64,000 nucleotides of DNA. Source: Beroe forskalii (lineage: Eukaryota > Ctenophora > Nuda > Beroida > Beroidae). Positions within the stretch are counted from its first letter, which is position 1, and each line of letters begins with the position of its first letter. Below the pieces are notes generated by a model. It was not told the DNA's origin. It did no database searches and saw only the letters and a list, made by a program, of their open reading frames with translations. Location of the stretch: assembly GCA_011033025.1 (NCBI GenBank), contig WFMF01000172.1, positions 62,001 through 126,000 on the forward strand, given 5' to 3'. Both the position numbers and the translations under genes were made by a program. Positions 1 to 64,000 of the stretch are shown one piece after another.

Positions 1-389
1 AGGATCCAGTCATCCAGGGAGTACCATGAGGGTCTGAGCCATCCAGAATTCCCCACTGAAGACGCAAGGTTCCCACACTCTCAAACATTAATGCATTAAA
101 GACAAAGGTCCCTTGCCATTAACGAAGTCAAGATCCAATCAGCAACCCTACCTCAAAGCTGTACCTTGTACATACTTCTATATCCAACTAGACTAGAACT
201 ACTATAACCTACTAGACTATAGAACTAACAAATAACCAACCAGAACTAATAAAACCCACTACTAAAACTAAAATACTTCTAAGAATCTCAAACCACGATA
301 TGGCTCGGCAGCTTTACCAGACTTTTCATTGGTTTTATTGTTTCATCCAATCCCAAAACATGGATACGATGCGGTAGATTGGCAGAGAA

Positions 390-2100
390 TGACGTCATTA
401 TCAGGGATTAAAATGGGGAATTAGTGACGCGAATCGTCCTACTTGTCCTACCAAATATACCAAACATATACGAGGGCAAATGATGCTGCATAAACCGTGT
501 GTCAGAGAATTTCAATGTTTTAACTTTTTAATAAGAGGCCTCTTCAATCGAAGACTCTCACTTCACATGACTCTTCTTTGATCGGAGTCCTCTATTTTCC
601 ATGACTGTTCAGCAATCGAAGTCTCCTATTTCACATGACTCTTCCGCTATTGGAGTCCTCTATTTCATATGAGCGGAAAGGACAATGACCAGTAATCAAG
701 GATAGGAAAGATACTTATAACGTTTCCGATGAATGGTTATACTGGTTGTATTATGTGGCCAGGGATGGTGATTATGCTACTCAGGAATGGGTGAAATCAG
801 CAGAAATCTGGATAGGGTAACTTAATCGATTGAGTGGTTGTATGTGACCAGGAGTGGCGATTATGGAGGTAGGTGGGTTTTGAGGGCTTCAGTAGTATTA
901 ATGTAAATCTCTATCATTTACCAAGGTGTTTTAATGCGATAACCAACCCAGATCAAGTAGCAGAATGCAAACGCTTGCCACGTTTATCACTCCTTCTAAA
1001 AGTGTTGCCATGAAACCTTGAACACTGTTACCAAGGCAGCATCATTAAGGGTAACTTAATCTTAATCGGTGCAATTAAATCAATTACCAAGGACTTTTCT
1101 GATAGCCAATTAAGATCAGTACTGTGCCTGCCACAGTCCATCTAAAATGGTTACCATGACACCTCATTGGAGCACTGAAACCGTGACAGTATCAAGTCAT
1201 ACTACCACTTGTCTAAATGTGTCACCATGACAACTAAATATGTCCCTATTTGAACAACTGTGTCACCATAACAACTAAACGTGTCACCGTGTCACCCTCA
1301 CCCTGGTACCAACCCTTGGCTATATCTAAAGTTACGGAGACTGATCAGACACCAGCAAGGATATGGTGTCTTCCAGTCTACTGCTTGAGTGCTACCTACT
1401 TTACATGTCATTTTACAAACAAAGTACCGGTCCTGCGCAGAGAATAGACATTGAGATAGTGACGTCATTATCATAGCTTTAAATAGTGAATTGATGACAT
1501 CACACTGCCTATTTTATACCTACTGGGTATCTAATGGAGATCGTAAGGAGGGTAGTAATGACCATTTACCCTGACCAACTAATTTACTTGTCCACATCAG
1601 TCGAACGGAAGTTCATTCTAAAAACTATATACCTTCGCTTAATAATAATATGAAAAAACTACAGCACTCAAAAAGAGATATATCTTGCATATATAATGTC
1701 AAGTATTTCTGAAAAATACCCCCTTGAATCGTCAACAATTCACCATTCCAAACCCTGATAATGATGTCACTCAAAATACCCTATGAACCTTGCATATTCC
1801 AAGAGTTTTTGCCGATGAGCATGATGGCAGAAGCATGCCAGGACGTCAAGTGAGAGATTGACGTTTCTAAAATGACGCTATTATCAGAGTCTAGAGTGTT
1901 AAATTGATGCCGTTTGACTGGCTACGTCTCAAGAGCGTGTTATAGGAGAGCTGGAAGAAGGCTGGAGCATAACGGACAGAACAGGGTCTGGTCAAGCTAC
2001 GATCATCATTATATAGAGAGGAAAGGAGTATCTGACTCATGGAATAGACGAGAGGGATGACGTCATTATCAGGGATTAGAATGGAGCGTTAATGACGTCA
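390..2100. repeat. Cluster of double-CRE dispersed repeats
   Basis: Copies of one ~43-bp repeat start at 390, 1460, 1873 and 2058; an inverted-orientation copy ends near 1779. Each begins with TGACGTCATTATC or a variant and has a second CRE-like octamer exactly 35 bp downstream, start to start (390 and 425, 1460 and 1495, 2058 and 2093). In the 2058 copy both octamers are perfect TGACGTCA. The middle is AT-rich with a conserved AGGGATTA-like segment. TGACGTCA is the known site for CREB/ATF bZIP factors; whether it works here is unknown. Confidence 0.8.
541..674. repeat. Imperfect ~33-bp tandem repeat
   Basis: About three and a half degenerate copies of a unit of the form CACATGACTCTTC, a short spacer, then GGAGTCCTCTATTT lie head to tail. 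Copies differ by substitutions and small indels, so the array looks old. No coding frame runs through it. Confidence 0.7.
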
Positions 2101-2652
2101 TCAGTCAGGGATGTATGAAGAGTTTAGGGAGAAGTAGGGGAAGAGGGTATGATCAGTTAGACAAATGATTGATGCTGACGTCAATGGGATTTACCCTGTA
2201 AAATCTATACCGAGTGAGTGATATATGGCAACATATAGGATGCGCTTGCTAGCCCGGACACAAGAGACGTTGGGAAGAGGAGGGGAGGGTTAAACAAGGG
2301 CTAGGGGGAAATAATAGGCGTTTTCGAGTGAGCAATCTGTCGTTGAAAACCTTGATTATTGTTTCAGGTAAGACCGCCAATAAATAATTCGGGGGTTCTG
2401 CTATCAAAGTTTGTAATGAACTTACAAGAAATATAAAGATAATGATAAAGATTATAGATTGGTTTCCAAGAATGTAGAAACAGACGATTCTTCAGGGATA
2501 TTTCAGGTATTTTCTACAGAACGCATATAATTTACTCCAAAGAGAGGAGCAGTAGAAGATAGATTACTGGGTAGTAGAGTAACCAACTACAACTATTGGA
2601 TAATAACTACTCAATTATAATCTGAAGAATTGAATATGAAGTAATTAACTAT

Positions 2653-2713
2653 CTAGACCATTCTAGACCATTTTAGTCCATTTTAGTCCATTTTAGACCA
2701 TTTTAGACCATTA
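2653..2713. repeat. 10-bp tandem repeat
   Basis: About six head-to-tail copies of a 10-bp unit, TAGACCATTT, with A/G/T variation at one position (TAGTCCATTT). This is a short minisatellite in gene-free sequence. Confidence 0.85.
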
Positions 2714-5039
2714 TATGGACCCCAAATTTGTAGAGAGGTTTTAGAATCTGATCTAGAGAGAATAAAATACTGCATGTCTTCTTCATTTCAGTTAAATACG
2801 ATGATTATAAATTCTACGAAATGTAGAAAGGAGGAAGCAAGGTTACACAGCAAATAATGATAAAGTTCTTCCATAAGGAAAATAATATTTCCAAAATAGG
2901 GTGCTTGATCAAGATATTCTGTATCCACGGTCAATTCAAACTCCACGGCACAGCGTAAAAAGACATCGGCTTCAGCAGCCCAAAATTCCAAAAGTATTAT
3001 TTGAAGCTGGACAAACATCCTCTGAAAAAGTTCAGACACAGAGACTTAAACTTTGCGTCTAATTGTCGGTCTTCCGAGCCTATGAAAGCTTCCGTCTCAA
3101 AGCTTCCGTGATCGGGCGAATGACAACCACGCCCTGATAGACCAGATAAGTGGTCACGAATGATTCCTACTCATTATACATCATTGGCTAATCAATTGCG
3201 CGTGATTGCCCAAAATACAACTTCTCAAGAAAACAAAATATTACATCGACCGTAACGTTAAGTTTAAAACTGATTTACAGCCCACGAACCAAATACACAC
3301 AAGTGCAGGACTCAGGTTAGATGATTTCAACTATTGCTGTAAACTGGAGTTCACAGGCAAGGATAGTGCCCAAACGTCCGGATCTAACCCTGGACCTAAC
3401 CTGGCGAGTACCTCGATATCCAAAAACAAAAACTGGAGTTGCAGAAAGGGATCAAAACGACAAAACGTCGGCCTAATATTATATTCAGAGATGCAACGGC
3501 TCACTACATAATAAACTAATGTTACAGCTGCTGTCAGGATTCATGAATTCTCAAGAATATTAATATATGGGTACCCTACTAAATACTAAGTATCCGAGAA
3601 TATGAACAATTACAGTTAACAGCAATAACACCAGAACAGTTACAGTTAACAGTAAATGCTTCAAATAGCGTGACAATAACCCCAGCTTCCGACATTATTC
3701 CAGCGATATTCCATCAGGAATTACAGAAGGACTCACTCTATAGCTTCATCATCACCCAATGAGATCAGAGATACAGTCGGGAACTACCTTCAATCCTTTA
3801 GAACTTCATACTCAGCCAATGCGGTACGCTTATAAGTGAGCAATGAGCATAGAGGTAGAAGGAGGGGCTCGAAAGCTCGAAGTTTGGCATTGACCCCGCT
3901 TCCTTCTGTAGAATGACAATAAATCTCAGCAGGAGATACAGTAATGTCAGGGAAATGGTGTCGGGGGATGAATAATGTCGAGATGGGTGGCATAATATGT
4001 CTGTATACCGCTCACCACAGCCCATAATGGCAGAGTTCCTAGCATGATAGTTGGATTCTTTGATTACTGGTGTTGCCTGGTAGTTGAACAAATAGTATGA
4101 AACGCAAATTCAAAGCAAAACTTACGATTTAAACCATGGTTTAGTGTTAAAAAGAAAAGATTACAACAGCAGAAAGTTTTAATTGTCTGCTTGAAAAGCG
4201 ATTTAACTTATTTTATTTTTGATAAGCACGATTATCAAAGTTTAAGGATCACTCTACTAATTCATTCGTTTCTACTGCGGTTGTTTTTTCGTATAATTTC
4301 TAAATATAGGCGGCAAAAGTGAAGCTCGAAAGTGTCTAATCAACCGTAAAACATATTCGTTGTTTTTTCAAATCAAAATGTATCCAGAACTAAGGTTCGG
4401 ACTTAGAAATTTTTGAACAAAACATGAACAACACCCGTTCGAATGCTGACGGACTCCGTCTCACAGACACTACAGCTCCGCACTCAGCACCGCGCGCTTT
4501 CTTACCCGCTGCACGCCGTGATTCAGCCAATCAGAACGCAGTATTTTGATCGAATCCTGCGCACTGAGTTAACCAATACCCAATCAAAACGCAGTAAATC
4601 ATCCGAATATCCAGCACTCTGATTGGCTGGATCTAAAAACCGTCGCCTCAACTACTGCGCCGATACATCTGAGTGAGAGTTCAGACTCCTTGACTCCAAC
4701 CCGACCTTAAACATTATATCCCTTGCTTCACTCCCAATTTCAATGCGTTTATACCCGTGCTTACAAGTACTTATACTGATCAAGTGTCGAGCGTGAGTAG
4801 TGGACAGTTTAAGCGGCCTCAATTCACCATTGAAAAGTATGATAGTGACATCATTTCAAAACGCATAATATCCTCGCGCGCGCCGCGCAACCTATCACGA
4901 CTATTACTAACAAGGAAATATGTCGATTAGTAATTTGCAAAGCACGCTTTCAAACGCTGTAATAAGTGAGATTTTCCTCCATCAAACGCTTAAACGTGTG
5001 ATATAACTAAGACAAATGACTTGCTACTCCTTACAAATC

Positions 5040-5155
5040 TTAGTTTTCCACCCGCAAGATCAAAACATCGCCATGACGAAGACCAATCAACGAGGGAGTT
5101 CAGAACAATTTGAGCGCTGATTGGTCAATTCTAAATGGACCTGTGGGAAAACTAA
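5040..5155. mobile_element. CCAAT-hairpin MITE, copy A
   Basis: A ~115-bp inverted-repeat element. The outer arms are TAGTTTTCCACCC on the left and GTGGGAAAACTA on the right. The inner arms carry GACCAATCA and, inverted, TGATTGGTCAA. The same organisation recurs at 10648-10823, 37957-38045 and 42784-42901, so this is a dispersed family. It has no coding capacity. Size and terminal inversion fit a miniature inverted-repeat transposable element; no target-site duplication was recognised. Confidence 0.75.
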
Positions 5156-7456
5156 TATACTCCTCACTGCAGGAAGTGCAAAAAATATGAGCAAAGGGTA
5201 GAAACGTAATTATCATGCAAAAATGGCGAATTTATTACACAAAATCGGAATTTTAACCTGGCTCGAAACATCTTCCTCTATTTGGAGAAGAATATACGGA
5301 TTTCCTGCCAGATTTCTGGGAAAAACGCAACGCGTTGTTATCAATCAACTAATGGGTTTTTCAGGGTTTTAAATCGTTTTACAAGTCCATTATCCTCATC
5401 GTTATCATTTCGCCTATTTTGAATATCCTGTTTTCTCGATTCTGTTTTGCCGACCACTTCGTTCTACGATAATAATACCTGCTCCGATTTATGTATCTTA
5501 ATTCTAAAATTTTCCATGAGACTGGAACCCGGAAAATGGAAATATAACAAATATTAATAACGTTCTTTAATTCAGTGGTGGGTTATGTCAAAAATTCTAA
5601 CAGACGGAACCAGTCAAAATCAATAAGTCCAAGGCACGAGAGGGCATGCGGCCAAAGGTCAAAGTGGAAAAAGTTTAAAAGTGGCTGGGAAAACGCTCTT
5701 TTCATTAACGCGGCAAAAAACGAAAAATAACCGAAAATGTATGTCAGCAATTTTCCATTCTAAGCTATAATAATGACGCCACCCCTATGTTTTCAAACAC
5801 CATTGTAAAACATAACAACCATCGTTAGTTGGTTAATATTTATTTTTAAACCTTGTAAACCATTATGGTCCGAAGGTGTACGTTAAAGTTTAAGGGAAAA
5901 GTTAATACAGCGCAAAGCATTATAAAACGGGGGTGAAGCTGAAACACTGAAAGAAAAGTAGGTTTCATACTAGGACAACTACTGCGACAATATGTGAGTG
6001 CTGTGTGATACATACACCAACATATGTAGCTACTTCTCGTACCCGAAAAGTAGTCGAATCAACGTCCACAATTACCTATTATAGACTACTAGAAGGCCCG
6101 TTGGGACTTGGGCCTTCTGGGTCACAGGACACCCGACTCTTTCAATGCTGACCACAGGGCAACACCATGCCAGCATATAAGTATATAATTCCCGTAGTCA
6201 GAAACTTTGTTTCTAAGACGTGAAAAGTTGAAAAAAGTTGACATTAAAGTACGCAGTATTTTCCAAATTCGTGAGCCACAACGCAGATAATTCATAAATA
6301 TTGAATTATGAAACTTTATGACAAAAACAAGTGAAACGTATGAAATTGAAATAACATGATCGATTGCAGTTTTTTCAACGTTTGGAAGTGTCAAATGTGA
6401 TATTTAACACTAAGTAAGTCATTGATGCAATTTTTTGCTACTGGGGGTGGGGGTGCAACGTAACGAAATTACGAAAATTCACATGAAGGCTTTGAAAATT
6501 AATAAAAATATAGACCAAATTTTACGATTGCATATTAACCTCGAACAGCTGTTAAATAAGAAGAACTCAATGTTTTCTAAACTAAAGTTCAGATAAGGAG
6601 AATAGATGGGCAACAAATTTGAATCCGAGCTCATTAAAAATCAAAATTGTTTGCATTTTTTATCTGTTCATAAACCACTTCTAGGTTCAGTAAATATGAA
6701 TTACTCATTCCGTCGAATTCTCGCAGCAAACCATCGAATTTCTTTCTTGAAAGAATTATCGCTAATTTTCACAATTAAATGAAACAACTCTTATCAATAT
6801 CATTTCTCCTAAGCTCCTTCAACAGTGATAAGAGTAAGCCTTCTGTCAAAAAATTTTTACCGGACTCGAAAATTCCATTGGGAGCGTAAATTATGAATTT
6901 CAACAGTGGAAACGTTTCCAAAATACAAAATAACGAAATAACAGATTCTTCGTTTAAATGCACGTGCAGTTTTGCGCGCGCTAGCCCATGTATCCATAGC
7001 AACGCGCGCAACTGGTGAATCAAATCTATAACTCGTTCTTGTTTTTTGCGACCCTTTTTCCAACTTTGAGCATTAATCACGGAAAATATAAAGCCTTTAC
7101 GCAAAAAAGGAGAATGTAGCAATACGAAGACACCTTTTTTCTACCACCCTGCAAAAAATCGCGGGTTTTCAACTCCTAGTGTGTCAGATTTTCTGGGAGA
7201 GCGAAGGCTCCTACCTTGAACTACCTCTCTCGATTATAATAATAGATGATATTGACGTCATCATCTCCCGCTTATTCATCACCGTGGGGGGCTTATATTG
7301 TGAGGAGTATTTTAACACATAATGTCAAAATATTAGCATTTTCGGGGAGTATCATGGGCGCTACACAAAGGACTTTTATATCACTTCACTCTATGTCTAC
7401 TGGTTGTTGTAGAGCTACTCAATTCACAGAGACCTGTGCTTTATCGGACACACGTG

Positions 7457-7645
7457 GGTTGTCATGACAACCATGTGTTGTCACGACAACAGAGTGCTGT
7501 CATGACAACAGAGTGTTGTCATGGCAACAAAGTGCTGTCATGAAAACAAAGTGTTGTCATGACACCAGAGTGCTGTCATAGTAACGGTGTGTTGTCATGA
7601 CAACAGAGTGCTGCCATGACAACAGAGTGTTGTCATAATACCAAA
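7457..7645. repeat. ~20-bp tandem array of palindromic 14-mers
   Basis: Roughly ten head-to-tail units of about 20 bp, each centred on GTTGTCATGACAAC (a perfect palindrome at 7458-7471) or a near variant and joined by AGAGTG-type linkers. Because every unit is self-complementary, the single strand could form many small hairpins. The core resembles a degenerate RFX X-box (GTNRCC, 0-3 nt, RGYAAC) but breaks the consensus at one half-site. Confidence 0.85.
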
Positions 7646-8430
7646 TAAATAACTTTATCAAGGGAATACACGATCTAAGTAATTTAGGTAATAGTACCAA
7701 ATGGAAATAAAATGAATCAGAAAAATTTAACAAGAAAGCCGAAAATAAGTACTGCACAACTGTCACAACTCACACACGTACAGTAATTATACACAGATAA
7801 TTCAAAATTGTCGTATTGAAATGTTTCAAATGTATTACAAATCTAAACTCCTGGATCCATCTTAGAAGTGTAATAAAGTATCTGTAGCTTATATATGACA
7901 GAAATGGGCGAAAAGAAATTATCAGAGACAAGAAAAATTAACATATGCAAAACCTCATTGCTACGTTATATTTTTACTCGATACCTCATGCAATGATATT
8001 TACACAGGGCATGCTAGACTTAATGATAGTTACGCGCTGTGAACGAGGATTATAGAAGTTTTGACGGCAAAAGTTGATCATACAAAATCCTGATAATGAC
8101 ATAAGTCACTATCGTCTTATTTTTTTGAAAATGATCATCAACGAAAATATCATCCTCCTAATAATATTTCATCTGCCTCAAATTATGAAAAGTAAATATT
8201 CAAAAATATACTGAATGGTAGGTGTCTACCGTAAAAACCAATTTCTCGATGATTTTTAGAGTGATTAGACTGATTTGAAGCGCGGATACACTAAATTTCG
8301 ACATGATCGTCTGAGATGGGATGAAGGATTAGGAGCAAGCATTTTGGGCAAAAAATGTTCTGAATATTTACACTTTGACCATGAAAAGTGTGAGCACGTA
8401 CAGTATCACACAGTAATGCGCGCGAAATTC

Positions 8431-8642
8431 AAACACAAGGAAATGTCTGGTATCCATAGCAACAAATATCTTGTGTACTGGTAACCATAACAACAGTTCC
8501 ACAAGTAAAACACAAGGAAATACTTGTTATTGGTAACCATAGCAACACAAACACAAGGAATTACCTTTGGTAACCCTAGCAACACAAACACAAGGAAATA
8601 CCTGGTAACCCTAGCAACACAAACACAAGGAAATACCTGGAA
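8431..8642. repeat. ~35-bp tandem array carrying X-box motifs
   Basis: About five units, each with ACACAAGGAAATACC followed by a GTAACC-AT-AGCAAC-like 14-mer. The 14-mers start at 8450, 8481, 8533, 8570 and 8605. The one at 8533 (GTAACCATAGCAAC) fits the published RFX X-box consensus GTNRCC-N0-3-RGYAAC exactly, and those at 8570 and 8605 fit with CT as the spacer. The array may be a simple minisatellite; RFX binding is inferred from motif match only. Confidence 0.8.
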
Positions 8643-9065
8643 TGTTGGGCGGGGGTGTGATTACATGAGGTTGGAGTTCCCCGATACATTGCCTCTGTAG
8701 CTGGGGAGACAGAAGGGAGGTTGTCATGGTGATCACATTTCACTCCGCAGGGTCATCTCTCATCATGGGTCATGGTGCTGTGTAGTTGAGGGGTCAGAAG
8801 AGAAGATCTCACGAAATTTACTAAAACTTTATAAACTGATGAACTTACCGGTTAGCGCAAAGTGCGAAAAATGACAAAACAGACCGACGATTTTACAATG
8901 ACAGAATATTCGACTATTACAGCGTTCCACAATACGAAAGCTGAAGCTGTTTAAGTTTTGATTATTTTACTGTTCACAGGTTACAACTTAGAACATTATA
9001 TCGCTAGAAAGTAGAAACACACTATTGGCTACAGAAACGTGCCACAGAACCATAACAGAGCCTTA

Positions 9066-9096
9066 CTCAGCCAATAAGACAGTGTTATTGGCTGAG
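9066..9096. repeat. Perfect hairpin with two CCAAT boxes
   Basis: A perfect 12-bp inverted repeat, CTCAGCCAATAA and TTATTGGCTGAG, is separated by a 7-nt loop. Each arm carries a CCAAT box, so an NF-Y-type site is present in both orientations. It resembles the inner part of the CCAAT-hairpin MITE family but lacks those outer arms. Confidence 0.8.
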
Positions 9097-10647
9097 CGTC
9101 AATAAGTCAATAATAACACATGTGTCATTCTGAAGACGCAGTTCACAAACCTTGAAGCCCTTTCTAGTTGACTTCGCAAGCAATCCACAAGACAACTCTA
9201 TATAAAGATTAGACTGTGTGACATCACTGATTACCCACCATTACCCCTGATAAAGCCTTCACTCTGAAGTCCCACCCACCAGGTTTTGCATGAGCAATAT
9301 AACCATGCTCGGGTAATCAATACTCTCAGATGACTTATACTAATACTCATAGTACTAATCATGCAGTTATATACAAAGGACTAACATCGCTTAACTCCTC
9401 TCATCGGAATACCCTAACTGCCCCCAGCCTTCACTAGGATTCCAGCAGAAGGACAATAGGCACATAATTAATAATAACCCTAACCGATATATGTAATCAT
9501 GTAAAATATATGAGCCGGGAAGTTGAGAATGACCACATTAACAGGCTCCTAAATGGGGGGTTCATGACGCAAGGTACTTTAGTTTTTGAGCGGCTCATTA
9601 AAGACAAATTTGGTTTAACGGTTGAAATTTACATTACAGAGAAGAGGTAGAAATCACCTACTCAAGAATCTAGATTCCCAAATCCCAAGGGTTGCTCACA
9701 GACGGACAAGCATTTGAGAATGCTCTGAGTTCCATAGCAGAGATAACAGAGCAATATCAGGTCTTGCTCAATCGCTAATTAAGAGGCTAACAAACGGGTG
9801 ACTTGAGATTGAGAGGCCTATTTTAACTAAATAGCGTATTTTAATAACTAAATGCTTCATTAAATCGACCAAGCAAAACGATCTAATCCTAATTTTATAG
9901 TGATCCGAGATCAAAGCCTGGATACATGAATTATAATTACAACAGATCATATCTGAGGATTGTTGAATTAGTCTCTGAGAAACCGCTCATTCTCATCCCC
10001 TCAAGTTAACATGAATTACAAATTAACGGAGAATAACGGAGAATAGATTCCCTAAAATTAGCGATGCAAATTTACAACACTAATTTTAGGGAACAACATG
10101 AACTAGATAACCCTAGAATAACACACAGGAGAGATACTTAGTAAATTTAATGATCCAGCATAAAACAGGTAAATTTAGACAAAATATACAAGTCAAATAT
10201 ACGTACCATGATAAACTGTTTTCAAAGCGTCAATATATATAACACATTGCCGAGGAAGAAGCTTACAACTTCTTCAGAAGAAGATTCAAACCCGTACAAC
10301 TGTAGTTTGAATATATATTATGTGTAAAATTATTTAGTTTATTATTTAGTTTACGTAGTCAAACCAGGAAAGACTATACGTCAGAGTATGATGCGTTGAA
10401 ATCAGTACTCAGTATATAAAACATGAGGCAATATTCTAGATTATATACCAGTGACAAAACTATAGATTCTAAAGTTCCTTCAGCGATTAAAGCCCAAGAT
10501 TAGAGTTCAATCATTTAGCTGAGCGGAAACTAGGAGGGCAATAGAGACCAAGAATTGACAGCTTATAGTTCGGTATAAAATTATGCACAGTAACCAAGAA
10601 TGGGGGTTTAAGGTCAGCTGACCAGACACTATATTTTTGACGGCGGA

Positions 10648-10823
10648 TTAGTTTACCCATAGATCCATTTAACAGTGACCAATCAGAACACCAGTTGACC
10701 GTAAAATCGTGCACTGATTGGTCAATGCCTTAACGAACAGTCACATTTCACATTGACCAATCAGCGCATCAGTTGACTGTAAACTCGTTCATCGATTGGT
10801 CAATGCCATGATGAACTTAGTGA
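10648..10823. mobile_element. CCAAT-hairpin MITE, copy B (doubled core)
   Basis: Same family as 5040-5155 and 42784-42901. The left outer arm begins TTAGTTTACCCAT. The CCAAT-hairpin core occurs twice in tandem: GTGACCAATCAG paired with CTGATTGGTCAATG, then ATTGACCAATCAGC paired with CGATTGGTCAATG. A partial internal duplication of an older copy is the simplest reading. Confidence 0.7.
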
Positions 10824-12883
10824 GGAAGTATGTCTAACAGCCTCACAACTGGTCGATGGTCTGTCAGCGGGGATGTGCACTGTTATACCTCCTACCTTGT
10901 TACTCTAACTTTTACAAGTGGTGGCCGACAGAACAACTAATTCTTCAGGGAAAGTTGGGGGATTGTTGAAGAACTACTGTACCAAATTCCAGGACAGTTA
11001 GGAGATTATCATGGGCGGAATTAGAACATTTCATATGTGTCATGGCTGCAGAGAATATTGAATAAATGCAGAGCAGCCTGCAAGACTCAGTATTCAGGAA
11101 ACTCAAGCCTTCTCAGTTCCCAATGCCAATTGGAAAGTGGAAACACGCCTTATTTCTCAGCCTTATTTCCAAGTTGTATAACTCCTGATGAAGTAACAAC
11201 TGACAGTAACAGATGGAGATATCAACAGATTCATGGAAACGGCCATGAAAACTAAAGGTTTCCAGGAATTGTAAGTGAATATAACAGCCACTGTAATTGA
11301 GTAATTGATAACTGCCACTCTAATGGAGTAATTGAAGTGTGCTGTAAGATATAAAAGGCCTAATGGGCGATGAAAGAAATAGGCGGTCAAAATGACGTCA
11401 TTTACAGTATGCGCGCTGCCAAATTGTTGCAAATAACCGCCTATTTTCGTGCGCGGGGTTTCCTTGAGAGTACTTAGACCATTCTAAAAGCAGCTTGCCG
11501 TATGGTCGAGACCACACCGTAATTCAGCAGGCGACAGAAACTCCCATTCTAAATCGGATTAGAGGGGAAACCGCTTTGATGATCTAGAGAGAATAGCAAC
11601 AAAAATAGGCGGTGTGACGTCATCAACTCACTATTCTAAACCATGAAATGCCGTAACTCTCATCCACATACTTTCTGTTTACTTCCCGCGTTTAATGTGC
11701 AAAGCAGGTCAGTAAAAACATACAAAATACAGCGGTGTAATTGGCAATTACCCTTGGAAGCTTTGAGGGTGTGTATAAATATTTAACATCAATTCTCATG
11801 GTTACAGGGTGAAGCAAGTCTAAGTCTAAGTGGTAAACAGTGGACATGGTCTTTGAGAAAGGGATAAACCTTTGACAAAAGAACAAAAGTCTGAGATACA
11901 TCAGCGCAGTGCAGAGACGCATCAAAGCTACGCTTTTATACAGGACAGGATTGTTCTGGAGCTTGTAATGGACAGTAAAAGGACAGAACAGGACAGAATA
12001 CTTTATGGCAAGCTTTTATGTAAAGAAGAAAGCAAGATTGTTCAGGAATCAGGATTCAGGATTGTGAATGTGAGCTTTGGATGCAGTGAAAAGGACAAAA
12101 CCAACAATTTCATATGCGCATAATTATATGTTTACGGAAAACAAAAATAAAGACCAAAGTTAAAAAACAGGAGAAAACTCAAAAGAGGATAGATCACTGG
12201 TGACTGGACAATATACTCGCTAGAAATGTAGAAAACAGGAGTCTGTAGCACAGACCGACACGGCACAATACATAAGTTTCAATGTACAGGATAAAACAGG
12301 ATTGTCAACAATTGACACAGGATTACGCAGCACACCACACTGCACAGGACATGCCACAGTACTTGACAAGACAAGGACGAACAAATTTAAACTTAACAGA
12401 ACTACTTAATCAAATTTGAGGATGGAATTCTGAGGATGTTTCACACGAAGATATCAATGTCAAGTCAATAACTGATAACTGTTCGTCATAATATTTGCAG
12501 TCTAACCAAAAATAAAAAGAAAAGACAAAGTTGAATTACGCAGCACTGCCACAGTACTTGACAACACAAGGACAAAGGACTTAACGACAAACTTACAGTG
12601 TAAGTGTACAGGATAACACAGGATTAAGCCGCGCAGAGCACGCCATTTGACAAGGACAAACAACTTAAAGACAAACTTATAGTGTACGTGTACACACGAA
12701 ACTCTCAGACCTCCCCAGTTAGCACTGGTCCGTTGCACAGCAGACTATAGTATATTTTTGAAACAGCTGACCGGATATAATACTCTGACCTACGTCAGAC
12801 AATGAAAAAGACACCCGATATACAAATAATGTAAACTATATGCTACGTCACTCGACAGTGTTTGCTTGACATTGACCGGGATG

Positions 12884-12970
12884 ATGGCAAGTATTTTATA
12901 TATTTTACTGTCCTCCGGAGAAAATACCCGGGATGGATGGCAAGTATTTTATATATTTTACTGTCCTCTG
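12884..12970. repeat. ~53-bp tandem duplication
   Basis: The segment starting GATGGCAAGTATTTTATAT and ending TTTACTGTCCTC occurs twice in a row with very few differences. It is a recent local duplication in non-coding DNA, with no motif of known function. Confidence 0.85.
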
Positions 12971-12974
12971 GGAA

Positions 12975-13740
12975 TATTGCGGAGTAAAGACTCAGTCTGG
13001 AAGCTTGAAGACTGAAGAGGAAAGTCTGAGACTCTGATAGCTTAAGGAGGAAAGACTGAAGATTGCAGAATGCAGATTTGAGACTGATTCCTCACTTGAC
13101 TACGTCCGAGAAGCTTGTATAGTAAAGACTGATTGCAGAGGGGAGAAGAAGACTTTGAAAGCTTGGGGAGGGTTGTAGACTGATACAGCTGAGGAGAAAA
13201 GACTGAAACGGATATTTTGCGGACTGGAAATTGATTCTTCGCTCTGGAAGATCACGGAGTAAAGACTGAGGAACCATGCGGAGACAGACTCTGGAAAGGT
13301 TGCGGAGTAAAGACAGAACCTGAAAGCTATGGAGCAGAGTAGAAACCGAGGAAGATTGCGGAGTGAATACTGAGACTTCTCATCCCAAAAGAATACGGAT
13401 GGGAGAATGATTTCTTACTCCTGACTGAAGGAGGAATACGGATTGCAGAGAAAAGACTGACCATACAAAACTTTTGAAGAAGAAACTGAGAAGTGAGGAA
13501 GACTCATCGCCGAGAAAGCTTGCGGAGTAATATAAAGACATTCGGAAAGGTTTCAGAGAAGAAAATTGGGACTTTTCACTCCAGAAAGTTTTAGCAACCA
13601 GATTAAAGACTGAGAAAGCTAAGACCAGCGACTTCTCACTGGCGGATTAAGACTAAGAATCTTGCGGAATACAAAAGACTGCGACTTCTCACTGAAAAAG
13701 CTTGCTGAGTAAGAACTGCGACTTTTCACCCGGTTTGGGA
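12975..13740. repeat. Degenerate purine-rich tandem repeat
   Basis: An irregular repeat with the recurring words GCGGAGTAAAGACTGAG, CTTCTCACT and GAAAGCTT, every roughly 40-60 bp, with strong purine bias on the plus strand. Copies are heavily diverged. There is no coding frame. Confidence 0.6.
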
Positions 13741-13848
13741 GACCGCTACTCTGGTGACTGAGTGTCAGTCAGCGATTATAACGGTTCCATGATCCGCAGT
13801 TACAGAGCATAATATTTATACAGACTGCGATTGAGATGGAATATGGAG

Positions 13849-13891
13849 TGACGTCATCAACCCACCATTCTAAACCCTGATAATGACGTCA
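13849..13891. repeat. Double-CRE repeat, best-preserved inverted-orientation copy
   Basis: Two perfect TGACGTCA octamers start at 13849 and 13884, 35 bp apart. The intervening sequence reads in the opposite sense to the copy at 2058, with CCATTCTAAACCCTGATAA in the middle. Another TGACGTCA follows at 13999. This copy and the one at 2058 define the consensus best. Confidence 0.85.
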
Positions 13892-16800
13892 TTATCTCCT
13901 TTCTATCTCCTGCAGACAACTTGTAATATACCCAGCCTAGCGCCACAGGACTTGATACCTGTAAGTTATATTACCAACATAAACAGGCGATGGATTGATG
14001 ACGTCATTATCACAACTTAAAGTAGCACATGTTCATAACCCTTGGTAACCATATTCATAACCCTTGTTTTCTGGTAGGAACAACCCTGTTTTCGGGTATT
14101 AACAAGCCCTGAAGTAGGAGGAGTGGTTACAACTACTGGGAATTAGATGTCAAGTGAGCCGGACAGGTTATAAAACCCGGACAGGTTAGAGTCTGCAGCA
14201 GCAGCATCGGAACAACTACAGAGGAGAGAAGATGAGACTTCGTAAACTGAGAAGATGATGAGGGAGCGTAAACAACTTCCAGAAGATGCGACAAAATGAA
14301 CTATTTTCAGAAGATGAGAAGATGACAGGTTAGAGGTTACCAGCAGCAGAACATCTGAATACCAACTTAGCTACAGCAATTCATCATGCTGGAACATCTG
14401 AAGATCCACAGAGGAGGGAAGGATATTGTGGAGAAGACGAGACATATCGTAGCAGGGAGGAGATTAGACAGAGTAAACTGAGAAGATAGATATTTCAACC
14501 TACTTCGAGAGATGATAAATACTTCATCGATTCATCATGTCGAACCTTGATAATGACAACCAACTTGCCAGCCAATCACTCGCCTGCCAATCACTAGTTG
14601 AGAGCTGACAACGATCATCACATGACATATATTCGAAAGCTTCTATCGTTTATAAATAGTCGGAGTAGAGAGTTAGGTGACAAATGAGGTGATAACCAAG
14701 ATAGACAGATCTCTATCGCTCAGGGTCCAGGGTGCAGCATAGATTTCACAGAATATCTATCCTAGGCTGTCACTGCTAGGGGTGCAGCATATATTTCAAG
14801 ATAGACAAATCATGAGGTGCAGTAGTTACGACATCATAATATAATCCAATGGGGGCAGGAGTTACTGATAATATGAGCAGTTAGTTGACAACAGATCAAT
14901 AGGTTCAATGTCATTTACTCATAAATAACAGCCTGGATATTATGCTTGTCTACCTTGCATAAGCGCCGGGCTTGATAACAAGGTAAACAGAAAGAATACA
15001 AACACGAGACTGGACGGATTTCTTATGATCGGCGAAGATTTCGATCATGATTGGAAAGGAATTTGACAATGATATATTCGTAAATTACGCAACTTAGAAG
15101 CGGCAAATTCGAGATAATACGTCAAGAATTCACGATAATATACATGCGCCGATTTCCTTTAGGAGAACGAAAACAAACACTCAACAAGGAAGAAGCTAGC
15201 TGAGCCAAACTGACAGTGAGTCTGATGTGGTAGTATCAGTCCAAAAATCATAGAGATAAGTATATATAGTCGACTCCAAACAGGCGTATCAGAATTTGTG
15301 ATTTCAGATCTCTAAACTCCGACATCCCAAATGCAACTAAAGATGATGATTCCTCCAAGCAGAGCTTTCTAAAGCTCAGATCTTTCTTATTAGAGCACAT
15401 TCCATGGACACGGATGAATGATGTTCTGCATAACAATTTCAAAAGCCTATCTCATAGTCTTCTAGTCTCTTCAAGGACCAATTCAACGACTGAAGATGAT
15501 TTCTCTGATATGGCACATGAGAAACATGAGATTTATAAAAGGAGGATCCGAAAGAACTCATTGAAATGGTGTACGGGGTGGAATCATCCATCAGCGATAA
15601 TAGATAAAAACCTTTATAAAGGAGTAGCAAAGTTACGAAGCCAACTGACCCAAATCGGAGTTAACTTACGCTTTACGATCACTAATTTTCAGTTAAAAGG
15701 AACGATCGAAAACTTAAATAAGCCTTTATCCCCCATTTAGGTTACGGGAAATGATAAGGAAATCTGTGAGAAAAGTCTGGTAAAGAGCGAACCAAAAGAA
15801 CAACAATTGGTTTAATTTCGGGTATATAATGATGCTAAAGACCTTCGACGCTAATAAATGGAAGAAGATTAGCTAAGAGGGGTAACAGGAGGGCCACTTC
15901 ATCTGAGATAATCGGAACATTAACATACATAACTAAATAAGAGCTTTTTAGCGTTTTTATGTCCAGGTTCGAAGCGTATCTTTAATGAAAAACCATCGAC
16001 CTCTTCTCCGCGGTATAATCGGTGCAGTACTAATGACGAATTATATCCGGGCTTGGGATTCGTAGAATATATAGAATAACATAAAAACCAGCCTCGATAT
16101 ATACTCATCCTGAATCCCGATTTCATGTAATATGGGAGATGGCTAGACCTATATTATTTTGATAAAGGAGCAATGTTGATTGGCGCGCGCATGATTTATC
16201 ATGGACATATTGACACTTCGTTCCCCTTGGCATCTGTGGAGAAGGTATATAATATAGTCACTGCGTACATATTATATATGAGAGATGGTTATATATGAAA
16301 GGTAGATCAACTCGTATAATTGGATGTTTTCTTATAATGGTTCACTAGCAACAGAGGAGTATATATAAGGGCAGGCCAAACGGATGCGGTGATATGTAGG
16401 TAAAAATATTGTGAACAATGCAGCCGGCTGCACATATAGATCATACGACTCCGAACTCTCCCATCATCAGAGTTATGTTAGGAGCACTGATAAGCACACA
16501 TACAGACGAACTTACAAACAAGGGCAGACGAACAAACACGCAGTCATAATATGCAGATGAACATACAAACGAACAGTCATGTACAGACGTAAACATTTAA
16601 ACAGGCCCGTAAGGATACAAACGACGAAGGTACAATTTAAAAACACTCGAAAATACAGAAAAGGGCAGACTCCGATAAAAACGATATATTCTAGACATAC
16701 AAACTCAAGTCATGTTATGCAGACGTAAACATACCGATACAAACGCGCACAAAAAATACCCGAATATACCAAAACATCCTCTAACATTTTACGAGGAATA

Positions 16801-17349
16801 AAGATACAAAAAAAAACTCTGAGCGAAGAACAATAATTGTAGATTCAAAGACAAAAACGGACAAACCCACAAAACCAATCCTGAAAAGAACACAAATATC
16901 ACCACAGACATACACGTGCAAAACAACCAGAAAACACAAAAACACGTGCAGGAAACCCATAACAACGCAGAGACGCACGCGCTCGAAGCCCTTGACAACA
17001 CAAAACTCCCTAACAACACAAAAACCAGGCCGAAGATTATGAGGGGACATCGTGATTATATCATGAGTAAATTATCAGCGTATACTCGCATTGTGATCCT
17101 CTTAAATCATGAGCAGTGTGTATAATAGAAGGAGGAGGAGGAGGGACCAAGGGAAGAGTTGGGACCAGGGGATATAACAGATGATCGAGAGTCAGATCAT
17201 ATGTATATATGTGGGTCTCATTGTGTCACAGGAGTGATTAAATGTCGTCATACGACTCATGGTAAGGTTGGTATTGGGTTTTTGGACGCTGGAAGACACC
17301 AGGGTATAAGGGAGGTACGAAGTGGGAGACGCAAGAGCCAAGGCAAATC

Positions 17350-17640
17350 TTAGGAGGGTTCTAGAATTGATGAAAGATGTAGAACTGATAACAGATAAAG
17401 GTTCTAGAACTGATAAAGGACCTAAACTGATAAGAAATTTAAACTGATAAGGGATCTCGAACTGATAAAAGAGATTCTAGAACTGATGAGGGATTTAAAA
17501 CTGATAGGGGATCTACAAAACTGAATCTATAGGGGATTCAGATTGATCAAAGATCTAAATTGATAAATGATCTAAAACTGATAAGGAAACTGCAACTGAA
17601 ATCTGATAAAGGGATCTAGCAGAGATAACGATGAGAAAGA
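17350..17640. repeat. Degenerate ~18-20-bp tandem repeat
   Basis: About fifteen diverged units of the form ATCTAGAACTGATAAGGG are arranged head to tail. Unit length drifts between about 16 and 22 bp. No protein or RNA feature is recognisable. Confidence 0.7.
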
Positions 17641-20083
17641 CACAACGGAACTAGTAAAATGATATTCTTCAAGATACTAGGAAAGAATAGAACTCTATGA
17701 AAGTAGATGAGACGAGGTTCATATGTTTTGATAAAACCACGAACATATGGACACTACGACCGAAGACACACTCACATTATATGCCACGAGGGTTATATTA
17801 AATATAGATAGATATATAAACCGTAGTGATAAGATGATCGTAGATTACATAACCGCCACCCCCTTGATGCCGACTCCCTGACTGAAACCCGCCAATTTAT
17901 ATTCTCGATTTTAGTCTGTCCAATATGGATCGAGAAAAGGGAAAGAGCGTTTATTTTTCATATATATATAAGACCTATATAACCCGTGGCGGTGTTTATA
18001 TAGAAATATATTTTGAAAATAGCGAAATGGCCAGTAAAAACGAGATATATCATCACAACTGATCAATGATCAGTAGGTTTAATGTTGGTACATATGTATC
18101 CGATGTTGGAATGATCAGATACAATATTATATATTTTCTATAGTCTCTTCTCTATAAACCACGGATGGAGCGAAAAGGAAAAGGTTCAAATATGAATCAA
18201 GACCTGAATTCGTGACGTAATTATCAGGAGTTAAAATGGGACGTTGATGACGGCATAAAGTCTATTTTCCTTGCATTTAAACCAAAGGTTACTTTGATCT
18301 CTTTTAATACACCAAGGACCATGCTATATATCTCTCTAATGACCAGACGAGGTAGAGTTGATTGCACTGTAGACTGCTTGGAGATACGAGCTTTTTGGTA
18401 AAATAGAGCATTCCGCGGTATCAACCCACCGTTCAAAGGTCTCATTATGACGTCATTCTCAATCATATATTCTCAGAGTTTTACGTATATTATCCGCGGT
18501 CGTTAGCGGATATATGGACAACAAAATGCACTGCTCCAGCTAAAGTCAATGACTTTCAGGATTTCTTTCAATATACCTTCAATAAGCCTGGAATACTCAT
18601 TAACTGCACTGGAAATCGTGATGGAAAGCAGGGTGGATTCAGCTGGAAACATGCTGGAAAACCGCTCGAGCCAAACTTCCAGATGAAAACATAGGAGCTT
18701 GAGTTTAAAGTTGAAAGACTAGAGACACTAGGACGAATGGTATGATGTATGTGCTCTGAACAAGGGGATATATGGACGATTCGATAAGATCAGGACATCG
18801 CATAATATCATGAAAATGGAATCACTCTTAACCGACAACTATGGGAAGGCGATTATAATAGTGCCATTACTCCAGTTCACGAAACAATGCTAATCGGAGT
18901 TAATTGCAATTATAGAACGACCCAATTCTAACAATAGTTGTAAGTGGCAGTTGTAAGTAGTGCTACAGTATCTGTAACTAAGTCTCAAGTGCTAGACCAA
19001 CCAACGTTCTGCTCACGGTACAGGCGCTCCATAACACATGATCTATAGGGTATAGTACCTAACACCGAAAGAAACTTCAGCCTAGGGGATATAACTCTTA
19101 GCGCTCCAAAATCCGTGTTCTGATTCGACTCAACTAAAACTACACATGTCTAAGCAATCAGAACGTCAAGAATCGAGATCAATGATATGCCAGTGTTACG
19201 ATATTTATCAATCATTGATTGACCAATGAACAACGCCCATTTACCAATCAAAATGATGATATCAGAAGATGAAAGACACTAAGTGACAAAAGCAATCTAA
19301 AAGATATATCTATATTAAAAGTTACAGTGAACATTGAACAAACACCAATTCATATGTGACTCAGAGTACAGGTGTGCGATATATTAGTACAAACACATAT
19401 AATCAAACACACTCGTGTTTGTAAGAAGCATCAAACTCGCACAAGTTGTTTATTTACAGCCACCTTACGTGTAGCCAGTCCTTTCAATTTCACCCTTCAA
19501 AAAACATTACTTTTCTCATGTCATCAATTACTCAATTATATCTTTTCTGAATCATGCTGGTGATGTAACGTGCATCTGTCAGTCGTTTCAGCATGACAAG
19601 TATGGCATTTAGGTGGCATACAAGTATTCAAAAAGTGAAAAGGTATTGTAAACTTATTTACTGTTATTTCAAAGCGGTGGAAAAAAGGCCAAAAGTGAAA
19701 AAACTATAGCAAGTCAATAAGAGCAGTAATCGTGTTTTGTTTTGACTGCAATCGCTGCAATTAGTTTCTTTGGTACACAATTATTGAACAACAAAATGAA
19801 AACTATTTGTTGTTTATATTCTTTTTGATCACGATCGGACAAAACCAGGAATTTGTGAGAGACAATTAGTGACAATTAATCTTCTGATTAATTTAATGAT
19901 AATACTGATTCCTGGCACAAGACTGAATGGCTGATGCAGCATCGGTTAGCATGACTACTTATTACCATGATTACTTGTACTGGTTACCGTAACTACTGAT
20001 TACTGGTTACCATAACACTGAACTCCGGCACAGGGCCCTGCACAAGCAGCCGACATTAAGGCACCAAAGAGCAGCGCGTGCTA

Positions 20084-22752
20084 ACCCTCTTGTTCCATGG
20101 CCAAATAATTCACTGAAATAATATGGCCATATTTTTTCTGAAAAATATATTTTTCAGCTCAACCTGTTCCATGCCCATATAATTTTTGCGCCGCGCAAAT
20201 TACGTAATTAAATCACTGTCCAAGCATTGAAACATTAACCCATCAGTATTCAGTCAACTGATGATTGGTGCATAAACCAATCAGATTGAGCAATATGTAT
20301 GTATTTACTTCTCGATACAATATTACGAGCATAATATTTCTATTCAATGCACGTAAAGTTCGCCTTATCTTCATTCCGATTCACCTAGACGTTATAGATA
20401 TAGTGCATACAGCACAGTCAAAATGACAGGGCCTACTACAGCTGTACAGCCTATATGAACTTATGAAGGGTTGAGTATACACGGCCAACGCCCAAAGAAG
20501 CAGCAACTGGGATGTTTTTTGTCACGAGTGGAAAATCGCGTGGCCTCATCCCCTCTACTTGCATATTCCAAAATCATGTTTTATAAAAGAGAGAACCGGT
20601 CAGTCATGGATCGGCAACACTTTTGAATGTCCCGGCACCTTGCTGCAACTACATTACACATCTGTTGCGGTGAGCGAACACGTTTGCATCTTACCTTCGT
20701 GCCTGTTCACCGCTAACCCTAATGTGCGGCTGTAGTCTGTACAGTGCAAGTGTAGATACCTTCATTCTCCAAGGCGTTAAAGAAGCTTAAACAAGGCAAA
20801 AGGTTACCTACATAATCACCATCTGCAGCGACTTCTGTTATAATGTGTGTGTCTACTGAATTCTTTCAATAGCTTTCAAAGGCTGACTCCACAGGTACCT
20901 ACAGAGTACAGACTTACCAGTACCAGTAGTGATGTGTTTTAAGTCTGTGCACGCATTCATTGGGCTTTTTATCGATTCCCTGTCAAAGCTCCCTTGTTCT
21001 AAAGTTATAATTCTAAACCTTTACCCGGAGCCCAACTACGCTAGCCCTAATTCTAACTCTAACTCTAATCCTAATCTTTTTATAACTTCAACCCTAACTT
21101 AATGTTTGATTGTTTGAACCTAACCTAAACACTGATTTTAGAGTAGGCCGCAAACACTAGATTTAGAGGACAGTTTTATCAGGGAAGTTTTGCTCGCTCA
21201 CAATGTCACCTTCACCGAATGAGCGATTGAGTGAATGGGATAGGTAGGTACCAAGTACCAACCTCATTGAAAAATGAATATAGGTACGCTTTCATATGGG
21301 GCTCAAATTGGCCGATTCTACCGTTCCAGTGCCGTTGTAATGCCAAATAGTAATGATTACGGTAATGATGTAGTCAATGCAAACAATTCAGATTGTATGT
21401 ACATGCTTATATGGCCTGAGACCTGTGGTGGGCTCACAAAATTACATGCCAGGCTGTGTTCACTGTTATGCATAAGACTTTTAATCAGTGTGTTTAAGGC
21501 AAGTAATGGCCTATGCAGACACTACTGAGTGAGGTTTAAAGGGGGCCAACCCCCATAAACCCCAGTGGATATCGAAAAATGGCAAATGGGGGTTTAATTT
21601 TGGGGGTTTATGGGGGTTTATGGGGCTTAATTTAGTTAAATTTTGCTGTTTTACGACTGATTTTGTTCACGATTTTTGGCATTTCACGGAATGGTACCAT
21701 TTTTGTTGACGATTTTGGCCTTTTTTGAAATGGTACCATTTTTTGTTGATGAATTTCGGCCCTTCTCTGAAATGGTACCTTTTTTCAGCGATTTTCAAGC
21801 CTTTTTGAAATGGTACCATTTTTTGTTGCGCATTTTCGAACCTTTCCTAAAATGGTACCATTTTCGGCCATTTTTTTGAAATGGTACCATTTTTTGTTGA
21901 CAATCTTAGACCCTTTTTGAAATGGTACCATTTTTTGTTGGCGATTTTCAAGCCTTTTCTGAAATGGTACCATTTTTGTTGACGATTTTTGGCCCTATTT
22001 TTGAAATGGTACCAATTTTCATTGAAGATTTTCGACCTTTTTTCTGGAAAATTAAACCCCCATAAACCCCCAAGTGGATATCGAAAAAGGCAAATGGGGT
22101 TAAATTTTTGGGGGTTTATGGGGGGTTTATGGGGTTGGCCCCCTTTAAAGTATCCTGACAAAGTATCAGCGGCCAACAATGATAAAATGACTTGATTAAA
22201 TTGATTGAGTATGACCTCCATGGGTCAGTACTCGCCACTCGGGTTCATTAGTCTGATCACGGCCTCATTAGCAGTTTCTCCGTGGCCGTGGTTCACAAAC
22301 TATTAAGTTGAATTATTGTCTTTAACATGGCCTATATACAAGGACCTAAATATGATTTGATTGTTCTTATTCAATGAACTTTTTAGGTTCATATTTCCCA
22401 ATTATTGAAATTAAGAGTTTTTTATTTCCTCGATCCGCCTTGATCAAGGTCAATGGTGAACGAGCTTGAAGTCGGGTGAAGAGTGTTGAATGTAAACAAT
22501 TACCTCATTAACACACAAGAGTAAAGAATACCCGGGTACATGTCAAAATTCAATTAAGCGTATCAATTAGAACGTGATCTAGGTGTCCACTACCCATATA
22601 TGAGTAAAAAAATTTAATATGTGCCCGGCTTGCACATATTTTTTCGAATTCGAATTATATCAGTAAAATCAAAAAATATGGGTAAAAAATATCAGAAAAT
22701 AAATATCACTGATATATATGAGTGGAAATATGGCCATGGAACATAGGGGTAA
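20084..22752. mobile_element. 2.67-kb TIR element, copy 1 (non-autonomous)
   Basis: The left end ACCCTCTTGTTCCATGGCC and the right end, read on the other strand, ACCCCTATGTTCCATGGCC, form ~19-bp terminal inverted repeats differing at three positions. The whole unit recurs almost identically at 46491-49169 with unrelated flanks, so it moved as a discrete element rather than by segmental duplication. No long open frame or transposase is present, so it looks non-autonomous. Inside lie a stretch of degenerate telomere-like CCCTAA/TCTAAC words (about 21040-21120) and a nested foldback unit with a minisatellite (21535-22155). No clear target-site duplication is visible; TAA follows the right end of both copies. 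Confidence 0.8.
21535..22155. repeat. Nested foldback unit around a ~40-bp minisatellite
   Basis: The ends are inverted repeats: TTTAAAGGGGGCCAACCCC on the left matches, reversed, the right end GGTTGGCCCCCTTTAAA. A second pair of blocks carrying GTGGATATCGAAAAA and GGGGGTTTATGGGG lies just inside each end in direct orientation. The core (about 21680-22025) has about nine ~40-bp units with the invariant 14-mer AAATGGTACCATTT, a perfect palindrome, joined by GACGATTTTNGGCC-like linkers. The unit is carried inside the 2.67-kb element and is repeated in its second copy (47945-48575). Confidence 0.8.
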
Positions 22753-22992
22753 CACAGTAAATAATAATAACAACAAATAATATTAATATTAATATATTCA
22801 AATAATCAGGAATGCTAATAATAATTTATAATATTGATAAGGAATGCTAATGGCTGCTGATGATGGTTCGTATTGTGATATAGGCGACATGTCTGACTTG
22901 TGACTAATACTTGTACAGTCATACTGAAGGTCGTACAAGCTACCTGACAGAAAGACTGACTGATATACAACCACAGACCTACAGACCTACAG

Positions 22993-23206
22993 CAGGGCCG
23001 TAATTCCCGGGGGGGCTAGGGGGGCTGAAGCCCCGGATTTTTGAACGACTCAAAAATTCAAACTCTATTAAAATTTCCAACTTAACTGATCTTCCAGTTC
23101 ACTCATTAAATGGGAATGATATTGATGCAACATTCGCAATTGTGAAGGTTTCAACATCATATCAACACTTCATGTAGGCTAGTTTGTGGTTCATGATGGT
23201 ATTTTT
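22993..23206. mobile_element. Possible hAT-type transposon end, cut by the gap
   Basis: At 22993 the sequence CAGGGCCG followed by a G-rich GGGGGGCTGAAGCCCC segment resembles terminal repeats of animal hAT elements, which often begin CAGGG-CG. The rest would run into the assembly gap, so neither the other end nor a transposase can be seen. This is inference from a short terminal match only. Confidence 0.3.
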
Positions 23207-23306
23207 NNNNNNNNNNNNNNNNNNNNNNNNNNNNNNNNNNNNNNNNNNNNNNNNNNNNNNNNNNNNNNNNNNNNNNNNNNNNNNNNNNNNNNNNNNNNNN
23301 NNNNNN
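23207..23306. other. Assembly gap (100 N)
   Basis: Exactly one hundred undetermined bases. A round 100-N run is usually a placeholder for a gap of unknown length, so spacing across this point should not be trusted. Confidence 0.98.
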
Positions 23307-24070
23307 ATAAAAGAGTTTGGACCCACAGTTATCCAAGTTTTTAAAATAATTTTAAATTTAAAATAAAAAAATAAAAAATTTTTTTTATTTTTGGGCCCTT
23401 TATTTTGAGTCATTTAATGTTTTTGGCCAAAAAAAAAATTTAGGAAAAAATTTTTATAACAATTAAAATCCAAAAAAAAATTTATTGTTTAATAATATAT
23501 TTTAAATAAAAAAATTTTTTTTAAGGTTCAAAGAATTAAAACGCAAAATTTTTTTCCAAATTTAAAAAAAAAAAATTTACTGTTCAAATTTGATAAATTA
23601 AAAAAAATTATTTATCAAAAAAAAAAATAAAAAAATTTAAAAATATGTTAAAAACGGTTTTAAATTTAAAAAAAATTAAAATTTTAAAAAAAGGGTAACA
23701 TTTTAAAAAAAAATTCTAATTATAAAAAGTTAAAAAAAAAATTAAACTTTTTACTTTTTGGGGGGAAAATTAAAAACCAAAATTTTTAACCCTTGGGTTT
23801 GCATAGGGGCCAATTTGGGAACCCCCAGGGAAAAACGGGGAAAAGCAAAATATTTTTTTAAAAACCCCCGGGGGCCTTAAAAAAGGATACCCCTTTTGGT
23901 TGGCGGCAAATATTGGCTTAAAATTGCTAAAGGAAAGCTGTAGTTCCCCTTTTGGGCTGGGTGCAAGCCGCCAAAAAGGAAATGGGGGGGGGAAACTGAA
24001 ATTTTGGGTTTGTTATTATTTTGAAAATAAATTTTAAAATTTTTTCCCATTGAATTTTGCATTGTTTTCT
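23307..24070. other. Low-quality sequence next to the gap
   Basis: The base pattern changes abruptly to dense homopolymers of A, T and G (AAAAAAA, TTTTTTT, GGGGG, CCCCC) with almost no ordinary sequence between them. Normal composition returns at about 24070. This looks like uncorrected single-read sequence rather than genuine DNA. No feature within it should be interpreted. Confidence 0.7.
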
Positions 24071-24764
24071 TTTCTTTTCCGGAGAAATTTTTTATGATTT
24101 CTAAAATTATCTCAGTTCATGGTTTTAAAATGTAAGTATGTGGAGATCATGGTATTTAAATTGTACATGCCAAATTAAATAATTTGATCAGTATCTCATC
24201 TCATCAATAATTTGCATTTAATGTTATAGTCCATTGTGGAAGAAATCAGAAATGAATGTGGGTAACTTGACCAGAGGTACTTCATGTCAGTGATATAACT
24301 TTTCTCGAGATTGGTATGAATAATCGAGCTGATATCATGTCAAAATTATCATATTCTATTGTTTTCTATTAACATTAATCCTATCCAACATGCAACTATT
24401 CTAGTAACATGGTGGCAATGCACTTTATTAATTACTGTGTTTTTCTATAAAGAGATTCTGTGAGCTATAAATATTAATCTTTGTTTTACTTTTGTTTCAT
24501 TCTTTTGCTTGTGTGTTTCACACTGATGATTGCTTGTGGTGCCTTTGTATTTATAATCATTTAGAATTAATTTCTCAGACTCTACAGTGTGGGAAATAAT
24601 TCTAAATAAAGATTGACAATAATGCAATCTTTCTTTTTCACTTGTCCCAACATCAATTCTCAAATAACTAATCAATCTCCATTTGAGGAATAAAACAAGA
24701 AGAAAGGAGAGAGGGAGAGAAATTCGTCCATACTCCTGTTTTATTGTTTCTGAATTAGCCAAAA
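24071..24764. other. Upstream intergenic stretch of the carotenoid oxygenase gene
   Basis: AT-rich sequence of ordinary quality with no exon and no convincing core promoter element. It presumably contains the promoter and 5' UTR of the gene starting at 24765, but nothing in it allows the transcription start to be placed. Confidence 0.5.
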
Positions 24765-26426
24765 ATGGCTATGACAAGTTCCTTTTTTGTGACTTACTTT
24801 TTGATAATCACATGTGCTACTCAGAGTGACTCAGAAAACGTTTGTTCAAATGACAACTGTGGCATCTTTGCATTGTTCTCAGATGATCCTAAGGAATGGA
24901 TTGCTCCAAATGCATTATTTGAATCAAACCAAGAAGAAGTATCTGATGTGAAACTTGAGGTTAAATTTGGTCAAATCCCAAACTGGCTGGATGGATCTCT
25001 TTATCGTGTTGGCCCAGGAATATTTGAATATGGAAATAGAAAGGTTAATACAATGGTTGATGCACTGAGCAAGGTTCATAAATGGACATTCAATGATAAA
25101 GGTGCTTTTTTCTCAGCCTCACTTCTTAAAAAAGCAGTGTCTATAATAGGACTATCAGTAGTGGTAATTTTGTTCCTATACCACATCTTGGTCAAATTGA
25201 ACCCCCCCTTTCTAGTTTTGAACAATTCAAAATTCTTTTTTATGATGATAAACCTGACAACAATAACATAGCTCCCTGGAACTTACGAAAATCAAGTGTT
25301 ACTATAACTGCTGAAAGTCCTTTATATATAGATATTGATCATCAGACTCAATTTCTTAGATAAATATACAGTGAAATCTGATAACACAGGATTCTTTGAA
25401 AAGGAAATATTATCAGCTAGTCATTTTTGGAGACATCCATCATCAGGTGATAGTATCAATTATAAAATTGTCATACCTTATGACAGGGGTCTTTTGAGTG
25501 GAAATGAAGGTCCAGCGTATCATTTATATCGGTACAGAGAGAATGATGATGGCCAAATGATGGCTAAATTCATTGGGAAAGTTCCAATTAAGAACAATGA
25601 TATAAGAGTTGTACATACTCTTGGTGCAACTGAGAATTATGTTGTGTTACCAAGATTTAGTTTATTTGTTGAACTTAATCATCCTGTGGACATATCCCAG
25701 AATATAAAAATGAAGCCCCTAAGATCCACCACCTTTGATGTTGTATCTTTAAAGGATGGGGAATGGAAATCATTTGTATTTGGTGCTTATTCAGCCCAGC
25801 ATATTTTCAATTCTTATGAGAGGTATAATGAAAATAATGAATTAGAAATAGTGGTAGATTACCCAACAATGGAAGACATCACAAATTTCCCTGATAAGAA
25901 TATCTTTGAAATTCTAAACATTAAAAATCTTAAAGATCCAGATTATAGCTATCTGGAAAATTGGGGAGATTTTTCAAAGTTCAGAATTCGGAGATTTATC
26001 CTCAACATGGATACTGGTGAAGGAAAAATATATGAGTACCCAATCATGTGGTCACCTCAAGATCTAGAAGTTGAGTTCCCATGTATTAATGATGCTTACA
26101 AGGGTCTACCATACTGTTTTGTTTATTTACAAACCTGGAATCATGATGCAAATAATTCTATGGGTCTCATGAAAGTAGATATGTGTTCAGAAAGTAGCAT
26201 TGGTTGGCAGGAAAAAAATAAATTTCCTGTTGAGCCTATTTTTGCTGCAAGACCTGGTGCTTCTGATGAAGATGATGGTGTGATTCTCTCACCTGTTCTT
26301 GACTCTACTGATAACTCAACATCCCTCTATATTTGGAATGCAAAAAATCTGGAAGTTATCACTATTATAAGTACTCCAATCACAGTTCCCTATAGTCTCC
26401 ATGGCATTTGGATTAATGGTGTATAA
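24765..26426 (+). CDS. Carotenoid oxygenase family protein (BCO/RPE65/NinaB-like), apparently secreted
   Basis: Carotenoid oxygenases cleave or isomerise carotenoids and retinoids with an Fe(II) held by four histidines. The four family positions are present: SASH (codon 25422), VVHTLG (25614), AQHIF (25800) and the C-terminal LHGIW (26400). The family landmark GSLYRVGPGIFEYG, followed by KWTFNDKGAFFS, lies near the N-terminus. The protein starts MAMTSSFFVTYFLIIT, a hydrophobic leader like a signal peptide, which is unusual because animal BCO and RPE65 proteins lack one. The gene has no introns. As assembled, the frame breaks near 25128-25133 (a six-A run, one base short) and again near 25335-25345; homologous residues continue between the breaks in another frame. 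Corrected, the product would be about 550 residues. Enzyme specificity cannot be told from sequence. Confidence 0.85.
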
Positions 26427-27097
26427 CAAAACCAATGCCTACTGAAGACTTTTGTAAAATTTGTGATTTGATTAATCTGTATAAACTCGAATATGTTCTT
26501 TTGTTATAAATTATAGTGATTATAGTCAATCATTTTCAACATGTTGGAATCTGTTCTAGAATTTGATTTGATACCTACAGTAAAAGAGTAAATCAAACTT
26601 TGAATCCCTCAACATGAAACCAAATGATTTGTTTTCTCTTATAATTTATACCTAATTGATAGGTACTTCTACTAATATTTGTGTTATATTGCAAAAATCA
26701 AATATGCTTAGGCTGCTACTGTGTTAAATCAAATGATAAGTATTTTACTTCTTGAATCATATTGATGATTTATTTCTATTATGTCTATTTTGTTCGAATG
26801 TTTTGTTTTTAATTTTGTAAAAAAGACCCTTTTGTTTCCTTGATTTCTGATTATATTATCAGCATCTTTCATCATAAGCAGCACACTGTTACTGTGTACT
26901 ACTACTGAGTTAGTAGCTAAACTCTGTAGTCTGTCCTTTGCAAGTAAATGCTATAAAAGTTTTCTGTTCATTCAGGCAGCATAGATCCAGGTCGATCATT
27001 CTTTTAATTGCACTGCTACAATACCTCTAGTATAGGTATAAAATATTAATTGGTTCTTATTCAATATCATATCCGTGTTACACTTTGTAGTCAAGGC
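26427..27097. other. Intergenic, AT-rich
   Basis: 3' flank of the carotenoid oxygenase gene and 5' flank of the MYND protein gene, which share the plus strand. No exon, repeat family or clear regulatory motif was recognised. Confidence 0.5.
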
Positions 27098-29215
27098 ATG
27101 GATGATTGGAGAATTGTTAAGAAGGTAGCAGAAGTTGCTTATAGAGAATCAAATCTCTCTGTAGCACTACAAAAGTATGAAGAGTCATATAGATCGTTAG
27201 CTACCATAACAAAAACTGATGATGCTGCATTGCACCGTGAAGGTGCTAAACTTTTATGCAATGCTTCATTAATGAATATCAAACTTTTTGAAACCTCAGA
27301 TTGTGGAGAGGTCGCAGTGTTAGACCATGCAGAGCAATTGGCAAATGAATCTCTTCAAAAAGACCCAGACTGGACTAAAGCTCATCTGAGGCTGTCACAA
27401 ATTTATTTTCACCAAAAATCAGAATCTAGAGCAGTTTCCTCCATGATGGATTTTATGAGCTCTCTATCTAACACTGAAAAAAGCATGGAAGTTTTGACTC
27501 ACTTATCCAGATTGCACTATTTCACACACAAGACTGTTATGAAAAAGTCACCAAGCTGGAATATGATTAAATTTCCTGATAATGTTTACTCTATTGATTG
27601 TAATGGTGCTGGTCACTTCAAAGGTTTAAATCAACTTCTTGCTTCGTTAAGAATGGGCTTTGGAATTCAGCAGAAAGAGGGCATTTCAGTTCTAATACAG
27701 CCAGGTATTTACTATGGGATCCATTACATTGTAGGTTCTACTATTGATATTGTTGGAGATTGCACCACTGAAATAGACAGAAGTACTGGTGCAATAATGG
27801 AAGAACCTCCTGTTATATTCCAAAATGTTGAAAATCAAGGAATGGCTGCTGGTCTTGGAAATAAAGTTTTACAGTCTTGTACATTTTATGTTAAGCATGA
27901 TTGCAAAATGTACTTTTCTAGAATATCAATCCGTGAAATCATAATGGAACATCCAATTCACTGCCTTTGCATTTATGGAAGCCATGTTAACTTGAACCAG
28001 TGCTCTGTTCATAGTACATGCAGTGCTAGTGTAAGTTGTGTTGATTCCCATCTCATCATGAAGTCATGTCGGTCCGTTGGTTCTTATGGGGCCTTGCTAT
28101 CAGGCGACTCAAAGTCTGAGTGCAAGGTGGAAAATTGTTTTATAAAAGGTACAGTTGGAATGGCAATTGAAATAAGGGAAAACACTAAATTGTTTGAATT
28201 AATTAACTCCACCATTGTGCAATGTCGTCAGCAAGGTCTATCTATCGGTTCTGGAACAAAGAAGGCTATTGTTAAAGGTTGTTTCTTCGAAGGTAACTGT
28301 ACAAAAAAGAGTATTAGTGAAGGGGCGATTCAGCTGAAATGTTCTGAAAATATCTATGTTAGTGACACTGAGATAAAGCGGCACAAATGTGCTGGCATTG
28401 TGATTGAGGGTGGATCAGGGAAGTTTGAAAACCTCAAGATTTCAAACTGTTCCAGTGGTTTCCTCGTCCAAGCTCCAGTAACTATTTCATCTTGTTCTAT
28501 AACATCTTGTGTTACAGCAGTTAATATCAGTGCACCAATTGCCGGTGACGTTATATTTTCCAACAACACTTTCAAAAAGTGCAAGATAGAAATCAACAGA
28601 TTAGGGACTGCTCCTGAACCGATATTCCGTGGTTCAAATAGACACCGTGTTAATGTATTGAACCTCAATTATGCTTATTCACACCATTTGAAAAAATCAA
28701 AGGAGCAACGAAGACAAACCCGTGAGAACACACTAGATATTGGAGCTGTTGGTGATGTACTTGGGGTTAATCCGTTCAAGAAAATTAGCTGTGAACATTG
28801 CACTTTGAGTGAAGGACAGTTGGGTCGCAAGTTGAAGGCCTGTCAAGGCTGTAAGTGTGCCATGTACTGTTCTGAAAAGTGCCAATCAGAAAGTTGGGCA
28901 TACCACGAGCCCTTTTGTATTTCCTACCAAAATAAATACCAATATAAAGGAAAAGTTTCATCAAAGAAGCTTGAAAAGCTGGCTAAAGAGGAGTTTGAAC
29001 GGGAATTCGCTGCTATGGGCATGTCTGATAAAAATAAATTTGACTTAGGTCCCAAATCCAATGAATGTTCCTCCAAGCAACCAGCTACAAAGAAAGAAAA
29101 CAGCAGCAATAAAACAGGTAATAGCAGTAAAGAAACAGAAGGAGCAGAATCTTCAAATCAAGCTTCATGGAAGAACAAGAACCAGAAAAAGAAGAAAAAG
29201 ACCAGCAAATTTTGA
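27098..29215 (+). CDS. TPR-like / parallel beta-helix / MYND zinc-finger protein
   Basis: An uninterrupted, intronless frame of 705 codons. I chose the ATG at 27098 (MDDWRIVKKV); the frame is open a little further upstream but without an ATG. Residues about 1-130 are helical with a TPR-like pattern (AYRESNLSVALQKYEESYRS). Residues about 175-540 are rich in short beta-strand, Asn, Cys and Gly repeats typical of parallel beta-helix (PbH1) folds, such as ENCFIKGTVGMAIEIRENTK. Residues 565-607 form a MYND finger: CEHC, then CQGC, YCSEKC and HEPFC, all eight metal ligands present. The tail is Lys/Ser-rich and ends in a polybasic stretch. MYND fingers usually bind proline-rich peptides. I know no named orthologue with this exact order, and the function is unknown. 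Confidence 0.85.
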   Translation: MDDWRIVKKVAEVAYRESNLSVALQKYEESYRSLATITKTDDAALHREGAKLLCNASLMNIKLFETSDCGEVAVLDHAEQLANESLQKDPDWTKAHLRLSQIYFHQKSESRAVSSMMDFMSSLSNTEKSMEVLTHLSRLHYFTHKTVMKKSPSWNMIKFPDNVYSIDCNGAGHFKGLNQLLASLRMGFGIQQKEGISVLIQPGIYYGIHYIVGSTIDIVGDCTTEIDRSTGAIMEEPPVIFQNVENQGMAAGLGNKVLQSCTFYVKHDCKMYFSRISIREIIMEHPIHCLCIYGSHVNLNQCSVHSTCSASVSCVDSHLIMKSCRSVGSYGALLSGDSKSECKVENCFIKGTVGMAIEIRENTKLFELINSTIVQCRQQGLSIGSGTKKAIVKGCFFEGNCTKKSISEGAIQLKCSENIYVSDTEIKRHKCAGIVIEGGSGKFENLKISNCSSGFLVQAPVTISSCSITSCVTAVNISAPIAGDVIFSNNTFKKCKIEINRLGTAPEPIFRGSNRHRVNVLNLNYAYSHHLKKSKEQRRQTRENTLDIGAVGDVLGVNPFKKISCEHCTLSEGQLGRKLKACQGCKCAMYCSEKCQSESWAYHEPFCISYQNKYQYKGKVSSKKLEKLAKEEFEREFAAMGMSDKNKFDLGPKSNECSSKQPATKKENSSNKTGNSSKETEGAESSNQASWKNKNQKKKKKTSKF

Positions 29216-29868
29216 CACTGCACCCAGCTCATGTGTGCTTGTGCGAGTCAAATGAGAATGTTTTTAACTCAACATTTTAACATTTTATTGAAAAATGTCA
29301 AATTTTATTGTACTGGTATTGCTAATCTTATTGCTAATCTTATTGTATCAGGAGACGGTATTATTACATTTTAATCACCCTGAACTTACTATTTATTGAT
29401 AAAACTGTGGATTTCTATGACTAATTTTGAAAGTAGCTTTTTAATTGAACTCAATTCTGTTTTTTTGCAAAAGCTTTGTTCTATCATGGTTTTCGTTTTA
29501 AAGAATTAAGTTTGTTTGCTTTTTATAATCATTATTAATTAAACTTAAATGCGATGTTTTTAAATTGGTTTAATTGCTTTATTAGATATCCCAATACATG
29601 TAATTTACCTCATCTTTGAATCAGTAATAGCGGTTTTTACTATTTAATTGTTATCCGCAGTTTGATTCTTTTCAGCTGGGTCTATGTCATGATCTGGGTT
29701 CTTCCCATCTTTATCATGCTTTGAATTCCCATCCAAAAGTTCTTAAACAAAATATCGAACTACCTTTTCTAATCTCAACATATTTCTCTAATCTAATAAT
29801 ACTTCCATATTTTTGATTATTAACCAGTCTGATCCTCACACTGCCCTCTTTACAAGCATTGCTCCAGT
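29216..29868. other. Intergenic, AT-rich
   Basis: Spacer between the MYND protein gene and TIMM22. It is AT-rich with repeated TTATTGCTAATC at about 29320-29345. No exon was recognised. Confidence 0.5.
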
Positions 29869-30625
29869 ATGTCACGTAAAGAGGATGAACCATGGCCTGA
29901 GATACCTCCTGGGTACCTGATATCCAGACTAAACAAGAGAGTAGCTGCACATGAGAGTACCGTACAGAGCGGTTTACTGAGCTCTCCCATCTCCCACAAT
30001 CCTGTAGAGGTGAGTTTATGTTACACCCACGAAATCAGCAATTAAGCATGATGAAACCAGAGCGTTAGCTAATTCCAAATTCAATTCGAAAGACTAAGTG
30101 GTAATTCATAAACTTACAAAATTAGCTACCATAATTTTATAACCAAGTCGTTGGTAATAATCGGGGCATTGATTTTCGTTTGAAATTATTGATTTTAAAG
30201 GATTCCCTAACTCGTTTCAGAAGAAGATTGAGAGCATATCAGAATCATGCGCCTTCAAATCAGGCATGGCGGGCGTCGTCGGCTTCGGTATGGGCGTCTT
30301 CTTCGGAGTCTTCACTGCTGCCATCGATCCGAACCTCGCTGGACCAGTGACCGAAAAACCCCAGACAGCTCGAGACATTTACAAGGAAATGTTAGCGCGC
30401 AGTAAGTCCTACGGCCGGAGTTTCGGTTTCCTGGGACTAGCGTTATCAGGCACTGAGTGTGTGATAGAGAGTTACCGAGCTAAGAGCGACATTAAGAACA
30501 GTCTGTACAGTGGGTGTTTAGTGGGAGGGGGCATGGGACTAAGGGCAGGAATCATGCCGGCTTGCATGGGATGCGCGGGGTTTGCTGCTTTCTCTGCTGC
30601 TATTGACGCGTATATGAAGAGCTAG
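29869..30625 (+). CDS. TIMM22: Mitochondrial import inner membrane translocase subunit TIM22
   Basis: TIM22 forms the channel of the TIM22 complex, which inserts carrier proteins into the mitochondrial inner membrane. There are two exons: 29869-30009 (47 codons, starting MSRKEDEPWPEIPPGYL) and 30221-30625. The donor is GTGAGT at 30010, the acceptor TTTCAG ends at 30220, and the phase is 0. The 181-residue product matches the Tim17/22/23 family: ESCAFKSGMAGVVG with its GxxxG helix, then a loop, then SGTECVIESYRAKSDIKNS and the Gly-rich last helices ending FAAFSAAIDAY. The two cysteines in SCAF and TEC correspond to the pair that forms the disulfide in animal TIM22. Human TIM22 is about 194 residues, so the length is normal. 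No frame damage is seen. Confidence 0.95.
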
Positions 30626-32255
30626 GATATGCCTATCAGTAGGTATTTGTCAGTGACGTCATTAGGAAGGGTTTTAGCGGTGAGTTGATGGTGTAGAATG
30701 GTATCTCTTAGTATTAGGTCTGTTGTGGTGTCCTTTGCTACTATGGGGGTGTGGTGATTTCACAGAAAGCAGATAGCAGCGCGTTGTTTCTTGGAAGCTA
30801 CACAAGCACGGCCATGTCTCGTATTCTGCGATAAAGAATGAAATTAGTGACTTCTTGTTAAGTCACAAATCATCCGCAGGGGCTGAGAAAAGATCTATAA
30901 TGATATTTAACTTGGAACATTTTAACATTTTATATCTTAACTGAAATTCAATAATAGAAATTGTGTTAAGCACCGTGCACTTGGCCGGCATCCATGAGAT
31001 TGATATGAGCTAAAAAGATCTTCACTTCACTATGCAGCGTTTTAAAGTGTTTGCTTGCTGTGCTTTTTAACATTATATCGGTACTCCGTTTATATTTTCA
31101 ACAGCACTTAACTTTGTAGTGCTCCAAGTTTATATTATATCTCTTAGAGTGCACTAATTTGTTGGATATTGTGAATGCCATTAATTTATTGCTATATTTT
31201 TATGAGCTTTGCGTTTCGACTCATTGCATATGGGCGTATATTTTCAAATCATTTTGAATATGACACTTTTTAGATTTATCTCGATTATGTCACAGAAATT
31301 GCAGCACTTCGTCGTAAGTTAGATTTAGGACTTTCCAATTCTGCTATTTTCTGAATATTGTTCTTGTTCGCCTTTCTTTTCACGCAGTGTGTCGGTAGCA
31401 AGCGGTATTTAGTACAAACACATTTGCCTTGTAGCAGCAATTCCACTTCCAATCAAAACCATCTGGTGTCGAGTTTCACGTTTTATCTTTTAAATTTAAA
31501 ATGTCTAAGGCAATCTTGTACACGGTACTATCGAACAATTTTAGCACACGTCAAAATTTGGTGATAGCATGCTGAGCAAACTATAGAATTTTCACTTAGA
31601 ATGCTCTTAGGTTCCCGCGCTCATTTAATTAATTGTCTCAGAGAGTTGCCATTGCCACTCAAGGGTCGGTCACGTGCAAATATCGTGTAACGGACTGTAT
31701 TTTGCGTCGGCGGCGGAACAGAAAATTTGATACTCTGCGCGCTCCAAAAGCGATTTGCACGCACGTATCAAAAGGATTACGCGTCGAAATTAGGCAGACT
31801 CTTAACCTTTCAGTCACAAAACCGTGCATGGAAGGACGAGTTAACAATCATAATTTGATTTACTGCCATCCTTGTGAAAATGATCCATAAATAGCCCTAA
31901 ATTTGTGGTTTTGTTAAGCACCGTGTCACAACAATCGGCTTTATAACTCACTGTTCATGCTGTAAATCTTTGGAATTACTGATACATTGTTCACTTACAG
32001 AACTCTGTAATTAGGCGCCATATTAACAGATTGAATTTTATTCAATTCACTACTCAACTAACTGCTTAGAGTCGTCCGTTGCATTATAGAATTCTTTGGC
32101 TCTTGGATCGGTTATCGCTAAATGTTTCCGGTTTTATGATTTCTTAACATTAATGCTTATTGAATTGTTTAAATTCATGCTATTTTGAGTCTCAATTTTA
32201 AGTTTCAATGAATATATTGCAATACGCTAACATATAACCGTTTGAGTATGTCGCA
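30626..32255. other. Intergenic between TIMM22 and MAP10
   Basis: No exon was supported. A CRE (TGACGTCA) at 30654, 29 bp past the TIMM22 stop, begins a copy of the double-CRE repeat with a degraded partner near 30688. The rest is AT-rich, with a GC-richer patch at about 31660-31800 whose short open frames look random. Confidence 0.5.
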
Positions 32256-35173
32256 ATGGATGAGCTTTTCTCCATTGAAGTATTCGTTCGGAAGCTGTAC
32301 AGTCTTGACACCCCCTGCCACCTCCCATCCCTTTCATTCAGGTATTGCTATTCTACATAGGCTACCGATGATAGATTAGATTACTGATCAGCACAAAGTT
32401 TACCAAGTTAGAAATCAGATCCAATGTTCTATGAATAATTGTGTAATTTACAACTGATTTGGTCGTTAGTCTCTAAAAACAATACAATCACAATAAAATG
32501 AACTAAAACTTTGTTTCCTTCAGACTCCTGGATTTCCCTGCGCAAACCATCCCCATCACATCGCCAGAGAGAATCGCTAAGATCCAGAACAAGATAGCAG
32601 AATGCCCAGATTACCTGAGTGAACTAGAGAAACTGAGGAACTCCAATGGGGACATTGTTTTTAATAAGGGGAAGTCCTGTCTCTTCCCACTTTCGTTTGA
32701 ATCAGCTCAATCGCAGCTATCAGAAATCCCCCTGTTTATCGTTTTAACTGACGATGTCGGAATGAAGCCCAAGTATTTGGGTTCTATCGGAATATCCCTA
32801 GCCAAACTCATGGACTCATTACGGGACAAAAACAAACTCGACGCTACTACTATTTGCAATGAAGCCCTAAGAGGCAGCTACCCTATTAAAAACCTGATGG
32901 GTTCCCGAGTAGCTAAGTTGGCCGTTGAAGTGAAGTTGTTTTACTACGGTAAGAATCTGGTCCATCACATCCCAGCTCTGAACAAGGTAGCAGAGAAAGT
33001 CCACGAATCACCGCTCGGGACCACCGAACATCTGATTTCTGACGAAGCGGTGATCTCAGTCATGGAGGACATAGTGAGAAGACCGTCACCGGCTGAAGTT
33101 GACACCGTGACACCTGAAATTAGCACTCCTGACACCACCACTGACTCGGATAAGGACAGAGATGAGTCAGACCTCAATCCACCACCGCTGTTTTATCAAG
33201 CGCCGCTGACTAAAGAAGACACGCCTGGAGACAGGAAACAGGACAATAATAAGAGACAAGGGTCTTCTACTCCACGCAAAGAGGCATCCCCAAAACAGCG
33301 GTTTTCTAGGTTAGATGACATGTCACCCATACATATGTCACCTCTTGACAATGCTACGTCAAGTCAGAGGCTTTCTGATACTGATATTCTCAACCGTGGG
33401 TATGATCCTAAGAAGTTTGACCTAATCAGAGCTGTGTTGACTGAACTTACGTATCTCACTGATTACCTTGACCCGAAGTTAATGCAACCCAATGGCGATA
33501 CTGTCGGGGAATCGTCAAATGATCGGCCAAGGAAGCAGGTCATGCCTAAACCCCCTCCAACCCAAAGCACTGCCAAGAAACAGCAGAAAGCACGAGTACG
33601 TGGTATCGGTAAATACGGTTTGACTAACAGTTATATCCTGAGGCTGAGTAGACTGGGCCCTGACAAAAGGCACGGGAAGTCCTCTCAAAACACCTGGATA
33701 AGCAGGCTGCTGCAGCCTCATGGAGAAAATGTTCTCCACTCCATCTGGAAAAGTAACCACCAAACCCGCACCTCCACCAGTCAAGAAACAACCCGCAAAA
33801 CCCGAATTGGTGAGCTCCGAGTGCCAGACTGACACTATGCCCGCCCCGCGGGTAGTGTGGCAGGACCAATCTCCTGAGTCCTCAAGAAGGAAGATAGACA
33901 CCTCCACCTACTCGCCAGATAACTTCGGAGGATGTCTGGGACTGCTCCCTTCACTGTGCTCCAAGGAGGAATGAACTCCATGCCTCTCCAAGGAGGAATG
34001 AACTCAATGCCTCTGCAGAACACTAACTCCATCCCTCTCCAAAGTACTAACTCCAGTACCATGGCACAGGTGTTAGCTGCCATGCAGGCGTTAGCTAACA
34101 CCGGCATCTCAGTAGACGGTGATGCCAGGGTCATGTCACCAGGGAGAGAAGTCAAGACACCACTAAAAGACACCAGGATAATGTCGCCAATGCGAGACGC
34201 TAGACGAATGTCTTTTGGCAGAGACACACGAGTTATTTCCTCCAACATAAGAGACCCTGTGTCTCCAAACAGAGACATTCCGTCTCAGCAGGAAAGAGAC
34301 GTTCAGTCGCGTCTCTCTCGACCCAGCTCTCTCCGTCGAGCTAACTCCCACCAAGAATACGTCTACTCGGATAACTTCGAGGAGCCATCCTGTGTAAGTC
34401 TGACTGCTGTCTCCCCCGTCAGCAGACCTCTCAGCAGCAGGGCTGCCACCTCGCGTCTCTCCATGGGAGATCTCCTGGTAGAGGAAGAGGAGGAGAGTGA
34501 TGTGCCCAGTTTGGAGAGAAAACCAGTCACCCTCAGCAGGAGATCTTCCAGAAACACGAGGTATGAGAAGCGGAGCAACTCCCTCAAAGCACGAGACCAC
34601 GAGGACTCGTCCTCAACCACTTCCACCGCTGGCAGCACCACCTACGTCTCCCCTCGCCGGTTCCGGGACTCCGTCTGCTCCCGGAAGTCGCAGACCTCGC
34701 TCGGTTCGAACTCCACCGGTGCTATCTTCCAGCGATCTAACAGCTGCAATTCCTCCCGGTCTGCCGCCAGCATCGCCTGCCAAACCCCTGCACTCTCCCG
34801 GAGTCACAGCACTCAGACTCAGCCGGTTTCGGAGAGTGACGACGGTGAGTCCGTTCAGACCGTCCTTCCGTCCCCCACCCGTGACATGCCGCCTTCCCCC
34901 GCGGCGGAAGTGCCGTCGGACGACGCGTGTACGCCAGCGCGTGACGCGGGATCAGATCACGCGATATCCTCTCACAGCAGCCTGGAGTCTGGGAGTATCT
35001 ACATCGGAAGTGATACAGACGGGGAGGATGAAGAGGAGGATCCGCTGCAACTCAGCTATCTGCTCAGCACTGAGTCAGTGCAGTTTTCAGATGAGGATCA
35101 GCCCACCAGTCTACTTAAACTGTGCAGTCCTAGTGAGGCCAGGGCAGTTAACAAGTTCATGTACACTTTCTGA
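32256..35173 (+). CDS. MAP10: MAP10-like microtubule-associated protein, frame broken as assembled
   Basis: MAP10 (MTR120) binds microtubules and the midbody in vertebrates. Exon 1, 32256-32341, encodes MDELFSIEVFVRKLYSLDTP; the intron is 32342-32523 (GT..AG) and exon 2 is 32524-35173. The N-terminal MAP10 domain is clear: FRLLDFPAQTIPI, then FNKGKSCLFPLSFES, KYLGSIGISLAKLMDS and YPIKNLMGSRVAKLAVEV. A second conserved island, GIGKYGLTNSYILRL, lies near 33601. The rest is Ser/Pro-rich, low complexity and probably disordered, ending FMYTF. The frame shifts near 33664-33670, 33724-33729 and 33925-33933. All three are apparent one-base losses, two in A-runs; if restored the product would be about 910 residues, close to human MAP10 (about 905). 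A decaying pseudogene is less likely, given intact splice sites and coding elsewhere. Confidence 0.8.
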
Positions 35174-35395
35174 AACAACTGTGCTCTGAAGCAACTGTGT
35201 TTTCTGAAGCAACTTCGCTCACACCAACCCACCAGTCTACTTAAACTGTGCAGTCCTAGTGAGGCCAGGGCAGTTAACAAGTTCATGTACACTTTCTGAA
35301 ACAACTGTGCTTTCTGAAGCAACTGTGCTTTCTGAAGCAACTGCAGTCCTAGTGAGGCCAGGGCAGTTTTTTAAACATATACACTTTCTGAAGTG
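35098..35395. repeat. Tandem duplication of the MAP10 3' coding end
   Basis: The last ~75 bp of the MAP10 CDS, with its stop codon and the following ACTGTGCTTTCTGAAGCA-like sequence, is repeated at about 35226-35340 and partly again at 35341-35395. The first period is about 127 bp. Only the first copy is joined to the long frame, so the others would be 3' UTR. Confidence 0.85.
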
Positions 35396-36100
35396 ACTTC
35401 GCAGTTTTTAGAAGATCAACCATCAGTGGTCAGTGTATTGAAAAGAGGAATGAACTGTCTAAATATTGTAGTTGTACCGTTCATTCTTATTGGAAATGGA
35501 ATTTTGTTAGGTACAGTTTTGCCATTGTGTTCAACTTCACATACTTTTAAATTATTCGTGTTGCTATTGGGCATGGATATGATTACTCGTCAAAATTCAA
35601 ATTTAATTTTACACCGGTAATCTTTTGGTGATCAGATTCAAAATTCTCACTATTAACTGTATTTGTGTGTAGTATATTGCGTGTTATATTTTTATCGAGC
35701 AAAGTTAAATATCGATCGATAGACAGACAGAGCGACGGACATTTTATTTTCAAAGATAACATCTACTTCTACGTGTATTTGTCAATATTTATACCCTTTT
35801 TTGTAAATATCAGATATCTTAATCTTTGTAAGTATTTTAACTAAATATTTTCAATTTTCGTTATGACTAAGACATTAGTTTAAATTCTCATGGCTGCTTT
35901 TAGTTTTCTGGTTAGAAATGTCTTCGGACGTTGCCAGTTGCCCGTTCATGTCTTCTGACTTGTCAGCCGTTGACAATGACAATGCATCATGTCTGAGAGT
36001 GTAGACTTTTTGTGTGAGCGTTGCATTAAATTTAAATCAAAAGCACACAGAGACCGGTTTCCGTGTGCTTTTGATTAAATGTAACGCCCACAACGTACCA

Positions 36101-36218
36101 AAAAGTTGCGCAGCGTATTTTCAATTTTGCTCAAAATGCGCCGCGCAACAGAATTATTGGCCAATCATTCTGTTACGCGGCCGGCCATTTTGAGCAAAAT
36201 ACGCGGCCGCGCAACTTG
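36101..36218. mobile_element. GC-rich foldback element
   Basis: A ~118-bp imperfect palindrome: the left arm begins AAGTTGCGCAGCGTATTTT and the right arm is its near reverse complement, ending in CCGCGCAACTT. The short loop holds TTGGCCAAT. A shorter perfect-stem hairpin lies just upstream (36036-36077, arms AATCAAAAGCACAC). No coding capacity. Confidence 0.8.
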
Positions 36219-37956
36219 TATCATATGCATTGCGCGCGGCGCAACGTTCCACATTTGGACGTCACTTTGCGCTCTAACCATCCAGTCAGAAGAAATAGAC
36301 GGGCAACGCCCGTCGACATATGCATTATTGTGTATCATATGCATATTTTCGCACAGCAAATTCAAAAGAAACAATGCACGAAGGCGAAGGGGTCAGACAA
36401 CGTCGATTCGTAATACGCAGCCCAGGGAGAATTTGGTTGCGCGGCGTATTTTAGTAATATAAGCCGCGCAACTGATTTCTTCGTGCGCGACGTATTACTA
36501 TTACAAAGTATTACGACGCGCAATGTGAAATTGAATTTGCTGCGCGCAAATGTGCTTTTTGCTTTTTTGCAGTGCGGAGAAGGGCGTATGCCGTAATTAT
36601 ACGGAGCTTCTACTAACAAAGAAAGAACAATTGATTTCAGAAATGGAAATTAAGATTTGATTGGTATTATCGATATTTCTAATTGTACTCAAAATTCCAC
36701 AAAAACGAATTAATAATAATAATTAACTTGAAAATTAAAAGATCGACAGCAGTTTTTTAACATTTTGAAAAATACTTGAGGTAGCTTTGAAACCATAATT
36801 TCTACGGCAAATATTGGAGATGATTTTCATCTAAAATACACAGAACTACAAGTTGGCATGAGATACCAATATCCATCCGAATGATCGCCCAAGGATCCGA
36901 AAAGGAAAGGTTGGGGAATGTCTCAGGCTTAGAGGGGCAGAAGTCGAGAGTTTTACAAATGGGGGGGGGGGGGGGATTATCGCTAATTGTCAAATGTCAA
37001 TGAGGGTGAGTATCGCCAATTGGGAGGGGGAAGGGTATCGCCAAGATAATTGCCATATCAGATGCCATCGCACAGCTGTGCATATAACGAAACTGTCTCA
37101 GTTCAGATTTCTAATTTACAGATGTTTTAAACAAAGATTTTTGTTGACAAACAGTTGTTTCTAAAACAAGTAGAAACACTTGAGAACTGATCTGAGAAAT
37201 ATGAAACACCACCACACTGGCTGAAGGCCGTTCACCCATGACAGAATGACGTCATATAATCATGATATTTAGTCGATTATTAACGACGTCAAACCGCCTA
37301 TTTTTCGAGTGCGCGGCCTCCAAATTTGGCGTATACTGTTATTACACATATTCCTTGAAAAATGCAGTAAGATTGTGCATCTATCTTCCTGAAACAGCCA
37401 TTAATAAATAGACAAATGTGCCAACTGAGCATAAAATTCTTACATTTTCACAGACTAGATTCAAATTCAAGATAAATTTTGCAGTGGAAAATTTCAAATC
37501 TTTTGAAATCGGTACATAATATCAATCTCTACGAGTACATAGGGAAGTAGTATTCATATGATTTGTAAGTTTTCCATGACTAAAACAGCAAGGGGCGCCG
37601 TGTGAATCAAAACACAAGAATTATTACTCCTTAAAGTACAGAATAAATGGCCCCTCTTCCACAATCCAATCCTCAAATATTTCATGCGATTTGAGATCCT
37701 AGAATTTTTATCGAAAAAAGACAGCTTACTTGCTGCTGTGCCAATGAAATTCAGAATGCTCTGCAAAGTTATTATCACACATAACATGTGCCATACTGCA
37801 CGTGGAAAACGGGAGAGGTGCCAAATACATAGGAATCATAGACGAGATATCAACCAATCTTAATATCATAAGCAGCGGCATATTAGCTTACCAATAGGGT
37901 CCCGAAATCATCTTTTTTCACTCAGATTGTTGCGAGTGATCATTGAGCATCCAAAA

Positions 37957-38045
37957 TCATCTTGATGTTGACCAATCAGCGCGCGAGTTGCAGTCAGCTT
38001 GCGCACTGATTGGTTCATGTCTAAGAGGCCTGTGGGAGGGCTAAT
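37957..38045. mobile_element. CCAAT-hairpin MITE, copy C
   Basis: The inner arms GTTGACCAATCAGCGCGC and TGCGCACTGATTGGTTCATG are those of the family at 5040 and 42784. The right outer segment CCTGTGGGAGGGCTAAT is also shared, whereas the left outer arm is poorly preserved. Confidence 0.7.
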
Positions 38046-38432
38046 AGGCCGCTGATAAGTGACGGAACATTGCGGAAATACGTACATGATCAAACAAAGA
38101 GTTTCGATAACCACTCTTTGTCTTGTGTGATAATCTACCAACTACAATAATACGCCTCGCAAAACAGATCAGAGGTCATGGGACCTGTAAAACTGTGAAA
38201 TCATCACGTAAATATATATGGGTGATCTTTAATCACGCAAACTTGCGACACCAGAACCAAAGTTAAATGATCTGATACGATATAATATCTTTTAGAGCGA
38301 GGCATAAAACGCTATCATTCCATCGATACAGGATATAATAACTACTGTTAGGTAATCATGTATAATTGTAAACACAAAAACGCTTCCACTTTCAACATGC
38401 AGAGTATAGAGAGATTTTAAACAATGTTATCA

Positions 38433-38556
38433 CGCATATGTGTGCACATTGATCGATTGAATGGGGATAGATAAAGACGCGCAATTTACTAGAGTGAGGA
38501 CATAAATTGCGCATCGATCCTTCCTTCAATAATCGATCCATGTGCACTCACATGCG
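38433..38556. mobile_element. Foldback element with two-tier stem
   Basis: Outer arms CGCATATGTGTGCACATTG and CATGTGCACTCACATGCG are nearly complementary, as are the adjoining GATCGATTGAA and TTCAATAATCGATC. An inner perfect pair, GCGCAATTTA and TAAATTGCGC, is nested within. The whole 124 bp could fold into one hairpin. Confidence 0.8.
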
Positions 38557-39267
38557 GTAGTTGGTATTTTGAGCTGTGAACAAAGAGCAGAATTTTAAAT
38601 ATGAGACAAAAATCAATTTCTTTGAAAGGATGATCAAATTCAAATAAGTGAACGGGTCAATAAACCGTGTAAGCTTCTGATATATTATGTAAGTCCTATA
38701 TCCAGAAAAAAGCTCACTATTCACAACTCAAGACACCTCAGAAAAGGTGACATCTCGGTCTTGAAACATTGTTTACAGCAAATTATAGAGGTTGCAGCAC
38801 GAAAAACCGGCAGTTGCAGCAGGTACCTTTGTAGAAAATTTTACCATTTTACATGAGGAACTTTTAACGAGAAGGTGAACATAAAACTGGTTTAAATTGA
38901 ATTCGGGGGAATTTACGGATCATTTGCAACTGCAGCTTTTGTGAGCAAATATATTGAGCAGACTTTGGAAGATAACATTATATAATTAACAACTTTTGAC
39001 TGAAAAAAGTGAAAAGAAACACGACGATATGGCTGCCAAAAGAATGCGCAGATCACAATCGAAAAATAATGATTTTTTGTTAATTTTTTAAAGTCGGAGA
39101 AGCTCTCGAAGAAACCTTAGGGGAAATCATTTTTGAAATGAAGAGAAATTCAAATTTATTAGGTTTGCATTTGAATGATTTCCCCGAAAATTGCTTCAAG
39201 AACGGTTGAAGTATCACGGAACGGTGCAGTCATTCTGTTGGCAACAACTATATTATTACGGTTACAG

Positions 39268-39378
39268 TTCCAACTGCCGTTTTGTGTGCGCGGCGTAAGT
39301 TTGCGCGGCGCACAGACATATAAATAACATGTCTGTACGGCGCACAATCTACCACCGCGCACACCAAACTGCAGTTTG
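39268..39378. mobile_element. GC-rich foldback element
   Basis: The left arm contains TGTGTGCGCGGCG and GCGCGGCGCACAGACAT; the right arm ATGTCTGTACGGCGCAC and CCGCGCACACC mirrors it with a few mismatches. The loop is a short AT-rich segment. Same style as 39586-39727 but with a different sequence. Confidence 0.75.
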
Positions 39379-39585
39379 AACTGTCACTATTACACACGAG
39401 CATTCGATTCCTGTACGGAAAACTCCAATATTACTTCAAAATATAGTATAGTAAGCACTTCAACCGATTAAAGTTTGAGTAATATATATGATTAGCTACA
39501 CTGAATCGCTATCAGAACTACTGGAAATGACAGGTCTTTAGACTGTAATATGCTGTAGAACTGCTATGGCACTCTGAAGTTTTCA

Positions 39586-39727
39586 CATATTCTAAGTGCG
39601 CGCGGAACAATGATAGCGCGGCAGTGCACGCCCTTCCCGCACTAAAAAGGACATTTGTGTAAGTACAAGCGCACAGGAATGATGCGCACTGCCGCGCATA
39701 TATTGTGCCGCGCTTAAAATATATGAA
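39586..39727. mobile_element. GC-rich foldback element
   Basis: The left arm runs from CATATTCTAAGTGCGCGCGG to AGCGCGGCAGTGC; the right arm GCACTGCCGCGCATATATTG to CGCTTAAAATATATG is its imperfect reverse complement. The ~60-bp centre is unpaired. No coding capacity. Confidence 0.75.
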
Positions 39728-41975
39728 AACAACACGGCCATAGAGTAATTTCAATAAACATTTTTTTGATCACACAATCAAATACATAAGAAGCTTTCCA
39801 TTTGTATTTTGTATATCAAGGATTAAGATCATTTCACAGTAGCTCTTTACCGTTGCAAAACGAACATTTCGCACTACCGCCAAAGGAATTAATAGGCAAC
39901 AACACGCCAAAAAATAATACACGCAGCTACTAATTTGGCTGCGCGCAAAAAATAGGTGGTCCGTGGTTGTGATATGAATTACGATTATTAATCACGTAGT
40001 AGGGGGAGGAAGGCGTTTTTAAAAGATTACTTGTTATTGCAACAAAGTTACAACTGTAATTGTAAATGTCAGCACGATTACGGTGGGGTCAAGGTATTGG
40101 AAATCGGTCAAACGTTGATTTCGTAAGGTGTGAACACTTGAACAGTTCCAGCTTAAAGTGCCAAATCTATGATGAATAACCACCCATTTTTGTGTGCAAC
40201 AACTAGAAGATTTGGTCGGAAAACTCATTGGGTTGTGAACTGTCGCTCTCTCAATGCGAATCAATAATCCGAATCTTATGCCCGAGTGAGTGAGTGTATA
40301 TCAAGCACTCCCAATAACTTGCCCTTGGCGGAAAGAAGTCCAATTATATTCGAATATCATAAATTTTTGCCGATTAATAATTTCGTTTGACTCAAAAAAC
40401 AAACAAAAAATCACCGCCAAGGATAAGAGAGGGTGTGCAAATGGACGCGGTGCACAGTGAAATTACTTATGTTACTAGAGCGAAGCACACCTCAAAATTT
40501 TTCACCTATCTCAGCAGTATTTTGTGCAAATTTAAATCCTATATCGCAGCCATTTATGAATTCTTTTGGATATCGCAGACAATTTTTCTGGGTTACAAGC
40601 TAGGAAAACAAGGCAAGAAAAGCCCACTACAAGAAGCATTAAAAGCAGTAGTGTGAGAGAATGTGCTTTGCTCCACAGTAAGGATCTAAACTCCAAGCAG
40701 TAGAAGTTATCATTATTCAAACACAATCAAATTCCTCGGGTAAAAAGAGCCAGCAGCCGAAAGAAAATATGTCAAGAGCGATCGTTTGCACCCATATTTT
40801 TATATATATCGACAAAAATTATGTTGGGGTCACATTATGTGTGAATTTTTGCATCTATATTTTAATCTTTTCCTCGGCTGCCAGTCTTCTACCAGATTTT
40901 AACATGCTTTCCTCAATCGAAATGGAGATAATCCGCACATTTATACATCAGTGCAAGAAGCGGAGGAATTTGGGGCATAAAAACGATGGATTGCTAGATA
41001 TTTTAGAGATACGACATTCAGGTATCGTTGAATTTGGAGTTTAGGGCTCAGCATATCAATACACTGGTATAAAATGAGAATCTCCCCAACTGTAACTAGA
41101 GGAAGCTGCCACCCTACCATTCTATATTCCTCAAATGGTGATGCACAAAATAATTCCGTGTAAATGTATAGTTGTATGTATATATGTAGAGAGCAATGTA
41201 CAATGCACAATGTACATTGTATAGATAATTAGTCGTACAGGCGATATACATTTCAGTGTAAATTGTACACTGGATACATAATATTGTATATCTCATATAT
41301 TGGCATCACACGGCATTAACCTGTAAATATATCTACTAGAATTATACTGATCGTATTTTCATATAACCAAAAACACAGAACATGAACTTATACTTATATG
41401 AGTCATTATTATATATACTTCGAAGCTATGCCATTTATATATATTAATCATTCAAAACTATAAGTCGTGCTCAAGTAATAGGGGGTAGAAAAACCGTCAT
41501 ATTACATCATATCATATGATTTACAATAGCGAATATATCTGACATGTGTTTCCCACCACGCCTACTACCCAAACACGACATTAGCATAGTAAAAACCACA
41601 CAATTTTTCGATAAATCACTCCTGGGAGTGTGTTACAGCAAACCTTCAATGGGTATATGTATAGACCCCAGATCGGTATCGCTCGTTAATTAACGCAGGG
41701 TTGCGATAAAATCAACATTCCGTCACCTGCCCGAAAACACGGCGGACAGCGACCTTCTATTACGCCACAGGTATGTATTACAGGGGGTGTAACTATAGAA
41801 ATATGTGTATAATACATGCCAGAAGTATACAACACCTCCTTATAAGGAAGTATACTTTGCTTCCTTATATGGCATAATTAGAAGGTCACTTCCCGCCAAT
41901 TTTCAGGGAGTGAGGTATAAAATGAGTAGGTACGCAACACGTATATCTTTTAGCTTTTATACGACAGTTAAAATC

Positions 41976-42080
41976 GCGCAAGAAGTGCAAAACAGACTTT
42001 TGAGAGATAATTTCTCAACCGAACAAGGTTAATTTTAGCAGAAAAAGAGTAATTTTTGTCGTTTTTTGCACTTCTTGCGC
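41976..42080. repeat. Perfect 17-bp inverted repeat
   Basis: GCGCAAGAAGTGCAAAA at 41976-41992 is matched exactly by its reverse complement at 42064-42080, with about 70 bp between. It could be a small foldback element. Confidence 0.8.
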
Positions 42081-42783
42081 ATTACTTTTTCTATATAAAT
42101 CACTCGGCCATGGTATGATCAGGTAACGTTCGTCCAGGCAGACAAATAACATTCCTCCTGGAAATTCTTCCTATATAAATTAATATATTTATATATGTAT
42201 ATATATGATCAATTATTGTAATTCAAAATATATGTATAGAATAAGTATATTTTTTTCGGATTTTTGCGATGTATATATGTAAAAATTTATGAAAAAAAAA
42301 CTAATATCAATCGTTTTCTACACGTACGATTCCTTTAAGAACGCAAACATTTCACCGTCTGATGATGAGTACAAGCTACACAGCAATGCAAATTCTATAG
42401 CACTAGGGAATCGCTCACATATAACTTTATCAGCTTGGGATGGAGGTTCTCAATATTTCAGGGAGATGGGTTTTTCAAATGATGAAGCCGCATGTAATTG
42501 CAACATTTGAAGGCCTTTCAAATGATTATGCGTTTAAATTGTCACAAATACAACGACTGTAACCTTTATTACAGGAGGGGGGGCAAAAAGTGCTGAAAAA
42601 CTGATAGCGTAATATGAAGACGATCCCTATTGCCGACTCAGAACTATCGCAGAGAGTTCCACTGAAATAATATCTAGACAATATTACTTAGGAACTTTCT
42701 GGATTCATTATCATATTTCTTTAAAAGTTAATATATAGATATAATACTTCAGAATTATTACACTATATATCATATCATCAGCG

Positions 42784-42901
42784 TCTAAGTTTGCCCGTAG
42801 GAACTTGAAACATCGTCATGACATTGACCAATCAGCGCGCAATTTTTAGTTCAACTCGCGCGCTGATTGGTCAATGTCAAATAGACCCGTGGGAAACTAA
42901 G
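42784..42901. mobile_element. CCAAT-hairpin MITE, copy D (best preserved)
   Basis: Outer arms TAAGTTTGCCCGTAGG and CCCGTGGGAAACTAAG frame inner arms TGACATTGACCAATCAGC and GCTGATTGGTCAATGTCA, the latter a perfect 18-bp pair that extends through GCGCGC. It is the clearest copy of the family also seen at 5040, 10648 and 37957. Confidence 0.85.
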
Positions 42902-45288
42902 AACGCCATCGATAATAGTAAGATTCGGATTTAAACTCCCACTAAAAAAATACACAATTTGTACTGACTATCAGCTGAAGGAATACTTTGCCATCCACAT
43001 AGGGAGTATTCGGCAATATATGTATATTACTGAGATAACTTTTCATTACTGGATTAAAATATAGATATAAGGAACGTAAACGTTTAATTATATATTTCTA
43101 TATAAGGCAGGAACCTGGGGTTAGCCAATAGACTCTACTAGCTTAAAAAGGTAGTATATTTATATAATATATCGCTTACTTAAACCAATAGTCTGCACGG
43201 GGCATACTCAACATTACTAGAAATAACATCGGAGCAGGGGCCGGGACATTCGTTGCTTACACGGTTAAAACAATTTCCAAGTAAAGTAATTTATTTTTGA
43301 TTTTTGACACAATTTGATTATTGGCGCAATTCAATAAATCCATATTATATGGGAGAAGTATTATATTGGAAAAATACTAGCTGCCCTTCTGGGAGTGTGC
43401 TCTGATAAACGGCACACAATGGAAACTTCATGACGCAGTAACAAAGCTATTTCATTGGTTTCTCCCGGTGGTAACTTTCTGTTATATTTGGGGTCCCTTC
43501 AGGGCCATCAATCAATCTTGACGGCCAATTCGAGTCATTCTATCTGTAATATACTCGAGATGGAAAATTTGACCCGTTTTTATCTTGCTCTCTTTCCTTT
43601 TTCGATGTAACAAAGAACGAATGCAAGCAACAAAGTCTCCTCCTAGGCACCCGCACCCTCAAACACCAATACACTTTTATTACATATCTTGCACAAAATC
43701 ACACGTAAATAATGCTTTATATTTTGCATATGATACCTTGGTATATTATATTACTATTATCAATGTAAATATGATAATCATGGACTACATGCGAACATTT
43801 GACCGGTTATTGCCAGAGGGTCAACGACTCTTTAAAACATAAAGAAAGATGGAACGTTTTCTCACCTCGCAGTGGGAAAATGAATAACTTGTAAAATATT
43901 TATCTATATAGAAATATTAACTCATAACATTCTAGTTTTTTTGCGGATATTTTTGTACTTTTATATAAATGTGCAAGCGTCTATTTTAGATGTACATTTT
44001 GATTAAATTACAAGCAGCAAAATATGGACTTTTAAGTTGAATAATTAAAGTTGGGATTGGTTTTTGGGTCACGAAAATTGGCGGAGAGTTTTCATTATTC
44101 ATTATCTTCACGAAAAATTCATTTACTTGTTACTTTTAGGATTGAACGTTTTTGCTACAATTATTAAGGATTCAATTAGTACCAGATATTGCTATTTTGA
44201 TAGCATACATGCAAAAATGGGGCGAATCACTAATCGTCAAACATCTAAAATTGTGTTATGTTATCAATTCTAAGACTTTTCCCAACTTTAACTATCCATT
44301 AAGCCATAGTTCATAAAGATTGATGATTTCAAATAACGCTAAAAGTATTAAGTAGCAAGCAAACGCTCATGAGATATGATTTCTCTAATGTTACATTCGA
44401 CCTGGAATTTCAATTTGAGGGTACTACATAAGATGTGACATTCCAGGAATAGGCAAAGTTTTAAAAGTAATGAATGAAGAAAGGGCGTGGTCTGAACTAC
44501 TTTTCTTGTGACTAGGAAAAAACTTTTCATTTTCTTTTTCAAATATGCAATGAAACTTTATGTTTCATTGAGGGGTAATTTAGGAATAAAATCCTCATTC
44601 CGGAATGCCGTGCATCTTTTTCAAAATATATAATTAACAATATTATATTGGGCATATAATTATATTGTAATTATATGAAATATATCATACCACGAAGAAA
44701 ATAATATGTCCTAGAGAATAGATTACGAAGTCAATATTTGGAATGTGCATTGCCTTATCACAGGAAATGGAGCCTACAAAAAATGAGCATACATGTCATT
44801 AAGCTACATGAAATTAGGCCCTTTTCAGACCGTATTACTTAATTACATGTAGTCGCAGTTTTATTAAGATACATGAAATTAGGCCTTTTTAGTAGAGGCC
44901 TCTGTGCTTAATTGAATGCAAACTTAATTTCCTGTAATAAGGTAATTTACACATTGGACGAAGGAGAGTATAGTCGTAGGTTGGATTTAAACCCTGAAGG
45001 GCACCAAACTGCGCGGTTAATCCAGGAGCCTCTCTGTGTGACGCAGATCTACATAATGATACGGCGCGTGTACATGCTACACAGATACTTTGTGTGACAT
45101 ATAAATGAATTTCTTATGACACCGGATGACACAGTTGTGTAAACTGTGACCCGGATGTGCGTGTGTGACACACCACTGAAGGTGAATCGCCCTCTTCTTC
45201 TTCTCTTTCTTTCCCCAAGTGGTAACACTTGTTCGGTTTACTCAATGTCATCCAAGTGGAGTTGGAAAGCCAGGTTACGATCGTATTG

Positions 45289-45423
45289 CTGGATCAACTG
45301 CGAATTAGGGTGGGTTATTCCGCTGGATCAACTGCGAATTAGGGTTAGTTGTTCTGCTGAATCAACCCAGGCGCCTCGACCTTTGAGGCGCGGCGTATTA
45401 AGTCGCGCCTGGGTACTTTTTGT
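45289..45423. repeat. 41-bp tandem pair followed by nested palindrome
   Basis: The unit GCTGGATCAACTGCGAATTA plus AGGGT-type sequence occurs twice. Immediately after, ACCCAGGCGC (45365-45374) and GCGCCTGGGT (45414-45423) form perfect 10-bp arms, and inside them GCGCCTC and GAGGCGC form a second hairpin. Confidence 0.7.
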
Positions 45424-46228
45424 GGCTCGTAACAGCGCGCCAATTGCTTTAAATGCAACGCGCTCCAAAAAAGTACTCAAGCACGGCCTTAATAGGTCGA
45501 GTAACCACGGTTAGTTATCTAAATGTGCCCCAAATTGACGGAAGGGGGGGGGGGGTGCGCGCACAGTTGCAGTTTTCCGATTGTTAATACGGGGGGGGGG
45601 GGGGGGGGGCAGTACTTTGGCACTCTGATCTTCATCAACTGCAAGATGATGTCAAAGCAGACATTTAATCCTTATTACTCTCGGAGTACGCCCTATCTTC
45701 TCCTGCCAAGGTGTATTTGTCACTAAATTATCGACGTTATCGAAGATTTGGGCTGTCGGCCGAGTAATTGAAATTTAATCAACTGTAAATATTCTCATGT
45801 TTGTGAATTTGGAAATTTAACCCACCCAATTATTGATGTCAACATGACATCGGGGATATGCCGAATATTCAACATATTTGGGTAAATTACGAACATTTCC
45901 TGAGGGTGTTAAATTAGGGGTTATGTTGGGGGGAGGTCAATGTTTATCTTCATAACAATGTACATCCGTCCAGGCAGGCGACTGCCACCAAACACCAATA
46001 TGAAAGTGATTTTCACACCTGTCATATAATAACAAAATGCAATTCAAAGACACATTCTTTCTCTTGATTGCCATTCAATTCTCAAAACACCAACAAGTTA
46101 ATCATGGTGGCCCGTCTGGATAGATGGTGTTAAATTAAAAAATTCAAATCAAAAATTTAAAAAAACAAAGCAAAAAACACCTGTGAACATCAACAAGTAA
46201 ATAACGGTGATAATTCTTAAAATACCAC

Positions 46229-49200
46229 CTAAGTCACCTGGTGTAAGCTCGCGTCCATGCTTCCCTCCCCTGAAGGGAACCCTGTTGCACCCCCTCCCAC
46301 AGCAACACTGGTGGGTCTGCTGCTGAGGAAGCTGTGCCAGGAAGTGTCACTCTGCCAGATGTTGGGGGTAGGAGCACTCGAGTAGGGGTCTACTGGAACT
46401 TGGCCTGGGGGAGGGGAAGTGGTAGAGGGGGAGGGAAGTTGGGGTTACTTTCTGAGGTGAAAACTGTAAAATTTGTATTTCGTATTTCAGACCCTCTTGT
46501 TCCATGGCCAAATAATTCACTGAAATAATATGGCCATATTTTTTCTGAAAAATATATTTTTCAGCTCAACCTGTTCCATGCCCATATAATTTTTGCGCCG
46601 CGCAAATTACGTAATTAAATCACTGTCCAAGCATTGAAACATTAACCCATCAGTATTCAGTCAACTGATGATTGGTGCATAAACCAATCAGATTGAGCAA
46701 TATGTATGTATTTACTTCTCGATACAATATTACGAGCATAATATTTCTATTCAATGCACGTAAAGTTCGCCTTATCTTCATTCCGATTCACCTAGACGTT
46801 ATAGATATAGTGCATACAGCACAGTCAAAATGTCAGGGCCTACTACAGCTGTACAGCCTATATGAACTTATGAAGGGTTGAGTATACACGGCCAACGCCC
46901 AAAGAAGCAGCAACTGGGATGTTTTTTGTCACGAGTGGAAAATCGCGTGGCCTCATCCCCTACTTGCATATTCCAAAATCATGTTTTATAAAAGAGAGAA
47001 CCGGTCAGTCATGGATGGGCAACACTTTTGAATGTCCCGGCACCTTGCTGCAACTACCTACATTACACATCTGTTGCGGTGAGCGAACACGTTTGCATCT
47101 TACCTTCGTGCCTGTTCACCGCTAACCCTAATGTGGGGCTGTAGTCTGTACAGTGCAAGTGTAGATACCTTCATTCTCCAAGGCGTTAAAGAAGCTTAAA
47201 CAAGGCAAAAGGTTACCTACATAATCACCATCTGCAGCGACTTCTGTTATAATGTGTGTGTCTACTGAATTCTTTCAATAGCTTTCAAAGGCAGACTCCA
47301 CAGGTACCTACAGAGTACAGACTTACCAGTACCAGTAGTGATGTGTTTAAAGTCTGTGCACGCCTTCATTGGGCTTTTTACCGATTCCCTGTCAAAGCTC
47401 CCTTAGTCCCTTGTTCTAAAGTTATAATCCTAAACCTTTACCCGGAGCCCAACTACGCTAGCCCTAATTCTAACTCTAACTCTAATCCTAATCTTTTATA
47501 ACTTCAACCCTAACTTAATGTTTGATTGTTTGAACCTAACCTAAACACTGATTTTAGAGTAGGCCGCAAACACTAGATTTAGAGGACAGTTTTATCAGGG
47601 AAGTTTTGCTCGCTCACTATGTCACCTTCACCGAATGAGCGATTGAGTGAATGGGATAGGTAGGTACCAAGTACCAACCTCATTGAAAAATGAATATAGG
47701 TACGCTTTCATATGGGGCTCAAATTGGCCGATTCTACCGTTCCAGTGCCGTTGTAATGCCAAATAGTAATGATTACGGTAATGATGTAGTCAATGCAAAC
47801 AATTCAGATTGTATGTACATGCTTATATGGCCTGAGACCTGTGGTGGGCTCACAAAATTACATGCCAGGCTGTGTTCACTGTTATGCATAAGACTTTAAT
47901 CAGTGTGTTTAAGGCAAGTAATGGCCTATGCAGACACTGAGTGAGGTTTAAAGGGGGGGAACCCCATAAACCCCAGTGGATATCGAAAAATGGCAAATGG
48001 GGGTTTAATTTTTGGGGGTTTATGGGGGTTTATGGGGGCTTAATTTAGTTAAATTTTGCTGTTTTACGACTGATTTTGTTCACGATTTTTGGCATTTTAC
48101 GGAATGGTACCATTTTTTGTTGACGATTTTTGGCCTTTTTTTGAAATGGTACCATTTTTTGTTGATGAATTTCGGCCCTTTTCTGAAATGGTACCATTTT
48201 TTCAGCGATTTTCAAGCCTTTTTTGAAATGGTACCATTTTCTGTTGCGCATTTTCGAACCTTTCCTAAAATGGTACCATTTTCGGCCATTTTTTGAAATG
48301 GTACCATTTTTTGTTGACAATCTTAGACCCTTTTTTGAAATGGTACCATTTTTTGTTGGCGATTTTCAAGCCTTTTCTGAAATGGTACCATTTTTTGTTG
48401 ACGATTTTTGGCCCTATTTTGAAATGGTACCAATTTTCATTGAAGATTTTCGACCTTTTTCTGGAAAATTAAACCCCCATAAACCCCCAAGTGGATATCG
48501 AAAAAGGCAAATGGGGGTTAAATTTTGGGGGTTTATGGGGGTTTATGGGGGTTGGCCCCCCCTTTAAAGTATCCTGACAAAGTATCAGCGGCCAACAATG
48601 ATAAAATGACTTGATTAAATTGATTGAGTATGACCTCCATGGGTCAGTACTCGCCACTCGGGTTCATTAGTCTGATCACGGCCTCATTAGCAGTTTCTCC
48701 GTGGCCGTGGTTCACAAACTATTAAGTTGAATTATTGTCTTTAACATGGCCTATATACAAGGACCTAAATATGATTTGATTGTTCTTATTCAATGAACTT
48801 TTTTAGGTTCATATTTCCCAATTGTGAAATTAAGAGTTTTTATTTCCTCGATCCGCCTTGATCAAGGTCAATGGTGAACGAGCTTGAAGTCGGGTGTAGA
48901 GTGTTGAATGTAAAAATTACCTCATTAACACACAAGAGTAAAGAATACCCGGGTACATGTCAAAATTCAATTAAGCGTATCAATTAGAACGTGATCTAGG
49001 TGTCCACTACCCATATATATGAGTAAAAAATTTAATATGTGCCGGCTTGCACATATTTTTTTCGACCGAATTATATCAGTAAAATCGTAAAAATATGGGT
49101 AAAAAATATCAGAAAATAAATATCACTGATATATATGAGTGGAAATATGGCCATGGAACATAGGGGTAAGGAGATTATGTTCCAAAGAATAGATCGAGTT

Positions 49201-50891
49201 ACGATAGAACGCGCGAAATAAAATAAGAAGGCACTTGACCAAGTGATATACCTGAATGGAGAGCGTTGGCACTCTTTGCGAAGTCAGAAGTGATCCCATT
49301 AGATAGCCCATTAGATAGCCCATTCGACAACCCGTTAGTCAGGTCATTGGACACCCCGTGGCCGTGATTAATGCCATTAGGAATACCACCAGACAGACTC
49401 CCTGTCAACCCTCCAGACAGCCCGTTAGTCAGACCATTGGATAATCCAGCCCCATGGCCATTGGACAGCGCATTGTTGTTGTGGAGTTGCGAGAGAAGGG
49501 CTGGGTTGTTCAGAAGCTGCTCGTACTTTGCTGCTCCTTCAGCCTTGGCTAACTCGTACTTCAGCTGTTGTACAGTTGGAGTGCTGGCCTGAAGTGAATT
49601 GAAATTGGAAGACTTGGGGGAGGTTATGTAAATTCAGATACAGAGAGGTAAAGACGATTGTTTATCTAAAGTTCACATTGAAAAGCTATGTATTTCTAAA
49701 GCAAACAGAACTTCCATTATTACCTGAGGAATGAGTCTGTCGTATGAGTTAGCGAGACTATCATTTGGTGACGCACTGTACGCTGCTGCACTGGAGTTCT
49801 CCAGCTGAGATAGCTTGAGTTGGTAGAGCCTGGATGCCATGTTGTTGTAGTTAGCGAGGGCTGGTGAGGGCGACGCCCCTAGTTGTCCAGCCCCCAACTG
49901 ATTGGCACCATGCTGTCCTGCTCCCAGTTGTTGAGCGTGAGCGTTGAGTTGAGCTGCCTGAGCTCCCAAGTGTTGTTGTGCCTGCTGCTGAGCTTGTAGC
50001 TGGTTTAGCAGGGATGAGCTAAGACCGGGAGAGTTAGCCAAGGAGAGTTGGTTGTAGTGCTTGAGGAGCTCCTGTCTAAGCAGAACCTCGTCACTCAGCT
50101 GACTCACCAGCGGATCGTAGTGTGTGCTGCCCCACAAGTTAGGGGTGGGCGGGGGGAGAGTGCCCCCGTTACCGCCCCCTAGAGCTCCTATCTTACCAGG
50201 CTGCTCCCACAGCGGCATCTCAGACTTGGATGTGGGGGGAGGGGGTGCTCTGTTCACACGGTTCTGTATGTCGATGTTAGTGACACTAGGGACCCCGGAT
50301 AGCTCACTGCTGAGGGTGTTAGCTCGAGAGGAGTTGAGGTGGTGAGAGAGAAGTTGTTCAGTAGTCAGGTTGTGCAGGGAGACAGGAAGTTGGGCGGATG
50401 GTGGCAGTGGCGTCTGTACACCTGAAGAATACATAATCATTGGTACGACAAAAGACGCTGGATTTAATAAACCATCCGGTCTTATAATCCGAAATTACGA
50501 AAATGTTGTTATCCTTCCATATTTGCAATCTAAGTCACAAAAAACCTCCCATCCACTCACCCTGTTGCAAGAGCTGTTGTTTGAGCTGAAGTAGCTGCAG
50601 TGTCTCCGAGTCTATCTGTCTCTGTGTTGGTGCCTGTGTACTAGCAGCAGCCCCAGAGAAGTTAGGATAGGGCGGGACCCGGGGGGTTGCTAGGCGCGGG
50701 TCTGCTGCGGGCGGCAGCACAGGACCCCCATTCCAAGCCCGCGAGGTGGGCAGCTGGTTGGGGGTGTTGGGTGCGGGCATGTTCGGCAGGTTGTGAGGCG
50801 GGAAGGGGGGAGGCGGCAGCATTCCACCCTGCGGGAGGTGGGAGCTAGTGGGCGGGGGAAATTAGAGGAATCTCGGAGCTCTTGTTGAACT
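46229..50891 (-). CDS. RC3H1: Roquin C-terminal exons 11-14: Pro/Gln/Asn-rich tail
   Basis: Exon 11 is Pro-rich ([19 protein letters not shown]) and ends QLKQQLLQQ. Exon 12 has [20 protein letters not shown] and a QAQQQAQQ-rich coil. Exon 13 has a predicted coil and repeated NGLSNG motifs. Exon 14 has [20 protein letters not shown]. Such low-complexity tails are normal for Roquin and, in other animals, recruit CCR4-NOT. Exon 11 has an apparent missing C in a run at 50854-50858, and exon 14 an apparent missing base at 46389-46393. Exon 14 may end at the TAG at 46229 or splice on at 46237. Confidence 0.7.
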
Positions 50892-53800
50892 CTAAAGGTG
50901 GGAGAAAAACAGGATTTATGCAATAAGTTTAAATTTTCAGATAGTATCCAATCACGCCGGATGGAACCACAAATGACGGGACATGTGGCAAAGTTGGAAG
51001 TGCAACTTCTCATGATTCGCTCACGCGTACGTGTTTTGAAAACCCCTGAACTCATCAAAGCAACAACATCACAGAAAAGAACGCGCGTGCGCGAATCATA
51101 ACATTGCTATACTTTTATTTTAAAACAGCCAATTTAAAATGCTTAAATTTTGTGCTTTACGACGCGCGCGCTGTTATCATCGATTTCGTAGCTTGGTATT
51201 TCGACAGAACCGCCAAATTTTACTACGTATAAGGATCGGCCATATGTTAGGAAAATTGAGAAGAGGATTAAGGGGTGAATGTAACTTATATTCACTGGGA
51301 ACTTTTTAAATAGCAGCCGGTAGTCTTGTTTCCCATACGAATATAACAAAATATCAGTTTATTAAAACACCAGTCTTGTGACTTGAAAGGTTAGATCACG
51401 TTTTAATGTGAGATTTGAGACGGAATTCACATCGAGCAATAAGGTTGGTAAGTTGATCTGAATAAAAAGAGGTTACTTCCATCTTGAGGCGTAAAACATT
51501 CCTGCGTGCTTTACCTGGGAAAAACTGTCAGTCTGTCACGCAAATTCTTCTCAAATAAGAACCGGTTAATGGTTTACTATTTTCTAGAATGTTCTAGAAT
51601 TTGTCGCTATTTTAGGAGATTTCTCATGGCTCATAGTATAAGAAGGGAACAAAATAAGTCCCAGGGCTCTGCAAGTGGCAATAGAATATTACATTAATTA
51701 ATATTAGGAACAGGGGGGGGGGGTTGTAGGGGCCAATCCCCTCTCGTCTTCTCTGTTGACACCAGCTGTTGATAAAATTTAAAGTTAGTTTCATGACAGG
51801 GGCTTTGCTCCTGAAAGGTAATTGTTTGTTATTTACAACTAAAGAATTAAGTGACTGATTTTTCTTCCTCTAGGAATAAGACAGGTACGTGTTATCCTAA
51901 ACTTTGGAAATTCGAATCTAGCCTCGTAGAGGGCGAGAAAATTAATAAAATCAATCTCAGTTCCATAGAACCATATTGAATGGATTCGGTTACGATTAAA
52001 AATTAGATTAAATTGAAGTCACATACTCACATAACTACGGGCATATATAATATTGGTAACCGCCAATTTATTCTCAGAACAAGTCAGATTCGAAGAATAT
52101 CAATGATGCGTTGAACGAATTCTTCGGAAATCATTGGCTAAATTCCACAGAATTTAATTTTCGGCGCAGGTGGTTATGTCCTTTCAGAGTTGTTAGGTAG
52201 AATTAGATCGGGAAGAGAATAAATGCATTCAGAAATTTAGGACTAGAATTTGGGGTTTGAATAGGATTGTAGTTGTAAGATAATTTCTGTGTTTTCCATT
52301 GGTCTTGTTGAATTGTTAGGCTTTTTGTAATTTATTCTCTCAGTAACTATAAGTTTGTAGTATTTTGACAATTTATTGTTGATTGCTATTATATTGATAC
52401 TAATTTATTCACTCCAATTATAGGCTTACGATGTAATAACGAAAGTACTTCCTATAATCTATGCTGTTTCATTGTGCGTCCAAAACACGTAACGTTTGGA
52501 TGTACCTCCCCCTCTTGATGCACGAAGAGACAGCATAGACCTCCATCTCACCTTGCAGAATTAGGAAACTGCTTCAGCACCACCCAAAGACCGTGTAATC
52601 ACGAACCCAAACCTCTTTGTGTTGAAGCTTGTTTTAATTACCTTGATGGGTCCTAAGAAAGCTGGTGATTTGAATAAATTACAAGAACTCAATAGCAAAC
52701 TTGTTACTAGAGAACTACAATTGCAGTTAGTCCTCAACATTCTTGATAACCAAGACCTCCTAAAGTCCTCCATTCTAAGTAGTGTTAGCCCTAAGATAGG
52801 GAAGAGTTTCAAATATAGAGACTTAGAGCTTAAGAAGAATACCATACTTTTTGAAGCTCGGAATAGAATTTTACAGGAATGCTCAGTTGTGGAGGCAAAC
52901 AGAGACATCCTCAAACTTGGAAAGGAAACATCGGATTTTCTTGACAAGCACTCTGAAAATAAGGAATTCTTCACAATTAAAATGCAAGAAAATTCAGAAA
53001 GGATTCGTAAAAGGATTCGTAAAACACACGAAAAGAAAACCGAGTTCTTCCTCAAAAGTCAAAGCAGTCCTGATACTCTGAATCCCCTGTCCTCTACCAA
53101 AAGAAGTAGATGGAGAGGGAGGAAGAAGGAACAGAAGAAGGAGAGAGATGCTAAATACCAGCGCAATAAGAGATTGAAACAAAAATTATGGCTTGCTGAG
53201 AAAGTCCAAGGAATCTCTAGCACGGTTGTCCGCAATCTTTCCTCTAAGGAAATTCCTGATTCAGCCTTTTTGTATCTTGCAAAAGGACTCAACTTTGTTG
53301 AAAGCAAAAAAGCTAGCAAGCCTGAGTTGGAATATGACACTCAGGAATTTTTACGTAAATTAGAATGGAGAGCTTTTTTTCATGAAAACCCAAAAGATGA
53401 CAGTTTTACAGGGGATGATCACAAGGACTTGCGTATTCCATCTCGCAAACACCCCGAAGGTTTTAATAACCCTGCTTTTGATGAAATCAAAACACGACTG
53501 AGAGGCTTTGTTGCAAATTTCATCCCTGAAAACCCTAGAGCAAATCTTACCTCTCTAGAAACAAGGGGTAAAAACTGGATTCTCAAGGAAATTGAAAAAG
53601 AAACGCTTTTCATTACAAAGGCTGACAAGGGTGGTGCAACACTTATCCTTGATTACGATGTAGTGCTTGAATGCGTCAGGAATGCTTTGGCAAAGCCAGA
53701 AAACTTCGCTTTGGAATCTGTTACAGAGGCTCAAAAAATGTCAGAAGTTCAGCGAACCATAAGACAGGAAGTGCTATCACTGTATGATGCAAAATTGGTG

Positions 53801-56800
53801 ACAGAGAAGGATAAAAAACTCATTACAGGGTTAAATGAAAATAACAATGTTATGCATGCCCATTGCTTCAAACCTGTGGTTCCGTACGTATACCCACTGT
53901 TCAAAATTCACAAGCTGTCTAAAGAACAGATTGAAGCTAAAACCACTCCTCCCATAAGATTAGTTCATGCTACGAGAGAGGGCCCATTGTACCGTTTGGA
54001 GAAATGGGTCTCCCCTTACCTAACAAAGGTAAGTAGATGGTTTTGTGAGGATGAGTTCATTCTTGATTCACCTGCATTGATTTCTTGCATCAAAGACATC
54101 AACAGTAGTGGACAGTTAAAGGGGAACAAAATACATCTTTTCACCTTAGATGTTGTTAACCTTTACCCAAGTATAGACCCTGACCTAGCAATCAGATCAC
54201 TTAAAGATGCCCTCGACGGCAGTGTTCTCCATGAATCAAAATGTCAGGCAGTACAAGCATTCACTGAACTTATATTCCGCAACTCATTTGTTTGTTTCCA
54301 AGGTAAGGTGTATAAGGGAACCAAGGGGATACCTACAGGCAACTGTGTATCACGACAGATAGCTGATATCACCCTGCATGCTCTCTTATATTCCACAGCG
54401 AAACCTCAGATGGAAAACCTCTGGCAATACATAAGCACCTGGAAGAGATTCATTGATGATGTCTTTGGCATTTGGATTGGGACAGAGAGGCAATTCCACT
54501 TGTTTGTTAAAACCCTCAATCAACTCACAAAACCCTTCGGGATTGAGTTTGGGGATTGGCAATTTGGTGCAAAGGTGAACTACCTGGATATGAACATCTA
54601 CCTCAGTAGTGATGGTTTGATAAACTACAAACTATATAAGAAAGAGACAGATGCTAGACTTTACCTTCAGACCGATAGCTTCCATCCCAAACATGTATTC
54701 AATTCCGTGGTATTTTCGCAAATGATTCGAGTCATTCAACGTAACTCACAAGAGAGTACCTGTATAGAGGATCTGAATGAACTCAAAAGTGACCTTACTA
54801 AAAGTGGGCACAGCGAAAGTGCTATGGACGAGTTGGAACCTCTGGCAGTCCAGCGGGCTATTGAACAAGATCTCTACGAGAATTTGGAGAGAGCCCCTGA
54901 AACTACACAGAAACTCGTCTTTTCTGTGAAATTCTTCAGGGAAATTGGTGATCTCAAGAAGTTAGTTCACTCCATGAAAACTGAAATCGAACACCTCTGT
55001 GGAGACATTAATATAACATTCGCTCTCAGAAAGCAACCATCAGTAGGAAACACAGTCGTGAGAAACCGAAGACTGAGTGGTTGTCCCGTCCAGGAGACCG
55101 AATCAATTGCTCCAAAAACACAGAAATGTAATGCCAGAGGTTGCCGCACTTGTCCCCTTTTGTTCAGTGCTGATGACAAAATCATGGTTAATGGGTCACA
55201 AATTAATCTTGATTTTAGACTAAATTGTAAAGATAAGGATATCATTTATGTAGCCCAATGTCAGATCTGCTCAGTACTTCCTGGCACTCTGAAAGAGGAC
55301 ACCTATTTTGGTCAGTCAGTCACCCCAATGCATATTCGCATGAATGGCCATAGGAATAAATTTTTAATTGATGATAAATTGTATTTTGAAAAATCAGCCC
55401 TTTCAATGCATTGCTTCCTTGTCCATAAAGATTTATTTAGCATGGAGTTTTTCAAACTAGGTATTGTAAAGAAGGTTAGACCAGTAGAATTAGATCGGGA
55501 AGAGAATAAATGCATTCAGAAATTTAGGACTAGAATTTGGGGTTTGAATAGGATTGTAGTTGTAAGATAATTTCTGTGTTTTCCATTGGTCTTGTTGAAT
55601 TGTTAGGCTTTTTGTAATTTATTCTCTCAGTAACTATAAGTTTGTAGTATTTTGACAATTTATTGTTGATTGCTATTATATTGATACTAATTTATTCACT
55701 CCAATTATAGGCTTACGATGTAATAACGAAAGTACTTCCTATAATCTATGCTGTTTCATTGTGCGTCCAAAACACGTAACATTAGGTAGGTATTGTGTTT
55801 CTCAATCACACATAATATGCGCATAATCTATATTTTATGCTGTAAAGTCTATATTTTCAATGTTTTATGCCCACATTTGGCACCTGGCATCATTGATTGT
55901 AATACCTTTTGTAATTAAGATAGTAAATAGCACCTATGTGGTGTCTCCTGACTCCTCTTCGTTTCAATAACTATTTCAAGAAATAAATTCCCAAAATTTG
56001 CAATACTGTCCGAAACAAACATGGTTTATAAACCAAAATATGGTTTCTATAATTCCATAACTGGAAATGTTTACGATTTACATCAGAAACAATACGACGA
56101 TAGACTAGAAATATCGATTATTATCTCATAAGTTGAGGAAATTCCCAAATAAAACACTCCACTCACATTGGAATGTGGCACGTTAGTAAGCTGTGGTTGA
56201 GAGACTTTGATTTGTTGCGAGACAGGAGGTTGAGAGACTGATGGAGAGTTTGACATGGGTCTGTAGACCACTTTACTGATGTCTTCAGAGCAGGTACTGG
56301 ACGCCAGGGAACTGAAATGAACAACGTGAATGGAAAGGAACAAGAATTTTAAAATCGTTCTGAACGAGTGGGCATTTGACCCCGCGATTTATCCGATTTT
56401 TCAGCCCGCGATTTCTATATCCCGCATGTTTCAACCGGCACTTTCGAATCCCAACCGTTGTTCTCTCCCCTTCCACTTACCCTGTAGACTGAGACCCATT
56501 GACTGCCATGCAAGTGGCACTATGCTCCGTATCTGACAGGTGTTTGAGGTTCTTCTTCTGACTTCTGTACTTCTCCATTTCCTCCTGAGTGTGAGCGAAG
56601 GTACAGGAGGCACCTCGCGGACAGGACTGTGGGAGGAGGAGATCCCGACACATGGTCGTCTTGTACTTCCCGTGCGCCTGAAGAAGAGGGGTGTACATAA
56701 TGTACATAGTAAATTATACTTAGTACACGCTATATAGTACATTGTACAATACAGGAGGTCCCTGCACATGGTCGTCTTGTACTTCCCGTGCGCCTGAGTG

Positions 56801-59800
56801 GGGGATACACAATACAATATACATTATACATTCTATACACTATACATTATACCTAGTACACACTACACGGTATATCATTGTACAATACAGGAGATCCCTG
56901 CAGAGGGTCGTCTTGTACTTCCCGTGCGCCTGAGTGGGAAATACAATACAATGTTCATTATGTACATAGTACAATGATACATAGTAGTACACGCTATAAT
57001 ACATTGTACTACACAGGAGACCCCTGCACATGGTTGTCTTGTACTTCCCGTGCGCCTGAAGGAAGTACATTATACATTATACAATGAACATTATACCATA
57101 CATTGTACAATGCATGATATCTCTAAACACGGTCGTCTTGTACATAGGAATACACCCGTTTACATTGTTCATTCAATTCGTAATGTATACACAGTACGAT
57201 ATACATTACTGATTGCTGTACGATATGGTTTATACACGATTAAAATCCTGAACCTACCCCCTCTTGTCCACCCAGCAACACACTCACATTGCAGGTCTCA
57301 TGAAGGCAGCCTCCGGTGTGCTCCGCCAGACCCTTCACTTTAGCCTTAGCCTGGAGGAAGCGCTCCAGACCCTTCACAACATTACGGAGTGAGATAAGAG
57401 CCTCCTTCAGCTGGGACCACGTTACAGAACTGTCCTCTGTGGAAGTTAGAGATAAGTATCAAGAGGGACAGGGGTTTTATAGGAAGTGTGGGGCCAGGGG
57501 TTGGGGAATACAGCAAGGGGTTGGGGTCTGGAGGAAGCGCTCTGGGGTCTGGGAGGAAGCGCTCCAGACCCTTCACAACATTACGGAGTGAGATAAGAGC
57601 CTCCTTCAGCTGGGACCAGGTTACAGAACTGTCCTCTGGGGGATGGAGGGGGTAAAAAAAGGAGAAATCAGGATAGAAGAGGGACAGAGGGTATCTAGAC
57701 GGGCTGAGGGTACGGCGAGGGTTTAACTTGGGATTTATAGGAATTGTAGGTTGGGGGATCCAACTTGTATATTTTGAAATGGTTCAAGAAGTGGTTCCTA
57801 CTCATTCCATCGCACCTGTGGCTGGGTTGATGGCAGCTAAGGTGTTGAAGTCAATAGCAAGGGCAGAGAGATTGTGGTTATCTTCTGTCCTTGATAGCGC
57901 TATCATCAGCTCTTGTATGCTTTGGGTGAAGGAGGCTGGCGTTTGCAACTGAAATGAGGGTTTAAGTAGGTTCTACGACTATTGAATCATATTTGAAGCC
58001 CAGCACACATGACGACATGCACAACAAAACATTGACACCCCTTTGGTTAAAAACTCTTGTTTAGTAGTCCCAACCTGTCCCTAATAACCATAACCCACCC
58101 TGCCCCAATAACACAGTACCCACTCTGTGGATTAGTACCCACCCATCCTGCCCCTAATAACCAGTGCCCATGTGTGACTTGTGAGCCGTATCTCCGCAAT
58201 GATGCTCTGCCCCAGCCCCTAAAACCCACCCTGCCACTGAAACCCACCCTGCTCCTAAAACCCATCTAACCTCCTAAACCCACCCAGCCCATAAAGACCC
58301 ACCCTGTCGATGATGCTTTGCATCCCCCCCCCCTTATACCCACCCAGCCCTCCTAAAACCCACCCTGTGGTTTAGTACCCACCCTGTCAATGATGCTCTG
58401 CATGTGTGACTTATGAGCCGTATCTCCGTACAACAACTGACTCCACTGATCGGGTGGTATCCGGATCCCCGCTTCCTGTGCCATGTTCACGATCTGAGCA
58501 TCGTGCTCACGTCTCAGAGCTTCGTATGTCCGGTACTCCTCTTTAGCTGCATCAGGGAACTGTCGTCGTTACGCTTAGCAACCTGATGCGGGGGAACGGG
58601 GATGAGTATGGATTAAACCGGAGGAGGAACAGGGGATGGGAATGGGTGAAGCAGCTGAAAATGGTGGTTCTGGGCTCTGGTTTGTTGGAACTTGGAACTT
58701 GAATCGCAAAAGGTCAATACTACAGAGCGGTTTAAGTCTCGTAGTATGAATGAATTACGTGACAGTACCCTCGTTACCTTGAAGCAGCTGGCCCTGTAGA
58801 GTAGTTGCACCACGTGACCAATACTCGTCTTGCTGGCTTGAGGGAAGTGGGGTTCCAACTGCTGGACTACGTACAACACCAGGACCTTCCTTGACAACGC
58901 CTGCAGGGGATAGATTGAATTGTAAATATTCATATTTTTATGCCTAATGGATTGGTAATATATCAAAGTATACCTGCTTCCTGCCTCTTTTCTTCTTTTG
59001 TAGGCAATATGAACCACCCCCTCGGCTCAATAAACCATTTCTATCTTTCTATGCAGAAGGACGGCTCTAGTGACGACAAGAATAGTTGTGAAGATGAACA
59101 TTGATCTATCAATAACCAGAGACCTACTCCATATAATATCCTTGTGGTAATCTGATACAAACAATGATCAATGACCCAGCATTCAATAAACAAGAATATA
59201 AAAGACTCTGTGCCCATTGTTAAATAGTCGGCAATCCACACACTGACAACAACCACATGTTATAAATTTGGTGATTCGCTTTGTGTTATATACCGACTTT
59301 AAAGATCCATGTCAACTATTAGAACCTATTACATGCACACAATGGTCTATGACGCTGTGATCGGCATAATATGCAGCATATACCCTGTATATTATACAGG
59401 TGTCAGGGTGTCAGTGCGTCACTGTCACCTCCATTCTCTGTACGCCCTTAAAGACCCCGTACACTCTCACCCCCCATTCTCTGTACGCCCTTAAAGACCC
59501 CGTATTCTCTCTAATTCATTCGGTGGCACCTGGTCACAGTTCCCAAGTGACAAGTCTCCAATGAATCAATCTCCATGATATTTCTACAGTTTAAACACAC
59601 CCTAACCGTGAATATCTCCAAACAACACTCCCTATAATACTCCCAACAACACTTCCTGATACTCCCTATTACAACCATCAAAAATCCCTGATACCCAAAC
59701 ATACTTCCTAATACCCCCTACACACTCCCTAATAACCCCTAAAACAAGAGTCACGTACCTCCCCCTGCTCCAGGGAAAGGAGGATGAATTTCACATTCCC

Positions 59801-61110
59801 TAATACTCCCTCATATTCCCTAAAACCCACTAACCTCCCTCTGCTCCAGGGAAAGGAAGTTGTACTTCACACTCCCATATACTCCCTGTACACTCCTTCA
59901 AACACTCCCCCCCACACTCCCTAAAACTAGAGTCACGTACCTCCCCCTGCTCCAGGGAAAGGAGGATGTACTTGAGGGCAGCTTCCTGCATGGCAGGACC
60001 CAGGAACTGACAGCCCCGCGTCCGCACTGCTGCCCATAACATGGAACTGAGTTGCTGCTGGTTTTGGTGCTGCAGAATCAGCTCCGTACACGTTCTCTCA
60101 CCTGGTTGAATAAGTGGCGTTTAAACATGGGGTAGGGGCGTTTTGTAACATTAACTGGGGTTTAACCACGGGGGGAGGACATAGTTCATTAGAAATATTT
60201 ACTGCAAATCTGATGTCAGGGCACATTACGAGATTAAAGAGAAGCATCCATATTCTAAGTAAATTTGAATACTTTGACAACGAAAATAACGCATCTGAAA
60301 TAGAAAACAAACTTTGACCTCACATAAACACACCCACCTAAACTCCTAGCAGCTCTAAGGGCCCGTGCCCTACCAACAGGCTCAGCAAGCTGACAGTGGA
60401 CTAGTGCCACTAACTTGCGCTGCATAGGACGCGAGAGAGTAATACTGTTACCGTTCTTCTGGGTTCCAGAAGACAGCGGCTTGAGGTAGAGGGCTAGTTC
60501 ACCTATACAGTGACCTACGACTTTCTGAAAGAGTTGAAATACATGAATACTGGTAAAATCAGATTCTAATTTGAAATACTGGAATAAAAAAATTCAATAA
60601 CTACTGAAAAAATGGGAAAAAATGTTTCACCCTGGCAGCAAGAGTCCTGCAGTAAAGCAGTCATGCAATGCCATCATTATAGTTAAAACACTAACCTCGT
60701 CATTTTTACTATCATCTCCATTTTGGAGTGCTTTAGTACTATTTTCTTCTGTTTTGTTCTCAGTGACTAGCAGAAGAAGGGCTTGGTTTGTTGGGAAAGA
60801 ATCTATATCTTCCTGAAAATAAAAGAAATTTAAAATCAATGATAATACAAATAATTGAGGAAGGGTTGGAGGCAATTGATCAATTTGCAAGTTTAGGTAC
60901 CAATGAAAGAATAACATTTAGTGAAGGTCAAATGAAATAAACCTGTTGAAAAGGTGTGGCATCAAGGGGACATTGCTTTCGATGCATTAACTGTAGACAA
61001 TTGCTACAACAGGTATGCCCACATAGTAGCGATATTGGCTTTTTGGTTGTACCATTAAATCGCGTTCGACAAATTGGACAGAGCAAGAAATCAGGGGTCG
61101 GGATGGACAT
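46229..61110 (-). CDS. RC3H1: Roquin (RING-ROQ-CCCH RNA-binding E3 ligase), about 14 coding exons
   Basis: Roquin proteins bind stem-loop decay elements in mRNA 3' ends through the ROQ domain and recruit the CCR4-NOT deadenylase, acting in cytoplasmic RNA granules. Coding exons, minus strand: 61110-60943, 60812-60696, 60524-60338, 60101-59941, 58900-58778, 58582-58383, 57948-57816, 57436-57288, 56677-56481, 56311-56167, 50891-50561, 50421-49724, 49588-49252 and 46451-46229. All listed junctions are GT-AG and phases agree, except that the join of exons 10 and 11 is off by one, so an extra exon or a shifted acceptor there is possible. One-base losses break the frame in exons 6, 11 and 14. The predicted length of about 1,050 residues is close to human RC3H1 (1,133). 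The last exon ends at an in-frame TAG (46229-46231), though a donor lies at the same spot. There is probably one gene equivalent to RC3H1 and RC3H2. Confidence 0.88.
46491..49169. mobile_element. 2.67-kb TIR element, copy 2, filling a Roquin intron
   Basis: Nearly identical to 20084-22752 across its length, in the same orientation, with only scattered small indels. Its left end starts 39 bp from the Roquin exon 14 acceptor and its right end stops 82 bp before the exon 13 donor, so about 2.68 kb of a 2.8-kb intron is this element. It carries the same nested foldback minisatellite (47945-48575) and telomere-like words (about 47457-47520). No open frame of transposase size is present. Confidence 0.85.
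51059..52196. other. Roquin intron 10, part distal to the Penelope element
   Basis: AT-rich intronic sequence between exon 11 and the retroelement. It includes a poly-G run at 51713-51723. A small missing exon that would repair the phase between exons 10 and 11 could lie here or at 55790-56160, but I could not identify one. Confidence 0.4.
52197..52493 (+). repeat. Upstream pseudo-LTR of the Penelope element
   Basis: The 297-bp copy is identical to 55484-55780. It includes the coding sequence for the last ~28 residues of the element's protein, here without the rest of the frame. It ends in the left half of a long hairpin whose other half lies in the internal sequence (52440-52540). Confidence 0.92.
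52440..52545 (+). other. Long multi-part hairpin at the pseudo-LTR/internal junction
   Basis: TCTATGCTGT at about 52458 is matched by ACAGCATAGA at about 52531. Inside these lie GTGC with GCAC, and TCCAAA with TTTGGA. Together they make a stem of about 20 base pairs interrupted by internal loops, spanning the boundary between the repeat and the internal region. Some Penelopes carry hammerhead ribozymes in this area, but I do not see the hammerhead core here. Confidence 0.6.
52646..55570 (+). CDS. Penelope-like reverse transcriptase with C-terminal GIY-YIG endonuclease
   Basis: An intact frame of 974 residues from the first ATG ([13 protein letters not shown]). The N-terminal third is Lys-rich and coiled. 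The RT core shows [37 protein letters not shown] (catalytic Asp), [25 protein letters not shown] (two catalytic Asp) and [14 protein letters not shown], in the Penelope order. [11 protein letters not shown] Cys motif then leads into the GIY-YIG domain: [22 protein letters not shown], and the late REEN carrying the catalytic Glu, ending GLN. The endonuclease nicks target DNA and the RT copies the element's RNA there. C-terminal placement of GIY-YIG is that of canonical animal Penelopes. All catalytic residues are present, so activity is possible. Confidence 0.93.
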   Translation: MGPKKAGDLNKLQELNSKLVTRELQLQLVLNILDNQDLLKSSILSSVSPKIGKSFKYRDLELKKNTILFEARNRILQECSVVEANRDILKLGKETSDFLDKHSENKEFFTIKMQENSERIRKRIRKTHEKKTEFFLKSQSSPDTLNPLSSTKRSRWRGRKKEQKKERDAKYQRNKRLKQKLWLAEKVQGISSTVVRNLSSKEIPDSAFLYLAKGLNFVESKKASKPELEYDTQEFLRKLEWRAFFHENPKDDSFTGDDHKDLRIPSRKHPEGFNNPAFDEIKTRLRGFVANFIPENPRANLTSLETRGKNWILKEIEKETLFITKADKGGATLILDYDVVLECVRNALAKPENFALESVTEAQKMSEVQRTIRQEVLSLYDAKLVTEKDKKLITGLNENNNVMHAHCFKPVVPYVYPLFKIHKLSKEQIEAKTTPPIRLVHATREGPLYRLEKWVSPYLTKVSRWFCEDEFILDSPALISCIKDINSSGQLKGNKIHLFTLDVVNLYPSIDPDLAIRSLKDALDGSVLHESKCQAVQAFTELIFRNSFVCFQGKVYKGTKGIPTGNCVSRQIADITLHALLYSTAKPQMENLWQYISTWKRFIDDVFGIWIGTERQFHLFVKTLNQLTKPFGIEFGDWQFGAKVNYLDMNIYLSSDGLINYKLYKKETDARLYLQTDSFHPKHVFNSVVFSQMIRVIQRNSQESTCIEDLNELKSDLTKSGHSESAMDELEPLAVQRAIEQDLYENLERAPETTQKLVFSVKFFREIGDLKKLVHSMKTEIEHLCGDINITFALRKQPSVGNTVVRNRRLSGCPVQETESIAPKTQKCNARGCRTCPLLFSADDKIMVNGSQINLDFRLNCKDKDIIYVAQCQICSVLPGTLKEDTYFGQSVTPMHIRMNGHRNKFLIDDKLYFEKSALSMHCFLVHKDLFSMEFFKLGIVKKVRPVELDREENKCIQKFRTRIWGLNRIVVVR
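55484..55780 (+). repeat. Downstream pseudo-LTR of the Penelope element
   Basis: The 297-bp copy is identical to 52197-52493 at a constant offset of 3,287 bp. It overlaps the final 87 bp of the frame, including the stop codon, and continues into the 3' non-coding end. Confidence 0.92.
56481..56677 (-). CDS. RC3H1: Roquin exon 9: CCCH zinc finger
   Basis: Encodes [20 protein letters not shown] followed by [18 protein letters not shown], a C-X8-C-X5-C-X3-H finger with all four zinc ligands, as in vertebrate Roquin, where it helps bind AU-rich RNA. The acceptor is CTTCAG|GCGCAC and the donor GTAAGT. The 5' edge of this exon, with its acceptor, is copied three or four more times just upstream in the intron (56753-57144). 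This copy is the only one with the complete finger. Confidence 0.92.
56753..57144 (-). repeat. Repeated copies of the Roquin zinc-finger exon edge
   Basis: Three good copies (about 56753-56793, 56889-56929, 57013-57055) and one partial copy (57119-57144) of the first ~40 nt of exon 9, each good copy with its CAG acceptor. On the minus strand each encodes [14 protein letters not shown] or close to it. Acceptor edges lie at 56677 (the real exon), 56793, 56929 and 57055. The linkers are AT-rich with GTACATTATACA-type palindromes. None continues into the rest of the finger. Confidence 0.88.
57288..60812 (-). CDS. RC3H1: Roquin exons 2-8: HEPN and ROQ domains
   Basis: Exon 2 has [15 protein letters not shown]. 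Exon 3 has [14 protein letters not shown] and [17 protein letters not shown]. Exon 4 has [19 protein letters not shown]. Exon 5 has [16 protein letters not shown] and [19 protein letters not shown]. Exon 6 has [19 protein letters not shown] and SHMQSIIDR. Exons 7-8 complete the helical half ([36 protein letters not shown]). These match the HEPN-ROQ-HEPN core, whose winged-helix ROQ part binds the stem-loop RNA; its basic and Gln/Tyr-rich surface is well conserved. Exon 6 lacks one base near 58538-58544, where the family has LKEEYR. Confidence 0.9.
57554..57637 (-). pseudogene. Copy of the first ~80 nt of Roquin exon 8
   Basis: Nearly identical to the 5' part of exon 8 (57355-57436), including the AG acceptor and the codons for [20 protein letters not shown]. 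It lacks the exon's 3' part and donor, so it looks like a truncated exon copy 199 bp upstream of the real one. Confidence 0.85.
58060..58382 (-). repeat. Degenerate C-rich intronic repeat with scrambled exon 6 pieces
   Basis: Roquin intron sequence made of degenerate TAAAACCCACCCTGCC-like units. Embedded are pieces of the 3' edge of exon 6 (58171-58210 and 58302-58326), in a rearranged order. Confidence 0.7.
59422..59868 (-). repeat. Intronic duplications, including Roquin exon 4 donor edge
   Basis: CATTCTCTGTACGCCCTTAA occurs twice near 59430-59500. Two copies of the 3' edge of exon 4 follow: 59749-59795, which includes the GTACGTGA donor, and 59833-59868. The real edge is at 59941. Units of ACTCCCTAATA-like sequence fill the space between. 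Confidence 0.8.
60943..61110 (-). CDS. RC3H1: Roquin exon 1: RING finger
   Basis: Encodes 56 residues starting [18 protein letters not shown]. The RING ligands are [13 protein letters not shown] and finally CPLD. The last pair has Asp in place of the usual Cys, which is characteristic of Roquin RING domains. The exon ends in phase 0 at CAG|GTTTATT. The start ATG is the first in frame and gives the usual very short lead before the RING. In the family this domain gives E3 ubiquitin ligase activity. Confidence 0.92.
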
Positions 61111-61385
61111 TTATAACATGTGCATCTCTTCATAAATCTCAAAAGATAATTGGTTGATTTAATTCAATTATAAGATTTTACAGTGATTAACCTATTGATA
61201 GTTAATAAGTATAAATAAATTTGCCATTTGTCATCCCTAAATGCTAGGAATGTCACACTGATGTCCTTTCAGTTATAAAAGTGTTATTTTTCAAATATTA
61301 TTAGTCCATAGTATATGACTCTATTAACAGTCTTTATGATGAATAAAAACATTAAAGCCTATATAGGAGAATTAATGCTGTCTTC
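61111..61385. other. Short spacer between RPL6 and Roquin
   Basis: 275 bp separate the eL6 stop codon from the Roquin ATG, with both genes on the minus strand. It must hold the eL6 3' UTR and the Roquin 5' UTR or promoter, unless further non-coding Roquin exons lie elsewhere. No TATA box or clear poly(A) arrangement was identified. Confidence 0.5.
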
Positions 61386-62099
61386 TTAGAATTTCATCTC
61401 ATGAGGGAACTGTCCCTTCCTGACAGTGAACCTGCTGCGCAAGTAGGACTGCAACATATCGACCTTCTTTACAGCAGGTACCACCAGGGCATCGACCTCT
61501 TTCTGTAGAGCAACCTTCTCAGCTGAAATCTTGGGTTCCTCTGTTGTGTTCTCAACAAACATATCCTTCTCATTCTTAGTAGGTTTAGGTTTCCTCTTGA
61601 ACATGGCATCAGTGAGGGTATCAGGCATTGCTGGCAGCTCCACTTTTGTAGAAGTAGCAATCACATAAGCCTGATCAACTCTTCTGAGGGGCACACCATT
61701 CACCTTATAGGGACCAGTAACAAGGAGAAGTCCAGAAGGCAGCTGTTTGAGGAAAATGGCCTTTTGCCCCGGTGTACACCAGCCAGTAGGATGAGCACTG
61801 TTCCTGGGGCAATGGAGCTCCTCAGCTTAGTTGGCTTCACTTTCCTTCTGTTGTTCAAGGGTTTCTTGCAGTCCTCTGTAGGGTAGAAACGGGGCTTTTT
61901 CTGTAAGGGCACTTCTCTTGTAGACCCATTCTTCTCCCCATGCACACTCTTTGTCTTGTGGGTTGGTGCTTCCTCCTGGGTAGGCTTAGTCTGGACCTTC
62001 TTCCTCTTGTACAAAGCTCTCTTCCTGTAAACTGCAGCTTGACCCAACTTGGGAACACCACCAGGCAAATAGCTGTTTCTGGGAGTATGGGCAACCATC
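61386..62099 (-). CDS. RPL6: 60S ribosomal protein eL6 (RPL6)
   Basis: eL6 is a structural protein of the large cytosolic ribosomal subunit. Recognised segments are [76 protein letters not shown] and the C-terminal [19 protein letters not shown]. The frame breaks at 61760-61765, where an A-run appears one base short (expected [13 protein letters not shown] across the junction); the downstream homology then continues in the other frame. The first codon shown (ATG 62098-62096) is preceded by TTGCAG|G, so a 5' non-coding or short coding exon probably lies upstream. With the base restored the product is about 237 residues, shorter than human (288) mainly at the N-terminus. Confidence 0.93.
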
Positions 62100-63640
62100 C
62101 TGCAACTGCTATCGAGGGGGAATTGAGACTCAAATGGTAAAAATATAAATTCAAATATAAATATATGGTAATAAAACTAAGGAGATATAAAATACCTTCA
62201 TCTATGAGTGAAATATCTCACAGCCATCAATCAAATGTATCAATTACATTACATCACATCATTTTTGGTGTCTAATTATGATGTTTGGATCTGCCTAGAT
62301 CTCTGATCAAATGGTATCTCAAATTGAATTTTGTTAGCCTTGGGAGCCTTTATAACACCATAACATTTTTGGTGTCTCATTGTAATTCATTAGGATTGGC
62401 CTATATCTCATGTCAGAGAACAGTATCTCACTTGGATCCTCTTGGAGGCTGACATAATACTGTTGGGAAGTTTTCTGGCTTGAACTGTACAAAGATGACT
62501 GTTGTTATATCCAAACGAATAGAAGTAGTTCAAAATAATCTATTTACTTAGGGAGTAGGAGCCATCTACTTATTTTGACATACTTAATCTTTGCCCTCAG
62601 AACAAGGAATTTGGATTTATAGTACCTTGGTGCCTTTACCTATTCTGGTGCAGCAAATAATGCTACATTGTACACAGTAGTGAAAAATAGCTGCATCAAC
62701 AGCCAACTATTTGGAAAGCACAAACGAAGGAAATCAAATCAAAATCAGCCAACATCATTAATCTTAAAAGTTAAAATTCATCACTGGGTCAAATGATGCC
62801 CATAAATCCATTATGGCCAGCAACTTCAGGGAAATGTCTTCTCAATGGCTAACACTAGATCCAAGTTCAGCTAATACTCTGCTTTTGGTAAGAGATGAAG
62901 GTCAAGTTCCTCAATTCCTTTGCCAGATGAGTCTGGGTGCAATCAAGCACACAGAGGGGGCCAGGCAACATCTCACAACAGTTCCTGCTGTTATGGAACT
63001 TGGCTTACCCCTATAAGGCAGGTATCGCCACCTCGAGAAATGAGAATTCTTCTGAAATTTCCGATCGCCATGTACGTAGGTGAATATACTGTTAAATCAG
63101 TATCACACGCGTACAAATTGTGGTTTTGTGGAAATTTCAGACACCGATCTCAGAGGTGGCGACACCTCAGTAACCTCGAAGTGAGATGACACATGTCGAA
63201 TCTCGAGCAGCCTCTCACACAGTACAGTTGCACTTTTAGGAATGAAACAATGAATAAAGATTTAAATTTGAATTTAGAGCTTAAAATGTCCACTCAACTT
63301 TTTTGAGAGAGCATCAAGGACCTGAGACATGTACAAATTGCGAGGAAAAAAATGTGCACACATGGTACCTGTATAATTTTCGTTTCAATTTCGGCAAGTA
63401 GATAAATTTTCGGAAAAAATTATCCATGGCCACAAGCACTGCATTTGCAAAGCAATCTTCGGGGAGAAGTGTGCACTGTCTGTCAAATGTCAAACATTGT
63501 TTGACCCCATCACCTTCGGCAGGCTGGCGCACGTGAACTGCATGAAGCACAATTTTCGCAAATAAAGCAGTACGCGCAACATGTGCATTATTCAAAAGAT
63601 TATTAAAAACACGGGAAATCCTCGTAATCTCGTAACAGGA
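62100..63640. other. Upstream flank or intron of RPL6
   Basis: No exon could be supported. A first, mostly non-coding exon of RPL6 would be expected in this direction, but I could not place it. Short open frames at 62813-63189 and 63314-63655 have no recognisable features. Confidence 0.45.
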
Positions 63641-63649
63641 GCGTGACGA

Positions 63650-64000
63650 ACTCATATGTGCGCGTCTTTTCCATGCGCGGTTGATATTGTCAGACGTCGT
63701 CTGACCATTATTTTCAGTGCAGCGCGCAATAGTTTCGATGAAAATTGCACGTGCGGTGTGCGCATAAGTTCGCCGTTGTCTGACGTCGTCAGACCCATTA
63801 TTTAAAATTTATTTAAATAATGACGCGCGTGCTTCGCGCGCGCGAGGGGGTCAGGCAACGCCTGACAAGTTCGCCGAAAGTTCCGCGTGTTGCGGCGCGC
63901 ATTCTTTTTCCTGAAAATTATACGTGCAATTTTCGCAAAACTATTGCGCGCGCAATTTTTGCAAAACTATTGCGCGCACTGCACGTGCAATTCTCGCGAA
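63650..64000. repeat. GCGCGC-rich palindromic repeat at the window end
   Basis: Dense CpG-rich hairpin-prone sequence: TCAGACGTCGTCTGA and GTCTGACGTCGTCAGAC inverted pairs, GGTCAGGCAACGCCTGAC, and repeated TTGCGCGCGCAATTTT and GCACGTGCAATTTTCGC words. It continues beyond the window. The same style is seen at 36220-36600. Confidence 0.65.

Follow-up and report, generated by a model that had tools for sequence, protein, structure and literature searches.

The question raised by this stretch of the Beroe forskalii genome is why a CRE-like octamer should recur in it so often, and so often in pairs a fixed distance apart. For the window, i.e. the whole 64,000 nucleotides analysed here, an initial annotation had counted 14 perfect TGACGTCA octamers where about one would be expected by chance, and both figures hold: all 14 sit where they had been placed, and 100 dinucleotide-preserving shuffles gave a mean of 0.68 and a maximum of 3. 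In the genome as a whole (216 Mb) the count is 30,002, so that a chance expectation scaled up from the window is exceeded about 13-fold. The accompanying claim, that six pairs are spaced by 35 bp in both orientations, needs some qualification, since both orientations do occur but only two of the six pairs (2058/2093 and 13849/13884) consist of two perfect octamers. The perfect octamers at 390 and 1460 have as their partners TGACGCGA at 425 and TGACATCA at 1495 respectively, the pair 18213/18248 is made up of the imperfect TGACGTAA and TGACGGCA, and neither half of 8062/8097 is a perfect octamer.

The preference for a 35-bp spacing, whose absence the initial annotation had named as a refutation, is nevertheless real genome-wide: 1,513 perfect pairs lie 35 bp apart from start to start (against 1 for a control using the pattern read backwards), while spacings of 36 to 65 bp pooled together yield just 478, compared with 493 in the control. 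Spacings of 8 to 34 bp are also in excess (2,098 pairs against 510 in the control), with 11 or 22 bp predominating among the matches listed; in the four loci that were read these short-spaced pairs belong to another repeat.

What carries the pairs is very probably a MITE, a very short mobile element (about 105 bases) with no coding capacity that is present in many copies and has the paired-CRE motif as its core. Young copies outside the window are 105 bp long, including a TA at each end, and terminate in 27-bp terminal inverted repeats (TIRs), TATACGCCGCGCACGAGAAATAGGCGG and its mirror, whose arms match in the consensus; short spacers separate these from a core that starts with TGACGTCATTATCA and finishes with GTTGATGACGTTG or, in other subfamilies, TGACGTCA. 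The octamers are at positions 34 and 69. The earlier suggestion of a very small transposon with CREs as its ends was thus right as to the small transposon but not as to the ends, which are the separate TIRs, the octamers lying some 30 bp inside them; octamers as the element ends are ruled out, as young copies share about 30 further bases on either side. The whole element is a near-palindrome (predicted hairpin −41.3 kcal/mol, z −10.6), and it is because this layout places the CRE-like octamers in opposite arms around a 27-bp centre that they are fixed 35 bp apart. On this reading the striking double-CRE pattern is accounted for by transposon anatomy.

Several searches bear on how widespread and how uniform the element is. 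Allowing at most one mismatch, the TIR gave 271 matches genome-wide and none in the control, and of 30 loci cut around such matches 29 fitted the core consensus at 29/43 or better, one being without a core. The 105-bp consensus could be aligned in 26 of these 30 loci; the other four (L046, L050, L051 and L055, which have deletions or broken arms) were left out of the profile and of the end and spacer counts. One young middle gave 650 matches at up to three mismatches, and a 17-mer gave 1,791. Where copies were selected by the core instead (n = 86), a TIR box matching at 8/11 or better was present on the right in only 14 and on the left in only 17, compared with 4 for shuffled right flanks, which counts against the element.

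A profile built from 26 copies, all of them outside the window, was then run on the window, where it found 13 distinct places at E < 0.01 that cover 12 of the 14 octamers (best E in controls: 2.2 for the reversed window and 1.2 for ten Markov sequences). Together with weaker candidates these are:

378..450, + strand: MITE copy, octamers 390 (perfect) and 425; profile positions 20-94, E 2e-4
1443..1514, + strand: MITE copy, octamers 1460 (perfect) and 1495; profile positions 19-88, E 1.3e-10
1728..1769, − strand: decayed copy, core; weak, E 0.35, 28/35 matches to the unit
1868..1941, + strand: MITE copy; profile positions 29-102, E 1.6e-6
2040..2099, + strand: MITE copy, perfect octamers 2058 and 2093; profile positions 16-75, E 7e-6
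4787..4884, − strand: MITE copy, the most complete of the window, without a perfect octamer; profile positions 6-99, E 6.9e-6
5740..5784, − strand: decayed copy, core; E 0.016
7235..7296, − strand: partial MITE copy, octamer 7253; profile positions 2-59, E 0.0029
11375..11461, + strand: MITE copy, octamer 11393; profile positions 16-104, E 7.5e-9
11596..11656, − strand: MITE copy, octamer 11615; profile positions 34-95, E 9.8e-8
13840..13897, − strand: MITE copy, perfect octamers 13849 and 13884; profile positions 28-87, E 4e-6
13981..14038, + strand: partial MITE copy, octamer 13999; profile positions 18-71, E 5.7e-5
14521..14582, − strand: possible decayed copy; E 0.06
18213..18274, + strand: MITE copy, imperfect octamers 18213 and 18248; profile positions 34-95, E 0.0036
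18401..18459, − strand: MITE copy, octamer 18448; profile positions 30-88, E 0.0013
30654..30701, + strand: doubtful copy, octamer 30654; E 1.0, 31/43 matches to a core consensus
37242..37318, + strand: MITE copy, octamer 37247; profile positions 29-101, E 4.6e-8

The window copies are related to the young copies elsewhere, but are themselves mostly old and decayed. A point against the element is that in five other 10-kb stretches, taken by position, six of eight octamers fell outside profile matches and the remaining two were weak.

As to how the element moved, the TA at both ends shows 87% agreement of base comparisons over 26 copies (three bases agree in only 35%), and target duplications of 3 to 9 bp left no signal at the ends of these copies. 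TA at both ends fits DNA transposons of the Tc1/mariner, pogo and ISL2EU type, and the element would have been inserted at TA sites by a transposase acting in trans. Alternatively, the copies might be what internal deletion has left of a larger, autonomous DNA transposon that has already been described, for instance one of these groups, a possibility that we regard as clearly the less probable one: the TA ends agree with it, and long open DDE_1 frames exist in the genome (the best about 600-790 aa among the matches listed), but flanks were read for one DDE_3 candidate, the best match, and show no TIR within 600 bp on either side. That was the only flank pair read among the transposase-domain matches (5 DDE_3, 35 DDE_Tnp_4 and 22 DDE_1), and it linked no transposase gene to the TIRs. 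The initial annotation had allowed that the copies might be fragments of a known longer transposon; they are indeed related to something longer, the 105-bp element, but searches of published papers met no description of it. For one copy nested in a longer repeat, a search for the empty site with one exact pattern gave no matches. A candidate for a single long element (C160:54540/59825) was discarded, its two TIRs belonging to two separate MITE copies. Among elements of this familiar class the 105-bp MITE is best described as a new family, which stands out chiefly because its motif looks regulatory.

Among the loci that were read, tandem arrays with a period of 35 bp turn up frequently, and most of those tested have no recognisable TIR (in a motif test on array flanks 2 of 19 exceeded the 95th percentile of shuffles, which is about chance). 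Such observations would be expected if the repeat were simply a 35-bp minisatellite, spread as short tandem pieces without any transposon, but this already weakened explanation is highly improbable given that single cores exist with TIRs on both sides, that the profile matches of the window copies extend into the TIRs, and that in arrays L037 and L067 and the two-unit L023 the final unit continues into the right TIR. With the mobile element as the starting point, a simple route from near-palindromic MITE to minisatellite suggests itself: TGACGTCA is self-complementary, so that its placement in mirror-image arms automatically makes it a direct repeat as well, and it could therefore seed 35-bp arrays, which would arise via slippage or unequal exchange between the two octamers.

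Similar arrangements have been described elsewhere. In the Xenopus MITE Xstir (Hikosaka and Kawahara 2004, as described in PMC12628747) MITE, tandem array and mixed forms coexist and the tandem repeats come from the inside of the MITE, as is proposed here, although the account given there does not mention a CRE pair, and the likeness is one of descriptions rather than of sequence. In miDNA4, a Tc1/mariner MITE of Xenopus (Scalvenzi and Pollet; PMC12628747), an inner satellite unit likewise occurs as a monomer or a variable array; array growth is there proposed to use short direct repeats, whereas the seed proposed here is a self-complementary octamer, and miDNA4 has a known superfamily while the 105-bp MITE has been placed in no transposase group. 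The MITE BrickBuilt of Porphyromonas gingivalis (PMC4596501), for which promoter activity is reported, has a tandem repeat inside small inverted-repeat ends, but it is bacterial, has a 23-nt unit and occurs 19 times in one strain, and kinship is not suggested.

It must be remembered that a motif excess of this kind is not direct evidence of regulation. Even so, the CRE, or the CRE plus a GATA-like box, might have been selected as a putative dimer site of CREB/ATF type, with the transposon as its vehicle only; judged from sequence, such a host regulatory module, the alternative offered by the initial annotation, seems unlikely. Beyond the 30,002 octamers themselves, the points in its favour come from conservation. 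Over 56 copies (each position weighted equally, and 11 of the copies coming from one array) identity is 0.88 in octamer 1, 0.90 in the six bases that follow and 0.70-0.74 in the remaining middle, so that TGACGTCATTATCA is the best-kept block; octamer 2, at 0.75, is no better kept than the middle, and the earlier statement that the octamers are better preserved than the middle is borne out for the first of them alone. The left spacer, too, is about as well kept (0.945) as octamer 1 (0.957), which argues against the module, as does the position of the window copies, mostly within 1-18.5 kb, where only one ORF reaches at least 150 aa. In its favour is also the survival of CpGs, which in TIR-selected loci amounts to 46/52 in the octamers against 87/129 in the unselected TIR (p 0.005) and in middle-selected loci to 22/24 against 86/120 (p 0.04), the latter after leaving out 8 of 20 loci (seven sharing one nested insertion and one without TIRs); with all 20 retained the counts are 30/40 and 109/200. 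Since octamer CpGs outlast those of the TIRs, constraint on them is possible but unproven.

A further reading, which we consider distinctly unlikely, is that the same CRE is present in the arms of a number of inverted-repeat elements in this genome that are not related to one another, in some as TGATAATGACGTCA (GATA-like box plus CRE), raising the octamer to its present number. The motif would then be a cis signal needed by the mobile elements, perhaps a docking site for a putative host bZIP protein that opens chromatin or aids germline transposition and shields the CpG from methylation, and the host would gain thousands of CREB/ATF sites as a by-product. If the motif carried by the 105-bp MITE turns out to be a bound site, mobile elements would here have distributed CRE sites by the thousand across a single genome.

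Two other functional ideas were dropped. A splice-site role had been considered for GTGAGT and TTATCAG in the unit, with array L063 lying after an exon-like stretch, but these bases are mainly kept no better than the remaining middle. Nor is there a TATA box, as the position of TATAA varies and no more than 4 of 86 copies share any one of them.

All 14 TGACGTCA octamers assigned to the window by the initial annotation are present, against an expectation of 0.68 and a maximum of 3 in 100 dinucleotide shuffles; scoring for the 35-bp unit finds 13 window places with at least 23/35 matches, ten base-shuffled windows yielding 1 altogether. The proposed preference for a spacing of exactly 35 bp holds genome-wide, with 1,513 perfect pairs as opposed to 1 for the control (the search pattern reversed), while spacings of 36–65 bp combined give 478 versus 493; TGACGTCATNATCA occurs 8,827 times (control 10). 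The 216-Mb genome contains 30,002 copies of the octamer itself and 7,048 of the reversed word; scaling the window shuffle mean to the genome predicts about 2,300, so that the octamer is enriched roughly 13-fold in the genome as a whole. With one octamer per 4.6 kb against one per 7.2 kb genome-wide, the window has only 1.6 times the genome's density. Spacings of 8–34 bp give 2,098 pairs versus 510 for the control, 11 and 22 bp predominating among the matches listed, and four loci of this type that were read are part of another repeat, not of the 35-bp unit:

Repeat carrying octamers at 11- or 22-bp spacing
L072, L073, L074 and L075 (genome loci): longer repeat, common over 360–535 bp at 82–94% identity, in which octamers stand 11 bp apart (two to four of them) or 22 bp apart (two)

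The double CRE is a real feature, and is the core (octamer 1, middle, octamer 2) of a MITE family. Weak mirror-image boxes were seen in the flanks of core copies, and the box CGCCTATTTCTNGTGCGCNGYGTATA, allowing at most one mismatch, has 271 matches genome-wide (control none), including nine opposite-strand pairs 78–79 bp apart among the matches listed. When 30 loci were cut around such matches, 29 contained the core consensus at 29/43 or better; in L055, one of the 30, the core is deleted. The consensus, TATACGCCGCGCACGAGAAATAGGCGG-GTAGGA-TGACGTCATTATCATAGCATGATGTAGTGAGTTGATGACGTTG-AA-CCGCCTATTTCTCGTGCGCGGCGTATA, for which terminal inverted repeats (TIRs) were counted in 28-base windows, is 105 bp long including a TA at each end, with TIRs of 27 bp and octamers at 34 and 69. 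Across 26 copies the two end bases (TA) agree in 0.87 of comparisons and three bases in only 0.35, implying that any target duplication is no longer than TA; the base outside the element is Y on the left in 21 and R on the right in 24. The element is a near-palindrome, folding as single-stranded DNA into one hairpin (−41.3 kcal/mol, z −10.6) in which octamer pairs with octamer, and the 35-bp spacing follows from the geometry of its two mirror-image arms.

A profile made from 26 of the 30 TIR-locus copies, none taken from the window, gave 15 rows at E<0.01 in the window, representing 13 distinct places; the reversed window gave none below E 2.2 and ten Markov sequences none below E 1.2.

MITE copies in the window
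1443–1514: best match, profile E 1.3e-10
4787–4884: most complete copy, profile positions 6–99

Twelve of the 14 window octamers lie within profile matches, that at 30654 being doubtful (E 1.0) and that at 2176 lying outside. The family accounts for the window. It does not necessarily account for the octamer excess of the whole genome: in five 10-kb stretches chosen by position, six of eight octamers fell outside every profile match, and the other two, in weak matches (E 0.25, 0.31), are located in another foldback element. A foldback element different from this MITE is present at L025:662–1174 (160-bp arms, 93% complementary) and L070:237–390 (30-bp arms), the arms having in common the block TTTAGATCTGTGACGTCACTCAG and an inner palindrome in L025 containing TGACGTCATTATCATA. 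L071:183–295 is a 113-bp palindrome whose 56-bp arms (95% complementary, one base between) each hold a CRE octamer.

Since the octamer is its own reverse complement, the two octamers in the mirror-image arms are direct repeats as well, 35 bp apart, from which slippage or unequal exchange could readily start and so produce arrays.

Arrays outside the window
C14 (genome contig): five units, in register
L061: 11.5 units
L037: eleven units, the last continuing into the right TIR (profile 32–96, E 1.3e-11)
L067: last unit continues into the right TIR (profile 32–102)
L023: two units, the last continuing into the right TIR (profile 32–101)
L065: variant with a 36-bp unit
L063:270–920: long variant, 31-bp unit GATATGGTGAGTTGATGACGTCATGTCTTAG, preceded by an exon-like stretch

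In L063 every 31-bp unit includes GTGAGT, resembling a splice donor, and TTAG, resembling an acceptor. Of 19 array flanks put to a plainer motif test, two, those to the right of L060 and of L067, scored above the 95th percentile of shuffles, about as expected by chance; given this, and the right TIRs at L037, L067 and L023, an origin inside MITEs has support in a few arrays and is inferred for the others. Tandem arrays that develop from the interior of a MITE are known from Xstir and miDNA4 of Xenopus (PMC12628747) and from the bacterial BrickBuilt (PMC4596501). No MITE with CRE octamers was met in the literature searched, and it is only to the extent of that literature, as opposed to the repeat libraries Repbase and Dfam, that the family is undescribed.

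Movement would be by a TA-targeting transposase acting in trans. The genome has 5 DDE_3, 35 DDE_Tnp_4 and 22 DDE_1 domain matches; the TIR was absent from the single flank pair read, beside one DDE_3 match, and one pattern for an empty site gave 0 matches. One copy has also multiplied passively inside a longer repeat, as the same single insertion with common flanks recurs in 7 of 20 loci selected by a young copy's middle, and the three of these that were read over longer stretches show 97% identity across 1.36–1.85 kb:

Repeat with nested MITE copy
L099, L100 and L101: at least 1.8 kb, about 97% identity between copies

Evidence that the CREs are retained by constraint is mixed. Among the 26 copies selected by their TIRs, octamer 1 shows an identity of 0.957 and the left spacer one of 0.945; octamer 2 follows at 0.899, the middle at 0.882 and the unselected TIR at 0.857 and 0.846. 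An equal-weight scan (cut-off 27/43) over 194 kb, made up of the window, the five 10-kb stretches and the flanking sequence of the 30 TIR loci, found 56 copies, and none in reversed sequences. The suggestion that the octamers are better kept than the middle stands overall, octamers being ahead in 38 copies and behind in 18 (Wilcoxon p 0.001), though the L037 array supplies 11 of the 56 and octamers were the reason for choosing the window, so that the copies are not independent and are in part selected. By block it stands for octamer 1 (0.88) and fails for octamer 2 (0.75), which is near the rest of the middle (0.70–0.74); the block TTATCA reaches 0.90. What is retained is one side, TGACGTCATTATCA, reading on the opposite strand as TGATAA joined to TGACGTCA, which we take to be a GATA-like box and a CRE respectively. 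Such one-sided retention may reflect a need of the active element, or selection after insertion. The CRE pair may also be a regulatory module, judging from sequence: CpGs survive better in the octamers than in the TIRs (46/52 versus 87/129 in the TIR-selected copies, p 0.005; 22/24 versus 86/120 in 12 of the 20 middle-selected copies, p 0.04; 30/40 versus 109/200 in all 20), and the same genome has other inverted-repeat elements with a CRE (L025/L070, L071).

Open reading frames in the window match RPE65, Beta_helix, MYND, Tim17, MAP10_N and ribosomal L6e, a set consistent with an animal genome. A 1001-codon open frame at 52565–55570, without a match in a Pfam search at 0.001, looks by eye like a candidate Penelope-like reverse transcriptase that ends in GIY-YIG. 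Tandem arrays occupy 7458–7636 and 8430–8654; their units, one a 19-bp palindrome (GTTGTCATGACAACAGAGT) and the other 35 bp long with GGTAACC..AGCAAC, resemble putative RFX X-box motifs. Two distant arrays, at 21661–22040 and 48074–48460, are built from units of about 42 bp that resemble each other (..TGTTGACGATTTT..GAAATGGTACCATT), with TGGGGGTTTA-type repeats close by on both sides of each.
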